In this document: positions 1 through 64,000 of the stretch, in pieces
Position numbering within the stretch: position 1 is the first letter of the stretch
How the letters are laid out: every line of letters starts with the position of its first letter
Source of the DNA: Spirochaetota bacterium
Lineage (GTDB): Bacteria > Spirochaetota > UBA4802 > UBA5550
DNA: 64,000 nucleotides
Assembly (NCBI GenBank): GCA_017999915.1
Contig: JAGNKX010000020.1
Location: 1-64,000, forward strand
Direction of reading: 5' to 3'
Program-made: the position numbers and the translations under genes
The notes under the pieces: model-generated
Seen by the model: the letters and a program-made list of their open reading frames with translations, nothing else
What the model was told of the DNA's origin: nothing
The model's database searches: none

Positions 1-62
1 ATTTTAGTTTTTATAGGTTGGGCTATATTGATTTACACAAAAAGAGAGTTATTAGAACCTTG

Positions 63-112
63 TTAAAAGTGTAACCTATGTGCCCAGTTTAAAATGTAAC
101 CCATGTGGCCGT
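63..112. mobile_element. probable insertion-sequence terminus with two imperfect direct repeats
   Basis: Two adjacent repeats share the pattern TTAAAA-GTAACC-ATGTG-CC, one from about 63 and one from about 89. Short GTAACCTATGT-type direct repeats are familiar from the ends of several transposon families (IS21/IS481-like); that comparison is from memory. No transposase is visible, so either the element lies left of the window or this is a solo end. Bases 1-271 contain no other gene that I can support. Confidence 0.4.
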
Positions 113-271
113 TCCAACAGGGTGAGGTCGGATAGGTGCAACTATGATGAGAAATAATTATTTGACAAAATACCGAAATTAATCGGATCATAGATATATA
201 CGCAATGACGTCGGACCGCTTCGCCGGAAGGGGACACGGCGGGGTGCAGTTACTGTTAAAGGAGTTTTACG

Positions 272-700
272 ATGAAAAAGTTCTTGATTCTGCTTGTAGC
301 CGTCGCGGCCTGCTCGTCCTGCGACCTGTTTAAACAGCCGATCCGGATGGACGAGGTCATCGACGACAAGATACAGATTGACGGCGCTGACAATCCAGCA
401 AAGAAGTTCGTAATAAAGAAAGACCTGGCCAACAGAAGGATAAAGCTTTTTGACGTGACCGTCAAGGACGTCGTTGAATCGACCAACGTTGAATATGATT
501 TCTGCGTCAAGGTCGACGTGCAGACCAAGAAAGGGCCGGTGGAATGCTACATATACTCGACCGATGTAAAGACCGTGTCCAGGCTCGTCAAGGGAAAGAC
601 AAAGATCGATGTGGCCGGCGTGTTCGGCAGGTTCTTTTCGCTGCTGGATGACTATTATACGAAAGTGGATATCATCCGGGCCTGTATCAAAATAAAGTAG
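272..700 (+). CDS. small lipoprotein of unknown function
   Basis: A 142-residue protein starting at an ATG preceded by AAAGGAG with good spacing. The N-terminus is a short lipoprotein signal (MKK, hydrophobic run, then VAAC-SSC), so Cys14 or Cys17 is probably lipidated. The mature part is charged, with alternating beta-type segments and no transmembrane helix. I recognise no family. It lies 65 bp upstream of the penicillin-acylase homologue on the same strand and may be co-transcribed with it. Confidence 0.75.
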   Translation: MKKFLILLVAVAACSSCDLFKQPIRMDEVIDDKIQIDGADNPAKKFVIKKDLANRRIKLFDVTVKDVVESTNVEYDFCVKVDVQTKKGPVECYIYSTDVKTVSRLVKGKTKIDVAGVFGRFFSLLDDYYTKVDIIRACIKIK

Positions 701-765
701 GCTGTGAAGATGAACCACGGCGCAATTCCGGGATCGGCCCGGTACGAGCTACTCTCGAATTACAT

Positions 766-2988
766 ATGAAGAAAAAAATATTAATCGCGGGAATAAGCGT
801 TGCCGCCGCCGTCCTCCTGGCGGGCGCGGGGTGGCTGGTTCTCCGCCATACCGGGAGGATATCCTACTCGGGCTCATTCACCGGCGCGGTGAAGTCGCAG
901 GTCGCGCTGGAGCGCGACGCCGCTGGAATTCCCCTGATCAAGGCGAATACGATGGGGGACGCCTATTACGGGCTCGGCTATCTCCACTGCCAGGACCGCT
1001 ACGCCATGATGGAGTATTTCAGGGCCATCGCCTCGGGCAGCGCGGCGCAGATCATTGGGAAGGACGGGCCGTCCATTGACCGCCTGTCCCGCGCCCTGGG
1101 GTTTGCCCGGAAGGGCCGCGACATGGCGCCGAGGCTCAGGGAACCCTACGCCGGCTACCTCAGGGACTATGTGCGCGGCGTGAACGCGGGCCGCGCAAGG
1201 CTCGATCAGAAGGACGCCGTGAAGAGACAGTGGACGCCGGAAGACGTCATCGCGGTCCTGCTCCTCAGGGAGTGGGCCAACGCCTTTCTCAACAACCGGG
1301 AGACCCGCTTCTACTTTTCCCGGGACGAAATCAGCGTCAACCTTAAAACCATCATTCCCGAGGAGCTGATCTTTTACTATTCGGAAAACGAGTCTGAATG
1401 CGCGGAAGTCATCCGCAGGCTTAAGAGGATCGTGAAGCGCCATATCGGGTCCTTCGATGTCGGGTTCGCCATGTACCTGCCGGAGCAGAAGATGAAAGAC
1501 AAGTACGCGGTGACGGCCTTCAATTTCGACGACGAGCTTTCCCGCTATCCCGGATGGTATCCGGTCCATATACAGGCGGATGACCGCTACATCAAGGCGA
1601 TCACCCATGCCGGGTTCCCCTTCCTCTTCGCGGGAAACAATCTCTACATGACATTCTTCGGCTTCAACGCCGCCGTCGACGTCCAGGACTTCATCGGGGA
1701 GACGGTCGCCAGGGCCGGGAAAACCTATCAGTACCTGGGCCCCGGCGGATGGAGCAATTTCAACATCATCAAGGACCGCGGATCGGCGATCAACGCCACA
1801 GAGAACGGCCCGGTCCTCAACGACATGATCCAGGGCGCGTCCTACGGGACCACGGTGGTGACGGTCAGGTCGTTTTTCTGTAACGAGGATTATATCGTCT
1901 CACTGTTCGAAGTGCCCCTGTCGAAGAGCATCGAAGAGGCTGAAGGCCGGATCAAGGGCGTCATTTCCTATCCCCGCGTGTATCTGTTCTCGACGGACGA
2001 AACGGCGGTCCGCGCCTGGTCGGGCATGGCGCCGAATCGGCCGAAGACCGATACCGTATTCAGGACCGGGGCGGACGCGGCATGGAACGGCATGACCGAC
2101 CTTTCCGCCTTCCGTGAAAAGGCCGAGCAGGGTATCGCGGCGGGAAGCGCCTTTCTCGCGGAGGCGCCCGAACCGGTGCGGGACTTTGCCATCCGCCAGG
2201 ACGGCCGGTATGAGCGTGCAAAGCAGATCATGGAACGGAAAAAGCGCTATACCTACCAGGACATCGGGAACGCCATCACCGACAAGTACTCCGTCACCGC
2301 CGGCCGTTTCCTTCCGGTCTTCCTTTCCATCCTGGGGGACAATCCGATGGCTTCGTCCCGGCTCACGCGGATCTATTTTCAGAACTGGAAGTGCCGGATG
2401 AAGACCGATTTCGTCGGCCCGTCGATCTTCCACATGCTGCTGCAGAAATTCATGTACGAGACCTACCGGGACGAGCTGAAGGACCGTATCAATGACGTGA
2501 TGGAGCACTGGGACCTGATGGTGCCCCAATTCTACGACGCGGTCAAGGAAGGCAAATCGCCGTTCTTTGACGACGCCACCACCTATGCGGTCGAGTACCG
2601 CGAAACCGTTTTCGACCGCTCGTTCCTCGGAACCATGCGCTTCTTCAACAGGAAGGTGAGCCATGACATCAACGACTGGAGCTGGGGCAACGTGCACCGC
2701 GGTCATTTCACCATACCCGGTTCGGAAAAGCAGCACGGGGACATGCCGTTCCACGGGAGCTTCGACTCCCTCAACCTGGGCACCGTCGGGCTTGACCTGA
2801 AGCCGGCGACGGTCACGTCGTTGTCCGGCTTTTTCGGCATGGACGAGTCGTTCATGCTGATGAATTACGCCTATTCCACCGATCCCCGGTCACAGTATTT
2901 TTATGCAACGGCGGGCCCCCTCGGCATCGCCAAGTTCCACGAGGTTAAGGGACGATCGGTAATAACCATATCTCCAGAGAAAAAATAG
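766..2988 (+). CDS. penicillin acylase-family (Ntn hydrolase) homologue, probably catalytically degenerate
   Basis: 740 residues with an N-terminal membrane anchor or signal (about 5-26). The N-terminal half carries family landmarks: ERDAAGIPLIKA (the usual RD..GvPhI), YYGLGYLHCQDRYAMMEYFRA (the A-subunit motif), and later HAGFPFLFAGNN...DVQDFIGETV, matching the stretch about 60-90 residues after the nucleophile in active acylases. Active members begin the B chain with Ser-Asn-Asn-Trp; the corresponding place here reads Met-Lys-Asp-Lys-Tyr-Ala-Val (about 243-249), with a shortened loop after it and no Ser, Thr or Cys in the nucleophile position. Such enzymes normally self-cleave and hydrolyse amides or acyl-homoserine lactones; this one may do neither. 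It is followed after 2 bp by the AraC-type regulator, so the two are probably one transcript. Confidence 0.75.
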   Translation: MKKKILIAGISVAAAVLLAGAGWLVLRHTGRISYSGSFTGAVKSQVALERDAAGIPLIKANTMGDAYYGLGYLHCQDRYAMMEYFRAIASGSAAQIIGKDGPSIDRLSRALGFARKGRDMAPRLREPYAGYLRDYVRGVNAGRARLDQKDAVKRQWTPEDVIAVLLLREWANAFLNNRETRFYFSRDEISVNLKTIIPEELIFYYSENESECAEVIRRLKRIVKRHIGSFDVGFAMYLPEQKMKDKYAVTAFNFDDELSRYPGWYPVHIQADDRYIKAITHAGFPFLFAGNNLYMTFFGFNAAVDVQDFIGETVARAGKTYQYLGPGGWSNFNIIKDRGSAINATENGPVLNDMIQGASYGTTVVTVRSFFCNEDYIVSLFEVPLSKSIEEAEGRIKGVISYPRVYLFSTDETAVRAWSGMAPNRPKTDTVFRTGADAAWNGMTDLSAFREKAEQGIAAGSAFLAEAPEPVRDFAIRQDGRYERAKQIMERKKRYTYQDIGNAITDKYSVTAGRFLPVFLSILGDNPMASSRLTRIYFQNWKCRMKTDFVGPSIFHMLLQKFMYETYRDELKDRINDVMEHWDLMVPQFYDAVKEGKSPFFDDATTYAVEYRETVFDRSFLGTMRFFNRKVSHDINDWSWGNVHRGHFTIPGSEKQHGDMPFHGSFDSLNLGTVGLDLKPATVTSLSGFFGMDESFMLMNYAYSTDPRSQYFYATAGPLGIAKFHEVKGRSVITISPEKK

Positions 2989-2990
2989 GA

Positions 2991-4547
2991 ATGTTCATAT
3001 CCAAGGTATTACGGGGTTTCACCCTGGCCGCGCCGGTATGGGCCGCCCTCTGCGTCGCCTCCTGCGGCGGTCACGACGGATCCATCCCGGTGACGAAATG
3101 GAGCATCCTTTACAGCGGCGAGCCTGCCATCGAAAAGATCAGGGATGGCGGGGAATGGCGGCCTATCGCCATTCCATCGACCTTCAGGCTCCCCTACCGG
3201 AACGCCAGGGGGCTGCAGTACGCGTGGCTCAGGGGCGACTTTGACGTGGCGGGGGACCCGGCAGCCTATTACGGGATTTCCCTGGGCCGGGTCTACTACA
3301 CGGACAGCGTGTATATCAATGAAAAACCGGTGGGCTCCCAGACGTCCCACGATATCAACATCATGTGCCGCAACCGCAGCTACGAGATACCACCGGGATC
3401 CCTTAAGAGCGGCCCCAATACGGTGCATGTGCGGATCGGCATATACGCCAACGAGTTTGGCGGCATCCCCTCCACGGTCGCCGTCCAGAAGGAAGAGCGC
3501 TTCAGCCGGGCGCGGATCCTGGGCGACATGCTTTATATTTATTTTCCCGTGGTAATCATTATAGGCGCTTTTTTCATGCTCATTCTCATGACCATTTTTT
3601 ACCTGTGGAACAGGACAGAAAAGCAGTTTCTCTACAGTTCTTTCAGCATCATAATCTATATCATCTATCTGGCGTCGCTTTTTTATCCGTTCAAGAACGT
3701 CGATTTACTCTTTATCAAGTTCATGCATTCGGCATCGGTCCAGTTCTTTTCCATCGCCCTGATCCTGATCATCCAGTCGGTCTATGGGATCTATCTCACC
3801 AATTACAACAGGATCCTGGTGCCGGCGCTTCTCGGGGTCGCCCTGCTGAATGTTCTCTCCCTCCTGCTCATCTACCGGGTTGACATTCCCTTCACCCATT
3901 ATACCGGAGATGTCTTGAGCATCCTCACGGTCTGCGTTAACTCGCCGATGGCGCTGCTCCTCGCCGTAAAGCTCAACAGGCTCAAGCCGGACAGGTTCAA
4001 GTATTATCTTTCCCTGGCCACCATCGTCGTCGGCAGCCTTGTGGTCATTTTCGAGGTCATTCTCTCGATCAAGGGAGGGCGCCTCACCTTTCTCCTGGCG
4101 ACCTTCTGCTCGCCCTTTTTCTTTTTCCTCTTCGCGGCCTTTTTCGCCCGTGATCTTATGAAAAAGAACGCCGAGATCGGCCATCTCTACGACCGCCTCA
4201 AGGAGGACGAGCCAGTCATAAACGAAACGACCCAGGAGAAGCTCGACAAGGTGGTGCAGTTCATAAAGGAAAACTACACCTCCGACCTGTCCCGCGAAGG
4301 CCTTGCCGCCGCGGTGGGACTGAACCCCAATTACATGAGCACCCTCTTCAAGAAATACACGGGCTACAAGATCAATGACTATATCAACAAGCTCAGGATC
4401 GAGGAAGCTGCGAAGAAGCTCACGAAGCGCGACGAGAAGATCATCGAGATAGCCTTCGCCGTGGGATTCGAGAGCCTCACCACCTTCAACCGGGTCTTCA
4501 AGAGCGTCATCGGCAAGACCCCCACCGAATACCGCGACATGGCGTAA
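2991..4547 (+). CDS. membrane-bound AraC-family regulator with 7TM-DISM sensor
   Basis: 518 residues. The N-terminus is a lipoprotein-like signal (CVASCGG, Cys about 25). An extracytoplasmic all-beta domain follows (about 40-175) with the jelly-roll character of 7TM-DISM extracellular domains (YYGISLGRVYYTDSVYINE). Several hydrophobic helices span about 180-385. The C-terminal 105 residues are an AraC helix-turn-helix pair (LSREGLAAAVGLNPNYMSTLFKKYTGYKINDYINKLRIEEAAKKL ... IIEIAFAVGFESLTTFNRVFKSVIGKTPTEYR). The protein would sense a ligand outside the inner membrane and bind DNA while tethered. Gap to the acylase homologue is 2 bp, which suggests translational coupling. Such one-protein sensors are frequent in spirochaetes. 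Confidence 0.85.
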   Translation: MFISKVLRGFTLAAPVWAALCVASCGGHDGSIPVTKWSILYSGEPAIEKIRDGGEWRPIAIPSTFRLPYRNARGLQYAWLRGDFDVAGDPAAYYGISLGRVYYTDSVYINEKPVGSQTSHDINIMCRNRSYEIPPGSLKSGPNTVHVRIGIYANEFGGIPSTVAVQKEERFSRARILGDMLYIYFPVVIIIGAFFMLILMTIFYLWNRTEKQFLYSSFSIIIYIIYLASLFYPFKNVDLLFIKFMHSASVQFFSIALILIIQSVYGIYLTNYNRILVPALLGVALLNVLSLLLIYRVDIPFTHYTGDVLSILTVCVNSPMALLLAVKLNRLKPDRFKYYLSLATIVVGSLVVIFEVILSIKGGRLTFLLATFCSPFFFFLFAAFFARDLMKKNAEIGHLYDRLKEDEPVINETTQEKLDKVVQFIKENYTSDLSREGLAAAVGLNPNYMSTLFKKYTGYKINDYINKLRIEEAAKKLTKRDEKIIEIAFAVGFESLTTFNRVFKSVIGKTPTEYRDMA

Positions 4548-4548
4548 T

Positions 4549-4653
4549 CCCCCCCAGCCCCCGAAGGGGGCGCAGTGGGAATGACTTGGTCTCTCATGCC
4601 CCCTCAGGGGGACAGGGGGGTATACCGGGGTTTAAGGGGCGAAGCCCCTTAAA
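4549..4653. repeat. cluster of three short GC hairpins
   Basis: Three perfect hairpins follow one another: GCCCCC-GAA-GGGGGC (4557-4571), CCCCC-TCA-GGGGG (4599-4611) and TTTAAGGGGC-GAA-GCCCCTTAAA (4631-4653). None has a T-run on either side, so a rho-independent terminator is not obvious. They look like an interspersed intergenic palindrome; the last core recurs near 61633. Confidence 0.6.
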
Positions 4654-4808
4654 AATAAACTAACCAAATCTACAGATTGAAAAATCGGCAATAACCAAAT
4701 CGTTCATTGTGTGAAATTGATAAGAAACACCCCGTCGGATCGTGTATTTTCTTCACCATGCAACGAAAAATACAGTGTTGCGAAATCATTACAGGAAGGT
4801 GTTTCACC

Positions 4809-6296
4809 ATGGTCACACAAAAAAACAAGCTTCATAATGGGTTCCTATTATGCTTCATTATCATCCTGGCGGCCGCGGCCACGTCATGCGGGTCCAACTA
4901 CCTGTACCGCTCTCAGCACAGCCCCACCGTCTCGCCGGACGGCAAGATACTCATCTTTCAATCGAACCATGAAAACCCGGGCAAGTATGATTGCGTGGTA
5001 AGGTTCAAAACGGCCCTGGGATGGACGCCGCCGGTCCCTCTCCTCTTTGCCAATACCAAGATGAACACGGCGGGCCCCTTCATCACCTATGATCAGAATT
5101 ATCTTCTTTTAACGTCTGACCAGAAGAGCGGTAAGGGCGACGTGGACCTCTGGATCGCGAAGAGAGGGAAATTATTGTGGGGCAAGGCGGAGAACCTGGG
5201 GGCCCCCGTCAACACAGCCGGGTACGAGGGGTTCGGGTCCATAACCCCGGACGGCAACACACTCTATTTTACGCGCGAATGCGGCGAAAAGAAAGGAAAA
5301 GACAAGTTCTGCATCTACAAATCGGCGAAGGCGAACGGCCACTGGACGGAACCGGTCCGCATGGCCGCGCCGGTCAATTCGGAATACTCCGATTTCGCGC
5401 CCATCATCATGGCGGACGGCGCAACGATGATCTTCGCCTCCAACAGGCCCGGCGGCTTCGGCGGGTACGACCTGTACAAGACCGAGATGATGAGCGGCGG
5501 CGCCTGGAGCGAGCCGGTGAACCTGGGCGGCGGGATCAACACCAGGCATGATGACCGGATCGTTTCCGTGCCGGCTTCGGGCGATGTCATCTACTATTCG
5601 CATCCCGAGGAAAAGGGCGGCAGGCTGGTGTACCGCGTCAAGACCGGGAAGCTCCCCGAGGAGATGAAGCACAAATCGGTCATCACCATCGCCGGGGTCG
5701 TGTCCGACAGAAACAACCCGGAGAAAACCGTGGACGCCGAGATCCGCGTGACCGACCTGCAGACCCGCGCCGTCCAGGTCGTCTCCAGCAACCACGAGGA
5801 CGGCAAGTACTTCGTCGTGCTCAACAAGAAAAAGACCTATGACGTATCGGTGAACGGGAAGGGATACCTCTTCTATTCCACGCGGTTCGACCTGGGCGAC
5901 GTCACGAAGTACGACGCCATCATCCGCGACATTGAGCTGACGCCGATAGAGAAGGGGTCGTCCATGGTGCTTAACAACCTCTACTTCAAGCTGAACAGCG
6001 ACAACGTCTTCGATTTCGAGAAGTCCCGGTTCGAGCTGGGCCGCCTGGTGACGCTCATGCAGACGAACCCGGCCATGAAGATCGAGATCGGCGGCCATAC
6101 GGATTCGTCCGGCACCGAGGTGCATAACAGGTCCCTCTCGGAAAAGAGGGCCCAGGCCGTGTGCGGCTACCTGGTGGACCACGGCATCAGCAAGAGAAGG
6201 CTTGTCGTGAGGGGATATGGATTCTCGAAGCCCCTGAGCTCCATGAGCACCGATAAAAACAGGAGGGTGGAGATCACGGTCCTGTCGATCAACTAA
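4809..6296 (+). CDS. lipoprotein with PD40 beta-propeller repeats and C-terminal OmpA domain
   Basis: 495 residues from the ATG at 4809, chosen because AGGAAGG precedes it and the signal peptide then starts properly; an in-frame extension to 4707 is possible but lacks a signal. The signal ends in AAAATSC (lipobox). Residues about 35-300 contain WD40-like PD40 repeats of the type SPDG..L.F.S (SPTVSPDGKILIFQS, GSITPDGNTLYFTR, IIMADGATMIFASNRPGGFGGYDLY). A carboxypeptidase-like beta domain follows (about 310-385), then an OmpA/MotB domain (about 395-495: GGHTDSSGTEVHNRSLSEKRAQAV, NRRVEI). This is the usual architecture of outer-membrane lipoproteins that grip peptidoglycan. It is a single-gene unit ending at a strong terminator. 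Confidence 0.88.
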   Translation: MVTQKNKLHNGFLLCFIIILAAAATSCGSNYLYRSQHSPTVSPDGKILIFQSNHENPGKYDCVVRFKTALGWTPPVPLLFANTKMNTAGPFITYDQNYLLLTSDQKSGKGDVDLWIAKRGKLLWGKAENLGAPVNTAGYEGFGSITPDGNTLYFTRECGEKKGKDKFCIYKSAKANGHWTEPVRMAAPVNSEYSDFAPIIMADGATMIFASNRPGGFGGYDLYKTEMMSGGAWSEPVNLGGGINTRHDDRIVSVPASGDVIYYSHPEEKGGRLVYRVKTGKLPEEMKHKSVITIAGVVSDRNNPEKTVDAEIRVTDLQTRAVQVVSSNHEDGKYFVVLNKKKTYDVSVNGKGYLFYSTRFDLGDVTKYDAIIRDIELTPIEKGSSMVLNNLYFKLNSDNVFDFEKSRFELGRLVTLMQTNPAMKIEIGGHTDSSGTEVHNRSLSEKRAQAVCGYLVDHGISKRRLVVRGYGFSKPLSSMSTDKNRRVEITVLSIN

Positions 6297-6354
6297 GTGC
6301 CTTCAGATGACATATATCATAATATCACTGCCGCAACAAGGCACCCAACTCTTG

Positions 6355-6396
6355 CCCGGCGGCGGGAAGCCCCCTTTCCCGCTGCCGGGTTTTTTT
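6355..6396 (+). terminator. rho-independent terminator
   Basis: A 13-bp GC-rich stem (CCCGGCGGCGGGA paired with 6377-6389, one mismatch) is followed by seven T residues. It ends the OmpA-lipoprotein transcript 58 bp after the stop codon and lies just before the convergent GDPD gene. Confidence 0.9.
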
Positions 6397-6420
6397 ACCT
6401 TCATCCATTGCCCTGATCGC

Positions 6421-7461
6421 CTATTCGTACAGCTTCAGTAATGTTGAAGGGTTCCCGGGTGCTGTCCGACCGATGAAGTCAAGGTAGGTGTCGCACCGGT
6501 TCGTAATCATCCCGTCGATGCCGAAGAACGTGAAAAGGACAAAATGCCACTCCTTGTCTATCGTATAGATGAAGAAAAATTTATTTGCGCGGTGGGCCGC
6601 GCCGACGTTCCACGGCCAGGCGAGGTAGCCGCTGGGACCGATCTCCGCGTCCAGGGCCCGGGCCGCGTCAAGGAGCGCGGCGAAGCTCCCTTTTTTCTTC
6701 TGGTCGTCCTCGTCAACAAGAAGGTTCCGCATAATGGCGGGGGCGATTTCTTTCAGAACGGCGAGGGACTTCTCGTCGAAGCTCTGGAGGATGACCCGGT
6801 TCCTGCCGAGGCCTACGGTGACGCGGTCCCCGCCGTCCCCCGGCGCGGGGAGGATTACCTCCCTGTTCACTCCGTCAATCCATCGGCCGGCGCGGAGCTC
6901 CGCCAGGATCTCCCGTTCTATGGAAGGATAATACTCAGGCTTTTTCAGCTCAATGAGAAGGCCCGGCCTGTTGCGCCCGGACGAGAGCAGGGCGAGGTAT
7001 TCCCTGAAGGTCGGGATGGCAAGTTTCGCAAAGCCCTTCCTGGCCCGGTCCGGGCGCTCCTTGTTGAACCATGACCCGGCGTCGAGGCGCCGGAGCTCAG
7101 GCCAGGTGAAGGAGCCAATGGGGGCCTTCTCCCGTCCGGGGAAGACCTCCGCCACGTTGGTCGTTCGGGAGAGATCGTCGTCATGGAAGACAATGAGGAC
7201 ACCGTCCCTGGTGCGCTGCACATCCGTTTCCACGTAGTCCGCGCCGAGGTCCCGCGCCAGTGCGAAGGACGCAATGGTGTTCTCCGGCGCGTAATGGGAC
7301 GCGCCGCGGTGAGCGATGGCCAGGGGGCGCTGCAGCCCCTTTTTCGCGGCAATGGCGCCGCCCGCCCAGGGCGGGCTCATGACGATGGAGGCGATAACTA
7401 TCAGGGCCGGGATGGCCAGCAGCGGCGTAGCAGCAATCAGGACTTTTCGGGATGTTTTCAT
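6421..7461 (-). CDS. membrane-anchored glycerophosphodiester phosphodiesterase
   Basis: 346 residues, started at an ATG with GAGGTGG upstream. An N-terminal hydrophobic segment (about 7-28) would anchor or export it. The GDPD signature is clear: HRGAS with His51 and Arg52, PENT with Glu60, VETDVQ with Glu78 and Asp80, and FHDDDL with His93. These correspond to the metal ligands and catalytic histidines of the TIM-barrel family, which hydrolyses glycerophosphodiesters to glycerol-3-phosphate plus an alcohol. No glpT or ugp transport genes adjoin it. Spirochaete homologues can act in lipid turnover or as surface GlpQ; which applies here is unknown. Confidence 0.9.
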   Translation of the reverse strand: MKTSRKVLIAATPLLAIPALIVIASIVMSPPWAGGAIAAKKGLQRPLAIAHRGASHYAPENTIASFALARDLGADYVETDVQRTRDGVLIVFHDDDLSRTTNVAEVFPGREKAPIGSFTWPELRRLDAGSWFNKERPDRARKGFAKLAIPTFREYLALLSSGRNRPGLLIELKKPEYYPSIEREILAELRAGRWIDGVNREVILPAPGDGGDRVTVGLGRNRVILQSFDEKSLAVLKEIAPAIMRNLLVDEDDQKKKGSFAALLDAARALDAEIGPSGYLAWPWNVGAAHRANKFFFIYTIDKEWHFVLFTFFGIDGMITNRCDTYLDFIGRTAPGNPSTLLKLYE

Positions 7462-7570
7462 CTGTATCCACCTCGGGAGGTTTGGCGATCTGATGCGTTG
7501 GGAAAGTTTATAATGAGATTGGCAACCTCTGTCAAGAGAATAATAAACAAGGCGTTATACTGTCATTTAG

Positions 7571-7614
7571 CAGTTTCCTGAAAAAATCCAAGGAGGGAGT
7601 TTTTCAGGAAACTG
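7571..7614. repeat. perfect 15-bp inverted repeat in a 500-bp gene-free region
   Basis: CAGTTTCCTGAAAAA (7571-7585) is exactly complementary to 7600-7614, with a 14-nt loop. There is no terminal T-run, so it is not a standard terminator. It lies between the divergent GDPD and paaK genes. The rest of 7462-7962 is AT-rich toward paaK and contains a TATAAT at 7893-7898 but no convincing -35 at the expected distance; I see no gene in it. Confidence 0.65.
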
Positions 7615-7962
7615 ATAGACATTTCCGGAAAAGCGCCAGGTCAATTATGTTCGGGAGCGGGGCCTGCTCTTTAACCTGACCCGGGGACGCGGATTCCGCG
7701 GCAGTCCCGGGAAGATGGGTCATAATACTTCTCTGTGAATAACATAATATCGTCCATATCCTTTCCAAACCGGCTGGTCTGACATTTTTTCCTTGAAAAA
7801 AGTATATGCTTTTCTAAGGTTGATCCATTCGTTTTATATCAATAAAACCATCGGAGCCTATTGCGACATAATATCGGGCTTTTTCAAAACAGTATAATTA
7901 GCATTCATCAGAAATGATAAACGGTCAGGAAATAAGTCTAATAAAAAACCCAGGGGTGTGAG

Positions 7963-9267
7963 ATGTACTTCAATAAAGAGATCGAAACAATGCCATTGCC
8001 GAAGATGAGGGAGCTGCAGCTGGAGCGGCTCAAGTGGTCCATCGGCCATGCCTACAACAACAACGCATTTTACCGGAAAAAGTACGACGACGCCGGGTTC
8101 CACCCGGACCAGTTCAAGAGCCTTGACGACATGAAGCGCGTCCCCTTCCTCACCAAGCAGGACATGCGCGGCAACTATCCCTTCGGGCTCTTTGCCGTTC
8201 CCCTCGACAAGGTCGTGCGGGTCCATTCCTCCTCCGGCACCACCGGGAACGCCACGGTCGTGGGCTACACCAGGAAGGACGTGGGGGTCTTCGCCGAGGT
8301 GGTGGCGCGGTGCCTGGCGGCCTACGGCGTGACCGAGAAGGACGTGCTGCAGGTTGCCTACGGCTACGGCCTCTTCACCGGTGGCCTCGGCCTCCACTAC
8401 GGCGGCGAGCTCCTGGGCTGCCTCACGGTGCCCATATCGGGCGGAAACACCGACCGGCAGCTTATGCTCATCAAGGACTTCGGCACCACCGTGCTGGCCT
8501 GCACGCCGTCGTACCTCCTGAACATTGCGGATTACATCGAGAAGAAGCGTCCCGATTACGACATGCGCAAGACCAAGCTCAAAATGGGCGTCCTCGGCGC
8601 GGAGCCCTGGTCGGAGAACATGCGCAAGGAGATCGAGTCGCGTCTCGGTATCCAGGCTTTCGACATCTATGGACTCTCGGAAGTCATCGGCCCGGGCGTC
8701 TCCTGCGAGTGCCAGGAAAAATCCGGCCTCCACGTGCACGAGGACCACTTCTATGTCGAGATCATCAATCCCGAGACCGGCGAGATCCTTCCCGAGGGCG
8801 AGAAGGGCGAGATCGTGTACACGACCATCACCAAGGAGGCCTTCCCCGGCATACGGTACCGCTCCCGCGACATCACCAGGCTCTACCGCGAGCCGTGCAA
8901 GTGCGGCCGCACCCTGGTGAAGATGGAGAAGGTGACGGGCAGGTCCGACGACATGCTCATCATCCGCGGCGTTAACGTGTTCCCGTCGCAGATCGAGAAC
9001 GTGCTCATGGAAGTGGAGGGCACCGAGCCGCACTACCAGATCATCCTTGACAGGAAGGCCGCCCTTGACGACGTTGAGGTGATGGTGGAAGTGAACGAGA
9101 AGCTCTTCTCCGACGAGGTGAAGGTCCTCGACAATCTGAAGAAAAAGATAAGCGACCGGTTCCGGAGCGTCCTCGGCATCTCGGCGAAGATCACCCTGGT
9201 GGAGCCGATGACCATAGCCCGGAGCGAGGGCAAGGCCGTGCGGGTCGTGGACAAGAGGAAGATATAA
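7963..9267 (+). CDS. paaK: phenylacetate-CoA ligase
   Basis: 434 residues, the usual PaaK length. It adenylates an aryl acid and transfers it to CoA. Landmarks: the P-loop [15 protein letters not shown] (about 89-103), [15 protein letters not shown], the acceptor-binding region [29 protein letters not shown], and YRSRDITRL...[21 protein letters not shown] with the C-terminal hinge. It is first in a paaK-ACT-iorA-iorB unit. In anaerobes this pairing links oxidative decarboxylation of aryl pyruvates to the arylacetyl-CoA/arylacetate step and can run toward arylacetate with ATP recovery; the direction here is inferred from context. The ATG is preceded by a GGGGTGTGAG-type ribosome site. Confidence 0.93.
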
Positions 9268-9278
9268 TTACTCGAACT

Positions 9279-9362
9279 CCCCTCCCTTGATGGGAGGGGC
9301 CGGGGGAGGGTGGATGTCTGATATCACCCCCACCCTATCCCTCCCCCATCAAGGGGGAGGGG
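9279..9362. repeat. palindromic interspersed repeat, copy 1
   Basis: The element starts with hairpin CCCCTCCC-TTGAT-GGGAGGGG (9279-9299) and ends with CCCTCCCCC-ATCAA-GGGGGAGGG, which is the inverted version of the same sequence. The middle contains GGGTGG and CCACCC arms around an AT-rich centre. It fills most of the paaK-ACT spacer. A second copy occupies the next spacer (9838-9976). There is no T-run, so it is better read as a MITE or REP-type element than a terminator. Confidence 0.8.
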
Positions 9363-9392
9363 ATCAGTTAGATACGATAATGGAGGAATACA

Positions 9393-9824
9393 ATGAACGT
9401 AACGCAATTATCAGTTTTCATGGAAAATAAACCGGGTCACCTGCAGAACGTGCTGAAGACGCTCTCCGACCAGAACATCAATATCATAACCCTGACGATC
9501 GCCGAGACCTCGGATTTCGGCATTTTGCGGATGATCGTCAACGACGCGGACAAGGCGAAGAAGGTCCTTCACGACGCGAAGTTCACCTGCTCGACCACCG
9601 AGGTCCTCGCCATCGAGATCGACGACACGCCGGGCTCGCTCTTCAAGGCCATTGACACCTTCGCGAAGAACAAACTCAACATCGAATACATGTACGCCTT
9701 CACCGAAAAGCGGGGCGACAAGGCGGTCATGATCTTTCGCTTCGACGACATCGAGGCGGCCAAGAAGGCCATGGCGCAGGAAGGATACCAGATCGTTAAG
9801 AAGATAGATATCATTGGAAGTTAA
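9393..9824 (+). CDS. tandem ACT-domain protein associated with PaaK/IOR
   Basis: 143 residues made of two ACT domains: about 1-65 (QLSVFMENKPGHLQNVLKTLSDQNINIITLTIAETSDFGILRMIV) and about 70-143 (VLAIEIDDTPGSLFKAIDTFAKNKLNIEYMYAFTEKRGDKAVMIFRF). Each has the PG(H/S)L turn where amino-acid ligands bind in other ACT proteins. GGAGGAATACA precedes the ATG. The gene commonly travels with paaK and iorAB, and a regulatory role in response to aromatic amino acids is the usual suggestion; nothing in the sequence fixes the ligand. Confidence 0.9.
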   Translation: MNVTQLSVFMENKPGHLQNVLKTLSDQNINIITLTIAETSDFGILRMIVNDADKAKKVLHDAKFTCSTTEVLAIEIDDTPGSLFKAIDTFAKNKLNIEYMYAFTEKRGDKAVMIFRFDDIEAAKKAMAQEGYQIVKKIDIIGS

Positions 9825-9837
9825 CTTGTAGAGTATT

Positions 9838-9976
9838 CCCCTCCCTTGATGGGAGGCCAACGCATTCGGCACATCCTGTGCCTGCGTTGGCATCAACCCC
9901 ATCCTGGGAACGCGGTATAGGGGAGGGTGAAATATCATGTCACCCCCACCCAGTCCTCCCCCATCAAGGGGGAGGG
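9838..9976. repeat. palindromic interspersed repeat, copy 2, with nested hairpin insertion
   Basis: It has the same ends as copy 1 (CCCCTCCCTTGATGGGAGG at 9838-9856, and CTCCCCCATCAAGGGGGAG at the right). About 60 bp not found in copy 1 sit inside it, beginning with a stem CCAACGC..GGCACA-TCC-TGTGCC..GCGTTGG (9857-9890). It fills the ACT-iorA spacer. Confidence 0.8.
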
Positions 9977-10003
9977 TAAGAAGCATCAATCAGGGAGAGT
10001 ATC

Positions 10004-11563
10004 ATGGAGAAGAAGGTCTTACTGGGCAACGAGGCCATCGCGCGCGGAGCGTACGAGGCAGGGTGCCATGTTGCCACGGCATATCCCGGAACGCCGAGCA
10101 CCGAAATCCTGGAAACCATAGCGCGGGACTACCGCGATATCAAGGCGCAATGGTCGCCCAACGAGAAGGTGGCCCTAGAGGTCGCCGCGGGCGCCTCGGT
10201 GGCCGGCGGGCGGGCCCTCGCGGCCATGAAGCACGTGGGACTCAACGTGGCGGCCGACCCGCTCTTCACCTTTTCCTACACCGGCGTGAACGGCGGCTTC
10301 GTCATCATCAACGCCGACGACCCCATGGCCTGGAGCTCCCAGAACGAGCAGGACAACCGACACATGGCCCGGGCCGCCAAGGTCCTCATGATCGAGCCGT
10401 CGAGCCCCCAGGAGTGCAAGGATTTCACCAAGCTCGCCTTCGAGATCTCCGAGAAATTCGACCGGCCGGTGATCGTGCGGATCACGACCCGCATCGCCCA
10501 TTCCCAGGGGATCGTCGAGATCCTTCCGAAAGACAATGTCCCGGTGAAGCCCTTCGTGCGCAATTTCCAGAAGTTCGTCATGCTTCCCGTGCACGCCCGG
10601 CCTCGCCACGTCTTCATCGAGGAGCAGCACAAGAAGCTGAAGGAATATTCCAACATGAGCAGCCTCAACCGGATCGAGTGGGGCGGAAAGAAGCGCGGCA
10701 TCATAACCGACGGCGTCGCCTACCAGTACGTGAAGGAAGTCTGCCCGGACGACTCGGTGCTGAAGATCGGCATGGTCTGGCCCATGCCGGACGACATCAT
10801 CAGGGAGTTCGCCGCCGGTGTGGAGAAGCTTTACGTGGTGGAGGAGCTTGATCCCTTCATTGAAGATTACGTGAAGGCCCTCGGCATTCCCTGCACGGGC
10901 AAGGAGATCATCCCGATCTGCTTCGAGCTCACCCCGGAGATCGTCGACCAGGCCCTGAACGGCAAGGCCCACCCGGGAAAATATCCCAAATACGACACCA
11001 GCCCGATACCGCCCCGGCCGCCGGCGCTCTGCAAGGGGTGCCCCCACGGCTTCGTGTTCACGGTCCTGGGCAAGCTTGACCTGAACGTGAACGGCGACAT
11101 CGGCTGCTATACCCTGGCGGCGCTCCCGCCCTACTCGGCGATGCACACCCAGGGCTGCATGGGCGCGGGCATCGGCATGCACCTGGGCATGGAGAAGGCC
11201 CACGGCCCGGAGATGGCGCGCAAGAGCGTCGCCGTCATCGGCGATTCCACCTTCATCCACTCGGGCATCACGCCGCTCATCGACCTGGTCTACAACAAGG
11301 GGACCGGTACGGTCATCATCCTGGACAACCGGGGCACGGCCATGACCGGTCACCAGGAGCATCCCGCCACGGGGAAGACCCTCATGGGCGAGGAGACCCA
11401 CTCCCTTGACCTGGAGATGCTGGTGAAGGCCTGCGGCGTGAAGCGGGTCGTGGTGACTGACCCGAAGAACATGGACGAGTTTGAGAGGATCGTGCGGGAG
11501 GAGGTTGCCGCTCCGGAGCCGTCGGTCATCATATCGCTGAGAAAATGTATCTTGATGAAGTGA
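10004..11563 (+). CDS. iorA: indolepyruvate ferredoxin oxidoreductase alpha subunit, lacking the C-terminal 2[4Fe-4S] domain
   Basis: 519 residues. The N-terminal half matches the pyrimidine-binding and transketolase-like domain (LLGNEAIARGAYEAGCHVATAYPGTPSTEI, EKVALEVAAGASVAGGRALAAMKHVGLNVA). The C-terminal half is the ThDP domain: PALCKGCPHG, GDIGCYTLAALPPYSAMHTQGCMGAGIG, and the ThDP-Mg motif GDSTFIHSG (Gly413-Asp414-Ser415) followed by DNRGTAMTGHQEHP. It oxidatively decarboxylates aryl pyruvates to arylacetyl-CoA with ferredoxin. Typical IorA proteins continue for some 60-100 residues with two CxxCxxC..CP cluster motifs; this one ends at SLRKCILMK, about where that domain would begin, and iorB starts 10 bp later. 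No ferredoxin gene is adjacent. GGGAGAG precedes the ATG. Confidence 0.9.
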   Translation: MEKKVLLGNEAIARGAYEAGCHVATAYPGTPSTEILETIARDYRDIKAQWSPNEKVALEVAAGASVAGGRALAAMKHVGLNVAADPLFTFSYTGVNGGFVIINADDPMAWSSQNEQDNRHMARAAKVLMIEPSSPQECKDFTKLAFEISEKFDRPVIVRITTRIAHSQGIVEILPKDNVPVKPFVRNFQKFVMLPVHARPRHVFIEEQHKKLKEYSNMSSLNRIEWGGKKRGIITDGVAYQYVKEVCPDDSVLKIGMVWPMPDDIIREFAAGVEKLYVVEELDPFIEDYVKALGIPCTGKEIIPICFELTPEIVDQALNGKAHPGKYPKYDTSPIPPRPPALCKGCPHGFVFTVLGKLDLNVNGDIGCYTLAALPPYSAMHTQGCMGAGIGMHLGMEKAHGPEMARKSVAVIGDSTFIHSGITPLIDLVYNKGTGTVIILDNRGTAMTGHQEHPATGKTLMGEETHSLDLEMLVKACGVKRVVVTDPKNMDEFERIVREEVAAPEPSVIISLRKCILMK

Positions 11564-11573
11564 GGAACAGGGA

Positions 11574-12143
11574 ATGAAGAACGTTATATTCGCCGGAGTC
11601 GGCGGCCAGGGCGTTATCCTGGCGAGCAAGATTCTCATGGAAGTGGCCATGAATGCCGGCTACGATGTCAAGGAATCGGAGGTCCACGGCATGGCCCAGC
11701 GGGGCGGCAGCGTCGACTGCAACGTCCGCTACGGTGAGAAGGTATTCTCCCCGCTGATCCCGAAGGAGGAAGCCGATTTCATCGTGAGCCTCGAAACGCT
11801 CGAGGTCATGAGGAAGCTGGAATACCTCGCGCCCCAGGGGAAGCTCATCGTGAACCGCGAGAAAGTGGACCCCGCGCCGGTGCAGACCGGGGCGATGAAA
11901 TATCCGACCGACCTGGAGGAATGGGTCGGGAAGAACGTGAAGAACTCTATTTTTGTTGACACCGAGCCCATACTGAAAGAAGTTGGCACCCGCAAGGCGC
12001 TGAACATAGTGATGCTGGGTATCCTTTCGCGGGATCTCGAGTTCACCCAGCCGCAATGGGAGGCGGCCATCAAGTCCCTGGTCAAGGAGAAGTTCCTTGA
12101 GATGAACCTGAAGGCCTTCACGATGGGCAGGGAATACAAGTGA
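11574..12143 (+). CDS. iorB: indolepyruvate ferredoxin oxidoreductase beta subunit
   Basis: 189 residues, normal for IorB, the gamma-type subunit of 2-oxoacid:ferredoxin oxidoreductases. The nucleotide-binding start NVIFAGVGGQGVILASKIL and the following SEVHGMAQRGGSVDCNVRYG are diagnostic. It forms the CoA-binding part of the heterodimer with IorA. It is 10 bp downstream of iorA with AGGAACAGGGA upstream and is the last gene of the paaK-ACT-iorAB unit. Confidence 0.94.
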   Translation: MKNVIFAGVGGQGVILASKILMEVAMNAGYDVKESEVHGMAQRGGSVDCNVRYGEKVFSPLIPKEEADFIVSLETLEVMRKLEYLAPQGKLIVNREKVDPAPVQTGAMKYPTDLEEWVGKNVKNSIFVDTEPILKEVGTRKALNIVMLGILSRDLEFTQPQWEAAIKSLVKEKFLEMNLKAFTMGREYK

Positions 12144-12198
12144 CCGGCGGCGCGGTTATTTCGCCGCGCAATCCAGTCGCCAGATGAGGTTTCGTTTC

Positions 12199-12588
12199 AT
12201 GAACAGACTTATTTATTTCGCGCCCCTCGCATCGTTTCCCCTGATGGCGCTGGCCCAGCAGAGCTCCGATGAATCCATGAAAACGGACAACCCCTATATT
12301 TCGACGCTGCTGATCCTCATCGTCACCCTGGCGATCGCCGTGGCCTTCGTGGCCTACTTCCGCCTCAAAAGGCGGGGAAGGGTGATCACCGCCGCCGTCT
12401 TCAGCGTCCTCGACTGGCTCATAACGGCGCCCATCTGTATTTCCGCCGGCGTGAACACCTACATGACCCTCGTCCTGGCCAGCGCTTCCGCCCTGCTCCT
12501 CGGCTTCATCGTGGTCCGGTACGGCGAGAACCTGGCCTCCGTCCTCCGCCGCGGCGACGCCCGGCGCGTCGACGCCGACGAAGAGTGA
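12199..12588 (+). CDS. small membrane protein paired with an M48 peptidase
   Basis: 129 residues from the ATG at 12199, preferred over 12184 because GATGAGG precedes it at normal spacing. A signal-like N-terminus (IYFAPLASFPLMALA) is followed by two or three hydrophobic helices (about 35-55, 65-85 and 88-105) and an acidic-basic tail. I do not recognise the family. It sits 18 bp before the M48 metalloprotease gene, so a partner or accessory role is a reasonable inference. Confidence 0.7.
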   Translation: MNRLIYFAPLASFPLMALAQQSSDESMKTDNPYISTLLILIVTLAIAVAFVAYFRLKRRGRVITAAVFSVLDWLITAPICISAGVNTYMTLVLASASALLLGFIVVRYGENLASVLRRGDARRVDADEE

Positions 12589-12606
12589 CAGGACCGGAGA
12601 GCGTTC

Positions 12607-13731
12607 ATGGTCGAACGGCAGCAAACAGCGCTCAAGACGTCCCGGGAAAAAGAGTACAACGCGATAAAGCTGCGCCTCTCCATCGCCGATATCATCCTTA
12701 ATGTGATCATCATCGGCATCCTGGCCTTCAGCGGCATATCGCCCCTCATCGTCGGGACCGTGGCCGGATATGTCGCGAACGACTACCTGGCCTTTCTCAT
12801 CTTCATCACCGTGGTGGGGATCATCTACTCGGTCCTCGATTTTCCCTTCGATTTTTACGGCGGCTACGTGGTGGAGCACCGCTTCGATCTTTCCAACCAG
12901 ACGGTGCCGGCGTGGTTCCTGGAAAAGATCAAGGGCGCGGCCGTGGGGATCGTGGTGGGGGTTCCGGTGGCGATGGTGTTCTACCTCTTCCTGAAAATGA
13001 CCGGCTGGCTCTGGTGGCTCTGGTTCAGCACCTTCATGTTCTTCATCTCCGTGTTCCTGGCGCGAATAGCGCCGGTGGCGATCTTTCCCCTCTTTTACAA
13101 GTTCAAGGAGCTCGAATCGGAAGAGATCCGCGCGCGCATCGCCGGGCTCCTGGACGGGAAGGGGATCTCCATCAGGGGGATCTATTCCTTCAACCTGAGC
13201 AAGGACACGAAGAAGGCCAACGCGGGCTTCACCGGCATCGGCAGGAGCAAGCGCATCATCCTGAGCGACACCCTGATCGAGCGCTTCACTCCGGACGAGA
13301 TCGCCGTGATCTTCGCCCACGAGATGGGCCACTATAAAAAGCGCCACATCGTCAGGTCCATCGTCCTCGGGGCGGCCAGCATCTTCCTCTCGTTCTTTCT
13401 CTGCGGTGAGCTCTACCGGATCACCCTGGGACACCTCGGCTATACCGCCGTACACGATATCGCCGCGATACCGATACTCTTCTTCTACCTGACCCTCTTC
13501 AGCCTGGTGACCATGCCGCTGTCCAACGCCCTCTCCCGGCGTTACGAGCGCGAGGCCGACCGCTACGCCCTTGACGCGACCCACGACAGGGAGTCCTTCA
13601 TCTCCTCCATGGACAAGCTCGCGGACCTGAACCTGGCCGACCGGGACCCGAACCCGGTGACGGAGTTCATGTTCTACAGCCACCCTTCTATCAAGAAGCG
13701 GATCGCCCTGGCGCGGAGCCACGTGCTGTAG
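12607..13731 (+). CDS. M48 family membrane metalloprotease (Ste24/HtpX-like)
   Basis: 374 residues with several transmembrane helices in the N-terminal half and the zinc motif HEMGHYKKRH (His238, Glu239, His242). The third zinc ligand is Glu316 in YEREADRYALD. TKKANAGFTGIG before the motif is also typical. Family members degrade misfolded membrane proteins or process prenylated or lipid-linked substrates in the inner membrane. The length and N-terminal four-helix block are closer to Ste24-like (CAAX type) than to the shorter HtpX. GGAG precedes the ATG. It is probably an operon with the small membrane protein upstream. Confidence 0.9.
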   Translation: MVERQQTALKTSREKEYNAIKLRLSIADIILNVIIIGILAFSGISPLIVGTVAGYVANDYLAFLIFITVVGIIYSVLDFPFDFYGGYVVEHRFDLSNQTVPAWFLEKIKGAAVGIVVGVPVAMVFYLFLKMTGWLWWLWFSTFMFFISVFLARIAPVAIFPLFYKFKELESEEIRARIAGLLDGKGISIRGIYSFNLSKDTKKANAGFTGIGRSKRIILSDTLIERFTPDEIAVIFAHEMGHYKKRHIVRSIVLGAASIFLSFFLCGELYRITLGHLGYTAVHDIAAIPILFFYLTLFSLVTMPLSNALSRRYEREADRYALDATHDRESFISSMDKLADLNLADRDPNPVTEFMFYSHPSIKKRIALARSHVL

Positions 13732-13738
13732 GATGTCT

Positions 13739-13918
13739 CTCGCAGAGCCGCTGAGATGCAGAGTGCTTTTATATTTAATAAAAGCGCATGCACTATCGAA
13801 AATAATTGGAATATCATAGGGCTTTTTATTACTGGTGAATCTTTATTTAAAAATCGAATCATCCGTATTGAGAATAATGGATAAATTGCATTTCTCTGCG
13901 TCTCCGCGCCCCTGCAAG
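13739..13918. repeat. MITE-like element with imperfect 25-bp terminal inverted repeats
   Basis: The left end 13739-13763 (CTCGCAGAGCCGCTGAGATG...) and right end 13894-13918 (CTCTGCGTCTCCGCGCCCCT...) are inverted copies matching at 20 of 25 positions. The interior is AT-rich and has no gene. CGCAGAG/CTCTGCG-type ends are widespread in intergenic repeats of many bacteria. The element accounts for most of the 300-bp gap between the M48 gene and the crotonase gene. Confidence 0.65.
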
Positions 13919-14034
13919 ATTAACCTTCTTTTATGCCACAGCCGATATCGGTTATTGATTGACTGATTGCGGGCCAAATTGTAGAAATGACAGGTGTCAT
14001 GTTTCTGAAATTATAATTAATCCAGGGTACATGT

Positions 14035-14793
14035 ATGAACTACGAAACCATCACCTTTGAAAAACCGGAAACCGGGATCGGCCTGCTGACCCTGAACCGG
14101 CCGGCATCGTATAACGCGCTGAACGAGGCCATGATCCTCGAGCTTGAGGATTTCTGGCGCGAGCGCCTCTATGACAGCAGCACCAGGGTCATCATACTCA
14201 GCGGCGGCGGCGCCAAGGGCTTCTGCGCCGGCCTCGACATGAAGTACGTGGGAGAGATGGCGCCGCAGTGGGACATGGAGAAGTTCTACATCTTCCAGGC
14301 GCGGTTCGCGCGGCTTAACCTGGCTATGCGCCGCTGCCCGCAGCCGATCATCTGCTGCGTCCACGGCGCGGCCGCGGGCCAGGGCTTCAGCTTCACCCTC
14401 TCCTCGGACATCAGGGTCGTGACCCCGGATTCCAAGTACTGCGCGGCCTACATCAACATCGGCCTCGGCGGGGCCGACATGTCCTGCAGCTATTTCCTTC
14501 CCCGCCTGATCGGCGCGGGACGCGCCTACGAGATCATGTACACCGGCGAGTACTATCCCGCGGAGGAGATGTACCGCCTCGGCCTGATAAGCAGGATCGT
14601 TGAGAAGGACAAGCTCATGGAGACCGCCATGGGATTCGCCACCACGATGATGAAGAAGAACCAGCTGGCCCTCCGTTTCACCAAGGAGGCCATCAACATG
14701 AACATCGACGCGCCGGGGCTTGAGCACGCCCTCCAGATGGAGGACCGGAACCAGACCCTGCTGGGAATGGGAATCTTCATGAAGAAGGGGTGA
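14035..14793 (+). CDS. enoyl-CoA hydratase/isomerase (crotonase) family protein
   Basis: 252 residues with the crotonase fold. Oxyanion-hole segments are FCAGLD (Phe63-Asp68) and GAAAGQGFS (from Gly111). The two glutamates of true enoyl-CoA hydratases are absent: the first is in a GQGFSFTLSSD context, and the second region reads AYINIGLGGADMSCSYFLPRLIG. The ADMS Asp lies where dienoyl-CoA isomerases carry a catalytic Asp, so isomerase or another CoA-thioester chemistry is likelier than hydration. It stands alone, with no thiolase or acyl-CoA dehydrogenase near, and faces the alcohol dehydrogenase gene tail to tail. Confidence 0.88.
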   Translation: MNYETITFEKPETGIGLLTLNRPASYNALNEAMILELEDFWRERLYDSSTRVIILSGGGAKGFCAGLDMKYVGEMAPQWDMEKFYIFQARFARLNLAMRRCPQPIICCVHGAAAGQGFSFTLSSDIRVVTPDSKYCAAYINIGLGGADMSCSYFLPRLIGAGRAYEIMYTGEYYPAEEMYRLGLISRIVEKDKLMETAMGFATTMMKKNQLALRFTKEAINMNIDAPGLEHALQMEDRNQTLLGMGIFMKKG

Positions 14794-14808
14794 TATCCTT
14801 CCCCTGTA

Positions 14809-14836
14809 TTGACTTGCTTGAAAACTGCAGTATAAT
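14809..14836 (+). promoter_or_regulatory. sigma70-like promoter between convergent genes
   Basis: TTGACT (14809-14814), 16 bp, TATAAT (14831-14836). It points right, just after the crotonase stop and into the 3' end of the oppositely oriented alcohol dehydrogenase gene. No rightward gene follows, so it could be fortuitous or could drive a short or antisense RNA. Confidence 0.5.
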
Positions 14837-14839
14837 GAA

Positions 14840-14866
14840 GGCGCCGGACCTTAGTAGTCCGGCGCC
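14840..14866. terminator. intergenic hairpin between convergent genes
   Basis: Perfect 10-bp stem GGCGCCGGAC / GTCCGGCGCC with a 7-nt loop. Only TGTTGT follows on the + strand, so it would be a weak intrinsic terminator for the crotonase gene and could also act on the converging transcript. Confidence 0.6.
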
Positions 14867-14891
14867 TGTTGTCTGATCATGCAGACCGCGC

Positions 14892-16109
14892 CTATGCCAG
14901 CAGCCGCTTCAGTATCGAGTACACGTCGTTGTCATCCATGATCCTGGGGACCGGATAGGGAATGCATTCCAGGTGGATTGACCTGGCTATAGCCGGGAAA
15001 TCCTCTTCCCTGAGCTCCGGGATGGTTTCGCCGATTCCGTATTTTTTATTCAGTCCCCGAATGGCCCCGATAAAGGCCGCCGCCTTCTGCGCATCGTCCA
15101 TGCCGGGCTTGGTTACGTTGATGATATCGGCAAGCCGTGCCAGGCGACGGGCCGCGGTTTTTCCGTAGTACTCGAAGACAAGGGGGAGCACCGCGCCGAT
15201 GACCCTTCCGTGTGGCAGGTGGTAGAGGGCGCCGATCTTGTGCGCGAAAGTATGGACATAGCCGGTCAGAGCCCTGTTGAGCACCAGGCCGCCGTAATAG
15301 GACGCGAGGAGCATCCGGCTCCGTGCCTCGATGTCCTTGCCGTTTTTATAGACGGCGTCGATATTTTCAAATATCAGTGTAACGGCCTTTTCGGAATACG
15401 AGTTCGTATAGGCGCAGCGGGCACCGCCCACATATCCTTCGGTGCTGTGTGAAAGGGCGTCCATGGCCGTGATGGCGGTGAAGAACGGCGGCAGTCCCGT
15501 GGTGAGCTCCGGGTCAAGGACGATATAGTGGGGGTGGATGAGGAAGTCATTGACCGTGTACTTGGCGCTCCTTTTCGGGTCGGATATAACGGCCGCGGCG
15601 GTGGTTTCGGCCCCGGTGCCGGCCGTGGTCGGCACGGCGAATATGCGGGGAGGCTTTTTCGGTATGGGGAGCATTACCTTCATGTATCCTCCCAGCCTGT
15701 CGGTGGTGAGGTTCGGCTTGGCGACCCTGGCGGCGACGGTCTTGGCGGTGTCCATGGCGGATCCGCCGCCGAAGCCGATTATGGAGTCGCAGCCGTTCTT
15801 TTTGTATATGGCGTAGGCTTCCTCGACATTGTCAATGGTGGGGTCCGGCTGGACACCATCGTATACGGCGTAGGCCATGGCGATGGCGTCGAACTCGGCG
15901 AAAAGGCTCTTCAGGAGATTCAGCTTTATCAGCATGGCATCGGTGACCACCAGGGGCTTGCGAAAGCCCTTGGACTTTATCAGGGCGGGCAGCTTTTTTA
16001 TGCTTCCCGGTCCCTGCAGCACCTCGCTTATCTGCAGGGGAACAAGGTAAAACGAGTTGGCCAGGATGGTTTTGAAGATCCTGAGCATCGGCTTTCTGAA
16101 CGGCATCAT
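14892..16109 (-). CDS. iron-containing alcohol dehydrogenase
   Basis: 405 residues if started at the ATG at 16109, chosen because AAGGAG lies 10 nt upstream. A longer frame to 16217 would run through the predicted promoter. NAD-binding GFGGGSAMDTAK and the metal-binding region FTAITAMDALSHSTEGYVG, followed by GYVHTFAHKIGALYHLPHGRVIGAVLP, place it in the group III Fe-ADH family (butanol/1,3-propanediol dehydrogenase type), which reduces aldehydes or ketones or oxidises alcohols with NAD(P). The exact substrate cannot be read from sequence. An operator-like palindrome overlaps its promoter. Confidence 0.9.
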   Translation of the reverse strand: MMPFRKPMLRIFKTILANSFYLVPLQISEVLQGPGSIKKLPALIKSKGFRKPLVVTDAMLIKLNLLKSLFAEFDAIAMAYAVYDGVQPDPTIDNVEEAYAIYKKNGCDSIIGFGGGSAMDTAKTVAARVAKPNLTTDRLGGYMKVMLPIPKKPPRIFAVPTTAGTGAETTAAAVISDPKRSAKYTVNDFLIHPHYIVLDPELTTGLPPFFTAITAMDALSHSTEGYVGGARCAYTNSYSEKAVTLIFENIDAVYKNGKDIEARSRMLLASYYGGLVLNRALTGYVHTFAHKIGALYHLPHGRVIGAVLPLVFEYYGKTAARRLARLADIINVTKPGMDDAQKAAAFIGAIRGLNKKYGIGETIPELREEDFPAIARSIHLECIPYPVPRIMDDNDVYSILKRLLA

Positions 16110-16143
16110 GATGGATACGCTCCTTAGAAATTCATTGAATGAT

Positions 16144-16190
16144 ATATGGTAACTGGTGGTTACCATATTAGGCATGGCTTGGCCTGTCAA
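16144..16190 (-). promoter_or_regulatory. promoter and overlapping palindromic operator of the alcohol dehydrogenase gene
   Basis: On the - strand, TTGACA (16190-16185), 17 bp, TATGGT (16167-16162). The -10 lies inside a perfect palindrome ATATGGTAAC-N5-GTTACCATAT (16144-16168). A dyad covering the -10 and start region is the classic position for a repressor such as a TetR- or GntR-type protein. No regulator gene of either kind adjoins it. Confidence 0.78.
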
Positions 16191-16351
16191 TGAAAATAGG
16201 CGTTGGTCTGGAATCAATTCGCGTTAATAGAGAATTTTTGATTTTCCTTTGTAGGGGTCCGGCGGGAATCAAATCAATTATTGTTAAGAAGCGGGTCCCG
16301 GGGCCGGCCCCATATCCCTATCATTCCGCCGGTCTCGGCCCGTATTCGTTA

Positions 16352-17761
16352 TCAACCTTTGCCGTTACTGGCCACCTTGATCCCGACCATGCAGATGTCG
16401 TCGTTGAAGGTCTCTCCCCCGGTGAAGCTCACGAGTTCGTGGTATATATGCCGGACGAAATCGTCGGTATCGAGGCTGACGATCCCCGGAAGGACATCAT
16501 GCATGAACACGTCCTGGAAGGATTTGCCCCGGGCATTTGTCGCTTCGGTGAGGCCGTCGGTATAGAGCAGGATCCTGTCCCCGCGATTAAGAGTGACGGC
16601 TTTTTCCTCGAAGGTGAGATCCTTGTACACGCCTATGAAAGCCCCCCGGCTGTGCAGCTCCTCGATGCGTCCGTTCCTCAGGAGCAGGGGGAGTGTGTGG
16701 CCGCCGCGGGAATAGGTGAATGTCATGCCCGCCGTGTCGACTATGCCGTACAGGGTGGTAAGAAAATTTCCCGCCATGAGGCCGTTCGACCGGGAATTGA
16801 TGTAGTTCAGCAGGGTCCCGGGGCTCTCCCGGGTATTGTCCGCCGTGTCGATAAGTGTCTTGATCATTCCGGTGATGAGGGACGCCGTTACCCCGTGGCC
16901 GGAAACGTCGCTGATGAATATGCCGGTGGCGTCTTTCCGGAAGGGAATGAAATCGAAAAAGTCACCCCCCACCATCTCTATCGGCCGGTAAAGAGTGTAT
17001 ATCGACGCTCCCTCGGTGACGGGTGGGACAGATGGGATGAGCTGGTTCTGCATGCTCCGGGCGCTGGCGAGATCGTGCAGGAGCCGAAGGTTCAGCTTCG
17101 TCAGGCCGTTCATGTGGAGATAATCCCTCAGCCTGAACCGGTATATCATCGTGGAAAGTATAAAACCGATCACGCTGATGATGACGACGTTGGTGATTTT
17201 CATGATAATAAGGTCGATATCGCGCAGCACGCTCAGCAGCCCGATGATCATGAGGGCCGACATGGACAGGTACAGGACAATCCGGCCGGCTTTACCCAGG
17301 TACAGCGCCACGGCGATGATGATGCAGATAACGGCGTAGAAAACCAGGTCGCCGTGGTAGTGGTGAGTTATGGTGCAGAGGTGCACGTAGATGAGGGTGA
17401 TGGCCATGATCGCCGCGTACTGCGCGATCCTCATGTACGCGCGGTTCGCTCCGAGTCGGTTGATTGTCAGGTACGCGGCGATGAACGCCAGCGACAGGGC
17501 GATATGGGCCTTGTGAAACAGCTCGAGCCCGGAGAAATAAAGCTCCCGTTCGACATAGACCTGCCGGTGCCTGAAAACGATATATATGATCATGAGAATA
17601 ACGGCGGATATGACGGTGCTGAAGAGGCTGTAAATGAAGATGCGCCTGCAATTGATATCGGTGTTCTCCCGGCCGAATTCGGCCATCTCGCTCCCGCTGA
17701 GCGGCACGGGCCTTTCGCCGGTGAGATTTTTCAATTTATTAATAATGAACAGGTCCTTCAT
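16352..17761 (-). CDS. membrane-bound SpoIIE/RsbU-type serine phosphatase
   Basis: 469 residues from the ATG at 17761; a TTG at 17797 would add 12 residues, and neither has a strong ribosome site. The N-terminal half has about six hydrophobic helices (within about 40-215). A short coiled linker precedes the PP2C-type domain (about 240-469): MQNQLIPSVPP, GGDFFDF, FISDVSGHGVTASLITGM, LLYTDGLTEATN and FNDDICMVGIKV contain the metal-binding aspartates. Family members dephosphorylate anti-anti-sigma factors in partner-switch networks. The HATPase protein at 31325 is a possible partner type elsewhere in the window; no STAS protein is adjacent. Confidence 0.9.
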   Translation of the reverse strand: MKDLFIINKLKNLTGERPVPLSGSEMAEFGRENTDINCRRIFIYSLFSTVISAVILMIIYIVFRHRQVYVERELYFSGLELFHKAHIALSLAFIAAYLTINRLGANRAYMRIAQYAAIMAITLIYVHLCTITHHYHGDLVFYAVICIIIAVALYLGKAGRIVLYLSMSALMIIGLLSVLRDIDLIIMKITNVVIISVIGFILSTMIYRFRLRDYLHMNGLTKLNLRLLHDLASARSMQNQLIPSVPPVTEGASIYTLYRPIEMVGGDFFDFIPFRKDATGIFISDVSGHGVTASLITGMIKTLIDTADNTRESPGTLLNYINSRSNGLMAGNFLTTLYGIVDTAGMTFTYSRGGHTLPLLLRNGRIEELHSRGAFIGVYKDLTFEEKAVTLNRGDRILLYTDGLTEATNARGKSFQDVFMHDVLPGIVSLDTDDFVRHIYHELVSFTGGETFNDDICMVGIKVASNGKG

Positions 17762-17907
17762 CGGCTTGATGTTACAGTGAGGGGGCTTTTTTTTCAATGA
17801 TTATTTATCCGCCCGCCCGGTCAGGTCTCCGGTGCCCGGATAAAATAGTCTTGCATTTCCCCTTGCATCCGGGTAGACTGCGGGCGAACCTAACCGGGGG
17901 TACGGCC

Positions 17908-19539
17908 ATGGATAATTCAGGCGGTTTCACATGGTGGAAGCACGGCGTCGTCTACCAGATCTATCCGCGGAGCTTTTACGACGGCAGCGGCGACGGCGTG
18001 GGGGACCTGCCCGGCATCATCGAAAAGCTGGACTACCTGGCATGGCTCGGCGTGGACGCCCTCTGGCTCTCGCCGGTCAATACCTCTCCAATGTTCGACT
18101 TCGGGTACGACATCTCGGACTACCGCGGCATTGACCCGGTCTTCGGCACCCTCGGCGACTGCGACCGCCTCATCGCGGAGGCCCACCGCCGCAACATCAG
18201 GATCGTCATGGACCTGGTCATCAACCACACCTCGCACCTGCACCCCTGGTTCGTCGAGGCCCGGTCCTCACGGGACAATCCGAAGCGGCACTGGTATATC
18301 TGGCATGATGGAAAGAAGGGGAAGCCGCCCAACAACTGGATGGCCATCTTCGGGGGCAGGGCCTGGGAGTGGGACAACGCCACGGAACAGTTTTATTACC
18401 ATTCATTCCTTAAGGAACAGCCTGACCTCAACTGGAGAAACCCGGACCTCAGGAAGGCCGTCTTCGATGACGTGCGCTTCTGGCTTGATCGGGGCGTGGA
18501 CGGGTTCCGCCTGGACGCGGTGAGCTGGTACGTGAAGGACGACCTCTTCAGGAGCAATCCCTTCGGCTGGGGGCCCAACGCCCCGCGGCCTTACGATCTG
18601 CAGACCCATGTGTATGACCAGAACCGGCCCGAGCTTCACGACGTGCTGGGAGAATTCCGGAAGGTCCTCGATGAATATACCGACAGGATGAGCGTCGGTG
18701 AAACCTATATAGCCTCCCCGGAAAGCGTGAAGACGGCCGCGTCATATCTCGGCAGCGGCACGGACGAGCTCCACCTGACCTTTGATTTTTCCCTCCTCTT
18801 TTCGAGATACGGGGCCCGGCACTTTCGCCAGTGCCTTGCTCAGTGGTATGCCTTCATGCCCGAGGGCGGATGGCCGACCCTGGTCATGAACAACCACGAC
18901 CAGCCGAGGAGCATCACCCGGTGGTGCCGGGGCAGGGACGGTGATAAAAAGGCCAGGGTCCTGGCGGCCCTTCTGCTCACCGCGTGGGGCACTCCCTTCC
19001 TCTACTATGGCGAAGAGATCGGCATGAAGAACGGCCGGGTCACCCGGCGGCAGATCAAGGACCCGGTGGGGATCAAGTACTGGCCATTCAACAAGGGCCG
19101 GGACCCGGAGCGCACGCCGATGCAGTGGTCCGCAGGGGCCAATGCCGGGTTCTCCGCGGCAGAGCCGTGGCTCCCGGTGGCCGATAACTATCGTGAGGTG
19201 AACGTGTCTGCCCAGGAGAAGGACCCGGCATCGCTCCTTAGCTGGTACCGCGGCCTGATGCGGATCCGGAAGGAGCGGCCGGCGTTGCACGGCGGCGCCC
19301 TGCGCTTTATCGGCGACGACCCGGACGTGCTCTCCTATGCCAGGGAGCATGAAAAGGAAAGGATATGTGTAGCGCTTAATTTCTCCGGTACGGGCAAGAA
19401 TGTTGCAATGGAAGGATCCTCATGGCGCGTTCTCTGCGGAACTGACCGGAATATATCATCGGAGCTTCAGGGGAACAGGTTAGAGATGAAGCCCTACGAG
19501 GTCCTGGTGCTGGAGGAAATCCCCAGCCAGGGGAAGTGA
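17908..19539 (+). CDS. GH13 alpha-glucosidase / oligo-1,6-glucosidase
   Basis: 543 residues from the ATG at 17908. Upstream in-frame codons exist, but the family starts at WWKHGVVYQIYPRSFYD. Catalytic residues: nucleophile Asp203 in GVDGFRLDAVSW, acid Glu265 in SVGETYI, and Asp331 in VMNNHDQPR. DLVINHTS and the YYGEEIGM loop are also present. The size and HWYIWHDG/NNWMAIFGG segments fit GH13 alpha-glucosidases acting on small alpha-glucosides in the cytoplasm (no signal peptide). It is divergent from the phosphatase gene, 146 bp apart. Substrate (maltose, isomaltose, sucrose or trehalose type) is not resolved. Confidence 0.93.
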   Translation: MDNSGGFTWWKHGVVYQIYPRSFYDGSGDGVGDLPGIIEKLDYLAWLGVDALWLSPVNTSPMFDFGYDISDYRGIDPVFGTLGDCDRLIAEAHRRNIRIVMDLVINHTSHLHPWFVEARSSRDNPKRHWYIWHDGKKGKPPNNWMAIFGGRAWEWDNATEQFYYHSFLKEQPDLNWRNPDLRKAVFDDVRFWLDRGVDGFRLDAVSWYVKDDLFRSNPFGWGPNAPRPYDLQTHVYDQNRPELHDVLGEFRKVLDEYTDRMSVGETYIASPESVKTAASYLGSGTDELHLTFDFSLLFSRYGARHFRQCLAQWYAFMPEGGWPTLVMNNHDQPRSITRWCRGRDGDKKARVLAALLLTAWGTPFLYYGEEIGMKNGRVTRRQIKDPVGIKYWPFNKGRDPERTPMQWSAGANAGFSAAEPWLPVADNYREVNVSAQEKDPASLLSWYRGLMRIRKERPALHGGALRFIGDDPDVLSYAREHEKERICVALNFSGTGKNVAMEGSSWRVLCGTDRNISSELQGNRLEMKPYEVLVLEEIPSQGK

Positions 19540-19578
19540 CTTCGCTTCTGGATTGGCCCTCATTGTCCCGGCGGCAAT

Positions 19579-20286
19579 TTATTTGGGATCTTTCAGGGAA
19601 ACTCCCACCCTCCTGAGCCTTCCGAAAAGGGTCCGGGCAGTGACCACGCAGACCGGGGAGATGTCGAAACCGGCGTGGCGCAGGGCCCTGGCGATCCAGG
19701 TGTTGCAGGTGTTGAAGAGGCAGTAGGTATGGGGCGACTTGAAAAAAATGATTTCCCCGTTATCATGCTCGGAGGCCTCTATCAGTCCATTGTCCCTGTC
19801 TTTTTTAAGGGATCCATTAATGAACGAGCAAAGCCTCGCGAATTCATCCCGCGTCATTGAGATTTTCATGGTCCGGTCGCTCCAGGCGATTACGCCGCCC
19901 ATGTCCAGGTTGAAGCCCTCTACCCTGAGGACGCTCTTTGACGGCAGGAAGATCGCCCGGGCACCCTTGGCCAGGGTGAATTCCGGGTCCTGGTAGAACA
20001 CCTCTTCGCCCCACCCGATGTCGACGTATCTGAAGCGGCTGAAGCGCGGCGCGAATTCAAGGCAGGAGCGCGCCTCCCTGTCCAGCTCGATGACGAAGCC
20101 GGTGTGATAGTAGCTCTGGATGACATAGACTGTCCGGCCGCGGAGGTCATCTTCGGCCCTGGCTGCCGGTTTGGCCTTCTGGCCGCTCACGCACTGGGCG
20201 CACAACAATAAGGCCAGGCACAGCCTGAACCGGACAGCCGATGGGCCGCTTCGTGCCGAATAATGCCCCCGTGTAAAAACCATCAT
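19579..20286 (-). CDS. DUF2459 family exported protein
   Basis: 235 residues (ATG at 20286 or 20283, GAGG upstream). An N-terminal signal (about 20-36) ends near LLCAQCVSG, so it is secreted or possibly lipidated. The body matches the DUF2459 pattern: IQSYYHTGFVIELD near the start, FRYVDIGWGEEVFYQDPEF, LSMT-type helix ISMTRDEFARLCSFINGSL, and the C-terminal YCLFNTCNTWIARALRHAGF. The conserved His, Glu and Cys suggest an NlpC/P60-like thiol enzyme of unknown substrate. It diverges from the MFS transporter gene. Confidence 0.8.
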   Translation of the reverse strand: MMVFTRGHYSARSGPSAVRFRLCLALLLCAQCVSGQKAKPAARAEDDLRGRTVYVIQSYYHTGFVIELDREARSCLEFAPRFSRFRYVDIGWGEEVFYQDPEFTLAKGARAIFLPSKSVLRVEGFNLDMGGVIAWSDRTMKISMTRDEFARLCSFINGSLKKDRDNGLIEASEHDNGEIIFFKSPHTYCLFNTCNTWIARALRHAGFDISPVCVVTARTLFGRLRRVGVSLKDPK

Positions 20287-20364
20287 AACGCCTCGAGGAT
20301 ATCATAAGGCATCAATGGGGAAATATCAAATATTTTTATAGCCAGTCCCGGAACCCTTATATCG

Positions 20365-20393
20365 TTGACAAAACATTTTCACCATGCTATATC
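20365..20393 (+). promoter_or_regulatory. sigma70 promoter of the MFS gene
   Basis: TTGACA (20365-20370), 17 bp, TATATC (20388-20393). The start site would be near 20400, which supports translation from ATG 20420 (GGAGG upstream) rather than the in-frame 20384. Confidence 0.78.
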
Positions 20394-20419
20394 ATTATCA
20401 TCCTGATCGGAGGTGTCCC

Positions 20420-21754
20420 ATGGAAGAGAAAGCCCGGTTCGTCGGAAAAGAGCTCTACGCAGTAGTGCTCCTCGCCATCATGAACCTGTTCCTGTTCGCT
20501 GACCAGAACCTGATGGCGCCCAACCTCACCCAGATCGCCCGCGACCTGGGGCTGAACGACGTGCAGAGGGACGTCATGCTGGGCGGCGACATCTCCGCGG
20601 TCTTCTGGATACTGGGCAGCGTGATCACGCTGGGGATCGGCTATCTCACCGACCTGGTCTCGCGGAAGAAGCTCTTCCTCATCGTCATCATAATCGGCGA
20701 GATCCCCTGCCTCATGACCGGCTTCGTGCAGAATTACGACCAGCTCTTCTGGATGCGGGCCCTCACCGGCATCGGCATCGGCGGTGCGCTTCCGCTGACC
20801 TACTCCATGATCGGGGACTACTTCTCCCACGGCAACCGCGCCGCCGCCACGGCATGGATCGGCCTTGCCGAGGGCCTGGGCATTGCCGCGGGTCAGCTCC
20901 TGGCGGGTTTCATGGGGCCGGTCATGGGATGGCGGCTTCCCTTCATCATCGTGGCCCTGCCGAACTTCGCCCTCTGCCTGCTCTTCCTCCTCACGGTGAA
21001 GGAGCCGGCGCGGGGAGTCACCGAGGAGAGCCTGAAGGAGCTCATTGAAAAAGGCCTGGCCTATACCGGGAAAATAAACTGGAAGGGATACCGGGACCTT
21101 TTCAAGATCAAGAGCAATATCATGGTCTTCGTCCAGGGCATCCCGGGAACCGTGCCCTGGGGTGTCTTTTTCATCTTCCTCAATGATTTTTATTCCCAGG
21201 ACAAGGGCTACTCCGTGGAGGTGGCGACCCTCATCGTCATGGCGGTCGGCGCGGCCGCGATCCTCGGCGGGTTCCTCGGCGGCCTGGCCGGGAACAGGCT
21301 CTACAATATCAAGCCGAAGTACCTGCCCCTCCTCTGCGGCACCAGCACCCTCCTCGGGATCATCCCGATGGCCCTGCTTCTGAACTACCCGTCGCAGGTC
21401 GGGGTCGCGGATCCGAGCGCCCTGGGTCCCCTCATCCTGGGGTTCATCACCGGCTTCATGGTCTCCATTACGGGCCCCAATGTGCGGGCCATGCTCCTGA
21501 ACGTCAACTCCCCGGAGACGCGGGGCTCCATTTTCTCGCTCTTCAACCTGACCGACAACCTGGGCAAGGGGGTCGGGCCGGTCGTCATCAGCCTCCTGAT
21601 CGTTCACTTCGGCAGGCTCTGGGCCTTCAACATCGCCAATCTCTTCTGGCTCGTTTGCGGCGCGGGTCTCCTGGTGATGATGATGACATTCCCGAAGGAC
21701 GAGGCGGCCCTGATCAAGCTGATGGGGGAGCGCGCCAGGGAGATGAAGAAGTAG
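20420..21754 (+). CDS. MFS transporter (spinster-like/ACS-type)
   Basis: 444 residues with twelve predicted hydrophobic helices. MFS hallmarks: GYLTDLVSRKKLF (the loop 2-3 motif) and WMRALTGIGIGGALPLTYSMIGDYFSHGNRAAATAWIGLAEGLGIAAGQLLAG. The first helix NLFLFADQNLMAPNL and the IGIGGALP segment resemble spinster-like and organic-anion MFS members. It is upstream of sugar-related genes (DUF4015, then oppositely oriented GH1 and GH36), but a sugar substrate is only suggested by that context. The promoter and ribosome site are well defined. Confidence 0.88.
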   Translation: MEEKARFVGKELYAVVLLAIMNLFLFADQNLMAPNLTQIARDLGLNDVQRDVMLGGDISAVFWILGSVITLGIGYLTDLVSRKKLFLIVIIIGEIPCLMTGFVQNYDQLFWMRALTGIGIGGALPLTYSMIGDYFSHGNRAAATAWIGLAEGLGIAAGQLLAGFMGPVMGWRLPFIIVALPNFALCLLFLLTVKEPARGVTEESLKELIEKGLAYTGKINWKGYRDLFKIKSNIMVFVQGIPGTVPWGVFFIFLNDFYSQDKGYSVEVATLIVMAVGAAAILGGFLGGLAGNRLYNIKPKYLPLLCGTSTLLGIIPMALLLNYPSQVGVADPSALGPLILGFITGFMVSITGPNVRAMLLNVNSPETRGSIFSLFNLTDNLGKGVGPVVISLLIVHFGRLWAFNIANLFWLVCGAGLLVMMMTFPKDEAALIKLMGERAREMKK

Positions 21755-21905
21755 GCACGCCTGCGCTTGTCTCGTCTCCGCTCGACAACCAGGCGCGGTC
21801 CAGGGGCGAAAAAATGGCCCGCTGAATAATTTAATTTTTGACAGGACAGAGCCGGTAACCAAGATGAGCTATCTTTACGCTATCATATTTTGTCGAGGAT
21901 AATTC

Positions 21906-22850
21906 ATGGGTACTACTTTGATTCGATTCTGGATGATCTGTCTGCTTTCGGCTCTGACGCTCCTTCAGTGCGCCACGGGAAGCCCCCGCTCCGGCCAGGG
22001 GGGCGTGCTCCGCGGCCTCTACATCCCGAACCGTCACGCCAACAGCCCGGCGTACATGCGCTCGGTCATCGAGCGGGGCAGGCCCCTGGGCATCAACATG
22101 GTGGTCATGGATGTCCATCCCTTCGGCGCGCACCGGTCCCGGATCAGCTTGGAAGTCCTCGATTATCTCAAGGCGGAGAAGATCTATGTAGCCGGCCGGA
22201 TCGTCTGCTTCCAGGACGGCCTGAAGTCGCTGCCGGTCTCCGATGAGTACATGAACCGCCTTTACGGCGTCATCGAGGAGACGGCCCGCGCGGGGTTCCA
22301 GGAGGTCCAGCTCGATTATATCAGGTTCCCCGACGGCGCTCCCTATTACGCCCTGTCGGCCAAGTACGGCTTCATTGACGGCCTCCTCAGGAAGGCGCGG
22401 GCCATGGCGGATTCCCGGGGCGTCAAGCTCTCCGCGGACCTCTTCGGCCGCGTCGTGTACAACCGCGACGACATCATAGGCCAGAAGGTGGAGAATTTCG
22501 CGAAGCACGTGGAGGTCATCTACCCGATGCTCTACCCGAGCCACTTCACCGGCGACAATTACCGGATGGCGAACCCGGGAGAGACCATCAAGGACGGGAC
22601 AAACCGGGGCATCGTAAGGGTCAAGGGTACCGGAGTGCGGATCCAGCCCTTCATCCAGGCCTTTCCCTACAACATCCAGTGGGCCCATGTCTCCCTTGAC
22701 AAGTACGTGGAGCTGCAGATCGTCGCCGCCGAATCTACGGAGGCCCGCGGCTGGGTCGCGTGGAACGCCAAGGGTGAGTACGACTGCGTGTTCAGGGCGC
22801 TGGAGAGCCTGAAGAACGGCACCGGCAGGAGCGTGGCCTCGGCGCGGTGA
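21906..22850 (+). CDS. DUF4015 putative glycoside hydrolase, lipoprotein
   Basis: 314 residues, GAGGATAATTC before the ATG. Lipoprotein signal ending LTLLQCATG, with Gln before the Cys, a relaxed lipobox. The mature protein is a TIM-barrel of the DUF4015 (putative glycosyl hydrolase) family: GLYIPNRHAN at the start, NMVVMDVHPFG, EVQLDYIRFPDG (likely catalytic region), SADLFGRVVY and VIYPMLYPSHF. The substrate is unknown. It ends 6 bp before the convergent GH1 gene. Confidence 0.85.
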   Translation: MGTTLIRFWMICLLSALTLLQCATGSPRSGQGGVLRGLYIPNRHANSPAYMRSVIERGRPLGINMVVMDVHPFGAHRSRISLEVLDYLKAEKIYVAGRIVCFQDGLKSLPVSDEYMNRLYGVIEETARAGFQEVQLDYIRFPDGAPYYALSAKYGFIDGLLRKARAMADSRGVKLSADLFGRVVYNRDDIIGQKVENFAKHVEVIYPMLYPSHFTGDNYRMANPGETIKDGTNRGIVRVKGTGVRIQPFIQAFPYNIQWAHVSLDKYVELQIVAAESTEARGWVAWNAKGEYDCVFRALESLKNGTGRSVASAR

Positions 22851-22855
22851 GGGGA

Positions 22856-24160
22856 TCAGGCCAGGTACTTCTTTATCATCGCCGCGGTGACGCCCCTGTT
22901 TTTGCAGATATCCGCGAACAGCTGCCCGCTTTTCCTGATGGTGCGCTTTTGGCTTTTGTAATCAACAGCGACCAGGCCGAAGCGCGGCCCCAGTCCCTCG
23001 GCCCACTCGAAGTTGTCCATGAAGCTCCAGTAATAGTAGCGCTGCACGTCGACGCCGGCCTCGACGAGGCGGCTCACCTGGAGGAGGTGGTCGTAGATGT
23101 ACCTCGGCCGGAAGCTGTCCTTCGCGTCGGGAGTGCCGTTTTCGGTGATGTAGATCGGCAGCTTGAACCGCCGATAGTACTTCTCGCAGAAGCGGTACAG
23201 CCCCTCAGGGTAGATCTCCCACCCGAGATCGTTCACCGGCGCTCCCTCTCTCGTGCTGATATCGCCGAACATCTGCCCGACGTTTTTAATGTTGAAGCTG
23301 ACCATCTCGCGTGAATAGTAATTGATGCCGAAGAAGTCCTGGTAATTCCCCTTTCCCTCCGGGTACCCGGCGCCGAGGGGGAGGATATATTTTCCCTCCG
23401 ACATGCCGGTGATGAATATCTCGTGGAAGAGGCGGTCCTGTAAAAAAGCCGCCAGGCGCTCGCCGGCGCTCCCGGTTTTCGGGTCGAAGATGCGCAGGTG
23501 GTGCGCCGCCCCGACCTTCGTATCGCGGTAGCCCAGCGCCGCGCGCGCTTCATGGATCTTCCGGTACGCCGCGATGTGGGCCCGAATCATGACGCGCGCC
23601 CCCCTGAGGAACCTGCCGATGTTCGTTTCGCCCGGAGGCCAGGTCCCTGAGACATAGCCGAAGGTGAGATACACGTTCGGCTCGTTGATGGTGACCCAGT
23701 CGCTCACCAGGTCGCCCAGGTGGCGCACCGCGGCCTCGGTGTAGCGGACGAAGCGCTCAATGGCGCTCTCGCTTATCCATCCGCCGGAGTCCTCCATCCA
23801 GAGGGGGTTGGAAAAATGGTGGAGCGTCACCAGGGGCTCGATGCCCGCCTTTTTGAGCCGGCGTATCTCGTCCCGGTAATGGTCCAGCGCCTTTGTGTCG
23901 AAGTTTCCCTCCGAGGGCTCGATGCGGCTCCACTCCAGGCTCAGCCGGTAGACCGAGACGTTCAGCTTCTTCATTATGGCCACGTCCTCCGGAATCCTGT
24001 TCCAGTGGTCGTCAGCCACGCTGCAGTCGGTGCCGTCGGCGATATGGCCGGGCTGCCGAGACCAGCGGTACCAGGTGTTGTTGGTGTCGCCCCCCTCGAT
24101 CTGCAGGGACGCGGTGGCTGTTCCGAGGAGAAAAGTATCAGGCAGTTTGAATGGCGTCAT
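22856..24160 (-). CDS. GH1 beta-glucosidase/beta-galactosidase
   Basis: 434 residues, GGAGGGGGGACC before the ATG. Retaining GH1 enzyme with acid/base Glu160 in TINEPN and nucleophile Glu340 in YITENG. FLLGTATASLQIEGG, YRLSLEWSRIEP, TLHHFSNPLW and FGLVAVDY are typical subsite motifs. No signal peptide, so it acts on imported beta-glycosides. It lies downstream of the GH36 gene (79-bp gap) in the same direction and may be the last gene of a galK-GH36-GH1 transcript. Confidence 0.95.
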   Translation of the reverse strand: MTPFKLPDTFLLGTATASLQIEGGDTNNTWYRWSRQPGHIADGTDCSVADDHWNRIPEDVAIMKKLNVSVYRLSLEWSRIEPSEGNFDTKALDHYRDEIRRLKKAGIEPLVTLHHFSNPLWMEDSGGWISESAIERFVRYTEAAVRHLGDLVSDWVTINEPNVYLTFGYVSGTWPPGETNIGRFLRGARVMIRAHIAAYRKIHEARAALGYRDTKVGAAHHLRIFDPKTGSAGERLAAFLQDRLFHEIFITGMSEGKYILPLGAGYPEGKGNYQDFFGINYYSREMVSFNIKNVGQMFGDISTREGAPVNDLGWEIYPEGLYRFCEKYYRRFKLPIYITENGTPDAKDSFRPRYIYDHLLQVSRLVEAGVDVQRYYYWSFMDNFEWAEGLGPRFGLVAVDYKSQKRTIRKSGQLFADICKNRGVTAAMIKKYLA

Positions 24161-24239
24161 GGTCCCCCCTCCGGTGATTATCGTAAAACATTGGATATGC
24201 CCGAACGGGAACTTCCACAGGTGATTTTTCGAGGCTCCC

Positions 24240-26252
24240 TTATAATTCCATCTTTATGACGTAGAACTTGTCCCTGATCTTCTGCGAATGGACAGGGTTC
24301 CCGTTCAGCAAAAACTGTCCGGCGTTGGGAGTGCGGATGTACACGGTGTTGCCGTTCCTCACCTGGTCGTGCTGGGTCACGGTTACGGTATCGCCCTTCT
24401 GGACGCAGGAAACGATCTCGCTTCCGGGAAAAAGATGGGCCGTGGTGCCCGACACGGTGAAGAAGTCCTCCTTAACGGCGAGGAAGCAGCGCGATTCATG
24501 GGCCTTGAGGAGTATCTCGGTGCCGCCCGGTATGAAGCGCTCCTCTTCGGGGAGGCCGCCGCTGAAGAAGAGCCCCTCGTCGAGGACCGCCTTCGCCTTG
24601 CGGCCGGAGAGGTTGGCATAGGCGACGTAGTCGTTCTCCCCGATGGAGAAGGTCGCCTTCAGCGTTTCGCCGGCCCATGACTGTGTCACATGTTCTTTTT
24701 TACGGAAAGGGAAGATGGAACGGTACTGGTCCATGATGTCGGGCGGATAGGCGCCGACGCTGTCGGAGGTGAACAGGACCCCGCCGAAGACATTGTTCAG
24801 CAAAAAGAGGGTCGCGCGCTCTTCCCGCGTCAGGGTGTTGTCTTCGTCCCGGAGGATGGCCACGTCAGGGTCGTTGACGAAGACACGGCCGTCCAGGTGG
24901 CTCCTTCCGATGGTGCTGGTTATGGAATTCCGGGTCGATACGCGCTCGCGGTAGTGTATCGCCGCGAGGAGACGGTCTTCCCACTTCGGCGCGACGTCGC
25001 TCCCGATGCGGCAGTAATCGACGAGGCCGAAGGCGGATCCCAGGGGAACGCCGCAGCCGAGGATAATCCGGTCTCCGGCGCAGCGGCGCAGGAACTTCAT
25101 GGCGTCGGCCATGATGGCGCCGCGGGGCTTCCCGTTCCGGGGGACCATGGCGGCGGCGTAGAGGAAATCGAGCTTCACCATGTCAAAGCCCCACTGGTTG
25201 AAGACGGTGTCGAAGACTTCCTTGATGTGATACATGAACTCGTCGTTGTAGACGTCGAGGGCGTAGAAGGTGCCGCTCCAGTTGGGGTTCCATCCCGCCG
25301 CGACTGGCTCGCCGTTTTCTTTTAGCACCCAGTCGCCGTGGCTCTTCATGATCTCCGAATTCTCTTCGCAGATGAATGGCGCCAGCCACAGCCCCGCCCG
25401 GTAGCCCTTTGACTTGATGTCGCCGGCGATCTTCTTCATGCCCCCGGGGAAGGAGGGCTTGATGGCGAGCCAGTCCCCCACCGCGGCCTGGTAGCCGTCG
25501 TCGATCTGGAATATGTCGATGGGTATCCTGTTTTGGGACAGGGCGTCCAGGTTCTCGCCGATGATGCCTTCCGAGATGTTCGTGTAGTGCTTGTACCAGC
25601 TGGTCCAGCCGGTGACCGGCTCCTTCGTCTCAAGGCCGGGGCAGAGCGTTTCGAAATAGGTCCGCAGGGTTTCCTGCTCGGGCCCCTGCAGCAGGAGGAC
25701 GTCCATGACGACGCGGGGCTCCGACAGGGCGAGGCCCTGGACGTCCTTCGCGATGAGGATGCGGTTTTTTTTCGTCTCGCAGGCGCAGATGGTGTAGCCG
25801 TTATCCTCGTTGAGTGACCCGAGCAGCGTCAGGTCGCCCGTTTTCTGCCTGATGTAGAGGTACACGTAGCTGTGAAGGTGCCCGGTGGCGCCGGTATAGG
25901 GATAGAAGTGGTAGTCGCCGAACCGATCGACCTTGAAGCGCTTTGCCGATAGCGGGAGCTTCTTGATCTTATCGGTCCAGGTGAACTCACGGCTTTCGGT
26001 CCATGACTGGAAGCCGTTGCAGAATATCCGGTCGTCCCTGGTAAAGCGGTAATTCGTCTCGAAGTATACTTCCTTGATCTCCACCGGGCCCTGGGGGAGC
26101 AGGGTGAGGGTCGCGCGCCATCCCAGGTCGATGGGGGACAATTCGGATTGGAGGTCCATCCCCGTGGCTCGCGCCTCGGACCCGGGCCTGAAGGCAAGGG
26201 TGTATTCCCTCTTTCCGTACTGGTAACGAACGATTCCCTTCTGGATATTCAT
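24240..26252 (-). CDS. GH36 alpha-galactosidase
   Basis: 670 residues. An N-terminal beta-supersandwich (about 1-230) precedes the TIM barrel. Nucleophile Asp362 lies in KLDFLYAAAM and the acid/base Asp419 in RIGSDVAPKWED. IDIFQIDDGYQAAVGDW, GLWLAPFICEENS and NRITSTIGRSHLDG-like NSITSTIGRSHLDGRVFVNDPDV complete the clan-D active site. It hydrolyses alpha-galactosides (melibiose, raffinose or galactolipid heads) to galactose, which the galactokinase 108 bp upstream would phosphorylate. No signal peptide. Confidence 0.93.
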   Translation of the reverse strand: MNIQKGIVRYQYGKREYTLAFRPGSEARATGMDLQSELSPIDLGWRATLTLLPQGPVEIKEVYFETNYRFTRDDRIFCNGFQSWTESREFTWTDKIKKLPLSAKRFKVDRFGDYHFYPYTGATGHLHSYVYLYIRQKTGDLTLLGSLNEDNGYTICACETKKNRILIAKDVQGLALSEPRVVMDVLLLQGPEQETLRTYFETLCPGLETKEPVTGWTSWYKHYTNISEGIIGENLDALSQNRIPIDIFQIDDGYQAAVGDWLAIKPSFPGGMKKIAGDIKSKGYRAGLWLAPFICEENSEIMKSHGDWVLKENGEPVAAGWNPNWSGTFYALDVYNDEFMYHIKEVFDTVFNQWGFDMVKLDFLYAAAMVPRNGKPRGAIMADAMKFLRRCAGDRIILGCGVPLGSAFGLVDYCRIGSDVAPKWEDRLLAAIHYRERVSTRNSITSTIGRSHLDGRVFVNDPDVAILRDEDNTLTREERATLFLLNNVFGGVLFTSDSVGAYPPDIMDQYRSIFPFRKKEHVTQSWAGETLKATFSIGENDYVAYANLSGRKAKAVLDEGLFFSGGLPEEERFIPGGTEILLKAHESRCFLAVKEDFFTVSGTTAHLFPGSEIVSCVQKGDTVTVTQHDQVRNGNTVYIRTPNAGQFLLNGNPVHSQKIRDKFYVIKMEL

Positions 26253-26360
26253 ATGGATTCCCTGATAGTGTATAATATACTACAATATCCCGCAGCCTGT
26301 CATGTCTTTTTCTGAAAGCGTCCCGAAACCCATCGCCGGGTAAATGCGGGATAACCGCTT

Positions 26361-27548
26361 TCAGGAGCAATGATCCATGGCCGCGGCAGTTATTTCGTGC
26401 ACCCCATCCTCAAGAACGCTCCTGTAAAAGTCGACCCTGAGGCCTGTCGCCTTTTGGTAGGCGTCGCTCACCGTTCGCTCGAAGTCCCCGGCCATGGAGT
26501 CCCGCACCAGGGCTATGGCGCAGCCGCCGAATCCCGCGCCGGTCATGCGCGCGCCGGCGCAGCCGGGGGCCCGGGCGGCGGCGTCGACCAGTGCGTCCAG
26601 CTCGTATCCGGTCACCTCGTAATCATCGCGGAGGGACCGGTGCGAGTCGCTCAGGAGCCTGCCGAAGAGCTCAAGGTCCTTTTTCCGCAGGGCCTCCACC
26701 GATTGGAGTACCCTTGTGTTTTCAGTGATGACGTGCCGCGCCCGCCGCATCAGGACGTCGTCACGGATATGGACGAGGTCCTCCGACGCCGCGCCGGCCA
26801 GGTTCTTTACGGCCGGGTTGCGCTCCCTGATCAGGCGAAGGGCCTCTTCGCACTGGGCCCGGCGCTCGTTGTACTTCGAATCTGCCAGGGCGCGGGGCTT
26901 GTGGCTGTTCATTATGATGAAGCTCCGGTCGCCGGTGTTGACCGGCACGTATTCGTATTTCAGCGAATCTGAATCGAGGAGGATGGCGTGGCCTTTTCTG
27001 CCCAGGGCCACGGTGAACTGGTCCATGATGCCGCACTGGACGCCGATGTGGCCGTTTTCCATGTCGCGCATCAGGAGGGCCAGCCTGACCCGATCCTGGT
27101 CCGATGTCACCGAGGCGGAGATGATCATGAATGCGGTGAGCACCTCCAGGGCCGCCGATGAAGAGAGGCCCGATCCCTGGGGCAGGGTGCTCGAGTAGAG
27201 GATGTTCATCCCCCGTGAGAGCGTGGCGCCGCTTTTCCTGACGTACCGCAGCGCCCCCAGGGTGTAATTGGCCCATCCCGGCGCTGAGCCGGAGGAAATG
27301 TTGCCTTCGAGGTCGGCCGTTACATCGCCGGGGACCTGCTCCGACTTCATCCGGATCACAGTGTCGTCCCGTTCCTGCATGGAGCCGGTAATGCCCAGGG
27401 AAATGGCCGCGGGAAACACAAAGCCGCCGTTGTAGTCCAGATGTTCGCCGATGAGATTTATTCTGCCGGGAGAGAAGAAAGATCGGATTGGTCCTCTATT
27501 GGAAAAAAAGCCGCTGTTCCGATTATCGCTGTATGTCAGGTTCGGCAT
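26361..27548 (-). CDS. galK: galactokinase
   Basis: 395 residues, normal length. GHMP kinase signatures: FFSPGRINLIGEHLDYNGGFVFPAAI (galactose-binding), LPQGSGLSSSAALEV (ATP loop) and AGFGGCAIALV (third motif). It phosphorylates galactose to galactose-1-phosphate. Its place just upstream of the GH36 alpha-galactosidase makes an alpha-galactoside use module; galT and galE are not in the window. The upstream ribosome site is weak (GAGACGGA). A possible -10 TATAAT on this strand lies at 27599-27594. Confidence 0.95.
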   Translation of the reverse strand: MPNLTYSDNRNSGFFSNRGPIRSFFSPGRINLIGEHLDYNGGFVFPAAISLGITGSMQERDDTVIRMKSEQVPGDVTADLEGNISSGSAPGWANYTLGALRYVRKSGATLSRGMNILYSSTLPQGSGLSSSAALEVLTAFMIISASVTSDQDRVRLALLMRDMENGHIGVQCGIMDQFTVALGRKGHAILLDSDSLKYEYVPVNTGDRSFIIMNSHKPRALADSKYNERRAQCEEALRLIRERNPAVKNLAGAASEDLVHIRDDVLMRRARHVITENTRVLQSVEALRKKDLELFGRLLSDSHRSLRDDYEVTGYELDALVDAAARAPGCAGARMTGAGFGGCAIALVRDSMAGDFERTVSDAYQKATGLRVDFYRSVLEDGVHEITAAAMDHCS

Positions 27549-27680
27549 TATTCCGTCTCACTGGTCTGAAAAGGTCGCAATGTAAAACGATTCATTATAA
27601 TAATAGATGTAATATACTTAAATGGGGGCGAAACGTGTTAAATCTATTTAAAAATCACGGATTTTGGGGATATGATAATA

Positions 27681-27708
27681 AAAAAAGCCGGGCATAAAGC
27701 CCGGCTTT
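27681..27708 (-). terminator. rho-independent terminator of the FadL-like gene
   Basis: Read on the - strand: AAAGCCGGGC, TTTAT loop, GCCCGGCTTT, then more T residues. It lies 24 bp beyond the porin stop codon and separates that gene from galK. Confidence 0.9.
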
Positions 27709-27731
27709 ATTATGGCAGTTTCTTTGTTCTG

Positions 27732-29288
27732 TTATATTCTCATGCCCAGCTCCACCATGAAGGTGTGGTTCATCCCGCTGTATTTGTAGCTGGGATTGAG
27801 CATGTATGTCTGGGCGACGTCATCCAATGAATTGGTGGTTATGTTGTAGCTGATGCCGTCTTTTTTGACAGACACTGGCACCAGGTACTGGAACTGGTAC
27901 GCCAGGCCGATGATGACCTGGCCGTTGAGCCTCCACATCTTCGGCACAGTGAATTTAAGCCCCAGGGAAGCGTTGATCTTGTCGTTGTCAAGAAGGTTGT
28001 ATACTCCGGTGACATACTTTGTCGAGGTGGTGCCGATCCGTATGGCGGCCATGGATCCGGCCTTCTTGTCAAGGACGCTGGGCACGTAGCCGAATCCCAC
28101 CATGACCGACAGCCAGTTGAGGGGCGTGTCATACTTGAAGCCGACTTTAAACGACATGGTATCGCGGAATTTGGGCAGCATCTTGGGATAGTGGAACTTC
28201 ATCACCTTGGAGAAGTCGCTCTTAGACCACAATTCATAATTCAGGTCTGCGGATATGGAGAAGACATTGGCGTAGGTATAGGCTACGCCGCCGGTCATGA
28301 CATGGGGCGTATAGTAGTCGAAGATGGCCAGCATGAGGTTCATGCCGATGGCCCCGCCGAGAATGCCGGCAGCGGCATCGAAGGGATCGATTTTCAGTTT
28401 CGTTGCCTGGCGGTATGAGGCGCCGATATCGAGAATGTGGCGGCCCCGCAGGGAGGATACGAATTGCAGCGGGCTCAGGTAGATGCCGGCTATGGCGCCG
28501 GGATTGATGCTCAGGTCCATGTTGGTCTGGCCGATGGGGATCTGGGGATCTCCGGTCAGCTGGGCTTCCATGTAGAGCTTTCCCTTTCCGCCGAAGGCGG
28601 CGTTGATGCCCACGCCGCCGCCCAGGGCGTCGTTCAGGAGTCCAAACCCGAGGCCGATCAGGACCGTGGCTCCCTGGATTTCCCTTCCATAACGTATATA
28701 GTTGTGGGTCCGCGGGTCGATATCGTTCACTTTGACCAGGCTGAAATCCCAGTTCATTCCCATCCCGATGCCAAGGCGGCATGATGAAATGAATTCCGGC
28801 AGCTTGATGACGTTATTGATGTCCAGGACGCCGCCGATGAGGATGAATCCATAGGGATCCATCTTGGTAGCGTTGGTTTTTTCCGGGTAATACTGGGGAT
28901 TGGAGCCGCTGGTCCTGTTATAGCGACTGATGTCCAATTTGAGCTTGGGAATCGTCGCCAGCACGGTAATGGCGAACTGGTTGGGATAGATATCCTTTTT
29001 AGGCGCCTCGGCATCGCCCTCGGCTTTTCTGAGCTTAAGGGTCATTTCCCCTTCTTTGGCGGGCGCTTCAGCTGCAAGGTTCCTGGTCTTGCCGAGACCG
29101 GCCACGTTATAATATACCGATGACCAGTCGTTGACGACCGCCGTCATGGCATTTCCGCGAGCCATCCCCTCCGCGGAAAAACCGTAGGTGTCTTGGAAGC
29201 CACCCGCGAACAGGTTTGCGGATATGCCTATTGAAAAAAGAGCTGTCATGATAACTAATGCATGTTTTGATTTCATTGCCGCACCCAT
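27732..29288 (-). CDS. OmpP1/FadL-like outer-membrane protein
   Basis: 518 residues with a signal peptide ending near LFAGG. The start GFSAEGMARGNAMTAVVNDWSSVYYNVAGL is the N-terminal hatch motif of FadL/TodX transporters (usual G.GNA..A..DASA.YYNPAG). The remainder alternates in a beta-barrel pattern. The family moves long-chain fatty acids or hydrocarbons across the outer membrane. The start is uncertain between 29288 and 29276. A 32-bp palindrome lies 130 bp upstream and a divergent TetR gene beyond it; regulation by that TetR is a reasonable inference. Confidence 0.82.
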   Translation of the reverse strand: MGAAMKSKHALVIMTALFSIGISANLFAGGFQDTYGFSAEGMARGNAMTAVVNDWSSVYYNVAGLGKTRNLAAEAPAKEGEMTLKLRKAEGDAEAPKKDIYPNQFAITVLATIPKLKLDISRYNRTSGSNPQYYPEKTNATKMDPYGFILIGGVLDINNVIKLPEFISSCRLGIGMGMNWDFSLVKVNDIDPRTHNYIRYGREIQGATVLIGLGFGLLNDALGGGVGINAAFGGKGKLYMEAQLTGDPQIPIGQTNMDLSINPGAIAGIYLSPLQFVSSLRGRHILDIGASYRQATKLKIDPFDAAAGILGGAIGMNLMLAIFDYYTPHVMTGGVAYTYANVFSISADLNYELWSKSDFSKVMKFHYPKMLPKFRDTMSFKVGFKYDTPLNWLSVMVGFGYVPSVLDKKAGSMAAIRIGTTSTKYVTGVYNLLDNDKINASLGLKFTVPKMWRLNGQVIIGLAYQFQYLVPVSVKKDGISYNITTNSLDDVAQTYMLNPSYKYSGMNHTFMVELGMRI

Positions 29289-29418
29289 TATCTCCTGAAT
29301 TATTTGTTTTTTCCGAACATGTTTAAGGCTGATTTACCTAAACAATATTCCTCCATATAACAACTTAAGGATACAAACATGCCGCATATTTTGTATCCCA
29401 AGGTCCCATTTTGATGAA

Positions 29419-29450
29419 ATATTATAAACCGTCTGGACGGTTTATAATAT
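29419..29450. promoter_or_regulatory. 32-bp palindromic operator, probably for the adjacent TetR
   Basis: Two perfect 15-bp arms, ATATTATAAACCGTC and its complement, around a central TG. The ACCGTC..GACGGT core is the style of TetR-family operators. On the - strand a TATAAT inside the arm could be the -10 of the FadL-like gene, so binding would block it. The remaining AT-rich stretch 29451-30010 holds no gene I can support. Confidence 0.82.
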
Positions 29451-30010
29451 AAATTTTATTTTATAGTGAAAATCTTAATGATTCTTTTTTCATATGATTG
29501 TTTTGTTTTTTCTGCTTGTTATATCTTCTTGTAATGGAATAGGAATTGTGAATGTGAAAACAAATCTTTTGATATTTAAAAGATTAAGAATTCAACATTC
29601 GTTTTCTTATACATGCATAATACCTATAAACTAATATATAAGTGTAAGTACACATAATAGATCGACATAAATTTGTCAATTAAAACTGACACTTCAGTTT
29701 CAAAAACATGTAAGATGTTTTGTTTTCTTCAAATGGTTTGATTCTTCTGAGTCGTATTTAATAGAAGAATAATGGAAAAATATTGACATTTTACAAATAT
29801 TGAAGCTTGAATATTTTCTCCAGATAGTTATCGGTGCATTTAACAGTATCCTGTTGCTTAATGTGTAAGAATAAAATGTACACCATGCAGCAGATAATAG
29901 CTGTGATGAGGTTTGTCGCATAATGAAACAAGCGAAATGAAATAGTGCTTTACGTGATATTCATTTATTGTACACAATGCATTGCATACAAGAGCTTGGA
30001 GAAAAAAAAT

Positions 30011-30634
30011 ATGCTGAAAAAGGGAGAGCAGACCAGGGAGCGTCTTTTACAATGCGCGGAAAAAGCGTTTTCCAAAAACGGATATTATGAAACGCAGGTT
30101 TCCGACATTGTAAAGATGGCCCATGTTGCGAAGGGGACCATTTACCAGTATTTTAAAAATAAAGACGCCGTTTTCAAGACTCTTCTCGGGAATTATCTCC
30201 GCCAGTGGGAGAAGGCCATCGCCCTGGACCTGAGCGTCTTCGGCGGCAGCAAGTCGGATTCATACTATGCCATGGAGTTCCTGCGGCACCGTCTGAAAAA
30301 AACCTCTGATTACTGGGGTGAGAACCAGGATAGGACGAATATCATCCTCAGGATCGCCGTGGGCCTCAACGCCGAGTTCGAATCGGTCATGAGGGTCTTC
30401 GAGGATAAAATAGTCAGGGTCATCATGGGAGACATCGAGCTGGGTCAGAAATGGGGCAACGTCCCCAAGGATATAAATGTCGAAATCGCCGGCAACGCCA
30501 TTCTCGGCGTCGTGTTCAGGCTTTCCTATCATTTCTATGTTCTGAAGAGAAAAAAATTCCAGAAGATGAACAGGGAGGATATGGAAAACGAGGTGCTGCG
30601 CCTGGTTGCCAACCTGCTTAAAATGAGCGCATGA
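30011..30634 (+). CDS. TetR/AcrR-family regulator
   Basis: 207 residues from the ATG at 30011, with GGAG 9 nt upstream; an in-frame extension to 29945 has no ribosome site. The N-terminal helix-turn-helix is typical: TRERLLQCAEKAFSKNGYYETQVSDIVKMAHVAKGTIYQYFKNKDAVFKTLL (about 7-58). The C-terminal ligand domain is helical and not assignable. It is divergent from the FadL-like gene, suggesting control of fatty-acid or hydrocarbon uptake through the palindrome between them. Confidence 0.93.
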   Translation: MLKKGEQTRERLLQCAEKAFSKNGYYETQVSDIVKMAHVAKGTIYQYFKNKDAVFKTLLGNYLRQWEKAIALDLSVFGGSKSDSYYAMEFLRHRLKKTSDYWGENQDRTNIILRIAVGLNAEFESVMRVFEDKIVRVIMGDIELGQKWGNVPKDINVEIAGNAILGVVFRLSYHFYVLKRKKFQKMNREDMENEVLRLVANLLKMSA

Positions 30635-30682
30635 TCGCGCCCCCGGACGTCTTCCTGCAGAAAGTTATCAGGCCCATGGCCA

Positions 30683-31147
30683 TTACCGTTCTATGTAGGT
30701 GACTGCGCCGACGAAGCTTCTCTGCCAGTATGCCAGGTTCATATCGGCGATGCCGACGCGCTTTCCCCATGATGGAGCGTGGATGAACCGCGACTTGTCT
30801 ATGAAAATACCCACGTGGGAGATCCGGCGCTTATAGATCTTGAAAAAAACAAGGTCGCCGGGCCGCGCCTCATCCAGGTCGATTTTCCTGCCGCCCTCGT
30901 ACTGGTCGACCGTTGACCGGGGCAGGGTAATGCCGTTTTCCCGATACACGAATTGCACGAATCCTGAGCAGTCGAATCCCTTCGCACCCATGCCCCCGTA
31001 ATTGTAACGGTCGCCGATATGCTTTTTCGCCGTATCGAGGATGCCGGTCCGCAGGGTGCCGGAGTCCCCGGCCCATAGGCCGGCGAAACCGATGGCGGCG
31101 ACAAGGGCCGCCGCTGCCAGGGCCGGTTTTAGTGTATGTAATGCCAT
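30683..31147 (-). CDS. NlpC/P60 peptidoglycan endopeptidase
   Basis: 154 residues from ATG 31147 (GGGGAA upstream). An N-terminal signal or anchor (about 7-27) precedes the NlpC/P60 domain: GDRYNYGGMGAKGFDCSGFVQFVYRENG with the nucleophile Cys60, then GDLVFFKIYKRRISHVGIFIDKSRFIHAPSWGKRV with the catalytic His in SHVGIF and the third polar His in FIHAP. It would cut peptide stems in the periplasmic wall. It converges with the TetR gene. Confidence 0.92.
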   Translation of the reverse strand: MALHTLKPALAAAALVAAIGFAGLWAGDSGTLRTGILDTAKKHIGDRYNYGGMGAKGFDCSGFVQFVYRENGITLPRSTVDQYEGGRKIDLDEARPGDLVFFKIYKRRISHVGIFIDKSRFIHAPSWGKRVGIADMNLAYWQRSFVGAVTYIER

Positions 31148-31255
31148 GCCATGTTCCCCATGTAATGCCGATAGTCTACTATAATGGGGCGGGCGGACAA
31201 GCATTTTTTCTGTGATTGTGCATCCCATTCTGGATACACTCTGAATAATTATCAA

Positions 31256-31283
31256 TTGACATGATTGAACGGCGCTGTATAAT
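31256..31283 (+). promoter_or_regulatory. near-consensus sigma70 promoter
   Basis: TTGACA (31256-31261), 16 bp, TATAAT (31278-31283), one of the best matches in the window. It drives the REC-PAS-HATPase gene with a leader of about 35 nt to the GTG start at 31325. Confidence 0.85.
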
Positions 31284-31324
31284 AGCGGACAGCGTGTGTG
31301 CTCATTTCATTGGGGACTGCATTG

Positions 31325-32605
31325 GTGGAACGAAAAAAAATATTCATTGTCGAGGATGCCAGTATCGTCGCTATGGAGCTGCGCAGGATCCTCGAGAGTA
31401 TCGGCTACGACGTCTGCGGAATAGCGGGCTCCGGGGATGAGGCCATCGAGATGTGCCTTGCGTCCCCGCCGGAACTCATACTCATGGACGTCAAGCTCCC
31501 GGGCAAGCTGAATGGCATCGAGGCATCGCGGGAGATCCGGAAGCACATCAATGTACCGGTCATATACACGACCGCCTATTCGGACAGTGATACGGTCAGG
31601 GAAGTCCAGAAATCGTATCCCTTCGGTTTTGTCATCAAGCCCTACCGTGAAAAGGACCTCCTGGTGGCCATCGAAACGGCCTTCACCCGCTACGAGTATG
31701 AGCGCAAGCTTGAGATAAGCGAGACCAAGTACAAGAGCCTCTTCGAGGGATCGAGCGATATCATATTCACTCTCGACGAGAACTTCACCATACTGACCGT
31801 GAACGGCGCGATCATGAACTACCTGAGCTTGAGTCCCGACGAGGTCATATCGAGAAACCTTATGGATCTTCTTTCCTTTCCTGCTGAGGGGGAATCCATG
31901 CAGATGGATTTTGCCCGGGAAAAGCTTGATTCCTTCGCGAAGTCCAGGCGGCCGCAGAATTTCAAGACCGTGTTCAAGGTCAAATACAATCACGAGCCCG
32001 TCGAGATGAATGTGCGCCTTGAATTCATCAACATACCGGACGGCAGGCTCATCATGGGGAGGGCGTTCAGGGTCGTGGAGGACGAGCTGCTGAAATTTTT
32101 CGTATCCGAGAAGCAGAACCTGGTAATGGGAAACCAGCTGTTCCTGGTGGGGGATATCACGTTCCGGATGACGAGAAACCTCAAGCGCTATCTCGACGCC
32201 GACACCGTGGAGTTGATGCGGATGGCCCTGGTTGAGATGATCGTCAACGCAATCGAGCACGGCAACCTGGAGATTTCATTCGAGGAAAAATCGGAGGCCC
32301 TGAAAAGCAGCAATTATTTCGACTTCATCAACCATCGCCAGGCCAATCCGTCATTCCGTGGCCGAAGGGTTCATGTCGAGTATTCCATCACTCCCGATGA
32401 GGCCTGGTACATGGTTACCGATGACGGGTCCGGCTTCGACCATGAGGAATTGTTCAAGCGTGATATCGCCGATATAAACATGGCCATGGGCACTCACGGC
32501 CGTGGCGTTCTCCTGGCCGCGAAAATATTCGATGAGGTCCGCTACAGCGACGGGGGAAACAGGGTGATGCTGGTCAAGAGGATCGGGGGCGCCGGCGGGG
32601 ATTAG
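31325..32605 (+). CDS. response regulator receiver-PAS-HATPase (RsbW-like) signalling protein
   Basis: 426 residues from GTG 31325, which has GGGGA 8 nt upstream and fits the promoter. Receiver domain 1-120 (IFIVEDASIVAMELRRIL, phospho-acceptor Asp55 in LILMDVKLPG, TAYSD, and Lys in VIKPY). PAS domain about 135-245 (YKSLFEGSSDIIFTLDENFTILTVNGAIMNYLSLSPDEVISRNLMDLL). The C-terminus is an HATPase_c domain of the anti-sigma (RsbW/SpoIIAB) kind: MALVEMIVNAIEHGNLEISF (N box), VTDDGSGFD (G1) and HGRGVLLAAKIFDEVRY. There is no His phospho-acceptor helix, so it is not a canonical histidine kinase. It probably couples two-component input to a serine-kinase or partner-switch output. Confidence 0.88.
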   Translation: MERKKIFIVEDASIVAMELRRILESIGYDVCGIAGSGDEAIEMCLASPPELILMDVKLPGKLNGIEASREIRKHINVPVIYTTAYSDSDTVREVQKSYPFGFVIKPYREKDLLVAIETAFTRYEYERKLEISETKYKSLFEGSSDIIFTLDENFTILTVNGAIMNYLSLSPDEVISRNLMDLLSFPAEGESMQMDFAREKLDSFAKSRRPQNFKTVFKVKYNHEPVEMNVRLEFINIPDGRLIMGRAFRVVEDELLKFFVSEKQNLVMGNQLFLVGDITFRMTRNLKRYLDADTVELMRMALVEMIVNAIEHGNLEISFEEKSEALKSSNYFDFINHRQANPSFRGRRVHVEYSITPDEAWYMVTDDGSGFDHEELFKRDIADINMAMGTHGRGVLLAAKIFDEVRYSDGGNRVMLVKRIGGAGGD

Positions 32606-32623
32606 GGCGCTCCCGGTGATCGA

Positions 32624-32998
32624 TCACTTCGCGGGGCCGACCCTGGCATAGCGCCGGATGGTATCCCCCGTTTTCAGCAGCATGATCTTCTTGTCTATCG
32701 ATACTATTTCGCCATAGACCGTTTTGAATGATTTCTTGTCCGATGCAAGGCGTATTTCCGCTCCTTCAACGACATAACCGATTTTTGCCCGTTTTGAGAT
32801 ATAGAGGCCCTCTCGCGTGAAAACCTCCCTGTTCTCTTCATCGGTTATGATTTCCTTCTTGCAGTTCCCGTCACTCCTGCATGAATCTCCGGTCCACTCC
32901 CATTCGCCGATGAGGGCGGTGCGATGATCCTGACGCGAACAGGATAGTACAAGCATCAGGGCTACGCAGGACAATGCTATTATCATAAATGATCTCAT
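32624..32998 (-). CDS. small lipoprotein of unknown function
   Basis: 124 residues, GGAG before the ATG. Lipoprotein signal ending LMLVLSC. The mature part contains LIGEWEWTGDSC near the start and a beta-rich body, reminiscent of small lipocalin-like proteins (the GxW pattern), with Cys residues in DSCRSDGNC that could form a disulphide. The function is unknown. It converges with the signalling gene, 18 bp from its stop. Confidence 0.75.
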   Translation of the reverse strand: MRSFMIIALSCVALMLVLSCSRQDHRTALIGEWEWTGDSCRSDGNCKKEIITDEENREVFTREGLYISKRAKIGYVVEGAEIRLASDKKSFKTVYGEIVSIDKKIMLLKTGDTIRRYARVGPAK

Positions 32999-33346
32999 GT
33001 ATTACTCCATCATAATGCTAATTGCTGACAGTCCCACTGCGGCTCTGCCTGCCCATGGGAGCTGAGCTGTCGATACCATTCAGTGGTATCTTATGAATCC
33101 ATGTTACAGGAATAATTGCCTCTACGGAACAATCAAGAACATAATGGGTAAATTTTGACGCATGTAAATGCGGCGATGGAGAAAATACGACGCCTGCGGT
33201 ATTGTATCACGGGGCACATCCCATGGTCGTCGCACCGGCCTGCCATGATTCAGTGTTCCCCCTGGATCATCGGGCCGGCGTGTTACCTGACATGCACCCC
33301 GCTCTGTTTTGTGATCCGGAAATGTGTTGCGACGGCCAGGATCAGC

Positions 33347-33517
33347 TTAATGCCTGAATTGCTTTATCAAACTCTCCAGTTGATTCTCCTTGGCTTTCAC
33401 AATTTCCTTATACTCGTTAGTCGCCGTATGGTGCCTTTCGACCATGGCTGTCTTGAGCTCCCTCTCCAGCAGGAGAACGATAAAATCAGCGTCGTTTTTC
33501 GATAATTCGAGATTCAT
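33347..33517 (-). CDS. small 56-residue helical protein
   Basis: A 56-residue gene with a strong ribosome site (GGGAGGTAATT before ATG 33517). The translation begins MNLELSKNDADFIVLLLERE and ends LESLIKQFRH. It is made of two amphipathic helices, rich in Glu, Lys and Leu, with HHT-ATNEY as the turn, so an antiparallel hairpin or coiled-coil dimer is likely. No signal peptide or Cys. I have no function for it. An overlapping + strand frame (33155-33505) lacks a ribosome site and looks spurious. Bases 32999-33346 contain nothing else I can identify. Confidence 0.72.
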   Translation of the reverse strand: MNLELSKNDADFIVLLLERELKTAMVERHHTATNEYKEIVKAKENQLESLIKQFRH

Positions 33518-33914
33518 AATTACCTCCCTAAAATGTTTACGCGGAGAACTAAAATGTCTCTACGAACTATGCCCTCACTAGTAATATAGCAATAAACCAT
33601 CAGAAATCAAAAAAAATTATTCCATGTAAATTTTTTTCAATTTGTGAAAAATTGCCGTTAAATGGTCTCTTTTTCAAATTTATACAAGTTTATATTGGGG
33701 AAATATGGTATACTCTTAAATAGTATGCGAGGCATCGTGGCAGCAGTTTAGGCATCGTCCCTGGGCCGTGACCCGCATAATGATTGACAAAAAAAATCAG
33801 TACCTGTAGCCTGCTTTGATTTTTCATGAAATCCGTTGACTCATAGATCGCATTTCTGCAGAACGAACCGGACCGCTTGTGTGCGGCAACCGCTTTTCCC
33901 CTGGGAGTATCGCA
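33518..33914. other. intergenic region upstream of the APC permease
   Basis: About 400 bp, AT-rich in its first half. A TTGACA (33784-33789) with a 17-bp spacer is followed only by TAGCCT, a weak -10. I see no gene or clear RNA structure. Confidence 0.5.
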
Positions 33915-35924
33915 TTGAGCAAGAAGTATTCACCAATATCGATTTTCAATCGTTTGAAGACCATTGTCATGGGAGACGCCCGGAGTATTTCCGATCCGGG
34001 CATTTTTCACAAGCTGTCCCTGATCGCCTTCTTCGCCTGGGTTGGCCTCGGCGCGGACGGCCTCACCTCGTCATGTTACGGTCCCGAGGAGGCCTACCTC
34101 GCCCTGGGCAGACACGCCCACCTGAGCATATTCGTGGCCCTGGGAACGGTGATCACGATTTTCGTCATCAGCGCGAGCTATCACCAGATCATCGAGCTCT
34201 TCCCGACCGGGGGAGGGGGATATCTCGTGGCGAGCAAGCTCCTCTCACCGTCGGTCGGCATGGTCGCGGGTAGCGCCCTTCTCATCGACTATCTCCTGAC
34301 GATCACCCTGTCGGTGGCCAGCGGCGCCGACGCCCTGTTCAGCTTTCTGCCCCTGTCAATGCTCCCCTATAAGCTTCCGGTGGCGGTCGGCGGGGTTGGT
34401 CTTCTCATCATCCTCAATCTCCGCGGCGTGAAAGAATCGGTCCTTCCCCTGGTCCCGATATTTCTCCTCTTCATCATCACCCATTCCTTTGTCATCATCT
34501 ATTCGATCTCATCGCAGGCCATGAATGTGCCGGTCGTTGTCGACGCCACCGCCGCGGGGATCAGGGCGTCCAGCGCGGAGCTGGGTTTTGCCGGCATGGT
34601 CTTCCTGGTGTTGCGGGCCTACAGCATGGGCGCCGGGACCTTCACCGGCATCGAGGCCGTGTCCAACGGGATGTCCATACTCCGGGAGCCGAAGGTGCAG
34701 ACGGCCAAGCGCACCATGAATTACATGGCCACCTCCCTCGCCATCGTCGTGGCGGGGTTGATGGTTGCTTACCTCCTGTATAACGTTCACCATGTCAAGG
34801 GGAAGACGCTCAACGCGGTCCTGTTTGATCAGTTAACGACCGGGTGGGGGACCGGCGGCGTCGTCTTTGTCTTCGTCACGCTCTTTTCCGAGGCGATACT
34901 GCTCTTTGTCGCCGCGCAGACTGGTTTTCTGGGCGGGCCGGCCATTCTCGCGAACATGGCGCTGGACCGGTGGGCGCCGGGCCGCTTCGCCTCCCTCAAT
35001 GACCGCCTGGTGACGCAGAACGGGATACTCATCATGGGGATCGGCTCCGTCATGCTCATGATCTACTCGGGGGGATCGGTCAAGTTCCTTGTCATACTCT
35101 ACAGTATCAACGTCTTCGTCACCTTCACCCTGTCGCAGATGGGCATGGTCCGCCACTGGTGGCAATCCCGTGCGAAGGTGGGCCACTGGCGCAAGAAGAT
35201 CCTGATAAACGGCATCGGCCTGGTGCTGACCTCGTTCATCCTCGTCACGGTGGTGGTGCTGAAATTCAACGAGGGAGGCTGGATCACCATATTCATCACC
35301 GGCTCGCTGGTGGCAGTTGCCATCATCATCCGACGGCATTACCGGAGGACCGGGAAGCTCCTGAAGCGCCTCTCCGGGCTGGTGGAAGTCGCCGACATGG
35401 AGATGAAGAACATAGAGTCAAAGCTGCAGAGCGGCGGGAATCCCCCTCCCGAGCCGCAGTACAATCCCAAGGATAAAACGGCGGTGCTCTTCGTGAACGG
35501 GTTTACCGGGACAGGGCTCCATACGCTTTTTAACATCATACGCCTATTCCAGGACATGTACAAGAATTTCGTTTTCGTCCAGGTCGGCCTTGTCGATTCC
35601 GGCGTGTTCAAGGGAACGGAAGAGCTGGCTGCCCTGCGCGACCACATCAAGAATGATTGCAACCGCTACGTGGAATACATGGTGGCCCACAATCACTACG
35701 CCGAAAGCGTCACCGCCATCGCCGTAGACGTAATCGAGGAAACGGTACGATTGGCGCCGGGAATTTTAAAAAAGTTCCCCAATGCCATTTTCTTCGCGGG
35801 CCAGCTGGTGTTCCCGGAGGATACGTTTTTCTCGCGATGGCTCCATAACTATTCGGCCTTTGCGATCCAGCGGCGCTTCTATCAGCAGGGAATTCCCATT
35901 GTCATTTTGCCGATCAGGGTGTAA
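33915..35924 (+). CDS. APC-superfamily permease with C-terminal cytosolic domain
   Basis: 669 residues from a TTG start at 33915, chosen because GGGAG lies 7 nt upstream; GTG 33879 or ATG 33969 are alternatives. About twelve transmembrane helices occupy roughly 40-475. GADGLTSSCYGPEEAYLALG and the FPTGGGGYLVASKLLSPSVGMVAGSALLIDYLLTITLSVASG segment are typical of APC amino-acid/cation permeases. The last 200 residues are soluble: a helical linker, then an alpha/beta domain (KTAVLFVNGFTGTGLHTLFNIIRLFQDMYKNFVFVQVGLVDSG) that resembles the cytosolic tails of potassium or amino-acid permeases. The substrate is not known. Confidence 0.85.
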   Translation: MSKKYSPISIFNRLKTIVMGDARSISDPGIFHKLSLIAFFAWVGLGADGLTSSCYGPEEAYLALGRHAHLSIFVALGTVITIFVISASYHQIIELFPTGGGGYLVASKLLSPSVGMVAGSALLIDYLLTITLSVASGADALFSFLPLSMLPYKLPVAVGGVGLLIILNLRGVKESVLPLVPIFLLFIITHSFVIIYSISSQAMNVPVVVDATAAGIRASSAELGFAGMVFLVLRAYSMGAGTFTGIEAVSNGMSILREPKVQTAKRTMNYMATSLAIVVAGLMVAYLLYNVHHVKGKTLNAVLFDQLTTGWGTGGVVFVFVTLFSEAILLFVAAQTGFLGGPAILANMALDRWAPGRFASLNDRLVTQNGILIMGIGSVMLMIYSGGSVKFLVILYSINVFVTFTLSQMGMVRHWWQSRAKVGHWRKKILINGIGLVLTSFILVTVVVLKFNEGGWITIFITGSLVAVAIIIRRHYRRTGKLLKRLSGLVEVADMEMKNIESKLQSGGNPPPEPQYNPKDKTAVLFVNGFTGTGLHTLFNIIRLFQDMYKNFVFVQVGLVDSGVFKGTEELAALRDHIKNDCNRYVEYMVAHNHYAESVTAIAVDVIEETVRLAPGILKKFPNAIFFAGQLVFPEDTFFSRWLHNYSAFAIQRRFYQQGIPIVILPIRV

Positions 35925-36002
35925 TGCGTCTCTGATGATCAATACACGGCGCACTTCATGAAAGATGTTTCGCCGCCGTGATCACTCCCAGGGGGGAATA
36001 TC

Positions 36003-37388
36003 ATGTCACAGAAAGCCATTGCCGGTAAAATTCTCAGGCTCAGGAAATTCTTCGAAAGCGGCGATACGAAAAACGTATCGTTCAGAAAGAAGCAGCTGCG
36101 CTTGCTCAGGAAGGCGATACGAAAAAACGAGGATGCCATCATGGACGCCCTCGCAAGGGATCTAAAAAAGCCCTTATTCGAGTCCTACGCCAGCGAGATC
36201 GGCATCCTTTATACGGAAATCCGCCATGTCCTCTGGCACCTCCGGTCATGGTCCCGGAAGCGCGCGGTGAAGACTCCCATCATTCATTTTTATTCGACCA
36301 GCGCGGTGCGCCAAGAGCCGTACGGCGTGGTCCTCATCATCGGCCCCTGGAACTACCCCTTCCAGCTGATCATCGCGCCGCTCATCGCCGCAATCGCGGC
36401 GGGCAACTGCGCCGTCATCAAGCCCTCGGAGCTTGCGCCGGCCACCTCACGCCTGGTGGCGAAGATCATACGCGAGACCTTCGGCGACAATTACATTACC
36501 GTGATCGAGGGCGGTATCGAGGAGACGGGGGCGCTGCTCAAGGAGAAGTTCGATTACATTTTCTTCACCGGCGGCACCGCGGTGGGGAGGATCATCATGC
36601 GCGCGGCCGCCGAGCAGCTGACGCCCCTGACCCTGGAGTTGGGCGGCAAGAGCCCGGCCATCGTGGACGAGGACGCCCATCTCCCGACTGCTGCGCGGCG
36701 CCTCTGCTGGGGAAAGTTCTTCAACGCCGGCCAGACCTGCCTGGCGCCGGACTACCTGCTGGTGCACAAAACGGTCAAGGCCGCCTTCGTCGCGGAGCTG
36801 AAGAAGACCATCGTCGAATTTTACGGGGACGATCCCCGGTCGAGCAAGGACTACGCGCGGATAGTCAACGAGAAGCACTTCGACCGCATCACGGGACTCC
36901 TTGACGGCGTGAAGGTGATACACGGCGGAGAGAGCGACCGCAAGAACCGCTTCATCGCCCCGACCCTGGTGGACGGCGTCACCCTGAAGGACCCTATCAT
37001 GCGCGAGGAGATATTCGGGCCCCTGCTGCCGATCATGTCCTTTGGAAAGCTCGATGACGCCATCGCCATTGTGAACAGATTGCCGCGGCCCCTGGCCCTC
37101 TATTATTTTTCGAAGAGCGTCAAAAAGCAGGAAAAGGTCCTCGGTGAAACATCCTCCGGCGGCGGCTGCATCAATGACACCGTGTCCCACGTGGGGAGCC
37201 AGGAGCTTCCCTTCGGGGGCATAGGCGACAGCGGCATGGGCCGGTACCACGGGAAATCGGGATTCGACACTTTTTCTCACCAGCGGGGGATCCTCACCCG
37301 GGACATTCTTGTCGATATGAAGCTTCGCTACCCGCCCTACAACAAGAAGGTGAGGCTGCTGAAGTTCCTGTTCAGGCTGATCGGTTAA
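36003..37388 (+). CDS. class 3 aldehyde dehydrogenase
   Basis: 461 residues, GGGGGGAATATC before the ATG. ALDH3-type: GPWNYPFQLIIAPLIAAIAAGNCAVIKPSE, FFTGGTAVGRIIMRAAA, general base Glu212 in LELGGKSP, and catalytic Cys246 in FNAGQTCLAPDYLLVH. The C-terminus LPFGGIGDSGMGRYHGKSGFDTFSHQRGIL is also class 3. It oxidises medium- or long-chain and aromatic aldehydes with NAD(P). Downstream of the permease by 78 bp; a symporter follows. The C-terminal LLKFLFRLIG tail is mildly hydrophobic, as in membrane-associated fatty aldehyde dehydrogenases. Confidence 0.93.
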   Translation: MSQKAIAGKILRLRKFFESGDTKNVSFRKKQLRLLRKAIRKNEDAIMDALARDLKKPLFESYASEIGILYTEIRHVLWHLRSWSRKRAVKTPIIHFYSTSAVRQEPYGVVLIIGPWNYPFQLIIAPLIAAIAAGNCAVIKPSELAPATSRLVAKIIRETFGDNYITVIEGGIEETGALLKEKFDYIFFTGGTAVGRIIMRAAAEQLTPLTLELGGKSPAIVDEDAHLPTAARRLCWGKFFNAGQTCLAPDYLLVHKTVKAAFVAELKKTIVEFYGDDPRSSKDYARIVNEKHFDRITGLLDGVKVIHGGESDRKNRFIAPTLVDGVTLKDPIMREEIFGPLLPIMSFGKLDDAIAIVNRLPRPLALYYFSKSVKKQEKVLGETSSGGGCINDTVSHVGSQELPFGGIGDSGMGRYHGKSGFDTFSHQRGILTRDILVDMKLRYPPYNKKVRLLKFLFRLIG

Positions 37389-37439
37389 GGCGGCCATCGG
37401 GGCCTCTCATGCCCGTTGACGCACACCATCGGGGGGATA

Positions 37440-39032
37440 ATGGCTCCTGTCAACTGGGTCATCGTCGCGGTCTACATCCTCGCCATCATGGGCATCGGCT
37501 ACCTGGCGGGGCGCTCACAGAAAAGCAGGGAGGACTATTTTCTCGGGGGGCGGAGGGTCTCTCCCTGGCTGGTGGCGTCATCCCTGCTGGCGAACCAGGT
37601 GAGCGCCATCAGCCTCGTGAGCGCGCCGGCCTTCATAGCGGCCAGGAGCGGCGGCGGGCTGAAGTGGCTGCAGTACGAGGTCGCCGTGCCCCTGGCCATG
37701 GTCTTTATCATGGTCTTCCTGGCGCCAGTGTTCCGCGCGGCGGACGGCATTTCCATCTACGAAATCCTTGAGAAGCGCTTTGGCCGGCCCACGCGGCTCG
37801 CACTTTCCCTGATCTTCATGATCAACCGCTCCCTGGGGGGCGGCGTGATCCTTCTGGCCACTTCCTACGTGACGGCGGTCCTCCTGAAAATGGATATCCA
37901 TTCGACAATTCTCCTGGTGGGCGTTGTGTCCATGACATACACCGCCATCGGCGGCATCCTGGCCGATATCTATTCCGACCTGATACAGCTCGTCGTACTA
38001 TGGGGGAGCTGCGTGGCCTGCATCGTCATCATCATCCAGCACCTCGGCGGTCCTGCCGGATTTCCCGCCTCTGAGGCAGGGCGGCTGCTGGTCTATAATA
38101 TTCACTCTTCCGGATTGGGGGACGGAGAGACATTTTCCTTCTGGCCCATGCTCTTCGGGGGATTCTTCCTCTATGTTTCCTATTACGGGTGCGACCAGAG
38201 CCAGGCCCAGCGTCTCCTGGCCACGAAGGACATGGCAGGCTCCTGGAAGGCCCTCCTGATAAACGGCATCGCGCGGTTCCCACTGGTCATTACCTACTGT
38301 TCCCTGGGGGCACTGATGATCATTTTCCTGGCGGGGAACCCTGAGTTTGCCGCGAGAATGAAAGGCCTTTCTCCCGATTACCTGATGCCGCTCTTTTTCA
38401 TGACCTATGTGCCGGATGGGCTCCTGGGCCTCATCGTGGTGGGGATCCTGGCCGCTTCCATGTCGAGCCTCGACTCCACCATCAATTCCCTGAGCGCCGT
38501 CACCTGGGAGGATTTTCTATTGAGAATATTTCCCGACCTGGGGAAACTCAAGGGACGCAGGATTGTGTGGCTCTCGCGCCTGATAACAATACTGTGGGGA
38601 ACAGCCTCCATTGCCTTTGCCCTGGCCATGGCGGAGCGGTCCGAAACCATCATCGAGCTTATCAACAAGATCGGATCGGCCCTGTACGGGCCAATCGCGG
38701 CGGTGTTCATCATTGGGATTTTTTCAAGAAGGATTGGCGGAGCCGGGGCGCTGGCTGGCCTGGCCTGCGGCATAGGAACTAATCTCATGCTATGGGTTTT
38801 TTTTGAGCGGCAGGTTTCCTGGATGTGGTGGAATGTTATCGGAGTCATGGCGACCGCCCTTGTCGGGATTGCTTCCGGGGTTTTCAGGAGCGATGGGGCC
38901 TCAACCGGGACCGTGATGTTCTCCGCCCTTGAGAGGAAGATTGTTATCCGCTATGGATCAATGCTTGTCGTCTGGTTTGTTGCTATTATCGTGTTCTGTG
39001 CCATATCGGAGCGGATTCTGGCTGTTTTCTGA
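37440..39032 (+). CDS. sodium:solute symporter (SSS family)
   Basis: 530 residues from ATG 37440; a TTG at 37416 is in frame but has no ribosome site. About thirteen helices. SSS markers: YLAGRSQKSREDYFLGGRRVSPWLVASSLLANQVSAISLVSAPAF (helix 1-2 with sodium-site residues), TYTAIGGILADIYSDLIQLVVLW, YYGCDQSQAQRLLATKDM and GILAASMSSLDSTINSLSAV (the helix 8 Ser/Thr motif). Substrate could be a sugar, organic acid or amino acid. It ends at a clear terminator. Confidence 0.92.
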   Translation: MAPVNWVIVAVYILAIMGIGYLAGRSQKSREDYFLGGRRVSPWLVASSLLANQVSAISLVSAPAFIAARSGGGLKWLQYEVAVPLAMVFIMVFLAPVFRAADGISIYEILEKRFGRPTRLALSLIFMINRSLGGGVILLATSYVTAVLLKMDIHSTILLVGVVSMTYTAIGGILADIYSDLIQLVVLWGSCVACIVIIIQHLGGPAGFPASEAGRLLVYNIHSSGLGDGETFSFWPMLFGGFFLYVSYYGCDQSQAQRLLATKDMAGSWKALLINGIARFPLVITYCSLGALMIIFLAGNPEFAARMKGLSPDYLMPLFFMTYVPDGLLGLIVVGILAASMSSLDSTINSLSAVTWEDFLLRIFPDLGKLKGRRIVWLSRLITILWGTASIAFALAMAERSETIIELINKIGSALYGPIAAVFIIGIFSRRIGGAGALAGLACGIGTNLMLWVFFERQVSWMWWNVIGVMATALVGIASGVFRSDGASTGTVMFSALERKIVIRYGSMLVVWFVAIIVFCAISERILAVF

Positions 39033-39048
39033 TCCGTTAAAGGGCTCT

Positions 39049-39079
39049 GCCCCCCCACCCCCCCAGTGGGGGGCTTTTT
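39049..39079 (+). terminator. rho-independent terminator of the symporter gene
   Basis: GCCCCCC pairs with GGGGGGC (39068-39074), followed by TTTTTA. It lies 17 bp after the symporter stop codon. Confidence 0.75.
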
Positions 39080-39115
39080 AGGACGGCCCCAGTGTCGTAA
39101 TTTAAGCGGTTGAAG

Positions 39116-39211
39116 CGATAACTATCGGGTGGTTACCGATAACTATCGGGTGGTTACCGATAACTATCGGGTGGTTACCGATAACTATCGGGGTGGTTAC
39201 CGATAACTATC
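39116..39211. repeat. 21-bp minisatellite overlapping the 3' end of mtaB
   Basis: Four tandem units of CGATAACTATCGGGTGGTTAC (the fourth is 22 bp because of an extra G) and a partial fifth. Read on the - strand, the innermost units encode the last codons of mtaB. Units 1-3 are identical, which points to recent slippage or recombination. Confidence 0.95.
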
Positions 39212-40449
39212 CCGCTGAGGACCTGTTTTTCTTCTAAATGGGTTTTCACCGTGAAGAATTCATTGCGGCGAAGCTTCTCGCCCACTTCCACCGGGGCGTA
39301 GTATTCGTTGAAGCCGGTGGTGACGCCGCCCCGGGTGCGCTCGCTCAGGAATATGGATTCCCTGCCGTTGAACCGCCCGTAGTAGTTATGCTTCAGACGC
39401 TCCGAGAGCTCGATCACCCGGCCGCTACGCTCCGTCTTTGCCTGCTCCGGCACCGAGTCGCCCATTGACGCCGCCGCAGTGCCAGGCCGCGGCGAGTAGC
39501 GGAAGGTGTGTACGTGGGAGAATCCTACATCGCCGATGAGGCCAAGGGTCTCGAGAATATCCCCCTCTGTCTCGCCGGGAAACCCGACGATGACGTCCGT
39601 GGTGAAATTGAAGTCCGGCACCGCCTCCCTGATACGGCCGGTCAGGGAGAGATACCGGTCCCGGGTGTAGGGTCGATTCATCTTCTTCAAGATCGAATCG
39701 CTCCCGCTCTGGAGGGAGAGGTGCAGGTGCTTCACCATGTTGCCGTGGCCGAAGAGCTCGATGAGCTCCGCCGTGACATAGACCGGCATGAGGGAAGTGA
39801 GGTGAATCCGGTAGCGCCCCTCCACCGACAGGAGGAGGCGGACGAGGCCGGCAAGGTCCAGGCCCGCGTCGTCATATTTTCCGATCATCACGCCGGTGAG
39901 GATGATCTCCCGGTACCCGGCGCCGATGATGCGCCTGAATTCTTCCGTGACCTGGCCGGAGGGCTTGCTCCGGGGTAGGCCACGGACCAGGGGCACGATG
40001 CAGTAGGAGCAGAAATTATCGCACCCGTCCTGTATTTTCAGGTTCACGCGGCTGGTGGAGGATTTGAGGGGCGCCGGGAAATGGAAGCGCGCGTCCGCCG
40101 GCGGAGTAAGATTTTCGAAGATGTCCCAGTTTCCAACGAGGTCGGGGATCATGAACTTGTAGTCGTTGGGAAGATAAAAGGTGTTTCCCTCCCGGGAGGG
40201 TGTCCGGGCGGAGCAGCCGGTCACGATAATCCTGGCGCCTGGCCTGTTCCGCGCCGCTTCCGCGGCATGGTGCACGAGGCGGCGCGTCTTTCCCTCGCTC
40301 CGCTGCGTGACCGTGCAGGAGTTGATGATGAACACGTCCGCTTCGTCGCCGCAGACGATCTCGTGGCCCATGTCCTGGAGGGCCGTCGAGACCGACTGGA
40401 TCTCCGACTGGTTCAGGCGGCATCCGAGGGATGATATCTTGATCTTCAT
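39175..40449 (-). CDS. mtaB: tRNA threonylcarbamoyladenosine (t6A37) methylthiotransferase
   Basis: 424 residues from ATG 40449 (family-typical start MKIKISSLGCRLNQSE). UPF0004 domain with three cysteines (GCRLNQ, NSCTVT, VTGCSAR), then the radical-SAM motif CDNFCSYC with Cys143, Cys147 and Cys150. HLHLSLQSGSDSILKKMNRPYTRDRY and IVGFPGETEGDI are conserved. A C-terminal TRAM-like part follows. MtaB adds a methylthio group to t6A37 of tRNA. The last seven or so codons lie in the minisatellite, and the stop depends on a 1-bp difference in one repeat unit. Confidence 0.9.
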   Translation of the reverse strand: MKIKISSLGCRLNQSEIQSVSTALQDMGHEIVCGDEADVFIINSCTVTQRSEGKTRRLVHHAAEAARNRPGARIIVTGCSARTPSREGNTFYLPNDYKFMIPDLVGNWDIFENLTPPADARFHFPAPLKSSTSRVNLKIQDGCDNFCSYCIVPLVRGLPRSKPSGQVTEEFRRIIGAGYREIILTGVMIGKYDDAGLDLAGLVRLLLSVEGRYRIHLTSLMPVYVTAELIELFGHGNMVKHLHLSLQSGSDSILKKMNRPYTRDRYLSLTGRIREAVPDFNFTTDVIVGFPGETEGDILETLGLIGDVGFSHVHTFRYSPRPGTAAASMGDSVPEQAKTERSGRVIELSERLKHNYYGRFNGRESIFLSERTRGGVTTGFNEYYAPVEVGEKLRRNEFFTVKTHLEEKQVLSGIVIGNHPDSYR

Positions 40450-40553
40450 TGTTCTGTTCCCAGGTATCCAAATAATGAAAGGGGCGCTGCGCAGTACAAG
40501 TATTTTTTCCAGGCTGCATCCTCTCCCACCTTTTCTATCAGGCAATATTAGAT

Positions 40554-40582
40554 TTGACAGCCCCCTTGAGCGGCGATATCAT
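40554..40582 (+). promoter_or_regulatory. sigma70 promoter of the 40610 lipoprotein gene
   Basis: TTGACA (40554-40559), 17 bp, TATCAT (40577-40582). The leader to ATG 40610 is about 20 nt and contains GAGGAG. Confidence 0.78.
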
Positions 40583-40609
40583 GCATCGGATGACGAGGAG
40601 TTGCGCTGT

Positions 40610-41359
40610 ATGAACATGAATGATAGGATCGTTCGGGTGATAATGATCTGCGCGCTGTGCGCGGGATTTCTCCGGTGCGCCACCATCACGTACCACGAAC
40701 GGCTGGGGGACTACGGCAGGGAGTCGCGGGAATTCGAGAACATCGAATCCAGGGACAAGGCGTACCAGGGCGTGGCTGAAGAGGAGATCATCATAAAGAA
40801 CAAGAAATATCATCACCTCCAGTTCGAGGGGCCCCTGGCTGGGCCCGGACGATACCTGGATATTTACCTGCCCGTTGATTATTTTAAAGAAAAGATAATC
40901 ATAACTGAAACCTCAAAAAAACTGGCGGGCCCGAAAAAGGCCTTCCTGCTGGTGGAGCAATACTGCTGCAGCGATGGATACAAGGAGATTTTCGAGAAGT
41001 ACAATGCCACGGCCGTGGCTGATCCCCGGGGGGATATAAAAAACAACTTTCATGCCGATGTGGGGGATAAGGATTTCCCGGTATTTTTTCTCAAGCTTGC
41101 ATTTTCCAACGTGAAGAAATTCAGCGCCCATTATGTTATCTGGAGCCTGAAAGACGGGGGAGGCGCCGCGGTCAGGGAGGGCTTTCACCTTGAACAGCCC
41201 TATTCCCTGATCGATGTCAGGTGGAAGGAGAGGAACCCCTTTGTCCTGGGATTGATCAAGGTGGGATATGTCGCGCCGGTCATGGCGGATATCATCTCGT
41301 CACCGATCCAGCTTATCGGCGTCATTATCTACTTCGCCATGGGCGGGGCGGTAAAATAG
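40610..41359 (+). CDS. exported or lipid-anchored protein of unknown function
   Basis: 249 residues from ATG 40610, supported by the promoter and GAGGAG. The N-terminus is a signal (VIMICALCAGFLRCATI); the Cys is preceded by Arg, so lipidation is uncertain but possible with a relaxed lipobox. The mature region is beta-rich and charged, with a Cys-Cys pair (VEQYCCSDGY), and ends in a hydrophobic segment (VMADIISSPIQLIGVIIYFAMGG) that could insert in a membrane. I do not recognise the family. A thioredoxin-like gene follows 60 bp downstream on the same strand. Confidence 0.75.
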   Translation: MNMNDRIVRVIMICALCAGFLRCATITYHERLGDYGRESREFENIESRDKAYQGVAEEEIIIKNKKYHHLQFEGPLAGPGRYLDIYLPVDYFKEKIIITETSKKLAGPKKAFLLVEQYCCSDGYKEIFEKYNATAVADPRGDIKNNFHADVGDKDFPVFFLKLAFSNVKKFSAHYVIWSLKDGGGAAVREGFHLEQPYSLIDVRWKERNPFVLGLIKVGYVAPVMADIISSPIQLIGVIIYFAMGGAVK

Positions 41360-41419
41360 ACACTGCGGGCTGGATGAAGGATGCCGCGGAAGTGATAATA
41401 TAATGAAGGCAGGTATGAT

Positions 41420-41770
41420 ATGACGCCGGTGCGGATCATTACACGGGAACAGGCCATGACGGCCATTGAATGCGGCGACTTCGGAAGCGACGTGACCGCG
41501 TCGAGCCGGAAGGTGGCGGTGCTCATGACCCAGGACTGGTGCCCCCAGTGGGCTGACATGAAAAAATGGTTCTATTCGCTGGAAGCGGATTGCGATCTCT
41601 ATGAGTTGATCTATAACAAGGTGGACTTTTTCAACGAGTTCAGGAACTTCAAGGAACGAACGTGGAAGAACGGCCTTATCCCCTACATTCGCTATTACAA
41701 CGGCGGAAAGCTGGTCGCCGAGTCGAATCATGTTTCGAAGGAAGAGTTCATGCGAAACCTTGGAGTGTAA
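41420..41770 (+). CDS. thioredoxin-like protein with a single active-site cysteine
   Basis: 116 residues. The core resembles the thioredoxin fold: VAVLMTQDWCPQWADMKKWF (first strand and helix), VDFFNEFRNFKERTW, then LIPYIRYYNGGKLVAES with the cis-Pro in LIPY. The active-site segment is DWCPQW with Cys41 only, rather than CxxC, so a dithiol oxidoreductase is unlikely; monothiol chemistry or a structural role is possible. No signal peptide. It is in tandem with the unknown exported protein. It ends 39 bp before the convergent six-gene operon. Confidence 0.75.
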   Translation: MTPVRIITREQAMTAIECGDFGSDVTASSRKVAVLMTQDWCPQWADMKKWFYSLEADCDLYELIYNKVDFFNEFRNFKERTWKNGLIPYIRYYNGGKLVAESNHVSKEEFMRNLGV

Positions 41771-41808
41771 CGCACGGTCGTACCGCCGGATTCGTATTGT
41801 AATAGCAG

Positions 41809-43302
41809 TTAAAACTTGAACGAGGGAAGCAGCTTCAGGGCTTCCTCGGCCTTTCCCTCGATTTTAAGCTTCCCCTGTATGAAGGCCATCTGCACTTTTT
41901 TCTTCTTTAAAAGAATGGCGCCCCATGTCCCCGCAGGCGCGGCCATGACGCAGACCGGGTTTTCCGGGATGGCCCCTTCGGTCACGACGGCTTTTCCATT
42001 CTTAATGATGAGGGAATAGCGCCTCTCGGGCTGGCCGCCGTCGGGGAGGAGCCGGATCCCGAAGGCCGTTTCCCAGCCTTCGACCGCGCCGGGATCGTAT
42101 CGTTCCGGAAGATCCATGACCAGGCTCCCTGCCTGGGCGGCGTACCGCGAATCTCCGCTCCCGATGCCAAGGCGTTCGAGGAGCCCCTTGCGGGGGGTCC
42201 TGGATTTAATATCCCTGCTGATCATGCGGCGGGTAAAGCGTCCGGGGAAACGGCTATCGAGCTCTTCGAGGTAAACCTCGCGGCGCAGGCGGTTCGATTT
42301 CTGAACTGCCAGGGAGAATTTCAGTATCTCCCGCCCCTCAACGGCCGAAAGGCTCGGCGCTTCCCTGCCCAGTATCGCCCCGATGAAGTTGCGCGTCGAT
42401 CCCTTGAAACCTTCGACCCAATCGTCGCCAGGCACCGCTATATCTTTCCATTTCCCGTTGAAATAGCTGATGGCCGGGCATTTCTTTATGTTCCCGGTGC
42501 AGCGATTGATCAGGATGATCCCCTGTGTGCCGGTTATCTCTATCCATTCGTCATTGGCATAATAATGTGAAGGGATCGCAAGGTCCGGTTCGTGGCAGTA
42601 TTCGCACATCCCGAAGGCGGCCGTATCACGGTATTTCCACATGATCGCGGCAGGGCTGTCCACGACGCCGTCCAGGGATTCGATCCAGGCGGTGACACGC
42701 TCGGCCGCGCCCATGAGGAACCACGCCGTGGCCCAGAGGTGGTGACCGTGGTCGAAGGTCTGGAGCCCGCGTCCCTCCTGGGCTTCGCGCACCCGCCATT
42801 CCCACGCTGACGGCGGTATTAGCCATCCGCCGGTGCCGCTGATGAGCTTTATGCGGATGTTGGTGGGCGTCCCGATCTGCCCTTCGGCGATCATGCGCTT
42901 TGCAGCAACGATGGGCGGATAGAAAACGTAGTTGTCCGACACCTTGAGCACTTTGCCCGCGGCTTTCGCGGCGCTGATCATCCGGTCGGCGCTCTCCAGG
43001 GTGTTGGCCATCGGCTTCTGGACCGCCACATGCTTGCCGGCCCTGAGGGCCTGGATCGTCATCTCCTCGTGGAACATCGTCGGGGTGAGTATCTCAACGG
43101 CGTCGATGGCCGGGTCCGCCAGCATATCCTCGTAACACGTGTAATGCTTTTTCACGGCCCATTCCTTTTTTCTGCGAAGGGCGGTTCCCTCGTCGGTGTC
43201 GCACACCGCGAGGAGTACCGCGTCGCGGTTTTTCACATAACCGGGAAAATGCACATCGGCGATCCTTCCCGCACCGGCGAATCCCACCCGTATTTTTTTC
43301 AT
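41809..43302 (-). CDS. Gfo/Idh/MocA oxidoreductase fused to a C-terminal SCP2-like domain
   Basis: 497 residues from ATG 43302 (GGAG 8 nt upstream); the frame continues upstream but into unrelated codons. Residues 1-120 are the NAD(P)-binding Rossmann domain (RVGFAGAGRIADVHF, HVAVQKPMANT). About 125-380 is the Gfo/Idh C-terminal sheet, with ISGTGGWL and QTFDHGHHLW supplying the usual Asp/His positions. Residues about 395-497 form an SCP2-type domain (YSLIIKNGKAVVTEG...KKVQMAFIQGKLKIEGKAEEALKLLPSF), which normally binds lipids or CoA esters. Sugar or cyclitol oxidation is the family's usual work. It is last in the six-gene operon, 31 bp after the ThDP enzyme. Confidence 0.85.
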   Translation of the reverse strand: MKKIRVGFAGAGRIADVHFPGYVKNRDAVLLAVCDTDEGTALRRKKEWAVKKHYTCYEDMLADPAIDAVEILTPTMFHEEMTIQALRAGKHVAVQKPMANTLESADRMISAAKAAGKVLKVSDNYVFYPPIVAAKRMIAEGQIGTPTNIRIKLISGTGGWLIPPSAWEWRVREAQEGRGLQTFDHGHHLWATAWFLMGAAERVTAWIESLDGVVDSPAAIMWKYRDTAAFGMCEYCHEPDLAIPSHYYANDEWIEITGTQGIILINRCTGNIKKCPAISYFNGKWKDIAVPGDDWVEGFKGSTRNFIGAILGREAPSLSAVEGREILKFSLAVQKSNRLRREVYLEELDSRFPGRFTRRMISRDIKSRTPRKGLLERLGIGSGDSRYAAQAGSLVMDLPERYDPGAVEGWETAFGIRLLPDGGQPERRYSLIIKNGKAVVTEGAIPENPVCVMAAPAGTWGAILLKKKKVQMAFIQGKLKIEGKAEEALKLLPSFKF

Positions 43303-43333
43303 ATCCGTGACTCCATTGGCGTTATTTAACCGA

Positions 43334-45205
43334 TTACAGGCCGATGCGGTGATGCTCGGCCTGCACCCGTTCGCACCAGTTGCCGACGTTCCAGTCGCCG
43401 AAGACGCCCATGCCCGAAAGCTCGTTGGGCCCCGCGTACACCGGCACGTGGACCACCGAGAGGCCGCGGTGCGAGGCCGCTTCGGCGAGGGCCGCGCGGA
43501 GAGCGGCGACGGTGTCGCCGCCGTATATCCCCCGGACGCCGCCGACCGCGCTCGCCATGGCGGCGTAGTCCACGGCAACGGCGTCGCTGGTGCGGTATTC
43601 GCTCCCGTACTGTGCCAGCTGGAGGCCGGTGATGGCCGCCATCCGGCGGTTGTCGAATATCACGATACAGCCGCGGGCGCCGTGCTGGGAAGCGTCGATG
43701 AGGATCTGCGGGTTCATCATGAAGCTGCCGTCGCCGCAGAAGGCGACCGGATAGACGTCGCAGAGGGCCGAGAGGAAGACCGCGGAAGACGCGAACCCCA
43801 TGTAGGAGGAGCCGGTGTCGGTCATGGTCATGCCCTCGCGCTCGTCCTCGACGATCTGGAATCCGTTGGCCTGCACGTCGCCGGCGTCGAAGAGCTTGAG
43901 TGCGCCCATCGCGTCAGCGTGTTCGCACACGGTTTTGATGGCGACCGGCTGGGTGAGTATCTCTTTTTTCCAGACCTCGTCGTACAGGGGCGGGCATTCA
44001 TAGCGGGCCTTCTTGAAGCGCTCCCACTCGGCGCGTTTTGAAAAAAGCTCGCTGGCCCATTGGGACGAGCCGTCCCGCTGCACGCGACCGAGGCCCTTCA
44101 GGCGCTCGATCCAGAGACGCAGGTTCGTTTTGGCGTCACCGATTATGCTCACCGACCTGTTGTAGTGCCCGGCGTGGAGCGGCTCGGTGTTGAAGTTGAT
44201 TACGGATCGGGCGTTCCTCCATGCCGTGCCCGAAGAGTCCCACTGGCACACGGCGCGGGCGCCGATGATGACGGCGAGGTCGGCCTCGTTCATCGCGAAA
44301 TTCCCCGACAGGGACCCCTTGGAGCCGCCCACTGTCATGTGGCGCGGCTCGGAGTAGGGGACGATGCCGCTGGCGTTGGGACCGGCCACGATGGCCGCGT
44401 CGAGGAGCCTCGCGAGCTCGGTTATTTCGGCGCCGCAGCCCCTGGCTCCCTGGCCGATCTTGATGGTGACGCGCCGCCCGTGTTCCGCAGCTTCCGAGGC
44501 GCGCCGGAACAAGTCTTCGTCCGCGCAGGCCAACCGCTGCGGCGCCGGGGCCTCAGGAAGCTCGAGTATATTGAAGCTCTTCATTAACACAGGCTGGACG
44601 TTCATTGGCGCGAGGAGGAAAAAGGGACGGCCGAAACCGGGGTTCCCGGTCGCCGCTGCTCCCCTGCGGAGGGCAGCGACTACGCTCCAGGGCTCGAAGA
44701 GGGAGTAGGCGTCACCCATGACGCCGCAGAGCCTGAGGAAGAGTCCCTGCTCCTCCCTGGGCACCTGCTGCATGTTGAAGCCCTCGCCGTGGGTCGTCTC
44801 GTCGCCGTAGATGTGGTATACGCCGGCGCCGTTGGAGGCGGCGCAGAGGGAGCCCGCGAAGGCGTGGAGGGCTCCGGGCCCGATGGAGGTGATGACCGCG
44901 GCGGTTTCGCCGGTGCGCAGTTTCAGTGCCGTGGCGGCGTGGGACGCGGCTGTCTCGTGGCGGAAGTTGAAGGTGCGCACGACTCCCTCCGCTTCGTACA
45001 CGCGAAGAACCTCGGCGATGTCAGTGCTCCCGTGGCCGAATATGGCGCAGTACCGGGTGACGCCCTGGCGGTGCAGGCCGAGGACGATCGCCTCGGAAAC
45101 GCTGATGTCAGCGAATTGGCTCATGGCGCCGGCCTTCACCGCGGCGTCTATCGTGCCGTAACGGGCGAGGGCGCGGGCCCGTTCGATGCGTGCGGATATC
45201 TCCAT
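43334..45205 (-). CDS. ThDP-dependent enzyme resembling IolD (trihydroxycyclohexanedione hydrolase)
   Basis: 623 residues, close to IolD (about 640). The N-terminal PYR domain has FGHG (56-59), which IolD also has, and the catalytic Glu84 in FRHETAASHAA. ITSIGPGALHAFAGSLCAASN parallels IolD's STSVGPGA segment. The central domain spans about 220-400. The PP domain carries the ThDP-Mg motif CGDGSFMMNP (Gly491-Asp492-Gly493-Ser494) and FDNRRMAAITGLQ, with EYRTSDAVAVDYAAMASAVGG as in IolD. IolD hydrolyses the C-C bond of a cyclic diketone in inositol breakdown. Here iolB, iolC, iolE and iolJ are absent, so the substrate probably differs. It starts 10 bp after the RpiB-like gene. Confidence 0.8.
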   Translation of the reverse strand: MEISARIERARALARYGTIDAAVKAGAMSQFADISVSEAIVLGLHRQGVTRYCAIFGHGSTDIAEVLRVYEAEGVVRTFNFRHETAASHAATALKLRTGETAAVITSIGPGALHAFAGSLCAASNGAGVYHIYGDETTHGEGFNMQQVPREEQGLFLRLCGVMGDAYSLFEPWSVVAALRRGAAATGNPGFGRPFFLLAPMNVQPVLMKSFNILELPEAPAPQRLACADEDLFRRASEAAEHGRRVTIKIGQGARGCGAEITELARLLDAAIVAGPNASGIVPYSEPRHMTVGGSKGSLSGNFAMNEADLAVIIGARAVCQWDSSGTAWRNARSVINFNTEPLHAGHYNRSVSIIGDAKTNLRLWIERLKGLGRVQRDGSSQWASELFSKRAEWERFKKARYECPPLYDEVWKKEILTQPVAIKTVCEHADAMGALKLFDAGDVQANGFQIVEDEREGMTMTDTGSSYMGFASSAVFLSALCDVYPVAFCGDGSFMMNPQILIDASQHGARGCIVIFDNRRMAAITGLQLAQYGSEYRTSDAVAVDYAAMASAVGGVRGIYGGDTVAALRAALAEAASHRGLSVVHVPVYAGPNELSGMGVFGDWNVGNWCERVQAEHHRIGL

Positions 45206-45214
45206 GGGTCCTCC

Positions 45215-45844
45215 TTATTTCAACCGTGAGCTAATGGCGTCCCTGAGGGCGGCATCGGCCAGGGTGTCGAGACCGATGGTTTCCATGACGCCGGGAAATT
45301 CCAGCACCGGCCGGATGACCGCTTCGTCGATGCCGGCCACGATCTCAGGAAAGGGCCGGTGCGCCGTCTTTGATACGGCGGCGAGCAGGGCCCTGCTTTT
45401 TTTCTGGGATTCGCTCCGGTGCGCCGGGTATCCGGCCCCGAATTCAACGCTGAAGAGCCGGTCGAAGATGAAACGGAGATTCACGTCCCCGGCCCATCCG
45501 TATCCGTACAGGAGGGGAAGGGAGATGCAGTTGCCCCCGTTGATCTGGCCGAAGAGCCAGGCGTCAGGGCCGCTTGCGATGAGGCCGCAGAATACGCCCG
45601 GATACTGGGAAGCCGATATCAGGAAGCCCTCGCCGGTGCCGCAGCCGCCCACGACGAGATCGGCCCGGCCCGCGTTAAGGAGCAGGGCGGCCAGGAAGCC
45701 GGTGTTGATATAGGTGAGCTCCGGCTTCTGGTCCGCCGATTTCATGGCGGCGTTGATTATCCTGTGGCCCCGCCCCTCCAGGGCCGCCACGATGGCGGGG
45801 TTTTGCGCCACGGCGCTGATTTCATTTACGACTGCGATGTTCAT
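45215..45844 (-). CDS. RpiB/LacA/LacB-like sugar isomerase
   Basis: 209 residues, longer than RpiB (about 150) because of a C-terminal helical extension. The N-terminal half matches the fold: MNIAVVNEISAV..., VVGGCGTGEGFLISASQYPGVFCGLI, in which Cys68 of GCGTG corresponds to the catalytic cysteine of RpiB. INGGNCISLPLLYGYGWAGDVNLRFIFDRLF parallels the anion-binding N.ANvL.lG segment but is diverged, so the substrate may be unphosphorylated. It lies 22 bp after the BKACE gene in the operon. Confidence 0.8.
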   Translation of the reverse strand: MNIAVVNEISAVAQNPAIVAALEGRGHRIINAAMKSADQKPELTYINTGFLAALLLNAGRADLVVGGCGTGEGFLISASQYPGVFCGLIASGPDAWLFGQINGGNCISLPLLYGYGWAGDVNLRFIFDRLFSVEFGAGYPAHRSESQKKSRALLAAVSKTAHRPFPEIVAGIDEAVIRPVLEFPGVMETIGLDTLADAALRDAISSRLK

Positions 45845-45866
45845 GGCTGTTTTCCTTATAGTATAA

Positions 45867-46703
45867 TTAACGCTTCAAGCCGAGGATGGCCCGCGCTTCA
45901 TCGGGTGTCGCGATGTCGCGGCCGATCTCCCTCGATATTTTTACAAGCCTTTCGACGAACTGCGCGTTGCCTGACGCCGGCTCACCCTTCCGGAAATAGA
46001 CGTTATCCTCGAGCCCTACCCGCGCGTGGCCGCCGGTCAGGATGGCCATCACGTTCATTCCCATCTGCCACCGGCCGATGCCGGTGACGTTGAATACCGA
46101 CCCTTCCGGCAGGTGCCCGATCATGGTGATCAGATTTTTCGGCGTACCCTTGTATCCGCCCATGCCGTCGACGCCCATGACGCAGTTGATGTAGTACGGC
46201 TTCGCCAGCAGGTTCTTCGCGATAAGGTTTTCGACTTCGCCGAACATCGACGGGTTGTACACCTCCATCTCCGGCTTGATTCCGCGCTTGAGCATCTCCG
46301 CTGCGAAGGCCTCGATCTCCGGCCTGTGGTTCATGAACGGCAGCTCCGCCTTTTCCTTCCCGGTGAAGAACACGATGGATCCCATGTTGAGCGATCCCAT
46401 CTCCGGGGCAGCGTCCAGGCCTGAAAGGCGCTCCTTGATGGGGATGCCGGGCCCGCCGGTCGTGTTCTGTATGACGACGGGGCAACGGGCCCGGATGCCG
46501 CTGTTTATCTCCGAGAATATCGCCGGGTCGCCCACGCCTTTGCCCTGCCGGTCGCGCGCGTGAAGGTGCACGATGGCGGCGCCGGCGTTATAGCAGGCCA
46601 CGGCGTCTTTGATTATCTCGTCAGGCTGCTCCGGAAGGGCCGGGTTGGCCTCCTTGCCGTGTATGCCGCCGGTCAGGGCGGCCGTTATGATCAGTTTTTC
46701 CAT
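45867..46703 (-). CDS. beta-keto acid cleavage enzyme (BKACE, DUF849)
   Basis: 278 residues, AGGAGGAA before ATG 46703. The zinc ligands are visible: His46 and His48 in AAIVHLHARD and Glu232 in the signature GGHARVGLEDN. NTTGGPG binds the substrate carboxylate in the family. BKACEs take a beta-keto acid plus acetyl-CoA to acetoacetate plus the shortened acyl-CoA; the founding member is the 3-keto-5-aminohexanoate cleavage enzyme Kce. Side-chain specificity cannot be read here. Its start overlaps the end of the acyl-CoA synthetase gene by 13 bp, so the two are translationally coupled. Confidence 0.92.
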   Translation of the reverse strand: MEKLIITAALTGGIHGKEANPALPEQPDEIIKDAVACYNAGAAIVHLHARDRQGKGVGDPAIFSEINSGIRARCPVVIQNTTGGPGIPIKERLSGLDAAPEMGSLNMGSIVFFTGKEKAELPFMNHRPEIEAFAAEMLKRGIKPEMEVYNPSMFGEVENLIAKNLLAKPYYINCVMGVDGMGGYKGTPKNLITMIGHLPEGSVFNVTGIGRWQMGMNVMAILTGGHARVGLEDNVYFRKGEPASGNAQFVERLVKISREIGRDIATPDEARAILGLKR

Positions 46704-48841
46704 GGCAGAGGGTTCCTCCTGGATTTTCTGACGGCTCCCCAGCGCACCAGGGCCCGGGCCGCCGCCACCCACTCGATCACGGAATCGTACAGGGGAACGC
46801 CCGCCCTGTTGAGGCGCCCGCGCATGAGCTCCGTGTAGGGACCGCCGGCGGCGCAGCAGACGATCGGCTTTGCCCGGGCGGAGCTCAGGGAGGCGAGGAC
46901 GTCCACGATAGTCTCGTCGAGGGGCGAATTCTGAAAAACGAAAAAAGGCATGATGATGTCGACGTTATCGTCGCCGGCCAGGGTTTCCAAGACGAGCCGG
47001 TAATCGGCGGCTGTGGCCGAGCCGGTGACGTCAACGGGATTTTCCACCAGGTAAAAGAAGCTGAATCGGCTGCGCATCCGGTCCACCGAGGCCCGGGAGA
47101 GCTTCACCAGCTCGATGCCGCTGTCGGGAAAGAGGTCGATGGCGTTCACCATCGGACCGGCCCCGTTTGATACGAGGGCGGCGCGGTTGCCGCGGGCGGC
47201 CGGCTGAAGAGACAGGGCCTCGCAGGCGGCGAAGCATTCATGGAAGCTGTCGGTCAGGACTGCCCCCGCGGTCCCGAGGGCGCCCCTGTAGACGTGATAG
47301 GTGCCGCCGTAGGCGCCGGTGTGGGACACCGACGCCCGCGCCGAAACCGGGTTCCTGCCGGTCTTGAACACAACCACCGGCTTGTCCCGGGCGACAGATT
47401 CCCTGACCGCTGCGAGGAATTTATTTCCGTCGGAGAGCCCCTCGATGTAGCTGCCGATCACCGACGTGTCGGGATCACCGGCGAGGAAGGAAATGAGGTC
47501 TCCCTCATCGACGTCGGCGCGGTTACCGTAGCTTACCATCTTGGCGATGCCGGTGCGGCAGGCCTTTTCAAGGAAGGCGCAGCCCCAGGTCCCGCTCTGG
47601 GTGATGAAGCTCACGGCTCCCCGGGGCGGGCGCTCCAGCCGTTCTTTCGGATAGAAGAAGGAATCAAAGCGGCTCGCGCCGTCGAAGCATCCGATGCAGT
47701 TGGGCCCGATGATCCTCACGTCGTGCTCCCGGGCCAGGGAGCGGATTTCCTCTTCGAGCTTCGCGCGGCCTCCGCCCAGTTCCCGCCCGCCCCCGGAAAT
47801 GACGATGGCGTTATGGCAGCCCAGGGCGGCCATGGCGCGGATGACATCGGGAAGCATGGCCAGGTCGACGATGACAATGACCAGGTCCGGAGCCGCGGGG
47901 AGCGCGTCAAGGGACGGATAGCAGGTCATCCCGAGGATCTCCCGCGCGTTGGGATTGACGGGATATATGGTCCTCTCGCCCGGCGCGGACGTCAGCGAGT
48001 CAAGGATGATGTTGCCGATCTTTCCCGGCGTCGCCGAAGCTCCCAGGACGGCGATGCTCTTCGGCCTGAAAAAATTCTCCAGGTGGCCGGTCCTGATCGT
48101 TCCCCCGGCGGCGCTGTGAGGGTCACGGCCCCGGCGGAGGACCATTTTCGCGTCAACGACGACGCAGCCGTCGGGCCGCGCGATGACCGGATTGAAATCG
48201 ACCGATTCATACCAGTGAGCGGCGTCCGCGCCGAACCGGCCGATGGCGCCGATTGTACCGGCAAGGGCCTTCATGTCGATCCGTTCGGATCCCCTGAAGC
48301 CGGCCAGGAGGGGACGGGCTTTCAGCTCATCTATCATGGCGGTGATGTCTTTCTTTGAAACGGGGAGGGGGCGAAAGGATACATCTTTGAATAAATCCGT
48401 ATAGACGCCGCCCAGTCCTATCATCATGACCGGGCCGAATACCTCGTCGTGCTGGAGGCCGACGATCATCTCAACACCGGGCGGGCATTGCTCTTCCACG
48501 AGTATCCCCGCGTACCCGGCGACTTTTTTCTTTTTAAAGATAGTGTCCATTGCGGCGAATTCCGATTTCAGGCGGGACGCGCTTTCGACGCCGAGGCGGA
48601 CGCCGCCCAGCTCTGTCTTGTGGAGCACCATGTCGGAGACCAGTTTCATGGCGTAGGGTGGCCGAACGGTTTTGCTGAAGCGGACAGCCTCACCCGGAGA
48701 GAGGCAGAGACGGCCGGAGGGGACCGGTATTCCGTACTGGCGGAGCATATCCTTCATCACCGGCTCGGGAAGTATGACGCTTCCGGCCGAGAGAGATTCC
48801 CCGCATATATTATCCAATGCCTGCCTGGCGCTGTTATTCAT
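46691..48841 (-). CDS. ADP-forming acyl-CoA synthetase, fused beta-alpha
   Basis: 716 residues from ATG 48841, 8 bp after the cupin stop. The order is permuted: the ATP-grasp (beta) part comes first (about 10-235: MKDMLRQYGIPVPSGRL, ILVEEQCPPGVEMIVGLQHDEVFGPVMMIGLGGVYTDLFKDVSFRPLP), then the CoA-binding and ligase (alpha) part (HLENFFRPKSIAVLGASATPGKIGN, IIGPNCIGCFD, TQSGTWG). The phospho-histidine is His507 in SHTGAYGG. It interconverts acyl-CoA + ADP + Pi and acid + CoA + ATP. Next to the BKACE it could recover ATP from the acyl-CoA that enzyme releases. Confidence 0.9.
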   Translation of the reverse strand: MNNSARQALDNICGESLSAGSVILPEPVMKDMLRQYGIPVPSGRLCLSPGEAVRFSKTVRPPYAMKLVSDMVLHKTELGGVRLGVESASRLKSEFAAMDTIFKKKKVAGYAGILVEEQCPPGVEMIVGLQHDEVFGPVMMIGLGGVYTDLFKDVSFRPLPVSKKDITAMIDELKARPLLAGFRGSERIDMKALAGTIGAIGRFGADAAHWYESVDFNPVIARPDGCVVVDAKMVLRRGRDPHSAAGGTIRTGHLENFFRPKSIAVLGASATPGKIGNIILDSLTSAPGERTIYPVNPNAREILGMTCYPSLDALPAAPDLVIVIVDLAMLPDVIRAMAALGCHNAIVISGGGRELGGGRAKLEEEIRSLAREHDVRIIGPNCIGCFDGASRFDSFFYPKERLERPPRGAVSFITQSGTWGCAFLEKACRTGIAKMVSYGNRADVDEGDLISFLAGDPDTSVIGSYIEGLSDGNKFLAAVRESVARDKPVVVFKTGRNPVSARASVSHTGAYGGTYHVYRGALGTAGAVLTDSFHECFAACEALSLQPAARGNRAALVSNGAGPMVNAIDLFPDSGIELVKLSRASVDRMRSRFSFFYLVENPVDVTGSATAADYRLVLETLAGDDNVDIIMPFFVFQNSPLDETIVDVLASLSSARAKPIVCCAAGGPYTELMRGRLNRAGVPLYDSVIEWVAAARALVRWGAVRKSRRNPLPWKN

Positions 48842-48848
48842 TGGCTGC

Positions 48849-49244
48849 TCACTTTTTTTTCCGGGCGTCTTCAATGTTCTGCCTGATGTAATCGGTTGAA
48901 ATGGCCGGGACGAATACGCATGCTATCTGCAGTGGTTCCGAACCGGTGTTCATGGTTTTATGAAGGACCCCGGGAGGAGCGTACATGGCGACGCCCGGTT
49001 TAAGATCATGCTCGACGCCGTCAAGCCATGCCTTTCCATTGCCTGACATGAAAATCATGAGTTCCCCCGCTTCAGCGTGGGTATGAAAATCAGTGCAGCC
49101 GCCGTTGGGGGCCAGGGTGGAAAGAAGGAACGTGAAGCCCTTTACAGACGGGTCGATGTCGGGAGAGAGGAGGAATTTTATTTCCCGTTCAAAGGGCCTA
49201 TCAATTTTTGATCCATTGATTTCGGAAAAATCGATAAAGGGCAT
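48849..49244 (-). CDS. cupin-domain protein
   Basis: 131 residues, AGGGAGGTTATC before the ATG. A single cupin barrel with the metal-binding motifs DFHTHAEAGELMIFMSGNGKAWLDG and AMYAPPGVLHKTMN (His-X-His, Glu, His). Such proteins are isomerases, dioxygenases or small-molecule sensors; none is indicated specifically. It is the first gene of the six-gene operon, divergent from iclR. Confidence 0.88.
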   Translation of the reverse strand: MPFIDFSEINGSKIDRPFEREIKFLLSPDIDPSVKGFTFLLSTLAPNGGCTDFHTHAEAGELMIFMSGNGKAWLDGVEHDLKPGVAMYAPPGVLHKTMNTGSEPLQIACVFVPAISTDYIRQNIEDARKKK

Positions 49245-49276
49245 GATAACCTCCCTTTGGTTAATTTTATATGTAT

Positions 49277-49308
49277 AATATACAATATTATTGCATAATT
49301 TGCAATAA
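49277..49308 (-). promoter_or_regulatory. promoter of the six-gene operon with overlapping palindrome
   Basis: On the - strand, TTGCAA (49305-49300), 17 bp, TATATT (49282-49277), giving a 5' end near 49270 and a short leader to the cupin. A dyad TTATTGCA-N5-TGCAATAA (49288-49308) covers the -35. An IclR-type dimer bound there could repress or position polymerase. The 158-bp divergent region is otherwise very AT-rich. Confidence 0.68.
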
Positions 49309-49402
49309 ATTAATTGATTTTTTTAAAAATTTTTATATCATAGTATATAAGAATCTTTAATTTAATAAAAATCTTTATATATCTGAAATAAATATAATCA
49401 CA

Positions 49403-50173
49403 ATGGCAAATAATACAATACAATCCCTTGACCGGGGCCTGAAGATTCTAACCATCCTTGGCTCGTCCGATCAGCCCCTATCGCTAAATGAAATTGCGGG
49501 CCATTTTACCATCGACCGCTCATCGGTATTCAGGCTGATATCAACCCTTGTGCGAAATAATTTTGTACAGCAGGACGCGGAAACCAAGAAATACACCCTC
49601 GGTTTCAGGTTCATGGAGCTTGCCGGTTCATTCAACGAACAGGCAAAAATCGAAAGCGTCATCAGGCCGATCATATCGCGCATATGCGCCGCCACGAAAC
49701 AGAACACCCACCTGGCCGTTCTCGAAGGCGCCGACGTGGTGTTTCTCGCCGTGGAGCAGCCCCGTGAGAGCATCAGCGTTAACATCGCGGTGGGAACCCG
49801 TGAGCCTGCGATTGCCACGGCCCTCGGCAAGGCCATTCTGTCCTTTCGAGATGGCGAAAGCCTGTCGACTCTCCTCGATGGCGCCGATTTGCGGCCATAC
49901 ACGGAGCGGTCCATCCTCTCGAAAGAAACCCTGCTCGATGAACTTGCCAGGGCGAGGAAAGAACGGATAGCCTTTGACCGGGAGGAATACAAAAGCGGCA
50001 TCGTGTGCATCGCGGCGCCAGTCGTCAATTATCGCGGCGAAGCCCTGTATTCGATCGGCATATCGGGGCCGTCCGGTTTGATGATGCCGCGCATCGATGA
50101 TTTTGCCCGGATCGTCCGGGACGCGGGGATCGAAGCTTCTTCGAAATACGGATACACCGGCGGCATGGAATAA
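49403..50173 (+). CDS. IclR-family transcriptional regulator
   Basis: 256 residues. Winged helix-turn-helix at about 5-70 (SLDRGLKILTILGSSDQPLSLNEIAGHFTIDRSSVFRLISTLVRNNFVQQD) and an IclR effector domain (NTHLAVLEGADVVFLA, VGTREPAIATALGKAIL, DREEYKSGIVCIAAPVVN, YSIGISGPSG). No ribosome site precedes the ATG; TATAAT ends 4 bp upstream, so the message may be leaderless. It is divergent from the six-gene operon, which it probably controls with a pathway metabolite as effector. Confidence 0.92.
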   Translation: MANNTIQSLDRGLKILTILGSSDQPLSLNEIAGHFTIDRSSVFRLISTLVRNNFVQQDAETKKYTLGFRFMELAGSFNEQAKIESVIRPIISRICAATKQNTHLAVLEGADVVFLAVEQPRESISVNIAVGTREPAIATALGKAILSFRDGESLSTLLDGADLRPYTERSILSKETLLDELARARKERIAFDREEYKSGIVCIAAPVVNYRGEALYSIGISGPSGLMMPRIDDFARIVRDAGIEASSKYGYTGGME

Positions 50174-50194
50174 TCATCGGGAAAAAGGACCGGG

Positions 50195-51931
50195 TTATTT
50201 TGGAAGATTGGTTTGTAATAGTGAGTTGACTTCCGCGATCTCTTCAATGCCGTACTTCGATTCGCGCTGGAAGGTGAGGAGGCCGTTCTGTTCTCCCTCC
50301 ACGTCGTAGGCCTGGGTCAGGCAGTAGCCGGCGATTGCCGGGTATTCCTTCATGATTCGCAGATTGTCCTCGAAGCTTTCCAGTATACTTTTTTCGGTTT
50401 TATAGAATCCGGCGCCGCCGAATTCGCTCACCATGAAGGGTTCGAAGCTCCGGTAGGTCCCGCCTGCAAGATAGGGCTTGCGCGCCACCCGGTGGGTCAG
50501 AACAAGGTAGGCTATGGCGCGGGGGATACTGAAAAAGCGCATAGTCATTTTCTTTGGGTTCCCCAGGCTTTCGTAGAGCTTTCGGATCTTTGTTTCATCT
50601 GAAAGATAATGATGGATATCGACGATGTCTGTCATGATATGGTCGTATCCGGAATTGTCCACCACGAGGAGATTGGGATATCGTTCCCTCACGCGGCGGT
50701 AGAGGTCTCGTATATATTTTTTTCTCCCGCGGCTCCAAAGGAGGTCGGCGATGCCCCAGGTCTCGTTGAAGAGCACCGCGGCCATTACCGAGGGATGACT
50801 GCAGTCCCGGTCGAGGACGTCCCATAGCTCGTTTTCAAATTGCTTTTCCTCTACGATGCTGAAGAGGAACGGCGAGGGCATCTCGATCCATGCCAGGAGG
50901 CCGTGGCGGTCGCAAAGGTTGAGAAAGCGCGGGTCCTCGATCTTCTGGTGGATCCTGATGCCGTTGAATCCCATGGCCTTGATGAGCAGAATGTCCCGTT
51001 CATATCCTTCCAGGCCATTAACAGGCGTGTAATGCCCCGCCGGATAGTAGCCCTGCACCAGGAGCATCTTGAGACAAAGCGGATCGCCGTTCAGGAAGAT
51101 CTTTCCCTCCCTGGCTTCGATGCTGCGAAGGCCGACGAATGTGACAACACGGTCGCTGATTCCGTCGCCGTCATGGAGCGATACCGTCACGGTATAAAGA
51201 GATGGATTGTCCACTGACCAGAGGCGGGGTTCCTTTATGGTGAGTGATATGGCGCTGTCCCGGGCGGGGTCCGCAATGTCTGCTCCTGCCGTGGCGGTCC
51301 CGTCCGGACCAGCGGCCTCTATGACCAGGCGGGCGCCATGGTCGATGGTCCATGAAATAGAAATGGTATCCGTGTTGGTGGATATCATGATCTTTTCAAT
51401 GCTGGAATTCCCCGTGGCGTGGATATAGACCGGCTGCCAGATGCCGCTCACCGGCGTGTAGAAGATGGGGCTCATTTTTTTCCATACATATTGTTTCCCC
51501 CGGAGGGTTCTGCGCGACCGGGGATCTAGGACTTTTACAACGAGGCGATTGTTATCCGCGATATGATCAGTTATCTCGAAGGTGAAGGATGTATAGCCTC
51601 CTCGGTGGGATCCGAGGAACGCTCCGTTCAGCCAGACCATTGCTTCGTAATCCACGGCGCCGAAAGTGAGGAAAAAGCGCTTGCCCGGGGGCAGGTCCAG
51701 GCGGCGGAAGCTTCTGGCGTACCATGAGACCGGTGGCGGGTCCTTTATGCCGATTCCGCTTGCCTCGCTTTCGATGCAGTAAGGGACGGTGATAGAGCCG
51801 CCCAGGGTTTCCCGGAGGAGAATCTTATCGCTGTCCGCTCCATCAGCCCCGAACTCGAACTCCCATGTTCCGTCAAGGGAAAGCCAATGGTCGCGGGCCA
51901 TGTCAGGCCGCGGGTGGTGTTTATCTGGCAT
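50195..51931 (-). CDS. GH2 glycoside hydrolase (beta-glucuronidase/galactosidase type)
   Basis: 578 residues from ATG 51931, which has GGAGG upstream and overlaps the GH127 end by 11 bp. Three-domain GH2 layout: sugar-binding (LSLDGTWEFEFG, SWYARSFRRLDLPPGKRFFLTFGAVDYEAMVWLNGAFLGSHRGGYTSFTFEI), immunoglobulin-like (PRLWSVDNPSLYTVTV), and TIM barrel. The acid/base is Glu390 in LFNETWG and the nucleophile Glu503 in MVSEFGG. The beta-type hydrolysed (glucuronide, galactoside, mannoside) is unresolved. It faces iclR tail to tail. Confidence 0.9.
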   Translation of the reverse strand: MPDKHHPRPDMARDHWLSLDGTWEFEFGADGADSDKILLRETLGGSITVPYCIESEASGIGIKDPPPVSWYARSFRRLDLPPGKRFFLTFGAVDYEAMVWLNGAFLGSHRGGYTSFTFEITDHIADNNRLVVKVLDPRSRRTLRGKQYVWKKMSPIFYTPVSGIWQPVYIHATGNSSIEKIMISTNTDTISISWTIDHGARLVIEAAGPDGTATAGADIADPARDSAISLTIKEPRLWSVDNPSLYTVTVSLHDGDGISDRVVTFVGLRSIEAREGKIFLNGDPLCLKMLLVQGYYPAGHYTPVNGLEGYERDILLIKAMGFNGIRIHQKIEDPRFLNLCDRHGLLAWIEMPSPFLFSIVEEKQFENELWDVLDRDCSHPSVMAAVLFNETWGIADLLWSRGRKKYIRDLYRRVRERYPNLLVVDNSGYDHIMTDIVDIHHYLSDETKIRKLYESLGNPKKMTMRFFSIPRAIAYLVLTHRVARKPYLAGGTYRSFEPFMVSEFGGAGFYKTEKSILESFEDNLRIMKEYPAIAGYCLTQAYDVEGEQNGLLTFQRESKYGIEEIAEVNSLLQTNLPK

Positions 51932-53942
51932 CGCCTGTAACCTCCTGCACCCACACCTCCATGTTGGATAGACCCCGGTTGGCCCAGCAGAAGTAGGGGA
52001 TGAAGGTGAGAGGATTCCCTGCCGGGTCCGAACCTTCAAGGACCCAGGTACCGCCGAAGTGCTTTTCTGAAAAACGCGGCTTTAGTTCTTTAGTTATATC
52101 AATAGCCGCTCCCGGAATTTTTGTGGCCGGATTATCAATGCTTTCAAGACAGTAAACCAGGGGGCCCCGGGACAGGGCGATCTTCCCCCGGTTCGATTTG
52201 ACCTTGCGATGTGACCGGTGAATCGCGATGGCCATGGGGAAAGAGATTTCGATTGTGGAATTCTTATCCCAATTTCTTTTTATGGAAATATACCATGAAT
52301 GATAGGGAAAATATCCTGAGGCTGAGACAATTTCAGGCCTTGGGGGGATAACTATCTTCTCCTGATTGTCGTTGATCATAATAGAAGGATTTCCGGACCA
52401 TGAGGGAATGCGGAGATGTAATGTGAATTCATCAGGATTGTCGATCTCAATTTTAATCGATACGGGGCCTTCCCAGGGCAGTTTAGAGTCGATTATGATC
52501 TGTGCTGCCGCCGGGAAACCGTCCTGGGGATCGATCTCTGCTTTGTTGTCGAAGTACTGGTGCACCCAAATATTGCTGTTGTTAATTGAATAAATATATT
52601 TGCCCAAAGAAGCCCAGGTACGGGACACATTGCTCGGACAGCAGGCGGTGGCATACCAGGGCCTGCGTTTCTGCCCTTCCGATTCAAGGGGATTGCGGTA
52701 CAGGTAGGAGCGGCCGTCAAGGGCTATGCCCGCGGAGGCGGCGTTGTAGAGCTGCCATTCGATAAGGTCCGCATAGCGGGCCTCACCGGTGGCCATGAGC
52801 ATTTCATGGCTCCAGAAAATGCTTGCCAGGGCTGCGCAGGTTTCGCAGTAGGCGTAGCGATTGTCCAGCTCGTAATCCCTGCCGAAACCTTCAATGACCG
52901 GAAGGGACCCTATGCCGCCGGTGACGTACATGCGGCGTTGGACCATGCGGTCCCATGCCGCCGTCAGGGTCCCGATGATCGACCGGTCGCCGGTTTCCCG
53001 GAAGAGCATCGCCATGGCGGTGGCAAGGTATCCCCATCGGACCGCATGCCCCTCGGGAATGCGCTGCTTCCTGATGGGGCGATGCTGCTGGAAGAATTTT
53101 CCGGTGAGAAAGGACCAGTGGGCCCGCAACTTCAGGAAGGGCGGCTCCGTTGCCGTAAGGTTCTCCGTGAAATCAAATCCAGCCGGTGTTGATGCCCTGC
53201 CGTTGATTTCATTTTCCTGCTTCCTGATAAAGCCCGCGCGCCGGGATTGGCTCAGGAACTGTCCTATCAGCCGCAGGCCGAAAAAGCTCGTCCTGCCGCG
53301 CTGTTCCAGAAAATGACGGGCCGTTTCAAGATATTTTTTTTCTCCCGTTGCGCGATAGAGACGTATCAGGGCGATCTCGACCTCTTCATGACCCGGCGTC
53401 ATGGCGGCCCCTGCGCTGGTGAAATCGCTTACTACCAGGTCCGCCGCTTTACACGCTATTTCCATGAGGTTATTCCCACCGGTTGCATTCCCATGTGCTA
53501 TGCCTGCTTCAATCAGGTGGCCATGGGTGTAGAGCTCGTGTTCTATTTGCAGATTTTTCCAACGGTCTTCGGGGAAATGGAACTGGTTATAGGTGAACAA
53601 GTAGCCGTCTTCTGCCTGGGCACCGCGGATGATGTCAATGTATTCATCAAGGAGTTTCTTAAGACGATGATGGGGGCCTTCATCCAGAATTATAGCGGCA
53701 GCTTCGGCCCACTTGTGAACATCGGAGTCATTGTAGAAAAAGCCTTTACGGAATCCCTGCCTTGTCCCGGCAACAATGCGGAAATTGTCAATGCGCCCTG
53801 TCTGCTCCAGCTGGTCCCACTGGTAGAGTATGGCATTGTTCCGGTTCATGGCGCACCGGCTTCCCCAGAATCCGCCCGTGACCTTCACCTTTGAAAGGGG
53901 CAGTTCTTTCATGCGATCATAGGTTGAAGGAGTGTGAGGCAT
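51921..53942 (-). CDS. GH127 beta-L-arabinofuranosidase family protein
   Basis: 673 residues, AAGGAGGTCCCA before the ATG. DUF1680/GH127: VKVTGGFWGSR at the start, DSDVHKWAEAAAIIL, QIEHELYTHGHLIEA, TPGHEEVEIALIRLYRATG, then the active-site region YCETCAALASIFWSHEMLMATGEARYADLIEWQLYNAASAGIALDG, and YATACCPSNVSRTWASLGKYIYS. The Cys residues and Glu of these segments bind zinc and act as nucleophile and ligand in the family. No signal peptide, so the substrate is imported. It forms a translationally coupled pair with the GH2 enzyme. Confidence 0.92.
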   Translation of the reverse strand: MPHTPSTYDRMKELPLSKVKVTGGFWGSRCAMNRNNAILYQWDQLEQTGRIDNFRIVAGTRQGFRKGFFYNDSDVHKWAEAAAIILDEGPHHRLKKLLDEYIDIIRGAQAEDGYLFTYNQFHFPEDRWKNLQIEHELYTHGHLIEAGIAHGNATGGNNLMEIACKAADLVVSDFTSAGAAMTPGHEEVEIALIRLYRATGEKKYLETARHFLEQRGRTSFFGLRLIGQFLSQSRRAGFIRKQENEINGRASTPAGFDFTENLTATEPPFLKLRAHWSFLTGKFFQQHRPIRKQRIPEGHAVRWGYLATAMAMLFRETGDRSIIGTLTAAWDRMVQRRMYVTGGIGSLPVIEGFGRDYELDNRYAYCETCAALASIFWSHEMLMATGEARYADLIEWQLYNAASAGIALDGRSYLYRNPLESEGQKRRPWYATACCPSNVSRTWASLGKYIYSINNSNIWVHQYFDNKAEIDPQDGFPAAAQIIIDSKLPWEGPVSIKIEIDNPDEFTLHLRIPSWSGNPSIMINDNQEKIVIPPRPEIVSASGYFPYHSWYISIKRNWDKNSTIEISFPMAIAIHRSHRKVKSNRGKIALSRGPLVYCLESIDNPATKIPGAAIDITKELKPRFSEKHFGGTWVLEGSDPAGNPLTFIPYFCWANRGLSNMEVWVQEVTGDAR

Positions 53943-53996
53943 TGGGACCTCCTTGTATGAGGGAATCAGGGTGATGGAAATACTTCAAGTATTAAA

Positions 53997-54434
53997 TTAT
54001 GTGACATGTTTTTTAATGTCGGGTGGGTACCCCCAGATTAATTTCCAGCTTTGTATATTATTAATCAATTCTCTGATCATCACATAGTTTTTATAAAGAT
54101 AGTTATCGGTTATAACCTCGTTAATCAATTTGCTCAAATATCTCTCAACAGCAAAGGCGAGAATATGCGAAACAGACATTTTGAGAAGCTTCCTCAGATC
54201 AAGAAAAAACTCATACTCATCCGGCCTCAGGATAATATGAAACTTGTGCCACTCTCCTGGGTCTCTTTTTTCCTGATACTGTACCATCCTCCCAAAGAAA
54301 AAAGGATTCATTGTTTCCCCCATGACTTTATTCATCAGAATGACTATAAGCTCTGTTCGGGAAATTCTTTTCAATTGCGCCGCCCGTGTCATTTTATTCA
54401 GTATGTCTTTATCGATATTGAGAGTTGTTTCCAT
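53997..54434 (-). CDS. tandem ribbon-helix-helix DNA-binding protein
   Basis: 145 residues from ATG 54434 (AAGGA 10 nt upstream). Two ribbon-helix-helix modules appear: METTLNIDKDILNKMTRAAQLKRISRTELIVILMNKVM (1-39) and HKFHIILRPDEYEFFLDLRKLLKMSVSHILAFAVERYL (about 60-100). Each has an alternating strand, an amphipathic helix and the S-T/S-H turn. A single chain with two modules could bind as a pseudo-dimer or a higher assembly. It lies downstream of the divergent GPH symporter start region and beside GH127, so it is the likely local regulator. No antitoxin partner is visible. Confidence 0.7.
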   Translation of the reverse strand: METTLNIDKDILNKMTRAAQLKRISRTELIVILMNKVMGETMNPFFFGRMVQYQEKRDPGEWHKFHIILRPDEYEFFLDLRKLLKMSVSHILAFAVERYLSKLINEVITDNYLYKNYVMIRELINNIQSWKLIWGYPPDIKKHVT

Positions 54435-54462
54435 CCAGATCACATCCTTGATTGATCGGTTC

Positions 54463-54549
54463 TAATGAATTAAACGAATGATCCTGATTGATATAAAAAA
54501 ATTTTTAATTAATGATGATGTCACTCATTAGGGCTGACAATGATCATTA
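54463..54549. promoter_or_regulatory. cluster of TAATGA/TCATTA half-sites between the divergent RHH and GPH genes
   Basis: TAATGA at 54463-54468 and 54510-54515, TCATTA at 54525-54530, and an overlapping AATGATCATT dyad at 54539-54548. The half-sites fall between a ribbon-helix-helix gene and the symporter gene. Ribbon-helix-helix proteins typically bind short repeated boxes of this kind. Confidence 0.55.
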
Positions 54550-54648
54550 TTTTTATATTACTGCTTGAAATGTATTGCAATTTTAATCGGTCGGTGATAA
54601 CATGCAATTTACAATTTGTACCTAACAAGCGATCCAGGGAGGTTGTTC

Positions 54649-55995
54649 ATGGCAGGATCAGGAATGTCTATGAGAAGCAAGATCGGATACGGAATCTGCG
54701 ATCTGGGAGGCAACCTGTTCTTCACTGCAATCGGTCTCTGGCTCATGATCTATTTGACAGATACTGTCGGTATAGCGGCCGGCCTTGCAGGCATTGTGGT
54801 GGCGATCGGGAAGATATGGGACGCCATTACCGATCCTGTCGCGGGATTCCTTTCCGACCGCACCAAAACTCGTTGGGGACGGCGCAGGCCCTGGATGCTC
54901 TTCGGGTCATTTCCCCTGTTTGTAACCATGATTATCATGTTCACCAATCCCCACCTGGAAAGCCAGGCAGCCCTGTTCATATGGGGGGTTGTCGCTTTCT
55001 GCCTTCTCAATACGGCCTATACGGCGGTCAATATCCCCTATAATTCTTTGACCCCCGAGCTGACCCAGGATTACCATGAGCGCACCAGCCTTAACGGGTA
55101 TCGGTTCGGGTTCGCCGTTGTCGGCACGCTGACCGGCGCCGGCCTGGCGCTACCCCTCGTCAGTCTCTTTAAAACAAAGAGTGCGGGTTTTTCCGCCATG
55201 GGAGCGGTCTTCGGCGGTGTTATGCTGATAACCGCTCTTATAACCTTTTTTTCAGTAAGGGAGCCGTCGACAGAGCGCGAGCCTTTCAGCAAGGGATTTT
55301 TCGCGACGTACCGAAAGGTTTTCATGAACAGGCCGTACCTCCTTATTCTCGGCGCATACGCTCTGCACGTGACGGCCCTTACCATTATCATGAGCGTTGC
55401 AGCCTATTACTTCAAGTATATCCATAACGATGAGCAGGCCACGACCACGGCCATGCTGGTGCTCCTGGTTACGGCCTTTGTGTTCATCCCGGTGAGCGTC
55501 ATCCTGTCAAAGAAATTCGGGAAAAAGATAGTCTATGGCGCGGGTATGCTGATATTCGCGCTTAATATAATGATCCTGTTTTTCCTCGGGCACCTGTATC
55601 CGGTCGGTTTTTCCATAGCGCTGATGTGCTCCGCAGGTATCGGTCTCGGATTCACCTATGTCATGCCCTACGCGATGGTGCCGGACGCGGTTGAGTACGA
55701 TTATCTTCTGTCGGGAGAGCGCACCGAGGGAGCCTTTTACGGCATCTGGACCTTCGGCATAAAAATAGGCCAGGCCATAGCCCTGGCGATCACCGGCGCC
55801 GTGCTCTCCCTGGTCGGTTATGTGCCAGACGCGGTCCAGAGCGCCGAGGCGCAGCTGGGCATACGGCTTCTGGTTGGACCAATAACTGCTGTTATATTTG
55901 TTCTGGGGGTCGTTGTCCTCTATCTCTACCCCATCAATGAAAAGCGATATAACGAGATCATTGCGCAGATAGCCGAAATGGAAAAGAAGAAATAA
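54649..55995 (+). CDS. GPH-family glycoside:cation symporter
   Basis: 448 residues from ATG 54649 (AGGGAGG 6 nt upstream). Twelve-helix GPH/MelB type: IGYGICDLGGNLFFTAIGLWLMIYLTDTVGI, GKIWDAITDPVAGFLSDRTKTRWGRRRPWMLFGSFPL (conserved loop 2-3 region), LTQDYHERTSLNGYRFGFAVVG, and VPDAVEYDYLLSGERTEGAFYGIWTFGIKIGQA. The family imports beta-glucuronides, xylosides, arabinosides or galactosides with protons or sodium. Beside GH127 and GH2 it would supply their substrate. Confidence 0.94.
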   Translation: MAGSGMSMRSKIGYGICDLGGNLFFTAIGLWLMIYLTDTVGIAAGLAGIVVAIGKIWDAITDPVAGFLSDRTKTRWGRRRPWMLFGSFPLFVTMIIMFTNPHLESQAALFIWGVVAFCLLNTAYTAVNIPYNSLTPELTQDYHERTSLNGYRFGFAVVGTLTGAGLALPLVSLFKTKSAGFSAMGAVFGGVMLITALITFFSVREPSTEREPFSKGFFATYRKVFMNRPYLLILGAYALHVTALTIIMSVAAYYFKYIHNDEQATTTAMLVLLVTAFVFIPVSVILSKKFGKKIVYGAGMLIFALNIMILFFLGHLYPVGFSIALMCSAGIGLGFTYVMPYAMVPDAVEYDYLLSGERTEGAFYGIWTFGIKIGQAIALAITGAVLSLVGYVPDAVQSAEAQLGIRLLVGPITAVIFVLGVVVLYLYPINEKRYNEIIAQIAEMEKKK

Positions 55996-56058
55996 CCAGC
56001 CGGCCTTGCCGCTGCCGCGAGCCGGCTCTAATTAGCACTATCGGGAGGATTGTCCTTT

Positions 56059-56538
56059 ATGGAAGCGTTTGGATTGCTGGTGCTTGTGGTAGCGATCATT
56101 ATCGCTGCCGCCTTTGTCTTCTTCAAATGGTTTAAAAAGACGACGGTGGAGGATCTCGGCCTTCATTATGGGGAAAAGATGATCTTCGATGATGATACCT
56201 GCAGCGTCGAGCTTCCGGCCGGGTCGTCCACGGAGCCGATGACAAGCGTTTTTCTGCGAGTGACGAACAAGCGGATCGTGATCGGTCTCGGTGGTAAGCG
56301 GAAGCACCTGCTTAAATATGTGGTATATTACGAAACGGTTCCGGGCAAATCATCAGGCGGGCCGGGAGACGGGAAAAAAGAATATGTATCATTCAACATT
56401 GAAATAAAGAACATATCATTCATCGGGGATGATGTTGTAAGGATAGAGCCCGCGACGACACGGGGCGGCGATATCCCCGAATGGCTGCAGATCAAAACCA
56501 ATCATATCGGGAATTACCGGGAAGCTTTCAGGGTGTGA
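56059..56538 (+). CDS. membrane-anchored protein of unknown function
   Basis: 159 residues from ATG 56059, with GGGAGG 10 nt upstream. One N-terminal transmembrane helix (about 7-26) precedes a soluble beta-rich domain with VFLRVTNKRIVIGLGGKRKHL, which resembles PH-like or SHOCT-associated bPH modules; that match is tentative. Stand-alone gene following the GPH transporter. Confidence 0.65.
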   Translation: MEAFGLLVLVVAIIIAAAFVFFKWFKKTTVEDLGLHYGEKMIFDDDTCSVELPAGSSTEPMTSVFLRVTNKRIVIGLGGKRKHLLKYVVYYETVPGKSSGGPGDGKKEYVSFNIEIKNISFIGDDVVRIEPATTRGGDIPEWLQIKTNHIGNYREAFRV

Positions 56539-56570
56539 TCAGGCTCCCCGGCATTAACCGCTCCGGTTTG

Positions 56571-56771
56571 TCAGAATTTACCCGGCCCGCGCAGAATCCG
56601 CGCCGGGAGCATAAAAATTGATTTAACCAGTCCCAGAACACCTTCAACGGCTACGCCGAGGATCTTGAACGGCAGGAGCAGAAGCCACACTATGGGATAG
56701 AGTATGAGCGCGATTATGGCCAGGGGCCAGCAGAAGACGAGGAGAATGAGCCAGAGCAGAAATTTTATCAT
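56571..56771 (-). CDS. small two-helix membrane protein
   Basis: 66 residues from ATG 56771 (AAGGAG 9 nt upstream). Very hydrophobic, with two probable helices (FLLWLILLVFCWPLAIIALILYPIVWLLLLPFKIL) and a basic C-terminus. No family recognised. Convergent with the preceding gene and divergent from the M20 peptidase. Confidence 0.7.
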   Translation of the reverse strand: MIKFLLWLILLVFCWPLAIIALILYPIVWLLLLPFKILGVAVEGVLGLVKSIFMLPARILRGPGKF

Positions 56772-56831
56772 ATCAAAAAGCTCCTTATATAACTGGTAAT
56801 ACCTGAGTGATACAGGATTCACAGAGGTTAC

Positions 56832-58178
56832 ATGAAAATCAACAAAGATTTAGCCGCGGAGCACCTTGCCGGGGCCATACGCTTTAAGACCATATCCCAA
56901 CGGGACCCGGCACAGACAGACCGGAAGGCATTTCTCGGCCTCCATGGATATTTGAAGAAGACCTATCCCAAGGTTCACCACGTGATGAAGCGCGAGACCA
57001 TCAATGAACTGAGCCTTCTCTATACATGGCCGGGATCGGACAGACAGGCGGAACCGATCCTTCTCATGGCCCATCTTGATGTGGTTCCGGCCGAGGACGG
57101 CGTCGGGGAGACCTGGACCCGTTCCCCCTTTGGCGGTGACATGGACGGGGCGTTCGTATGGGGGCGGGGGGCCCTGGATGTCAAGGACGCTGTCATCGGC
57201 ATCATGGAGGCGGCGGAAGGCCTCATTGCCGATGGTTTCAAGCCGAAGCGGACGGTTTATATCTCCTTCGGCCACGACGAGGAGGTTCTCGGCAACCGGG
57301 GTGCTGCGGAAATCAGCCGGGTCCTCGCCGGCCGTGGCGTCAGGCTCGCCTTTACCCTGGACGAGGGCGGTTTTATCCGTGATGCCGTCATGCCGGGATT
57401 GAAAAAGCCGGCAGCGCTGGTGGGGATTGCTGAAAAGGGATATCTGAGCCTGGAACTGTCGGCCCGCGACGCAGGCGGCCATTCGTCGATGCCGCCGCGC
57501 CGTACCGCGGCAGGCAGGATAGCCAGGGCTCTCTGCCGCCTCGAGAAAAAACCGTTCCCCCCGCGCCTTACCGGGCCGGTGCAGGCGATGTTTCGGACCC
57601 TGGGATCGGAAGCCGTTCAGCCCTTCCGAATTTTTTACAGGAACATCGGGCTTTTCAGAAAGATCTTTCTGAAAATGCTTGCCGCGTCGCCGCAGACGGA
57701 TGCCATGATACGTACCACCATCGCCCCTACCATGCTTGAGGGAAGCGAGACAGAGAACGTAATGCCACAAAGGGTCATGGCGGTTGTGAATCTCCGGGTC
57801 CTTCCGGGTGAAACAAGGGAAGGTGTCCTGTCGCGGGTGAGAGCCGTCATCAAAGATCCGGACGTGGAAATCGCGGCGCGGGAGAATTCAAGCGATCCGT
57901 CGCCGGTGTCTGATACGGGATCTCCGGAATATGGCGCACTGAGAGATGTCATCATCTCCCTCTTCCCCGGCATCGTCGTGGCCCCCTTTCTCATGGTGGG
58001 CGCCACAGACTCACGTCATTTCGCCGCGGTGAGCAGGCAGGTGTTCCGTTTTACGCCGGCCCGGATCGGCGCTGACGACATGGGACGGGTCCACGGCATT
58101 GACGAGAGGATATGCATCGACAATTTCGCCGACATCATCGCCTTTTACGCCGCCCTTATAAGAAAAACGGCCCTGTAA
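56832..58178 (+). CDS. M20 family metallopeptidase (carboxypeptidase S-like)
   Basis: 448 residues, GAGGTTAC before the ATG. Zinc ligands and catalysis: AHLDVVP (His81, Asp83), GRGALDVKD (Asp116), GHDEEVLG (catalytic Glu150, ligand Glu151), and the C-terminal His in ATDSRHFAAV. VGIAEKGYLSLELSARDAGGHSSMPPRRTAAGRIA starts the dimerisation domain. The family (CPS1/PM20D type) hydrolyses or condenses N-acyl amino acids or dipeptides. No signal peptide. Confidence 0.9.
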   Translation: MKINKDLAAEHLAGAIRFKTISQRDPAQTDRKAFLGLHGYLKKTYPKVHHVMKRETINELSLLYTWPGSDRQAEPILLMAHLDVVPAEDGVGETWTRSPFGGDMDGAFVWGRGALDVKDAVIGIMEAAEGLIADGFKPKRTVYISFGHDEEVLGNRGAAEISRVLAGRGVRLAFTLDEGGFIRDAVMPGLKKPAALVGIAEKGYLSLELSARDAGGHSSMPPRRTAAGRIARALCRLEKKPFPPRLTGPVQAMFRTLGSEAVQPFRIFYRNIGLFRKIFLKMLAASPQTDAMIRTTIAPTMLEGSETENVMPQRVMAVVNLRVLPGETREGVLSRVRAVIKDPDVEIAARENSSDPSPVSDTGSPEYGALRDVIISLFPGIVVAPFLMVGATDSRHFAAVSRQVFRFTPARIGADDMGRVHGIDERICIDNFADIIAFYAALIRKTAL

Positions 58179-58303
58179 GTCCCGGGTACGGGAGGGCCGC
58201 AAAAAAAATAATTGCGTCCCCCGCGATAATATTCTATCTGACACATAGAAGCGCCGGAAAGATCGGGCGCCTCGCCGTTGACCCTGTCCGCCGGAGGAAA
58301 TCG

Positions 58304-59017
58304 TTGAGCATCAGTAAAAAGAACAGACCCCTGCAGAAGATGTTCTCGGAAGTGCCGGAGAGTTACGATCTGATCAACAGGCTCTTCACCCTGCGCCTCG
58401 ACGAGAGGTGGCGCCGCAGGGCCGCTGAGGCATGCCTGGCCGCGGGGGCGGCGAGGGTCCTGGACCTCTGCACAGGCACCGGCGACCTGGCGGTGAGGGT
58501 CGCCTCAGCTGCGGGAAAGCGGGCCGATGTGTACGGCGTCGATTTCAGCATGGCGATGCTGGAGTATGCGCGGGTAAAGGCAGCCCGCGCCGGCGTGCCG
58601 GCCCTTTTCGCGGCCGGGGACGCATCAGAGCTTCCCTTTCAAGATGGCGCCTTCGGCGTCATAACCATCGCCTTCGGATTCCGAAACCTTACCTACCGGA
58701 ATCCTGGCAGGGACCGGTACCTGGCGGAAATCCTCAGGGTCCTCGAAACTGGAGGGCGGTTTGTTATCGTTGAGAGTAGCCAGCCTCGTTCAGGCATCTT
58801 CAGGGCACTGGTTCATCTTTATACAAAGATTGTCGTATCTTTCATCGGCGGTATTGTCTCCGGCCAGAGGGGAGCCTATAACTATCTTGCCCATTCTGCT
58901 GTTAATTTTTACGGTCCTGAGGAGTTGTCGGATCTGCTCAGATCCGCCGGCTTCAGCAGGGTTGAACATCACCCGCTCCTTGGCGGGGTCGCAGCCTTGC
59001 ATATAGCATATAAATGA
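58304..59017 (+). CDS. UbiE/MenG-type demethylmenaquinone methyltransferase
   Basis: 237 residues from a TTG start at 58304, chosen because GGAGG lies 6 nt upstream. Features of the family: MFSEVPESYDLINRLFTLRLDERWRR, VLDLCTGTGDLAVRVA (SAM motif I), YGVDFSMAMLEYAR, AGDASELPFQDGAFGVITIAFGFRNL, and FYGPEELSDLLRSAGF. It would methylate demethylmenaquinone to menaquinone, the last step; other men genes are not in the window. Not strictly distinguishable from a UbiE that also acts on ubiquinone. Confidence 0.88.
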   Translation: MSISKKNRPLQKMFSEVPESYDLINRLFTLRLDERWRRRAAEACLAAGAARVLDLCTGTGDLAVRVASAAGKRADVYGVDFSMAMLEYARVKAARAGVPALFAAGDASELPFQDGAFGVITIAFGFRNLTYRNPGRDRYLAEILRVLETGGRFVIVESSQPRSGIFRALVHLYTKIVVSFIGGIVSGQRGAYNYLAHSAVNFYGPEELSDLLRSAGFSRVEHHPLLGGVAALHIAYK

Positions 59018-59207
59018 TCGCAAATTAATAGTGATTTATAAATCGGGAATTAAAAAGTAGACACATGCAATAGTTTTGTTAAATTATTTGTATAAATTCA
59101 CTCCTTTTTCATGGCCACTTTTTGACATATCAGATTATGGCCAGATTAATAATTCTAATTATAGTATATATTTCAGCAATACTGACAGCAAAATATAAAA
59201 TAGTATT

Positions 59208-59343
59208 GAGTTATTGTGGAATTATATCCAATTATAAGGATATTTAAGAGTTTTCCGGGGGGTTGCCTCTTTTAGATGTTTGTCATTTTGCAATGATTCT
59301 TAAGAATCCGGCAGGATGGCCAACGGTAGTTCCACAATAATTC
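59208..59343. repeat. imperfect 18-bp inverted repeat in a 400-bp AT-rich region
   Basis: GAGTTATTGTGGAATTAT (59208-59225) and its inverted partner near 59326-59343 match at 15 of 18 positions and are about 100 bp apart. A 12-bp dyad ATTCTTAAGAAT lies between. It may be a short mobile element or a structured leader. The rest of 59018-59425 is AT-rich and shows no gene. Confidence 0.45.
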
Positions 59344-59425
59344 TATTTTTTAAACATCATAGCTGGTTCCTGATGGATCAGTGCGTGTTTAAGTAAATAA
59401 CCGACATTATTTTAATGAGGGTATT

Positions 59426-61432
59426 ATGAAACGACTTGGCATGATAATGGTGATCTTCATCAGCTGCCTTGCTGTCATGACCGGCTGCGGCGACGATGGG
59501 AACAAAAAACGAGTATGGCCTTTTTCTGATAGCACTTCTACAGATTCTACGACAGATGGTGCAGATACCGATAATGCCACGAACACATTCCATGGTCCGG
59601 CCACCGTAGAGGCCACTGACGCGGATTATAAAGACAAGGTCGGTATTAATTGGTCCACCATTGACAAGGCCGTGAGCTATAATGTATACCGTTCCGATAA
59701 GATAGGGGGTCCCTTCGCCGCCAAGATCGGGTCCGTTGATGCCGATAACCTGGTCAATGCAGATTCCACCGTTGTGACCACCACCACGCCGACCAGCACT
59801 GACCCGGGCACTGTTACGACCACCGCCACCGGCGGCGACTGCGACAATCCGGTATATCAGGCCACGTATCAGTCAGCGAGAGATATCGGCGATGGAATAC
59901 ACATTCCTTATACAACCGGAATCTGGTTGCCTGGAGTGGGCTGGACTTATACATCTGAGCACTATTCTGTGAGATTGCGGGTGGGCAGTGTAGTTGATAC
60001 CGTAATTGAGTTTATCGGTAAAAATTTGTTCACAGGAACCACCTGGACCCAGACCATGATTGTGGCGGAATTCAACAATGCCCTGGGCAGTTACGGCACC
60101 TGTTATGCTGTCACTGTCAATGGGAAAAAGTATATCAAGATTGTAAGCTCTTATGCAATTACTCTTTCCAGCGATTATGATTTGCCCGGTAATATCCTCT
60201 GGGTCGGTCTCGATTTTCTTGATGAAAGCTCCAATTCTTCCACTGTGGTAACGGCCAATCCGGTTTTGATCTCCTGCGGCGATCTCACCAGCCCCACTGT
60301 ATCGGAAGTGAGCCCTAAAAACGGCGCCACGGATATCGCACTGAACGCGAAAGTTTCCGTCGCCTTCAGCGAGGCCATTGACACAGCCACCATGAACAGC
60401 TCAAGCTTTACACTCTCTGCGGGCGAAACCGCTGTGGCGGGCACGGTTTCCAACACCGGCGTTTTTACGCCATCGGCTGCGCTGGCGCCAAGCACGGAGT
60501 ATACGGCCACCATAACCACTGCCGTGACCGACCTGGCCGGGAATCACCTTGAATCAGATTACGTATGGAAATTCACTACCTGCGCCGCTTCCTCCAGTTC
60601 CTCCGTGTCATATTATTATATTGATTCCGATGTTTCCCAGGGCGGCATCTACTACTACGCTATCACCGCCGTCGATGCCGACGGCAATGAAAGCGTCATG
60701 CCCACGCTGGGTGAAGAGGGATCCACCAAGGCCAACGACAATGTGCCTTCCAAGGTGGCGATCTGCTCCGCTTCCAAGGGTCAGGCCGGCGGAATAACGG
60801 TTACCTGGGGAGAGGCGACAGGCGCGGATTATTACCGGGTGTACCGTGTCGACTCTTCTTCCATTCAGGTCCAGGTAGGCGGCAATATTACCGGCACCTC
60901 CTATACAGATACAACGGTTGATGTTGGCGTATACTCTTACAAAGTGACGCCCTATAACTCCTCCGGGGCGGGCGGCAGCAGCGGTCTTGACCAGGGGCAT
61001 CGGGCCGCCACTGAATACGAATTCTTTGATCTGGTTTATATGGAAGAGGAATCGGCTCTGAGCAGGATAAGCAAACTGCAGGCGAGCGGACTTGATATGA
61101 TCGGAACTGAAACCGTTAACGATTTAGCAGAGGGTAGTAATGGCACTTGCAATTACAATGCCGCCTATGACTTATGGTCAGATAAGGCGACCGTGCTCAT
61201 AACCTTCACCAATTACTCTGATTACTTATTAACGCTTAACGGTACTCAAACCACTGTGGCAAATTCATCAGGAACGGGAACAATTACGGGTACGTTAACC
61301 GTAACCGGTTTATACTCCGGGACTGTGGGTTTTAATCTGTCGCTTACAAACCAAAACGCCAGCGGCGGCACTTATACGGTGACGCAGACCGGCGGGTCTG
61401 CGACCACGATCCCCTATGATTACGTGCCTTAA
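59426..61432 (+). CDS. Ig/FN3-domain lipoprotein, paralogue A
   Basis: 668 residues. Signal ends VMTGC (lipobox), followed by an Asp/Ser/Thr-rich linker (about 25-55). FN3-type segment GPATVEATDADYKDKVGINWSTIDKAVSYNVYRSDKIGGPF (about 55-100) appears to continue only at YYYIDSDVSQGGIYYYAITAVDADGNESV (about 395-425). Between them lie an extra module (about 130-285, with VGSVVDTVIEFIGKN...AEFNNALG..CYAVTVNGKKYIKIVSS) and a Big_5/SbsA-type Ig domain (TSPTVSEVSPKNGATDIALNAKVSVAFSEAID, about 292-385). A second FN3 follows (PSKVAICSASKGQAGGITVTWGEATGADYYRVYRV), then a C-terminal module ending IPYDYVP. Surface adhesion or binding is inferred only. Confidence 0.82.
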   Translation: MKRLGMIMVIFISCLAVMTGCGDDGNKKRVWPFSDSTSTDSTTDGADTDNATNTFHGPATVEATDADYKDKVGINWSTIDKAVSYNVYRSDKIGGPFAAKIGSVDADNLVNADSTVVTTTTPTSTDPGTVTTTATGGDCDNPVYQATYQSARDIGDGIHIPYTTGIWLPGVGWTYTSEHYSVRLRVGSVVDTVIEFIGKNLFTGTTWTQTMIVAEFNNALGSYGTCYAVTVNGKKYIKIVSSYAITLSSDYDLPGNILWVGLDFLDESSNSSTVVTANPVLISCGDLTSPTVSEVSPKNGATDIALNAKVSVAFSEAIDTATMNSSSFTLSAGETAVAGTVSNTGVFTPSAALAPSTEYTATITTAVTDLAGNHLESDYVWKFTTCAASSSSSVSYYYIDSDVSQGGIYYYAITAVDADGNESVMPTLGEEGSTKANDNVPSKVAICSASKGQAGGITVTWGEATGADYYRVYRVDSSSIQVQVGGNITGTSYTDTTVDVGVYSYKVTPYNSSGAGGSSGLDQGHRAATEYEFFDLVYMEEESALSRISKLQASGLDMIGTETVNDLAEGSNGTCNYNAAYDLWSDKATVLITFTNYSDYLLTLNGTQTTVANSSGTGTITGTLTVTGLYSGTVGFNLSLTNQNASGGTYTVTQTGGSATTIPYDYVP

Positions 61433-61466
61433 TTATCGGTTGTATTGAACGAGATAGAATAACTGC

Positions 61467-61497
61467 CCGGGGCGCGCTGCGGCGCGCCCCGGTTTTT
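61467..61497 (+). terminator. rho-independent terminator
   Basis: 11-bp stem CCGGGGCGCGC / GCGCGCCCCGG with a TGCG loop, then TTTTT. Ends the paralogue A transcript. Confidence 0.92.
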
Positions 61498-61632
61498 ATC
61501 TTATAGCTGTTTTGGTTTCTACAATTATATTGTGCATTAATTCCGGCCCATGATAGAGGAGTTAATAGTTTCCTTTATTGACATCCGGAACAAATAAATA
61601 AATGACTTGTTTTAAAATTATTTTTTATGGGG

Positions 61633-61677
61633 TATAAGGGGTGAAGCCCCTTATAAGCCCCGCAGGGGTTCCCTGCG
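61633..61677. repeat. paired palindromes of the interspersed type
   Basis: TATAAGGGG / CCCCTTATA around TGAAG (61633-61655), followed by CGCAGGG / CCCTGCG around GTT (61661-61677). The AAGGGG-GAAG-CCCCTT core repeats the one at 4631-4653. It lies in the 304-bp gap before the second Ig lipoprotein; the remaining bases show no gene. Confidence 0.6.
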
Positions 61678-61736
61678 AGGCCGAGACGCCAGATTTGGAA
61701 CAAGTCTAATCTCAAAGAAGTATTATCGGAGGCTGA

Positions 61737-63368
61737 ATGAAGAAATCAGTATTATTGACTGTACTGCTATGCGCCTGCCTTGGCGCGGCCCTGGGCTGCG
61801 AACAGGGCGGTGACAACTCAAAAAAGAATTCGTCACTCCTGGGCCTGTTAACCGGGGATTCGGGAATCGGAGGAGCGTCGATAGACGCGCCCGCGTCCGT
61901 GACAGCAACGGATGGCGTCCACTCAGATAAGATCGGGATAACCTGGGAAGTTGTGGACGGAGCGGCCGGCTACAAGGTATATCGTTCCGATACAAAGGAT
62001 GGGACCTTTACATCAATCGGCACCGTCCTTGCAGCCGACCTGGCAGCGACCCAGGTATCCAGCAAAAAGTCCATTGTCGCGGTTAAGCCCCTCTATTCGT
62101 CCGATTCCACCGCAACGACACAGGCCGTGTTCCAGTCCGATGTGGACCTCGGTGCCGCGGATTGGTTCGGCAACATCGGCGTTTATATCATAGGGCTTTC
62201 CACCTGCAAGATACATATCGTTATCGGCGATTCCATTGACACGGTGGTGGAATTTTCCGGCCATACCTGGGGGAGTTTCTATACCCAGGACGAAGTGGTC
62301 GATCTGATCAATGCCGCGGTCGGCACAACGGTCTGCTATGCCGTTGACGATGGCGACGCGAAATATGTCAAGATAGTGAGCACCGGGGGCGCCATCACCC
62401 TGGAAAACGATAACGATCCACTCATCTATGTGCCCCTGAAGCATCTCCTGAAAAGCGACGCGACAAAATCCACGGTTATCACCGTTGAGCCGGTTGTAGT
62501 GGATGACGGCGAAGATGATGGCGATGACGGCAGCGGCGCCGGAGACGGCGGAAGCACCGAGCAATCCGGCTATTGTTTTACCGATACAGACATAACCGTC
62601 GGGACACATTATTTTTACGCTGTCACAGCCATCGATCAGAATGACGCGGAAAGCGTGTACAGCGCCGTTGACGAAGGATTCTCCGCTGACCCGAACGCGC
62701 CGGGTAAAGTGACCGGCGTCACCGCCAGTGACGGCTCCTATGCGGACAGGGTCTCAATTGCCTGGACCGCCGTTGACAGGGCCACGAAGTACAGGGTGTT
62801 CCGCACGGATTGGAATAACGCCTCTGTCCAGGTGGGAGGCGATATCACCGGCACTTCCTGCGAGGATACCGGCGTTCCCGCCGGCGCGTTCAAATACAAG
62901 GTGGTTCCCTTCGCCGACACCCTTGAAGGCGTTCACAGCGATCCGGACCAGGGCTATCGTTCCGTGACCGATCATGAATTCTTCACGGAATTCATGACAT
63001 CCATTAACTACACGTCGAAGCGGCTCACGAAGATGGGCAGTCTCGGCAACCAGACCATCACCGACATTAACGGCGGCGGCACCTGCGTCTATACCGCCTC
63101 AGGAGGACTTTCGGGCGCTGATATATTGATCGCCTATACCGATTATTGCGATCTCTATATGACCATGAATGGCAGCCAGCATACGGTCATTACAGACGTG
63201 TTGTCGCAGAACGGGACCCTCTCCGGCTGCCAGATTGACGTTGCCGGCGTTTATACCGGTTACGTCCGCTATGACCTGGTCATCAAGAGCGGAAAGCCGG
63301 CAGGCGGTTATTACTATGTGAGCCAGAATGGCGGCGCCGAGACACAAATCCCGTATAACTATCAGTAA
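61737..63368 (+). CDS. FN3-domain lipoprotein, paralogue B
   Basis: 543 residues. Signal ends GAALGC (lipobox). The same plan as the gene upstream but without the Big_5 domain: FN3 first half (ASVTATDGVHSDKIGITWEVVDGAAGYKVYRSDTKDGTF, about 51-95), an inserted module (about 125-250: IVIGDSIDTVVEFSGHTWGSFYTQDEVVDLINAAVG..CYAVDDGDAKYVKIVSTGGAITL), an acidic linker DDGEDDGDDGSGAGDGG, then the FN3 second half (YCFTDTDITVGTHYFYAVTAIDQNDAESVYS). A second FN3 (GKVTGVTASDGSYADRVSIAWTAVDRATKYRVFRTD) and the C-terminal module ending IPYNYQ follow. Clearly a duplicate of paralogue A. Confidence 0.82.
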   Translation: MKKSVLLTVLLCACLGAALGCEQGGDNSKKNSSLLGLLTGDSGIGGASIDAPASVTATDGVHSDKIGITWEVVDGAAGYKVYRSDTKDGTFTSIGTVLAADLAATQVSSKKSIVAVKPLYSSDSTATTQAVFQSDVDLGAADWFGNIGVYIIGLSTCKIHIVIGDSIDTVVEFSGHTWGSFYTQDEVVDLINAAVGTTVCYAVDDGDAKYVKIVSTGGAITLENDNDPLIYVPLKHLLKSDATKSTVITVEPVVVDDGEDDGDDGSGAGDGGSTEQSGYCFTDTDITVGTHYFYAVTAIDQNDAESVYSAVDEGFSADPNAPGKVTGVTASDGSYADRVSIAWTAVDRATKYRVFRTDWNNASVQVGGDITGTSCEDTGVPAGAFKYKVVPFADTLEGVHSDPDQGYRSVTDHEFFTEFMTSINYTSKRLTKMGSLGNQTITDINGGGTCVYTASGGLSGADILIAYTDYCDLYMTMNGSQHTVITDVLSQNGTLSGCQIDVAGVYTGYVRYDLVIKSGKPAGGYYYVSQNGGAETQIPYNYQ

Positions 63369-63400
63369 ACACGCTTTTAACTTGATTGTATCCATGTGAG

Positions 63401-63428
63401 GCCCCTTGTTTTAACGAGGGGCTTTTTT
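63401..63428 (+). terminator. rho-independent terminator
   Basis: GCCCCTTG pairs with CGAGGGGC (one mismatch), followed by TTTTTTT. It lies 32 bp after paralogue B. Confidence 0.85.
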
Positions 63429-63483
63429 TATAATTATACTTGAATATTTACCGAGGTGATGCAGTATATTTATGGATATGTCA

Positions 63484-63618
63484 TCGCGAGCAAAGCGAAG
63501 CGCCCCTCGACGGTTCGACAGGCTTGTCCTGAGCGACGTCGAAGGGCTCACCGCATCGCTTTACTCGGGGACCAACTGGCTGCCGGGCGCTCGCCCCGAG
63601 CGTAGTCGAGGGGAAGCC
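63484..63618. repeat. interspersed intergenic repeat with TTCGAC/GTCGAA and CCTCGAC arms
   Basis: Contains GGTTCGACAGGCTTGTCCTG near 63514 and CGAGCGTAGTCGAGGGG near 63598. These arms are inverted relative to each other in part, and the motifs occur as intergenic palindromes in many bacterial genomes (from memory). No gene is supported here, although an open frame spans it. Confidence 0.55.
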
Positions 63619-63739
63619 GGGGCATGTTTCGTTATCCCGATGGAATCGGGAATCCTCGCAATGGCAGGTTTGATCATTATCTGCTATTATGGAGATGGCT
63701 TTTTATGGCTGCACTATATTCATGGAGAGAGTACGGATT

Positions 63740-64000
63740 ATGAAACGATTGAGCGTATTGTTTGTTCTGTTGTTCCTGGTTCAATTCACCGCTGTGGCAG
63801 AGGTAAGTAAAATCACGGTCAATGTCGACCAGGCAAAGCTTGATAAGGGGGAATTGCAGACCCGGATCACCGAACTGAAGACAACGGCCGGCGCCGTGAA
63901 GAAGCGCGTTATCGGCATTGTGGTCATCGACGCTCCCCCGGCAAAAGTGTGGAAGATTCTGGAAGATTGGGAGGCGATGCCCGCCTTTGTGCCCGGTCTC
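63740..64000 (+). CDS. START/SRPBCC-like secreted protein, truncated by the window edge
   Basis: 87 residues visible, and the gene continues beyond base 64000. A signal peptide (MKRLSVLFVLLFLVQFTAVAE) precedes a segment KKRVIGIVVIDAPPAKVWKILEDWEAMPAFVPGL, which is the start of a polyketide cyclase/START-type fold (the 'apa..VW..l.D....p.f.p' pattern). GGAG lies about 12 nt upstream. The substrate is unknown. Confidence 0.75.
   Translation, partial: MKRLSVLFVLLFLVQFTAVAEVSKITVNVDQAKLDKGELQTRITELKTTAGAVKKRVIGIVVIDAPPAKVWKILEDWEAMPAFVPGL

Follow-up and report, generated by a model that had tools for sequence, protein, structure and literature searches.

For the oxidative deoxyribonate pathway of Pseudomonas simiae, a step was proposed in which a beta-keto acid cleavage enzyme (BKACE) splits 2-deoxy-3-keto-ribonate, yielding acetoacetate and glyceryl-CoA, and the deoxyribonate cluster of Klebsiella represents a thiolase version, the same job being done by BKACE in P. 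simiae (PMC6365646). In the sulfo-TK pathway of sulfoquinovose degradation, the Spirochaete variant makes ATP with an ADP-forming ligase (PMC11659671, PMC12890257). The RpiB-family isomerase DhuI performs the same function as KduI, which belongs to the KduI/IolB family (PMC12838403). Each of these systems shares some features with the locus described here, as does the classical myo-inositol pathway (IolG-E-D-B-C-J). Searches of open-licence papers gave no description of IolD with BKACE, of beta-keto acid cleavage with inositol or of related combinations, which is weak evidence of novelty.

Organization of the operon

The window (the whole stretch of 64,000 nucleotides analysed, from contig JAGNKX010000020.1 of a Spirochaetota bacterium) contains a tightly conserved set of six genes that comes with a dedicated regulator and transporter and looks like a new assembly of familiar enzyme types. 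Its end products look like acetoacetate, a small acid and ATP, formed from a sugar-like compound. The features are the following:

48849-49244, minus strand: cupin of 131 aa encoded at the head of the operon (Cupin_2, 7e-14), proposed keto-isomerase
46691-48841 (ATG start) or to 48874 (TTG start), minus strand: ADP-forming acyl-CoA ligase (ATP-grasp_5, CoA_binding_2 and Succ_CoA_lig)
45867-46703, minus strand: BKACE (PF05853, 309 bits; catalytic residues aligned with 2y7d)
45215-45844, minus strand: RpiB/DhuI-like aldose-ketose isomerase (PRK09273 above the cut-off; GCGTG motif conserved)
43334-45205, minus strand: ThDP enzyme of an uncharacterised clade, "IolD-like" (Pfam, tree and motifs; AF2 model with pLDDT 90.3)
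41809-43302, minus strand: Gfo/Idh dehydrogenase with a C-terminal SCP2 domain, Gfo-SCP2 (Pfam; best structural match TM_0414)
49278-49308, minus strand: operator-like site TTATTGCAAATTATGCAATAATATTGTATAT between the IclR and cupin genes (the motif also precedes the cupin and, separately, Gfo-SCP2 elsewhere)
49403-50173, plus strand: divergent IclR-family regulator (profile matches)
50195-51928, minus strand: GH2-family glycosidase, encoded between the IclR and GPH genes, possible feeder enzyme with a putative link to the operon
51921-53942, minus strand: GH127-family glycosidase, possible feeder enzyme with a putative link to the operon
54616-55995, plus strand: GPH-type (MFS_2) transporter that probably takes up the substrate of the pathway

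The coordinates of the open reading frames bear out the preliminary description of six packed leftward genes with a divergent IclR gene and spacings from -13 to +31 bp (7, -13, 22, 9 and 31 bp along the operon), and Pfam agrees with the family name given to every operon gene. The cupin and the transporter had been left without a role in that description; here they are a proposed keto-isomerase and the probable uptake system.

The match of BKACE with PF05853 (cut-off 24.8) covers the full length of the protein (residues 3-276). Its HLH, R and ED positions align with those of 2y7d, which correspond to the metal-binding H-x-H and the catalytic Arg/Glu/Asp of Kce. The Kce substrate is unlikely for this enzyme because the position of Kce Glu14 is occupied by Ile. 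A lysine-fermentation KCE was considered and rejected; the two other BKACE genes of the genome are 35-37% identical and carry different N-terminal fusions. In the ligase, the ATP-grasp, CoA-binding and ligase domains follow the order of the 3-hydroxypropionate-CoA ligase. The protein matches 9y43 over its full length and scores 814 bits with the 3-hydroxypropionate--CoA ligase model (under the equivalog cut-off of 1300); by these comparisons its closest counterpart is 3-hydroxypropionate-CoA ligase. The RpiB-like protein displays the family profile and the catalytic GCGTG motif of the DhuI and RpiB-LacAB isomerases, and its best PDB matches are 3c5y and 4u8e (gbs1892), to the latter of which it is related.

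Comparison with known systems

Thiolase versions exist both in the deoxyribonate pathway and among the loci that contain the ThDP gene, where those of gut Clostridia (RpiB, AMP ligase, CoA-transferase, SDR and thiolase) resemble the Klebsiella cluster. The deoxyribonate pathway lacks a ThDP enzyme, an RpiB-like isomerase and a cupin, and ATP recovery, a step unassigned in P. simiae, could be performed here by the ADP-forming ligase. No deoxyribonate dehydrogenase (SDR) was detected with Pfam among the operon genes of the window. With sulfo-TK, the transketolase-type relatives of the locus share a split transketolase and an isomerase (PMC11659671, PMC12890257), and the acylating aldehyde dehydrogenase of one related locus (L012) is close to the sulfoacetaldehyde type. 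In contrast, sulfo-TK contains no ThDP enzyme, Gfo or BKACE, and the sulfoquinovose isomerase was not seen here; the split transketolase is absent from the window operon and from every BKACE-type locus. In the DhuI-DhuD module an RpiB-family isomerase acts on a deoxy-uronic aldehyde (PMC12838403), as is proposed here, whereas the operon has no DhuD-type reductase and its downstream genes differ.

The classical myo-inositol pathway resembles the operon by its Gfo/Idh dehydrogenase, its ThDP motifs and the role of an aldehyde isomerase, but the operon has no kinase or aldolase and has BKACE and the ligase instead. The search of the whole genome gave no match for an iolE-family gene or an IolB/KduI-family gene, in agreement with the absence of iolE and iolB noted earlier. 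Since both are missing and the ThDP protein lies outside the IolD clade, the classical inositol pathway is ruled out. The genome contains CoA-transferases for acetoacetate and a candidate glycerate kinase of the GckA type; a GarK-type glycerate kinase is absent from it.

The ThDP enzyme

Against the IolD equivalog TIGR04377, the ThDP protein scores 108.7 bits and does not reach the cut-off of 715. In the tree it sits on a long branch in a distinct clade (support 98/96), while the annotated IolD sequences form another (100/100). The motifs GHG, SIGPG and QQ are common to this protein and canonical IolD, GHG and SIGPG being also found in a Haloarcula ThDP protein, and the active-site motifs are nearer to IolD than to acetolactate synthase. 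In the fold comparison of the AF2 model, many ThDP folds score alike, with 18-21% identity. The name "IolD-like" is right only in part, since the protein lies outside the IolD equivalog. No grouping with acetolactate synthase, which had been named as a reason to abandon the first interpretation, appears in the tree, and this identity is ruled out by tree and motifs. By sequence, the protein belongs to a clade of its own and appears to be neither a canonical IolD nor an acetolactate synthase.

Conservation and regulation

The core composed of cupin, ADP-forming ligase, BKACE, RpiB-like and ThDP genes recurs in identical order in 12 distinct Spirochaetota genomes belonging to three families, with about 47-75% identity. 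The ligase gene was seen in 10 of these 12 genomes (it was not seen in the stretch examined of L098 and L101) and the cupin accompanies BKACE in 10/12. The conservation of the BKACE-type loci is not independent, because all lie in one Spirochaetota order. An IclR-type operator is located upstream of the cupin in ten of the 12 genomes, and a near match precedes the detached Gfo-SCP2 gene in at least five. In the window the operator has no mismatch, for 0.02 expected matches with up to 2 mismatches. The recurring order and the shared operator argue against a chance assembly and support the earlier view of one catabolic operon, for which co-occurrence in other genomes had been set as a check; we propose that it is controlled by IclR through this putative operator. 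The position of the IclR gene is kept in the related loci, among which only L004 retains the GH2 and GH127 genes. The GPH transporter probably belongs to the same system: in L006, L098 and L071, a transporter 61-65% identical to it adjoins either the ThDP gene or Gfo-SCP2.

Alternative tails across phyla

Beside the gene families, their conservation and the regulon, the alternative tails are a demonstrated part of the system: across phyla, the ThDP gene is followed by one of four gene sets, namely ALDH+IlvD/EDD, RpiB+transketolase, RpiB+CoA ligase/thiolase or RpiB+BKACE+ligase. RpiB and IlvD never occur together (0/33 loci versus 36/63; nominal Fisher p 1.6e-9), which makes RpiB and IlvD/ALDH mutually exclusive partners of one ThDP family. 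In Alphaproteobacteria and in L071 (SAR324), the same ThDP family is found without RpiB and is followed by ALDH and IlvD/EDD. Culturable relatives that carry this ThDP family include Phaeobacter piscinae (L091, a cluster on a plasmid), Xanthobacter autotrophicus DSM 432 (L079) and Anaerotruncus colihominis (L022), and the Gfo-type clusters of L067 and L089 have a CUT1 binding protein next to them. In L071, Gfo-SCP2 (47% identity) and the GPH transporter (65%) are present, while ALDH+IlvD/EDD replaces RpiB, BKACE and ligase; therefore both tails probably share one aldehyde substrate. Because RpiB and IlvD exclude each other, and because ALDH+IlvD/EDD replaces RpiB in genomes retaining the ThDP gene, the RpiB-like enzyme most likely follows the ThDP enzyme in the pathway.

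Proposed pathway and alternatives

The best explanation, which we hold tentatively, is an IclR-controlled catabolic operon in which Gfo-SCP2, the ThDP enzyme, the RpiB-like isomerase, the cupin, BKACE and the ligase would act in this order; the reactions, their order, the chain length and the growth substrate are those that we infer. A sugar- or cyclitol-like compound would be taken up by the GPH transporter and one of its hydroxyls oxidized to a ketone by Gfo-SCP2 with NAD+. The ThDP enzyme would split the C-C bond beside the carbonyl, giving an aldehydo-2-deoxy acid, OHC-CHOH-(CHOH)n-CH2-COOH. The RpiB/DhuI-like isomerase would shift the carbonyl from the terminal aldehyde to a ketose, in a DhuI-type reaction, and the cupin might shift the keto group again, to the 3-position, a role guessed from its family and position. 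BKACE would convert the 2-deoxy-3-keto-aldonate and acetyl-CoA to acetoacetate and a hydroxyacyl-CoA, the thioester of which the ADP-forming ligase would convert to the free acid and ATP; the BKACE step and ATP recovery, already suggested in the preliminary description, are chemically coherent. With n = 1 (C5), glycerate would be made by way of glyceryl-CoA, and the ALDH+IlvD/EDD tail would lead from the same intermediate to 2-oxoglutarate, the transketolase tail to xylulose-5-P and malonate semialdehyde. No common natural compound obviously yielding the C5 aldehyde was found. As common intermediate, malic semialdehyde (C4) suits BKACE but cannot feed transketolase, and a hexuronate without CH2 cannot yield a normal substrate of BKACE or thiolase. 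A widespread and undescribed modular pathway, where this uncharacterised ThDP family, found in at least eight phyla, would form a C5 2-deoxy-uronic aldehyde from a sugar- or cyclitol-like compound, with four non-homologous endings, is possible but somewhat doubtful.

A C6 ring (an inositol isomer or a deoxy-inositol) could also be the substrate: its 1,2-dione would be hydrolysed by an IolD-like reaction to 5-deoxyhexuronate, the RpiB-like enzyme would replace IolB, and the C6 chain would be passed on to BKACE, giving tetronyl-CoA, to transketolase, giving malic semialdehyde, or to other tails. The motifs shared with IolD, the inositol dehydrogenases that follow TM_0414 among the structural matches of Gfo-SCP2 and the Zn-ADH of other loci, which resembles IolM (206 bits), point in this direction, and a C6 product would be more natural than C5 if the ThDP enzyme hydrolyses a ring as IolD does. 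We nevertheless find this rather doubtful, given the genome without IolE, the long branch of the ThDP clade, the two keto shifts required for the 5-keto C6 acid before BKACE, and the aldolase that the ALDH+IlvD/EDD tail would require and that is absent from those clusters. The cyclitol origin suggested earlier is possible, though unproved. The order suggested with it, where the RpiB-like isomerisation precedes hydrolysis of a cyclic dione by the ThDP enzyme straight to the beta-keto acid of BKACE, fits the gene content and meets no argument from gene order, but is quite unlikely: RpiB is dispensable upstream, as in the ThDP loci with ALDH and IlvD/EDD, and the cross-phylum comparison places it after the ThDP step.

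If the ThDP enzyme were a 2-oxo-acid decarboxylase, it would release CO2 from a C6 2-oxo-diacid and so yield the C5 aldehyde directly. In the loci of Alphaproteobacteria and gut Clostridia, transporters of the carboxylate type (TTT, DASS) are found with the ThDP gene, and the fold is like that of many decarboxylases, but the active-site motifs nearer to IolD and the sugar-type transporter of the Spirochaetota make this reading unlikely. It is highly improbable that the operon serves the known DhuI substrate, 4-deoxy-5-hexosulose uronate, which derives from pectin or glycosaminoglycans: the relationship with gbs1892/4u8e agrees with this reading, but the operon has no KduD/DhuD-type reductase, kinase or aldolase, and BKACE and the ligase would be left without a function.

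If the proposed pathway is true, one uncharacterised ThDP enzyme would open a catabolic route with four interchangeable endings, shared by gut Clostridia (among them Anaerotruncus colihominis), marine Alphaproteobacteria and anaerobic Spirochaetota. BKACE would be coupled to ATP recovery, and the DhuI-like isomerase would have a likely role beyond the breakdown of unsaturated uronates. A function would also be given to a ThDP clade whose members are now often annotated just as "thiamine pyrophosphate-dependent enzyme".

Organisation and conservation of the operon

All six leftward genes lie where the preliminary description had placed them, as does the IclR gene that diverges from them. The measured gaps of 7, -13, 22, 9 and 31 bp (ligase start at the ATG at 48841) bear out its range from a 13-bp overlap to 31 bp.

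Features of the window (Pfam families in brackets; compared loci are designated L)
33879-39032, + strand: amino-acid-type permease, aldehyde dehydrogenase and sodium:solute symporter group downstream of the operon, retained in part in L004
41809-49244, - strand: cupin (Cupin_2), ADP-forming ligase (ATP-grasp_5, CoA_binding_2, Succ_CoA_lig), BKACE (BKACE), RpiB-like protein (LacAB_rpiB), ThDP protein (TPP_enzyme N, M, C) and Gfo-SCP2 (GFO_IDH_MocA with SCP2)
49278-49295: operator-like motif TGCAATAATATTGTATAT upstream of the cupin, 0 mismatches
49403-50173, + strand: regulator (IclR)
50195-53942: GH2 and GH127 genes, between regulator and transporter
54616-55995: GPH transporter

With the ThDP protein as query, 80 loci were recovered from GTDB contigs, and a search of 393 genomes of the phylum gave matches in 18. 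The co-occurrence that the preliminary description had left to a neighbourhood search is found for the core genes: BKACE, RpiB-like and ThDP genes stand together in 12 distinct Spirochaetota genomes (window, L004, L006, L008, L010, L098, L100, L101, L102, L103, L104 and L106; L008 and L099 are one contig, counted once). All of these come from a single order, in which they are spread over three families, and so they do not count as independent lineages. L004 is a 94%-identical neighbour of the window and the others show about 47-75% identity to it, the gene order being held across this considerable divergence. Ligase and cupin genes are each present in 10 of the 12; the ligase was not found in the stretch of L098 or L101, and the contigs of L006 and L104 end before the cupin position.

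For the motif TGCAATAATATTGTATAT, shuffled sequence gives on average 0.02 expected matches with up to 2 mismatches. It stands ahead of the cupin in ten distinct genomes (up to 3 mismatches). A copy is located directly upstream of the separately placed Gfo-SCP2 in L008, L098, L101, L102 and L106, which links this gene to the operon on grounds other than proximity. In L008, an inverted repeat with 18-bp arms (TAGGTTTTCCCGCCCGCC...) lies between IclR and operator (5470-5850). A GPH transporter directly follows Gfo-SCP2 in L101, L102 and L108. The window GPH is probably part of the pathway, because it is 61-65% identical to the GPH transporters of L006 and L098, which adjoin the ThDP gene, and to that of L071, which lies behind Gfo-SCP2. 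The GH2 and GH127 genes (best NCBIfam match aceric acid hydrolase, 388 bits against 950) may or may not be feeders, as this arrangement occurs only in the window and L004.

The ThDP family and its partners

The label "IolD-like" holds for the GHG, SIGPG and QQ motifs, which match IolD and not IlvG, but not for family membership: the protein scores 108.7 bits against the IolD model (cut-off 715). A tree was built from 36 ThDP proteins; some of its rows have long branches and its deeper order is unsure. The 23 sampled members of the family form one side of a branch (support 98/96), with annotated IolD (100/100) and acetolactate synthase both outside; the grouping with acetolactate synthase that the preliminary description had named as a refutation is not seen. 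The ThDP-activating Glu is invariant. With the confident AF2 model (pLDDT 90.3), Foldseek did not tell apart acetohydroxyacid synthase, pyruvate oxidase and cyclohexane-1,2-dione hydrolase. A second, distantly related clade (L096, Aminobacter pUSP3; L113, an Antarctobacter plasmid) has ALDH, cupin, NAD(P)-dependent oxidoreductases and IclR as its neighbours; L096 also carries Gfo and a sugar-phosphate-isomerase TIM barrel, and L113 a type II 3-dehydroquinate dehydratase.

Partner genes (tails) beside the ThDP gene
(a) SSADH-like ALDH and IlvD/EDD dehydratase: Alphaproteobacteria, SAR324, one Spirochaete (L107)
(b) RpiB-like and transketolase, split or fused: gut Clostridia, Actinomycetota, Chloroflexota (L043), Victivallales (L012), some Spirochaetes
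(c) RpiB-like, cupin, BKACE and ADP-forming ligase: the window's arrangement
(d) RpiB-like, AMP ligase, CoA-transferase, SDR and thiolase: gut Clostridia L024 and L025; in L023 (gut Clostridia), RpiB-like, with thiolase and 3-hydroxyacyl-CoA dehydrogenase some kilobases off

No locus contains both RpiB and IlvD (0/33 versus 36/63, nominal Fisher p 1.6e-9; p 4e-7 among the 58 loci whose flanks both reach at least 5 kb), p-values that overstate the evidence because one duplicate record and related genomes are counted. L071 carries a Gfo-SCP2 of the window's kind (47%) and the GPH transporter (65%), yet has tail (a). From these alternative partners and the L071 mixture, we infer that the tails are alternative fates of a single ThDP product, an aldehyde.

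In Gfo-SCP2, the QKP and D-x3-H residues, which in this enzyme family supply the catalytic Lys, Asp and His, are conserved; among structures, TM_0414 matches best and scyllo-inositol dehydrogenase comes next. Other members of the ThDP family are accompanied by Gfo and CUT1 ABC transporters, or by a Zn-ADH (IolM third-best match, 206 bits), a xanthine-dehydrogenase-type molybdoenzyme and TTT or DASS transporters. Zn-ADH and molybdoenzyme lie beside the ThDP family in L022, L024, L034 and related gut Clostridia loci, and in L081 and L091. The Zn-ADH proteins of L022 (Anaerotruncus) and L091 (Phaeobacter) share 73% identity; together with the molybdoenzyme beside the same ThDP family, this suggests that gut Clostridia and Roseobacters have exchanged the upstream module as a whole.

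Proposed chemistry

ALDH followed by IlvD/EDD would need OHC-CHOH-CHOH-Y, RpiB followed by transketolase HOCH2-CO-CHOH-Y, and cleavage by BKACE or thiolase CH2-COOH beside a carbonyl. Y = CH2COOH (C5) would satisfy all tails, ending in 2-oxoglutarate in (a) and in xylulose-5-P and malonate semialdehyde in (b). Malonate semialdehyde is the carboxylate analogue of sulfoacetaldehyde. Among the loci with tail (b), L012 and L043 also encode an acylating ALDH close to the sulfoacetaldehyde type (in L012, 553.7 bits with a cut-off of 600). The main rival is the C6 homologue, 5-deoxyhexuronate, which is the product of classical IolD; it would need additional keto shifts ahead of BKACE and, in tail (a), a further aldolase.

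For the C5 aldehyde, a single keto shift in tail (c) would give 2-deoxy-3-keto-pentonate. The relatives of known structure of the window RpiB-like protein include gbs1892/4u8e, which we take to be DhuI. DhuI, of the RpiB family, acts as an isomerase on a deoxy-uronic aldehyde and has the same function as KduI, which belongs to the KduI/IolB family (PMC12838403). The cupin, limited to tail (c) and L009, is our guess for the keto-shift enzyme, from its family and this restriction. 2-Deoxy-3-keto-pentonate has been proposed as BKACE substrate in deoxyribonate catabolism, giving glyceryl-CoA and acetoacetate; a thiolase route via the same carbon skeleton, proposed in Klebsiella, agrees with the gene content of tail (d) (PMC6365646). 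The closest relative of the ligase, 3-hydroxypropionate-CoA ligase, would suit a small hydroxyacyl-CoA. Two further BKACE genes of the genome (G000:C5:11732-12571 and G000:C2:1816-2655) are each fused to an N-terminal domain; a CoA-transferase pair lies some 3 kb from the former.

A GarK-type glycerate kinase was not found in the genome; acetoacetate and glycerate could nevertheless be used by the bacterium, because four CoA-transferase pairs and one GckA-type glycerate kinase candidate are present. A literature search of limited reach found no description of this set of genes or of its ThDP clade. The enzyme families are all already known, and we rate the operon as a new pathway put together from known families.
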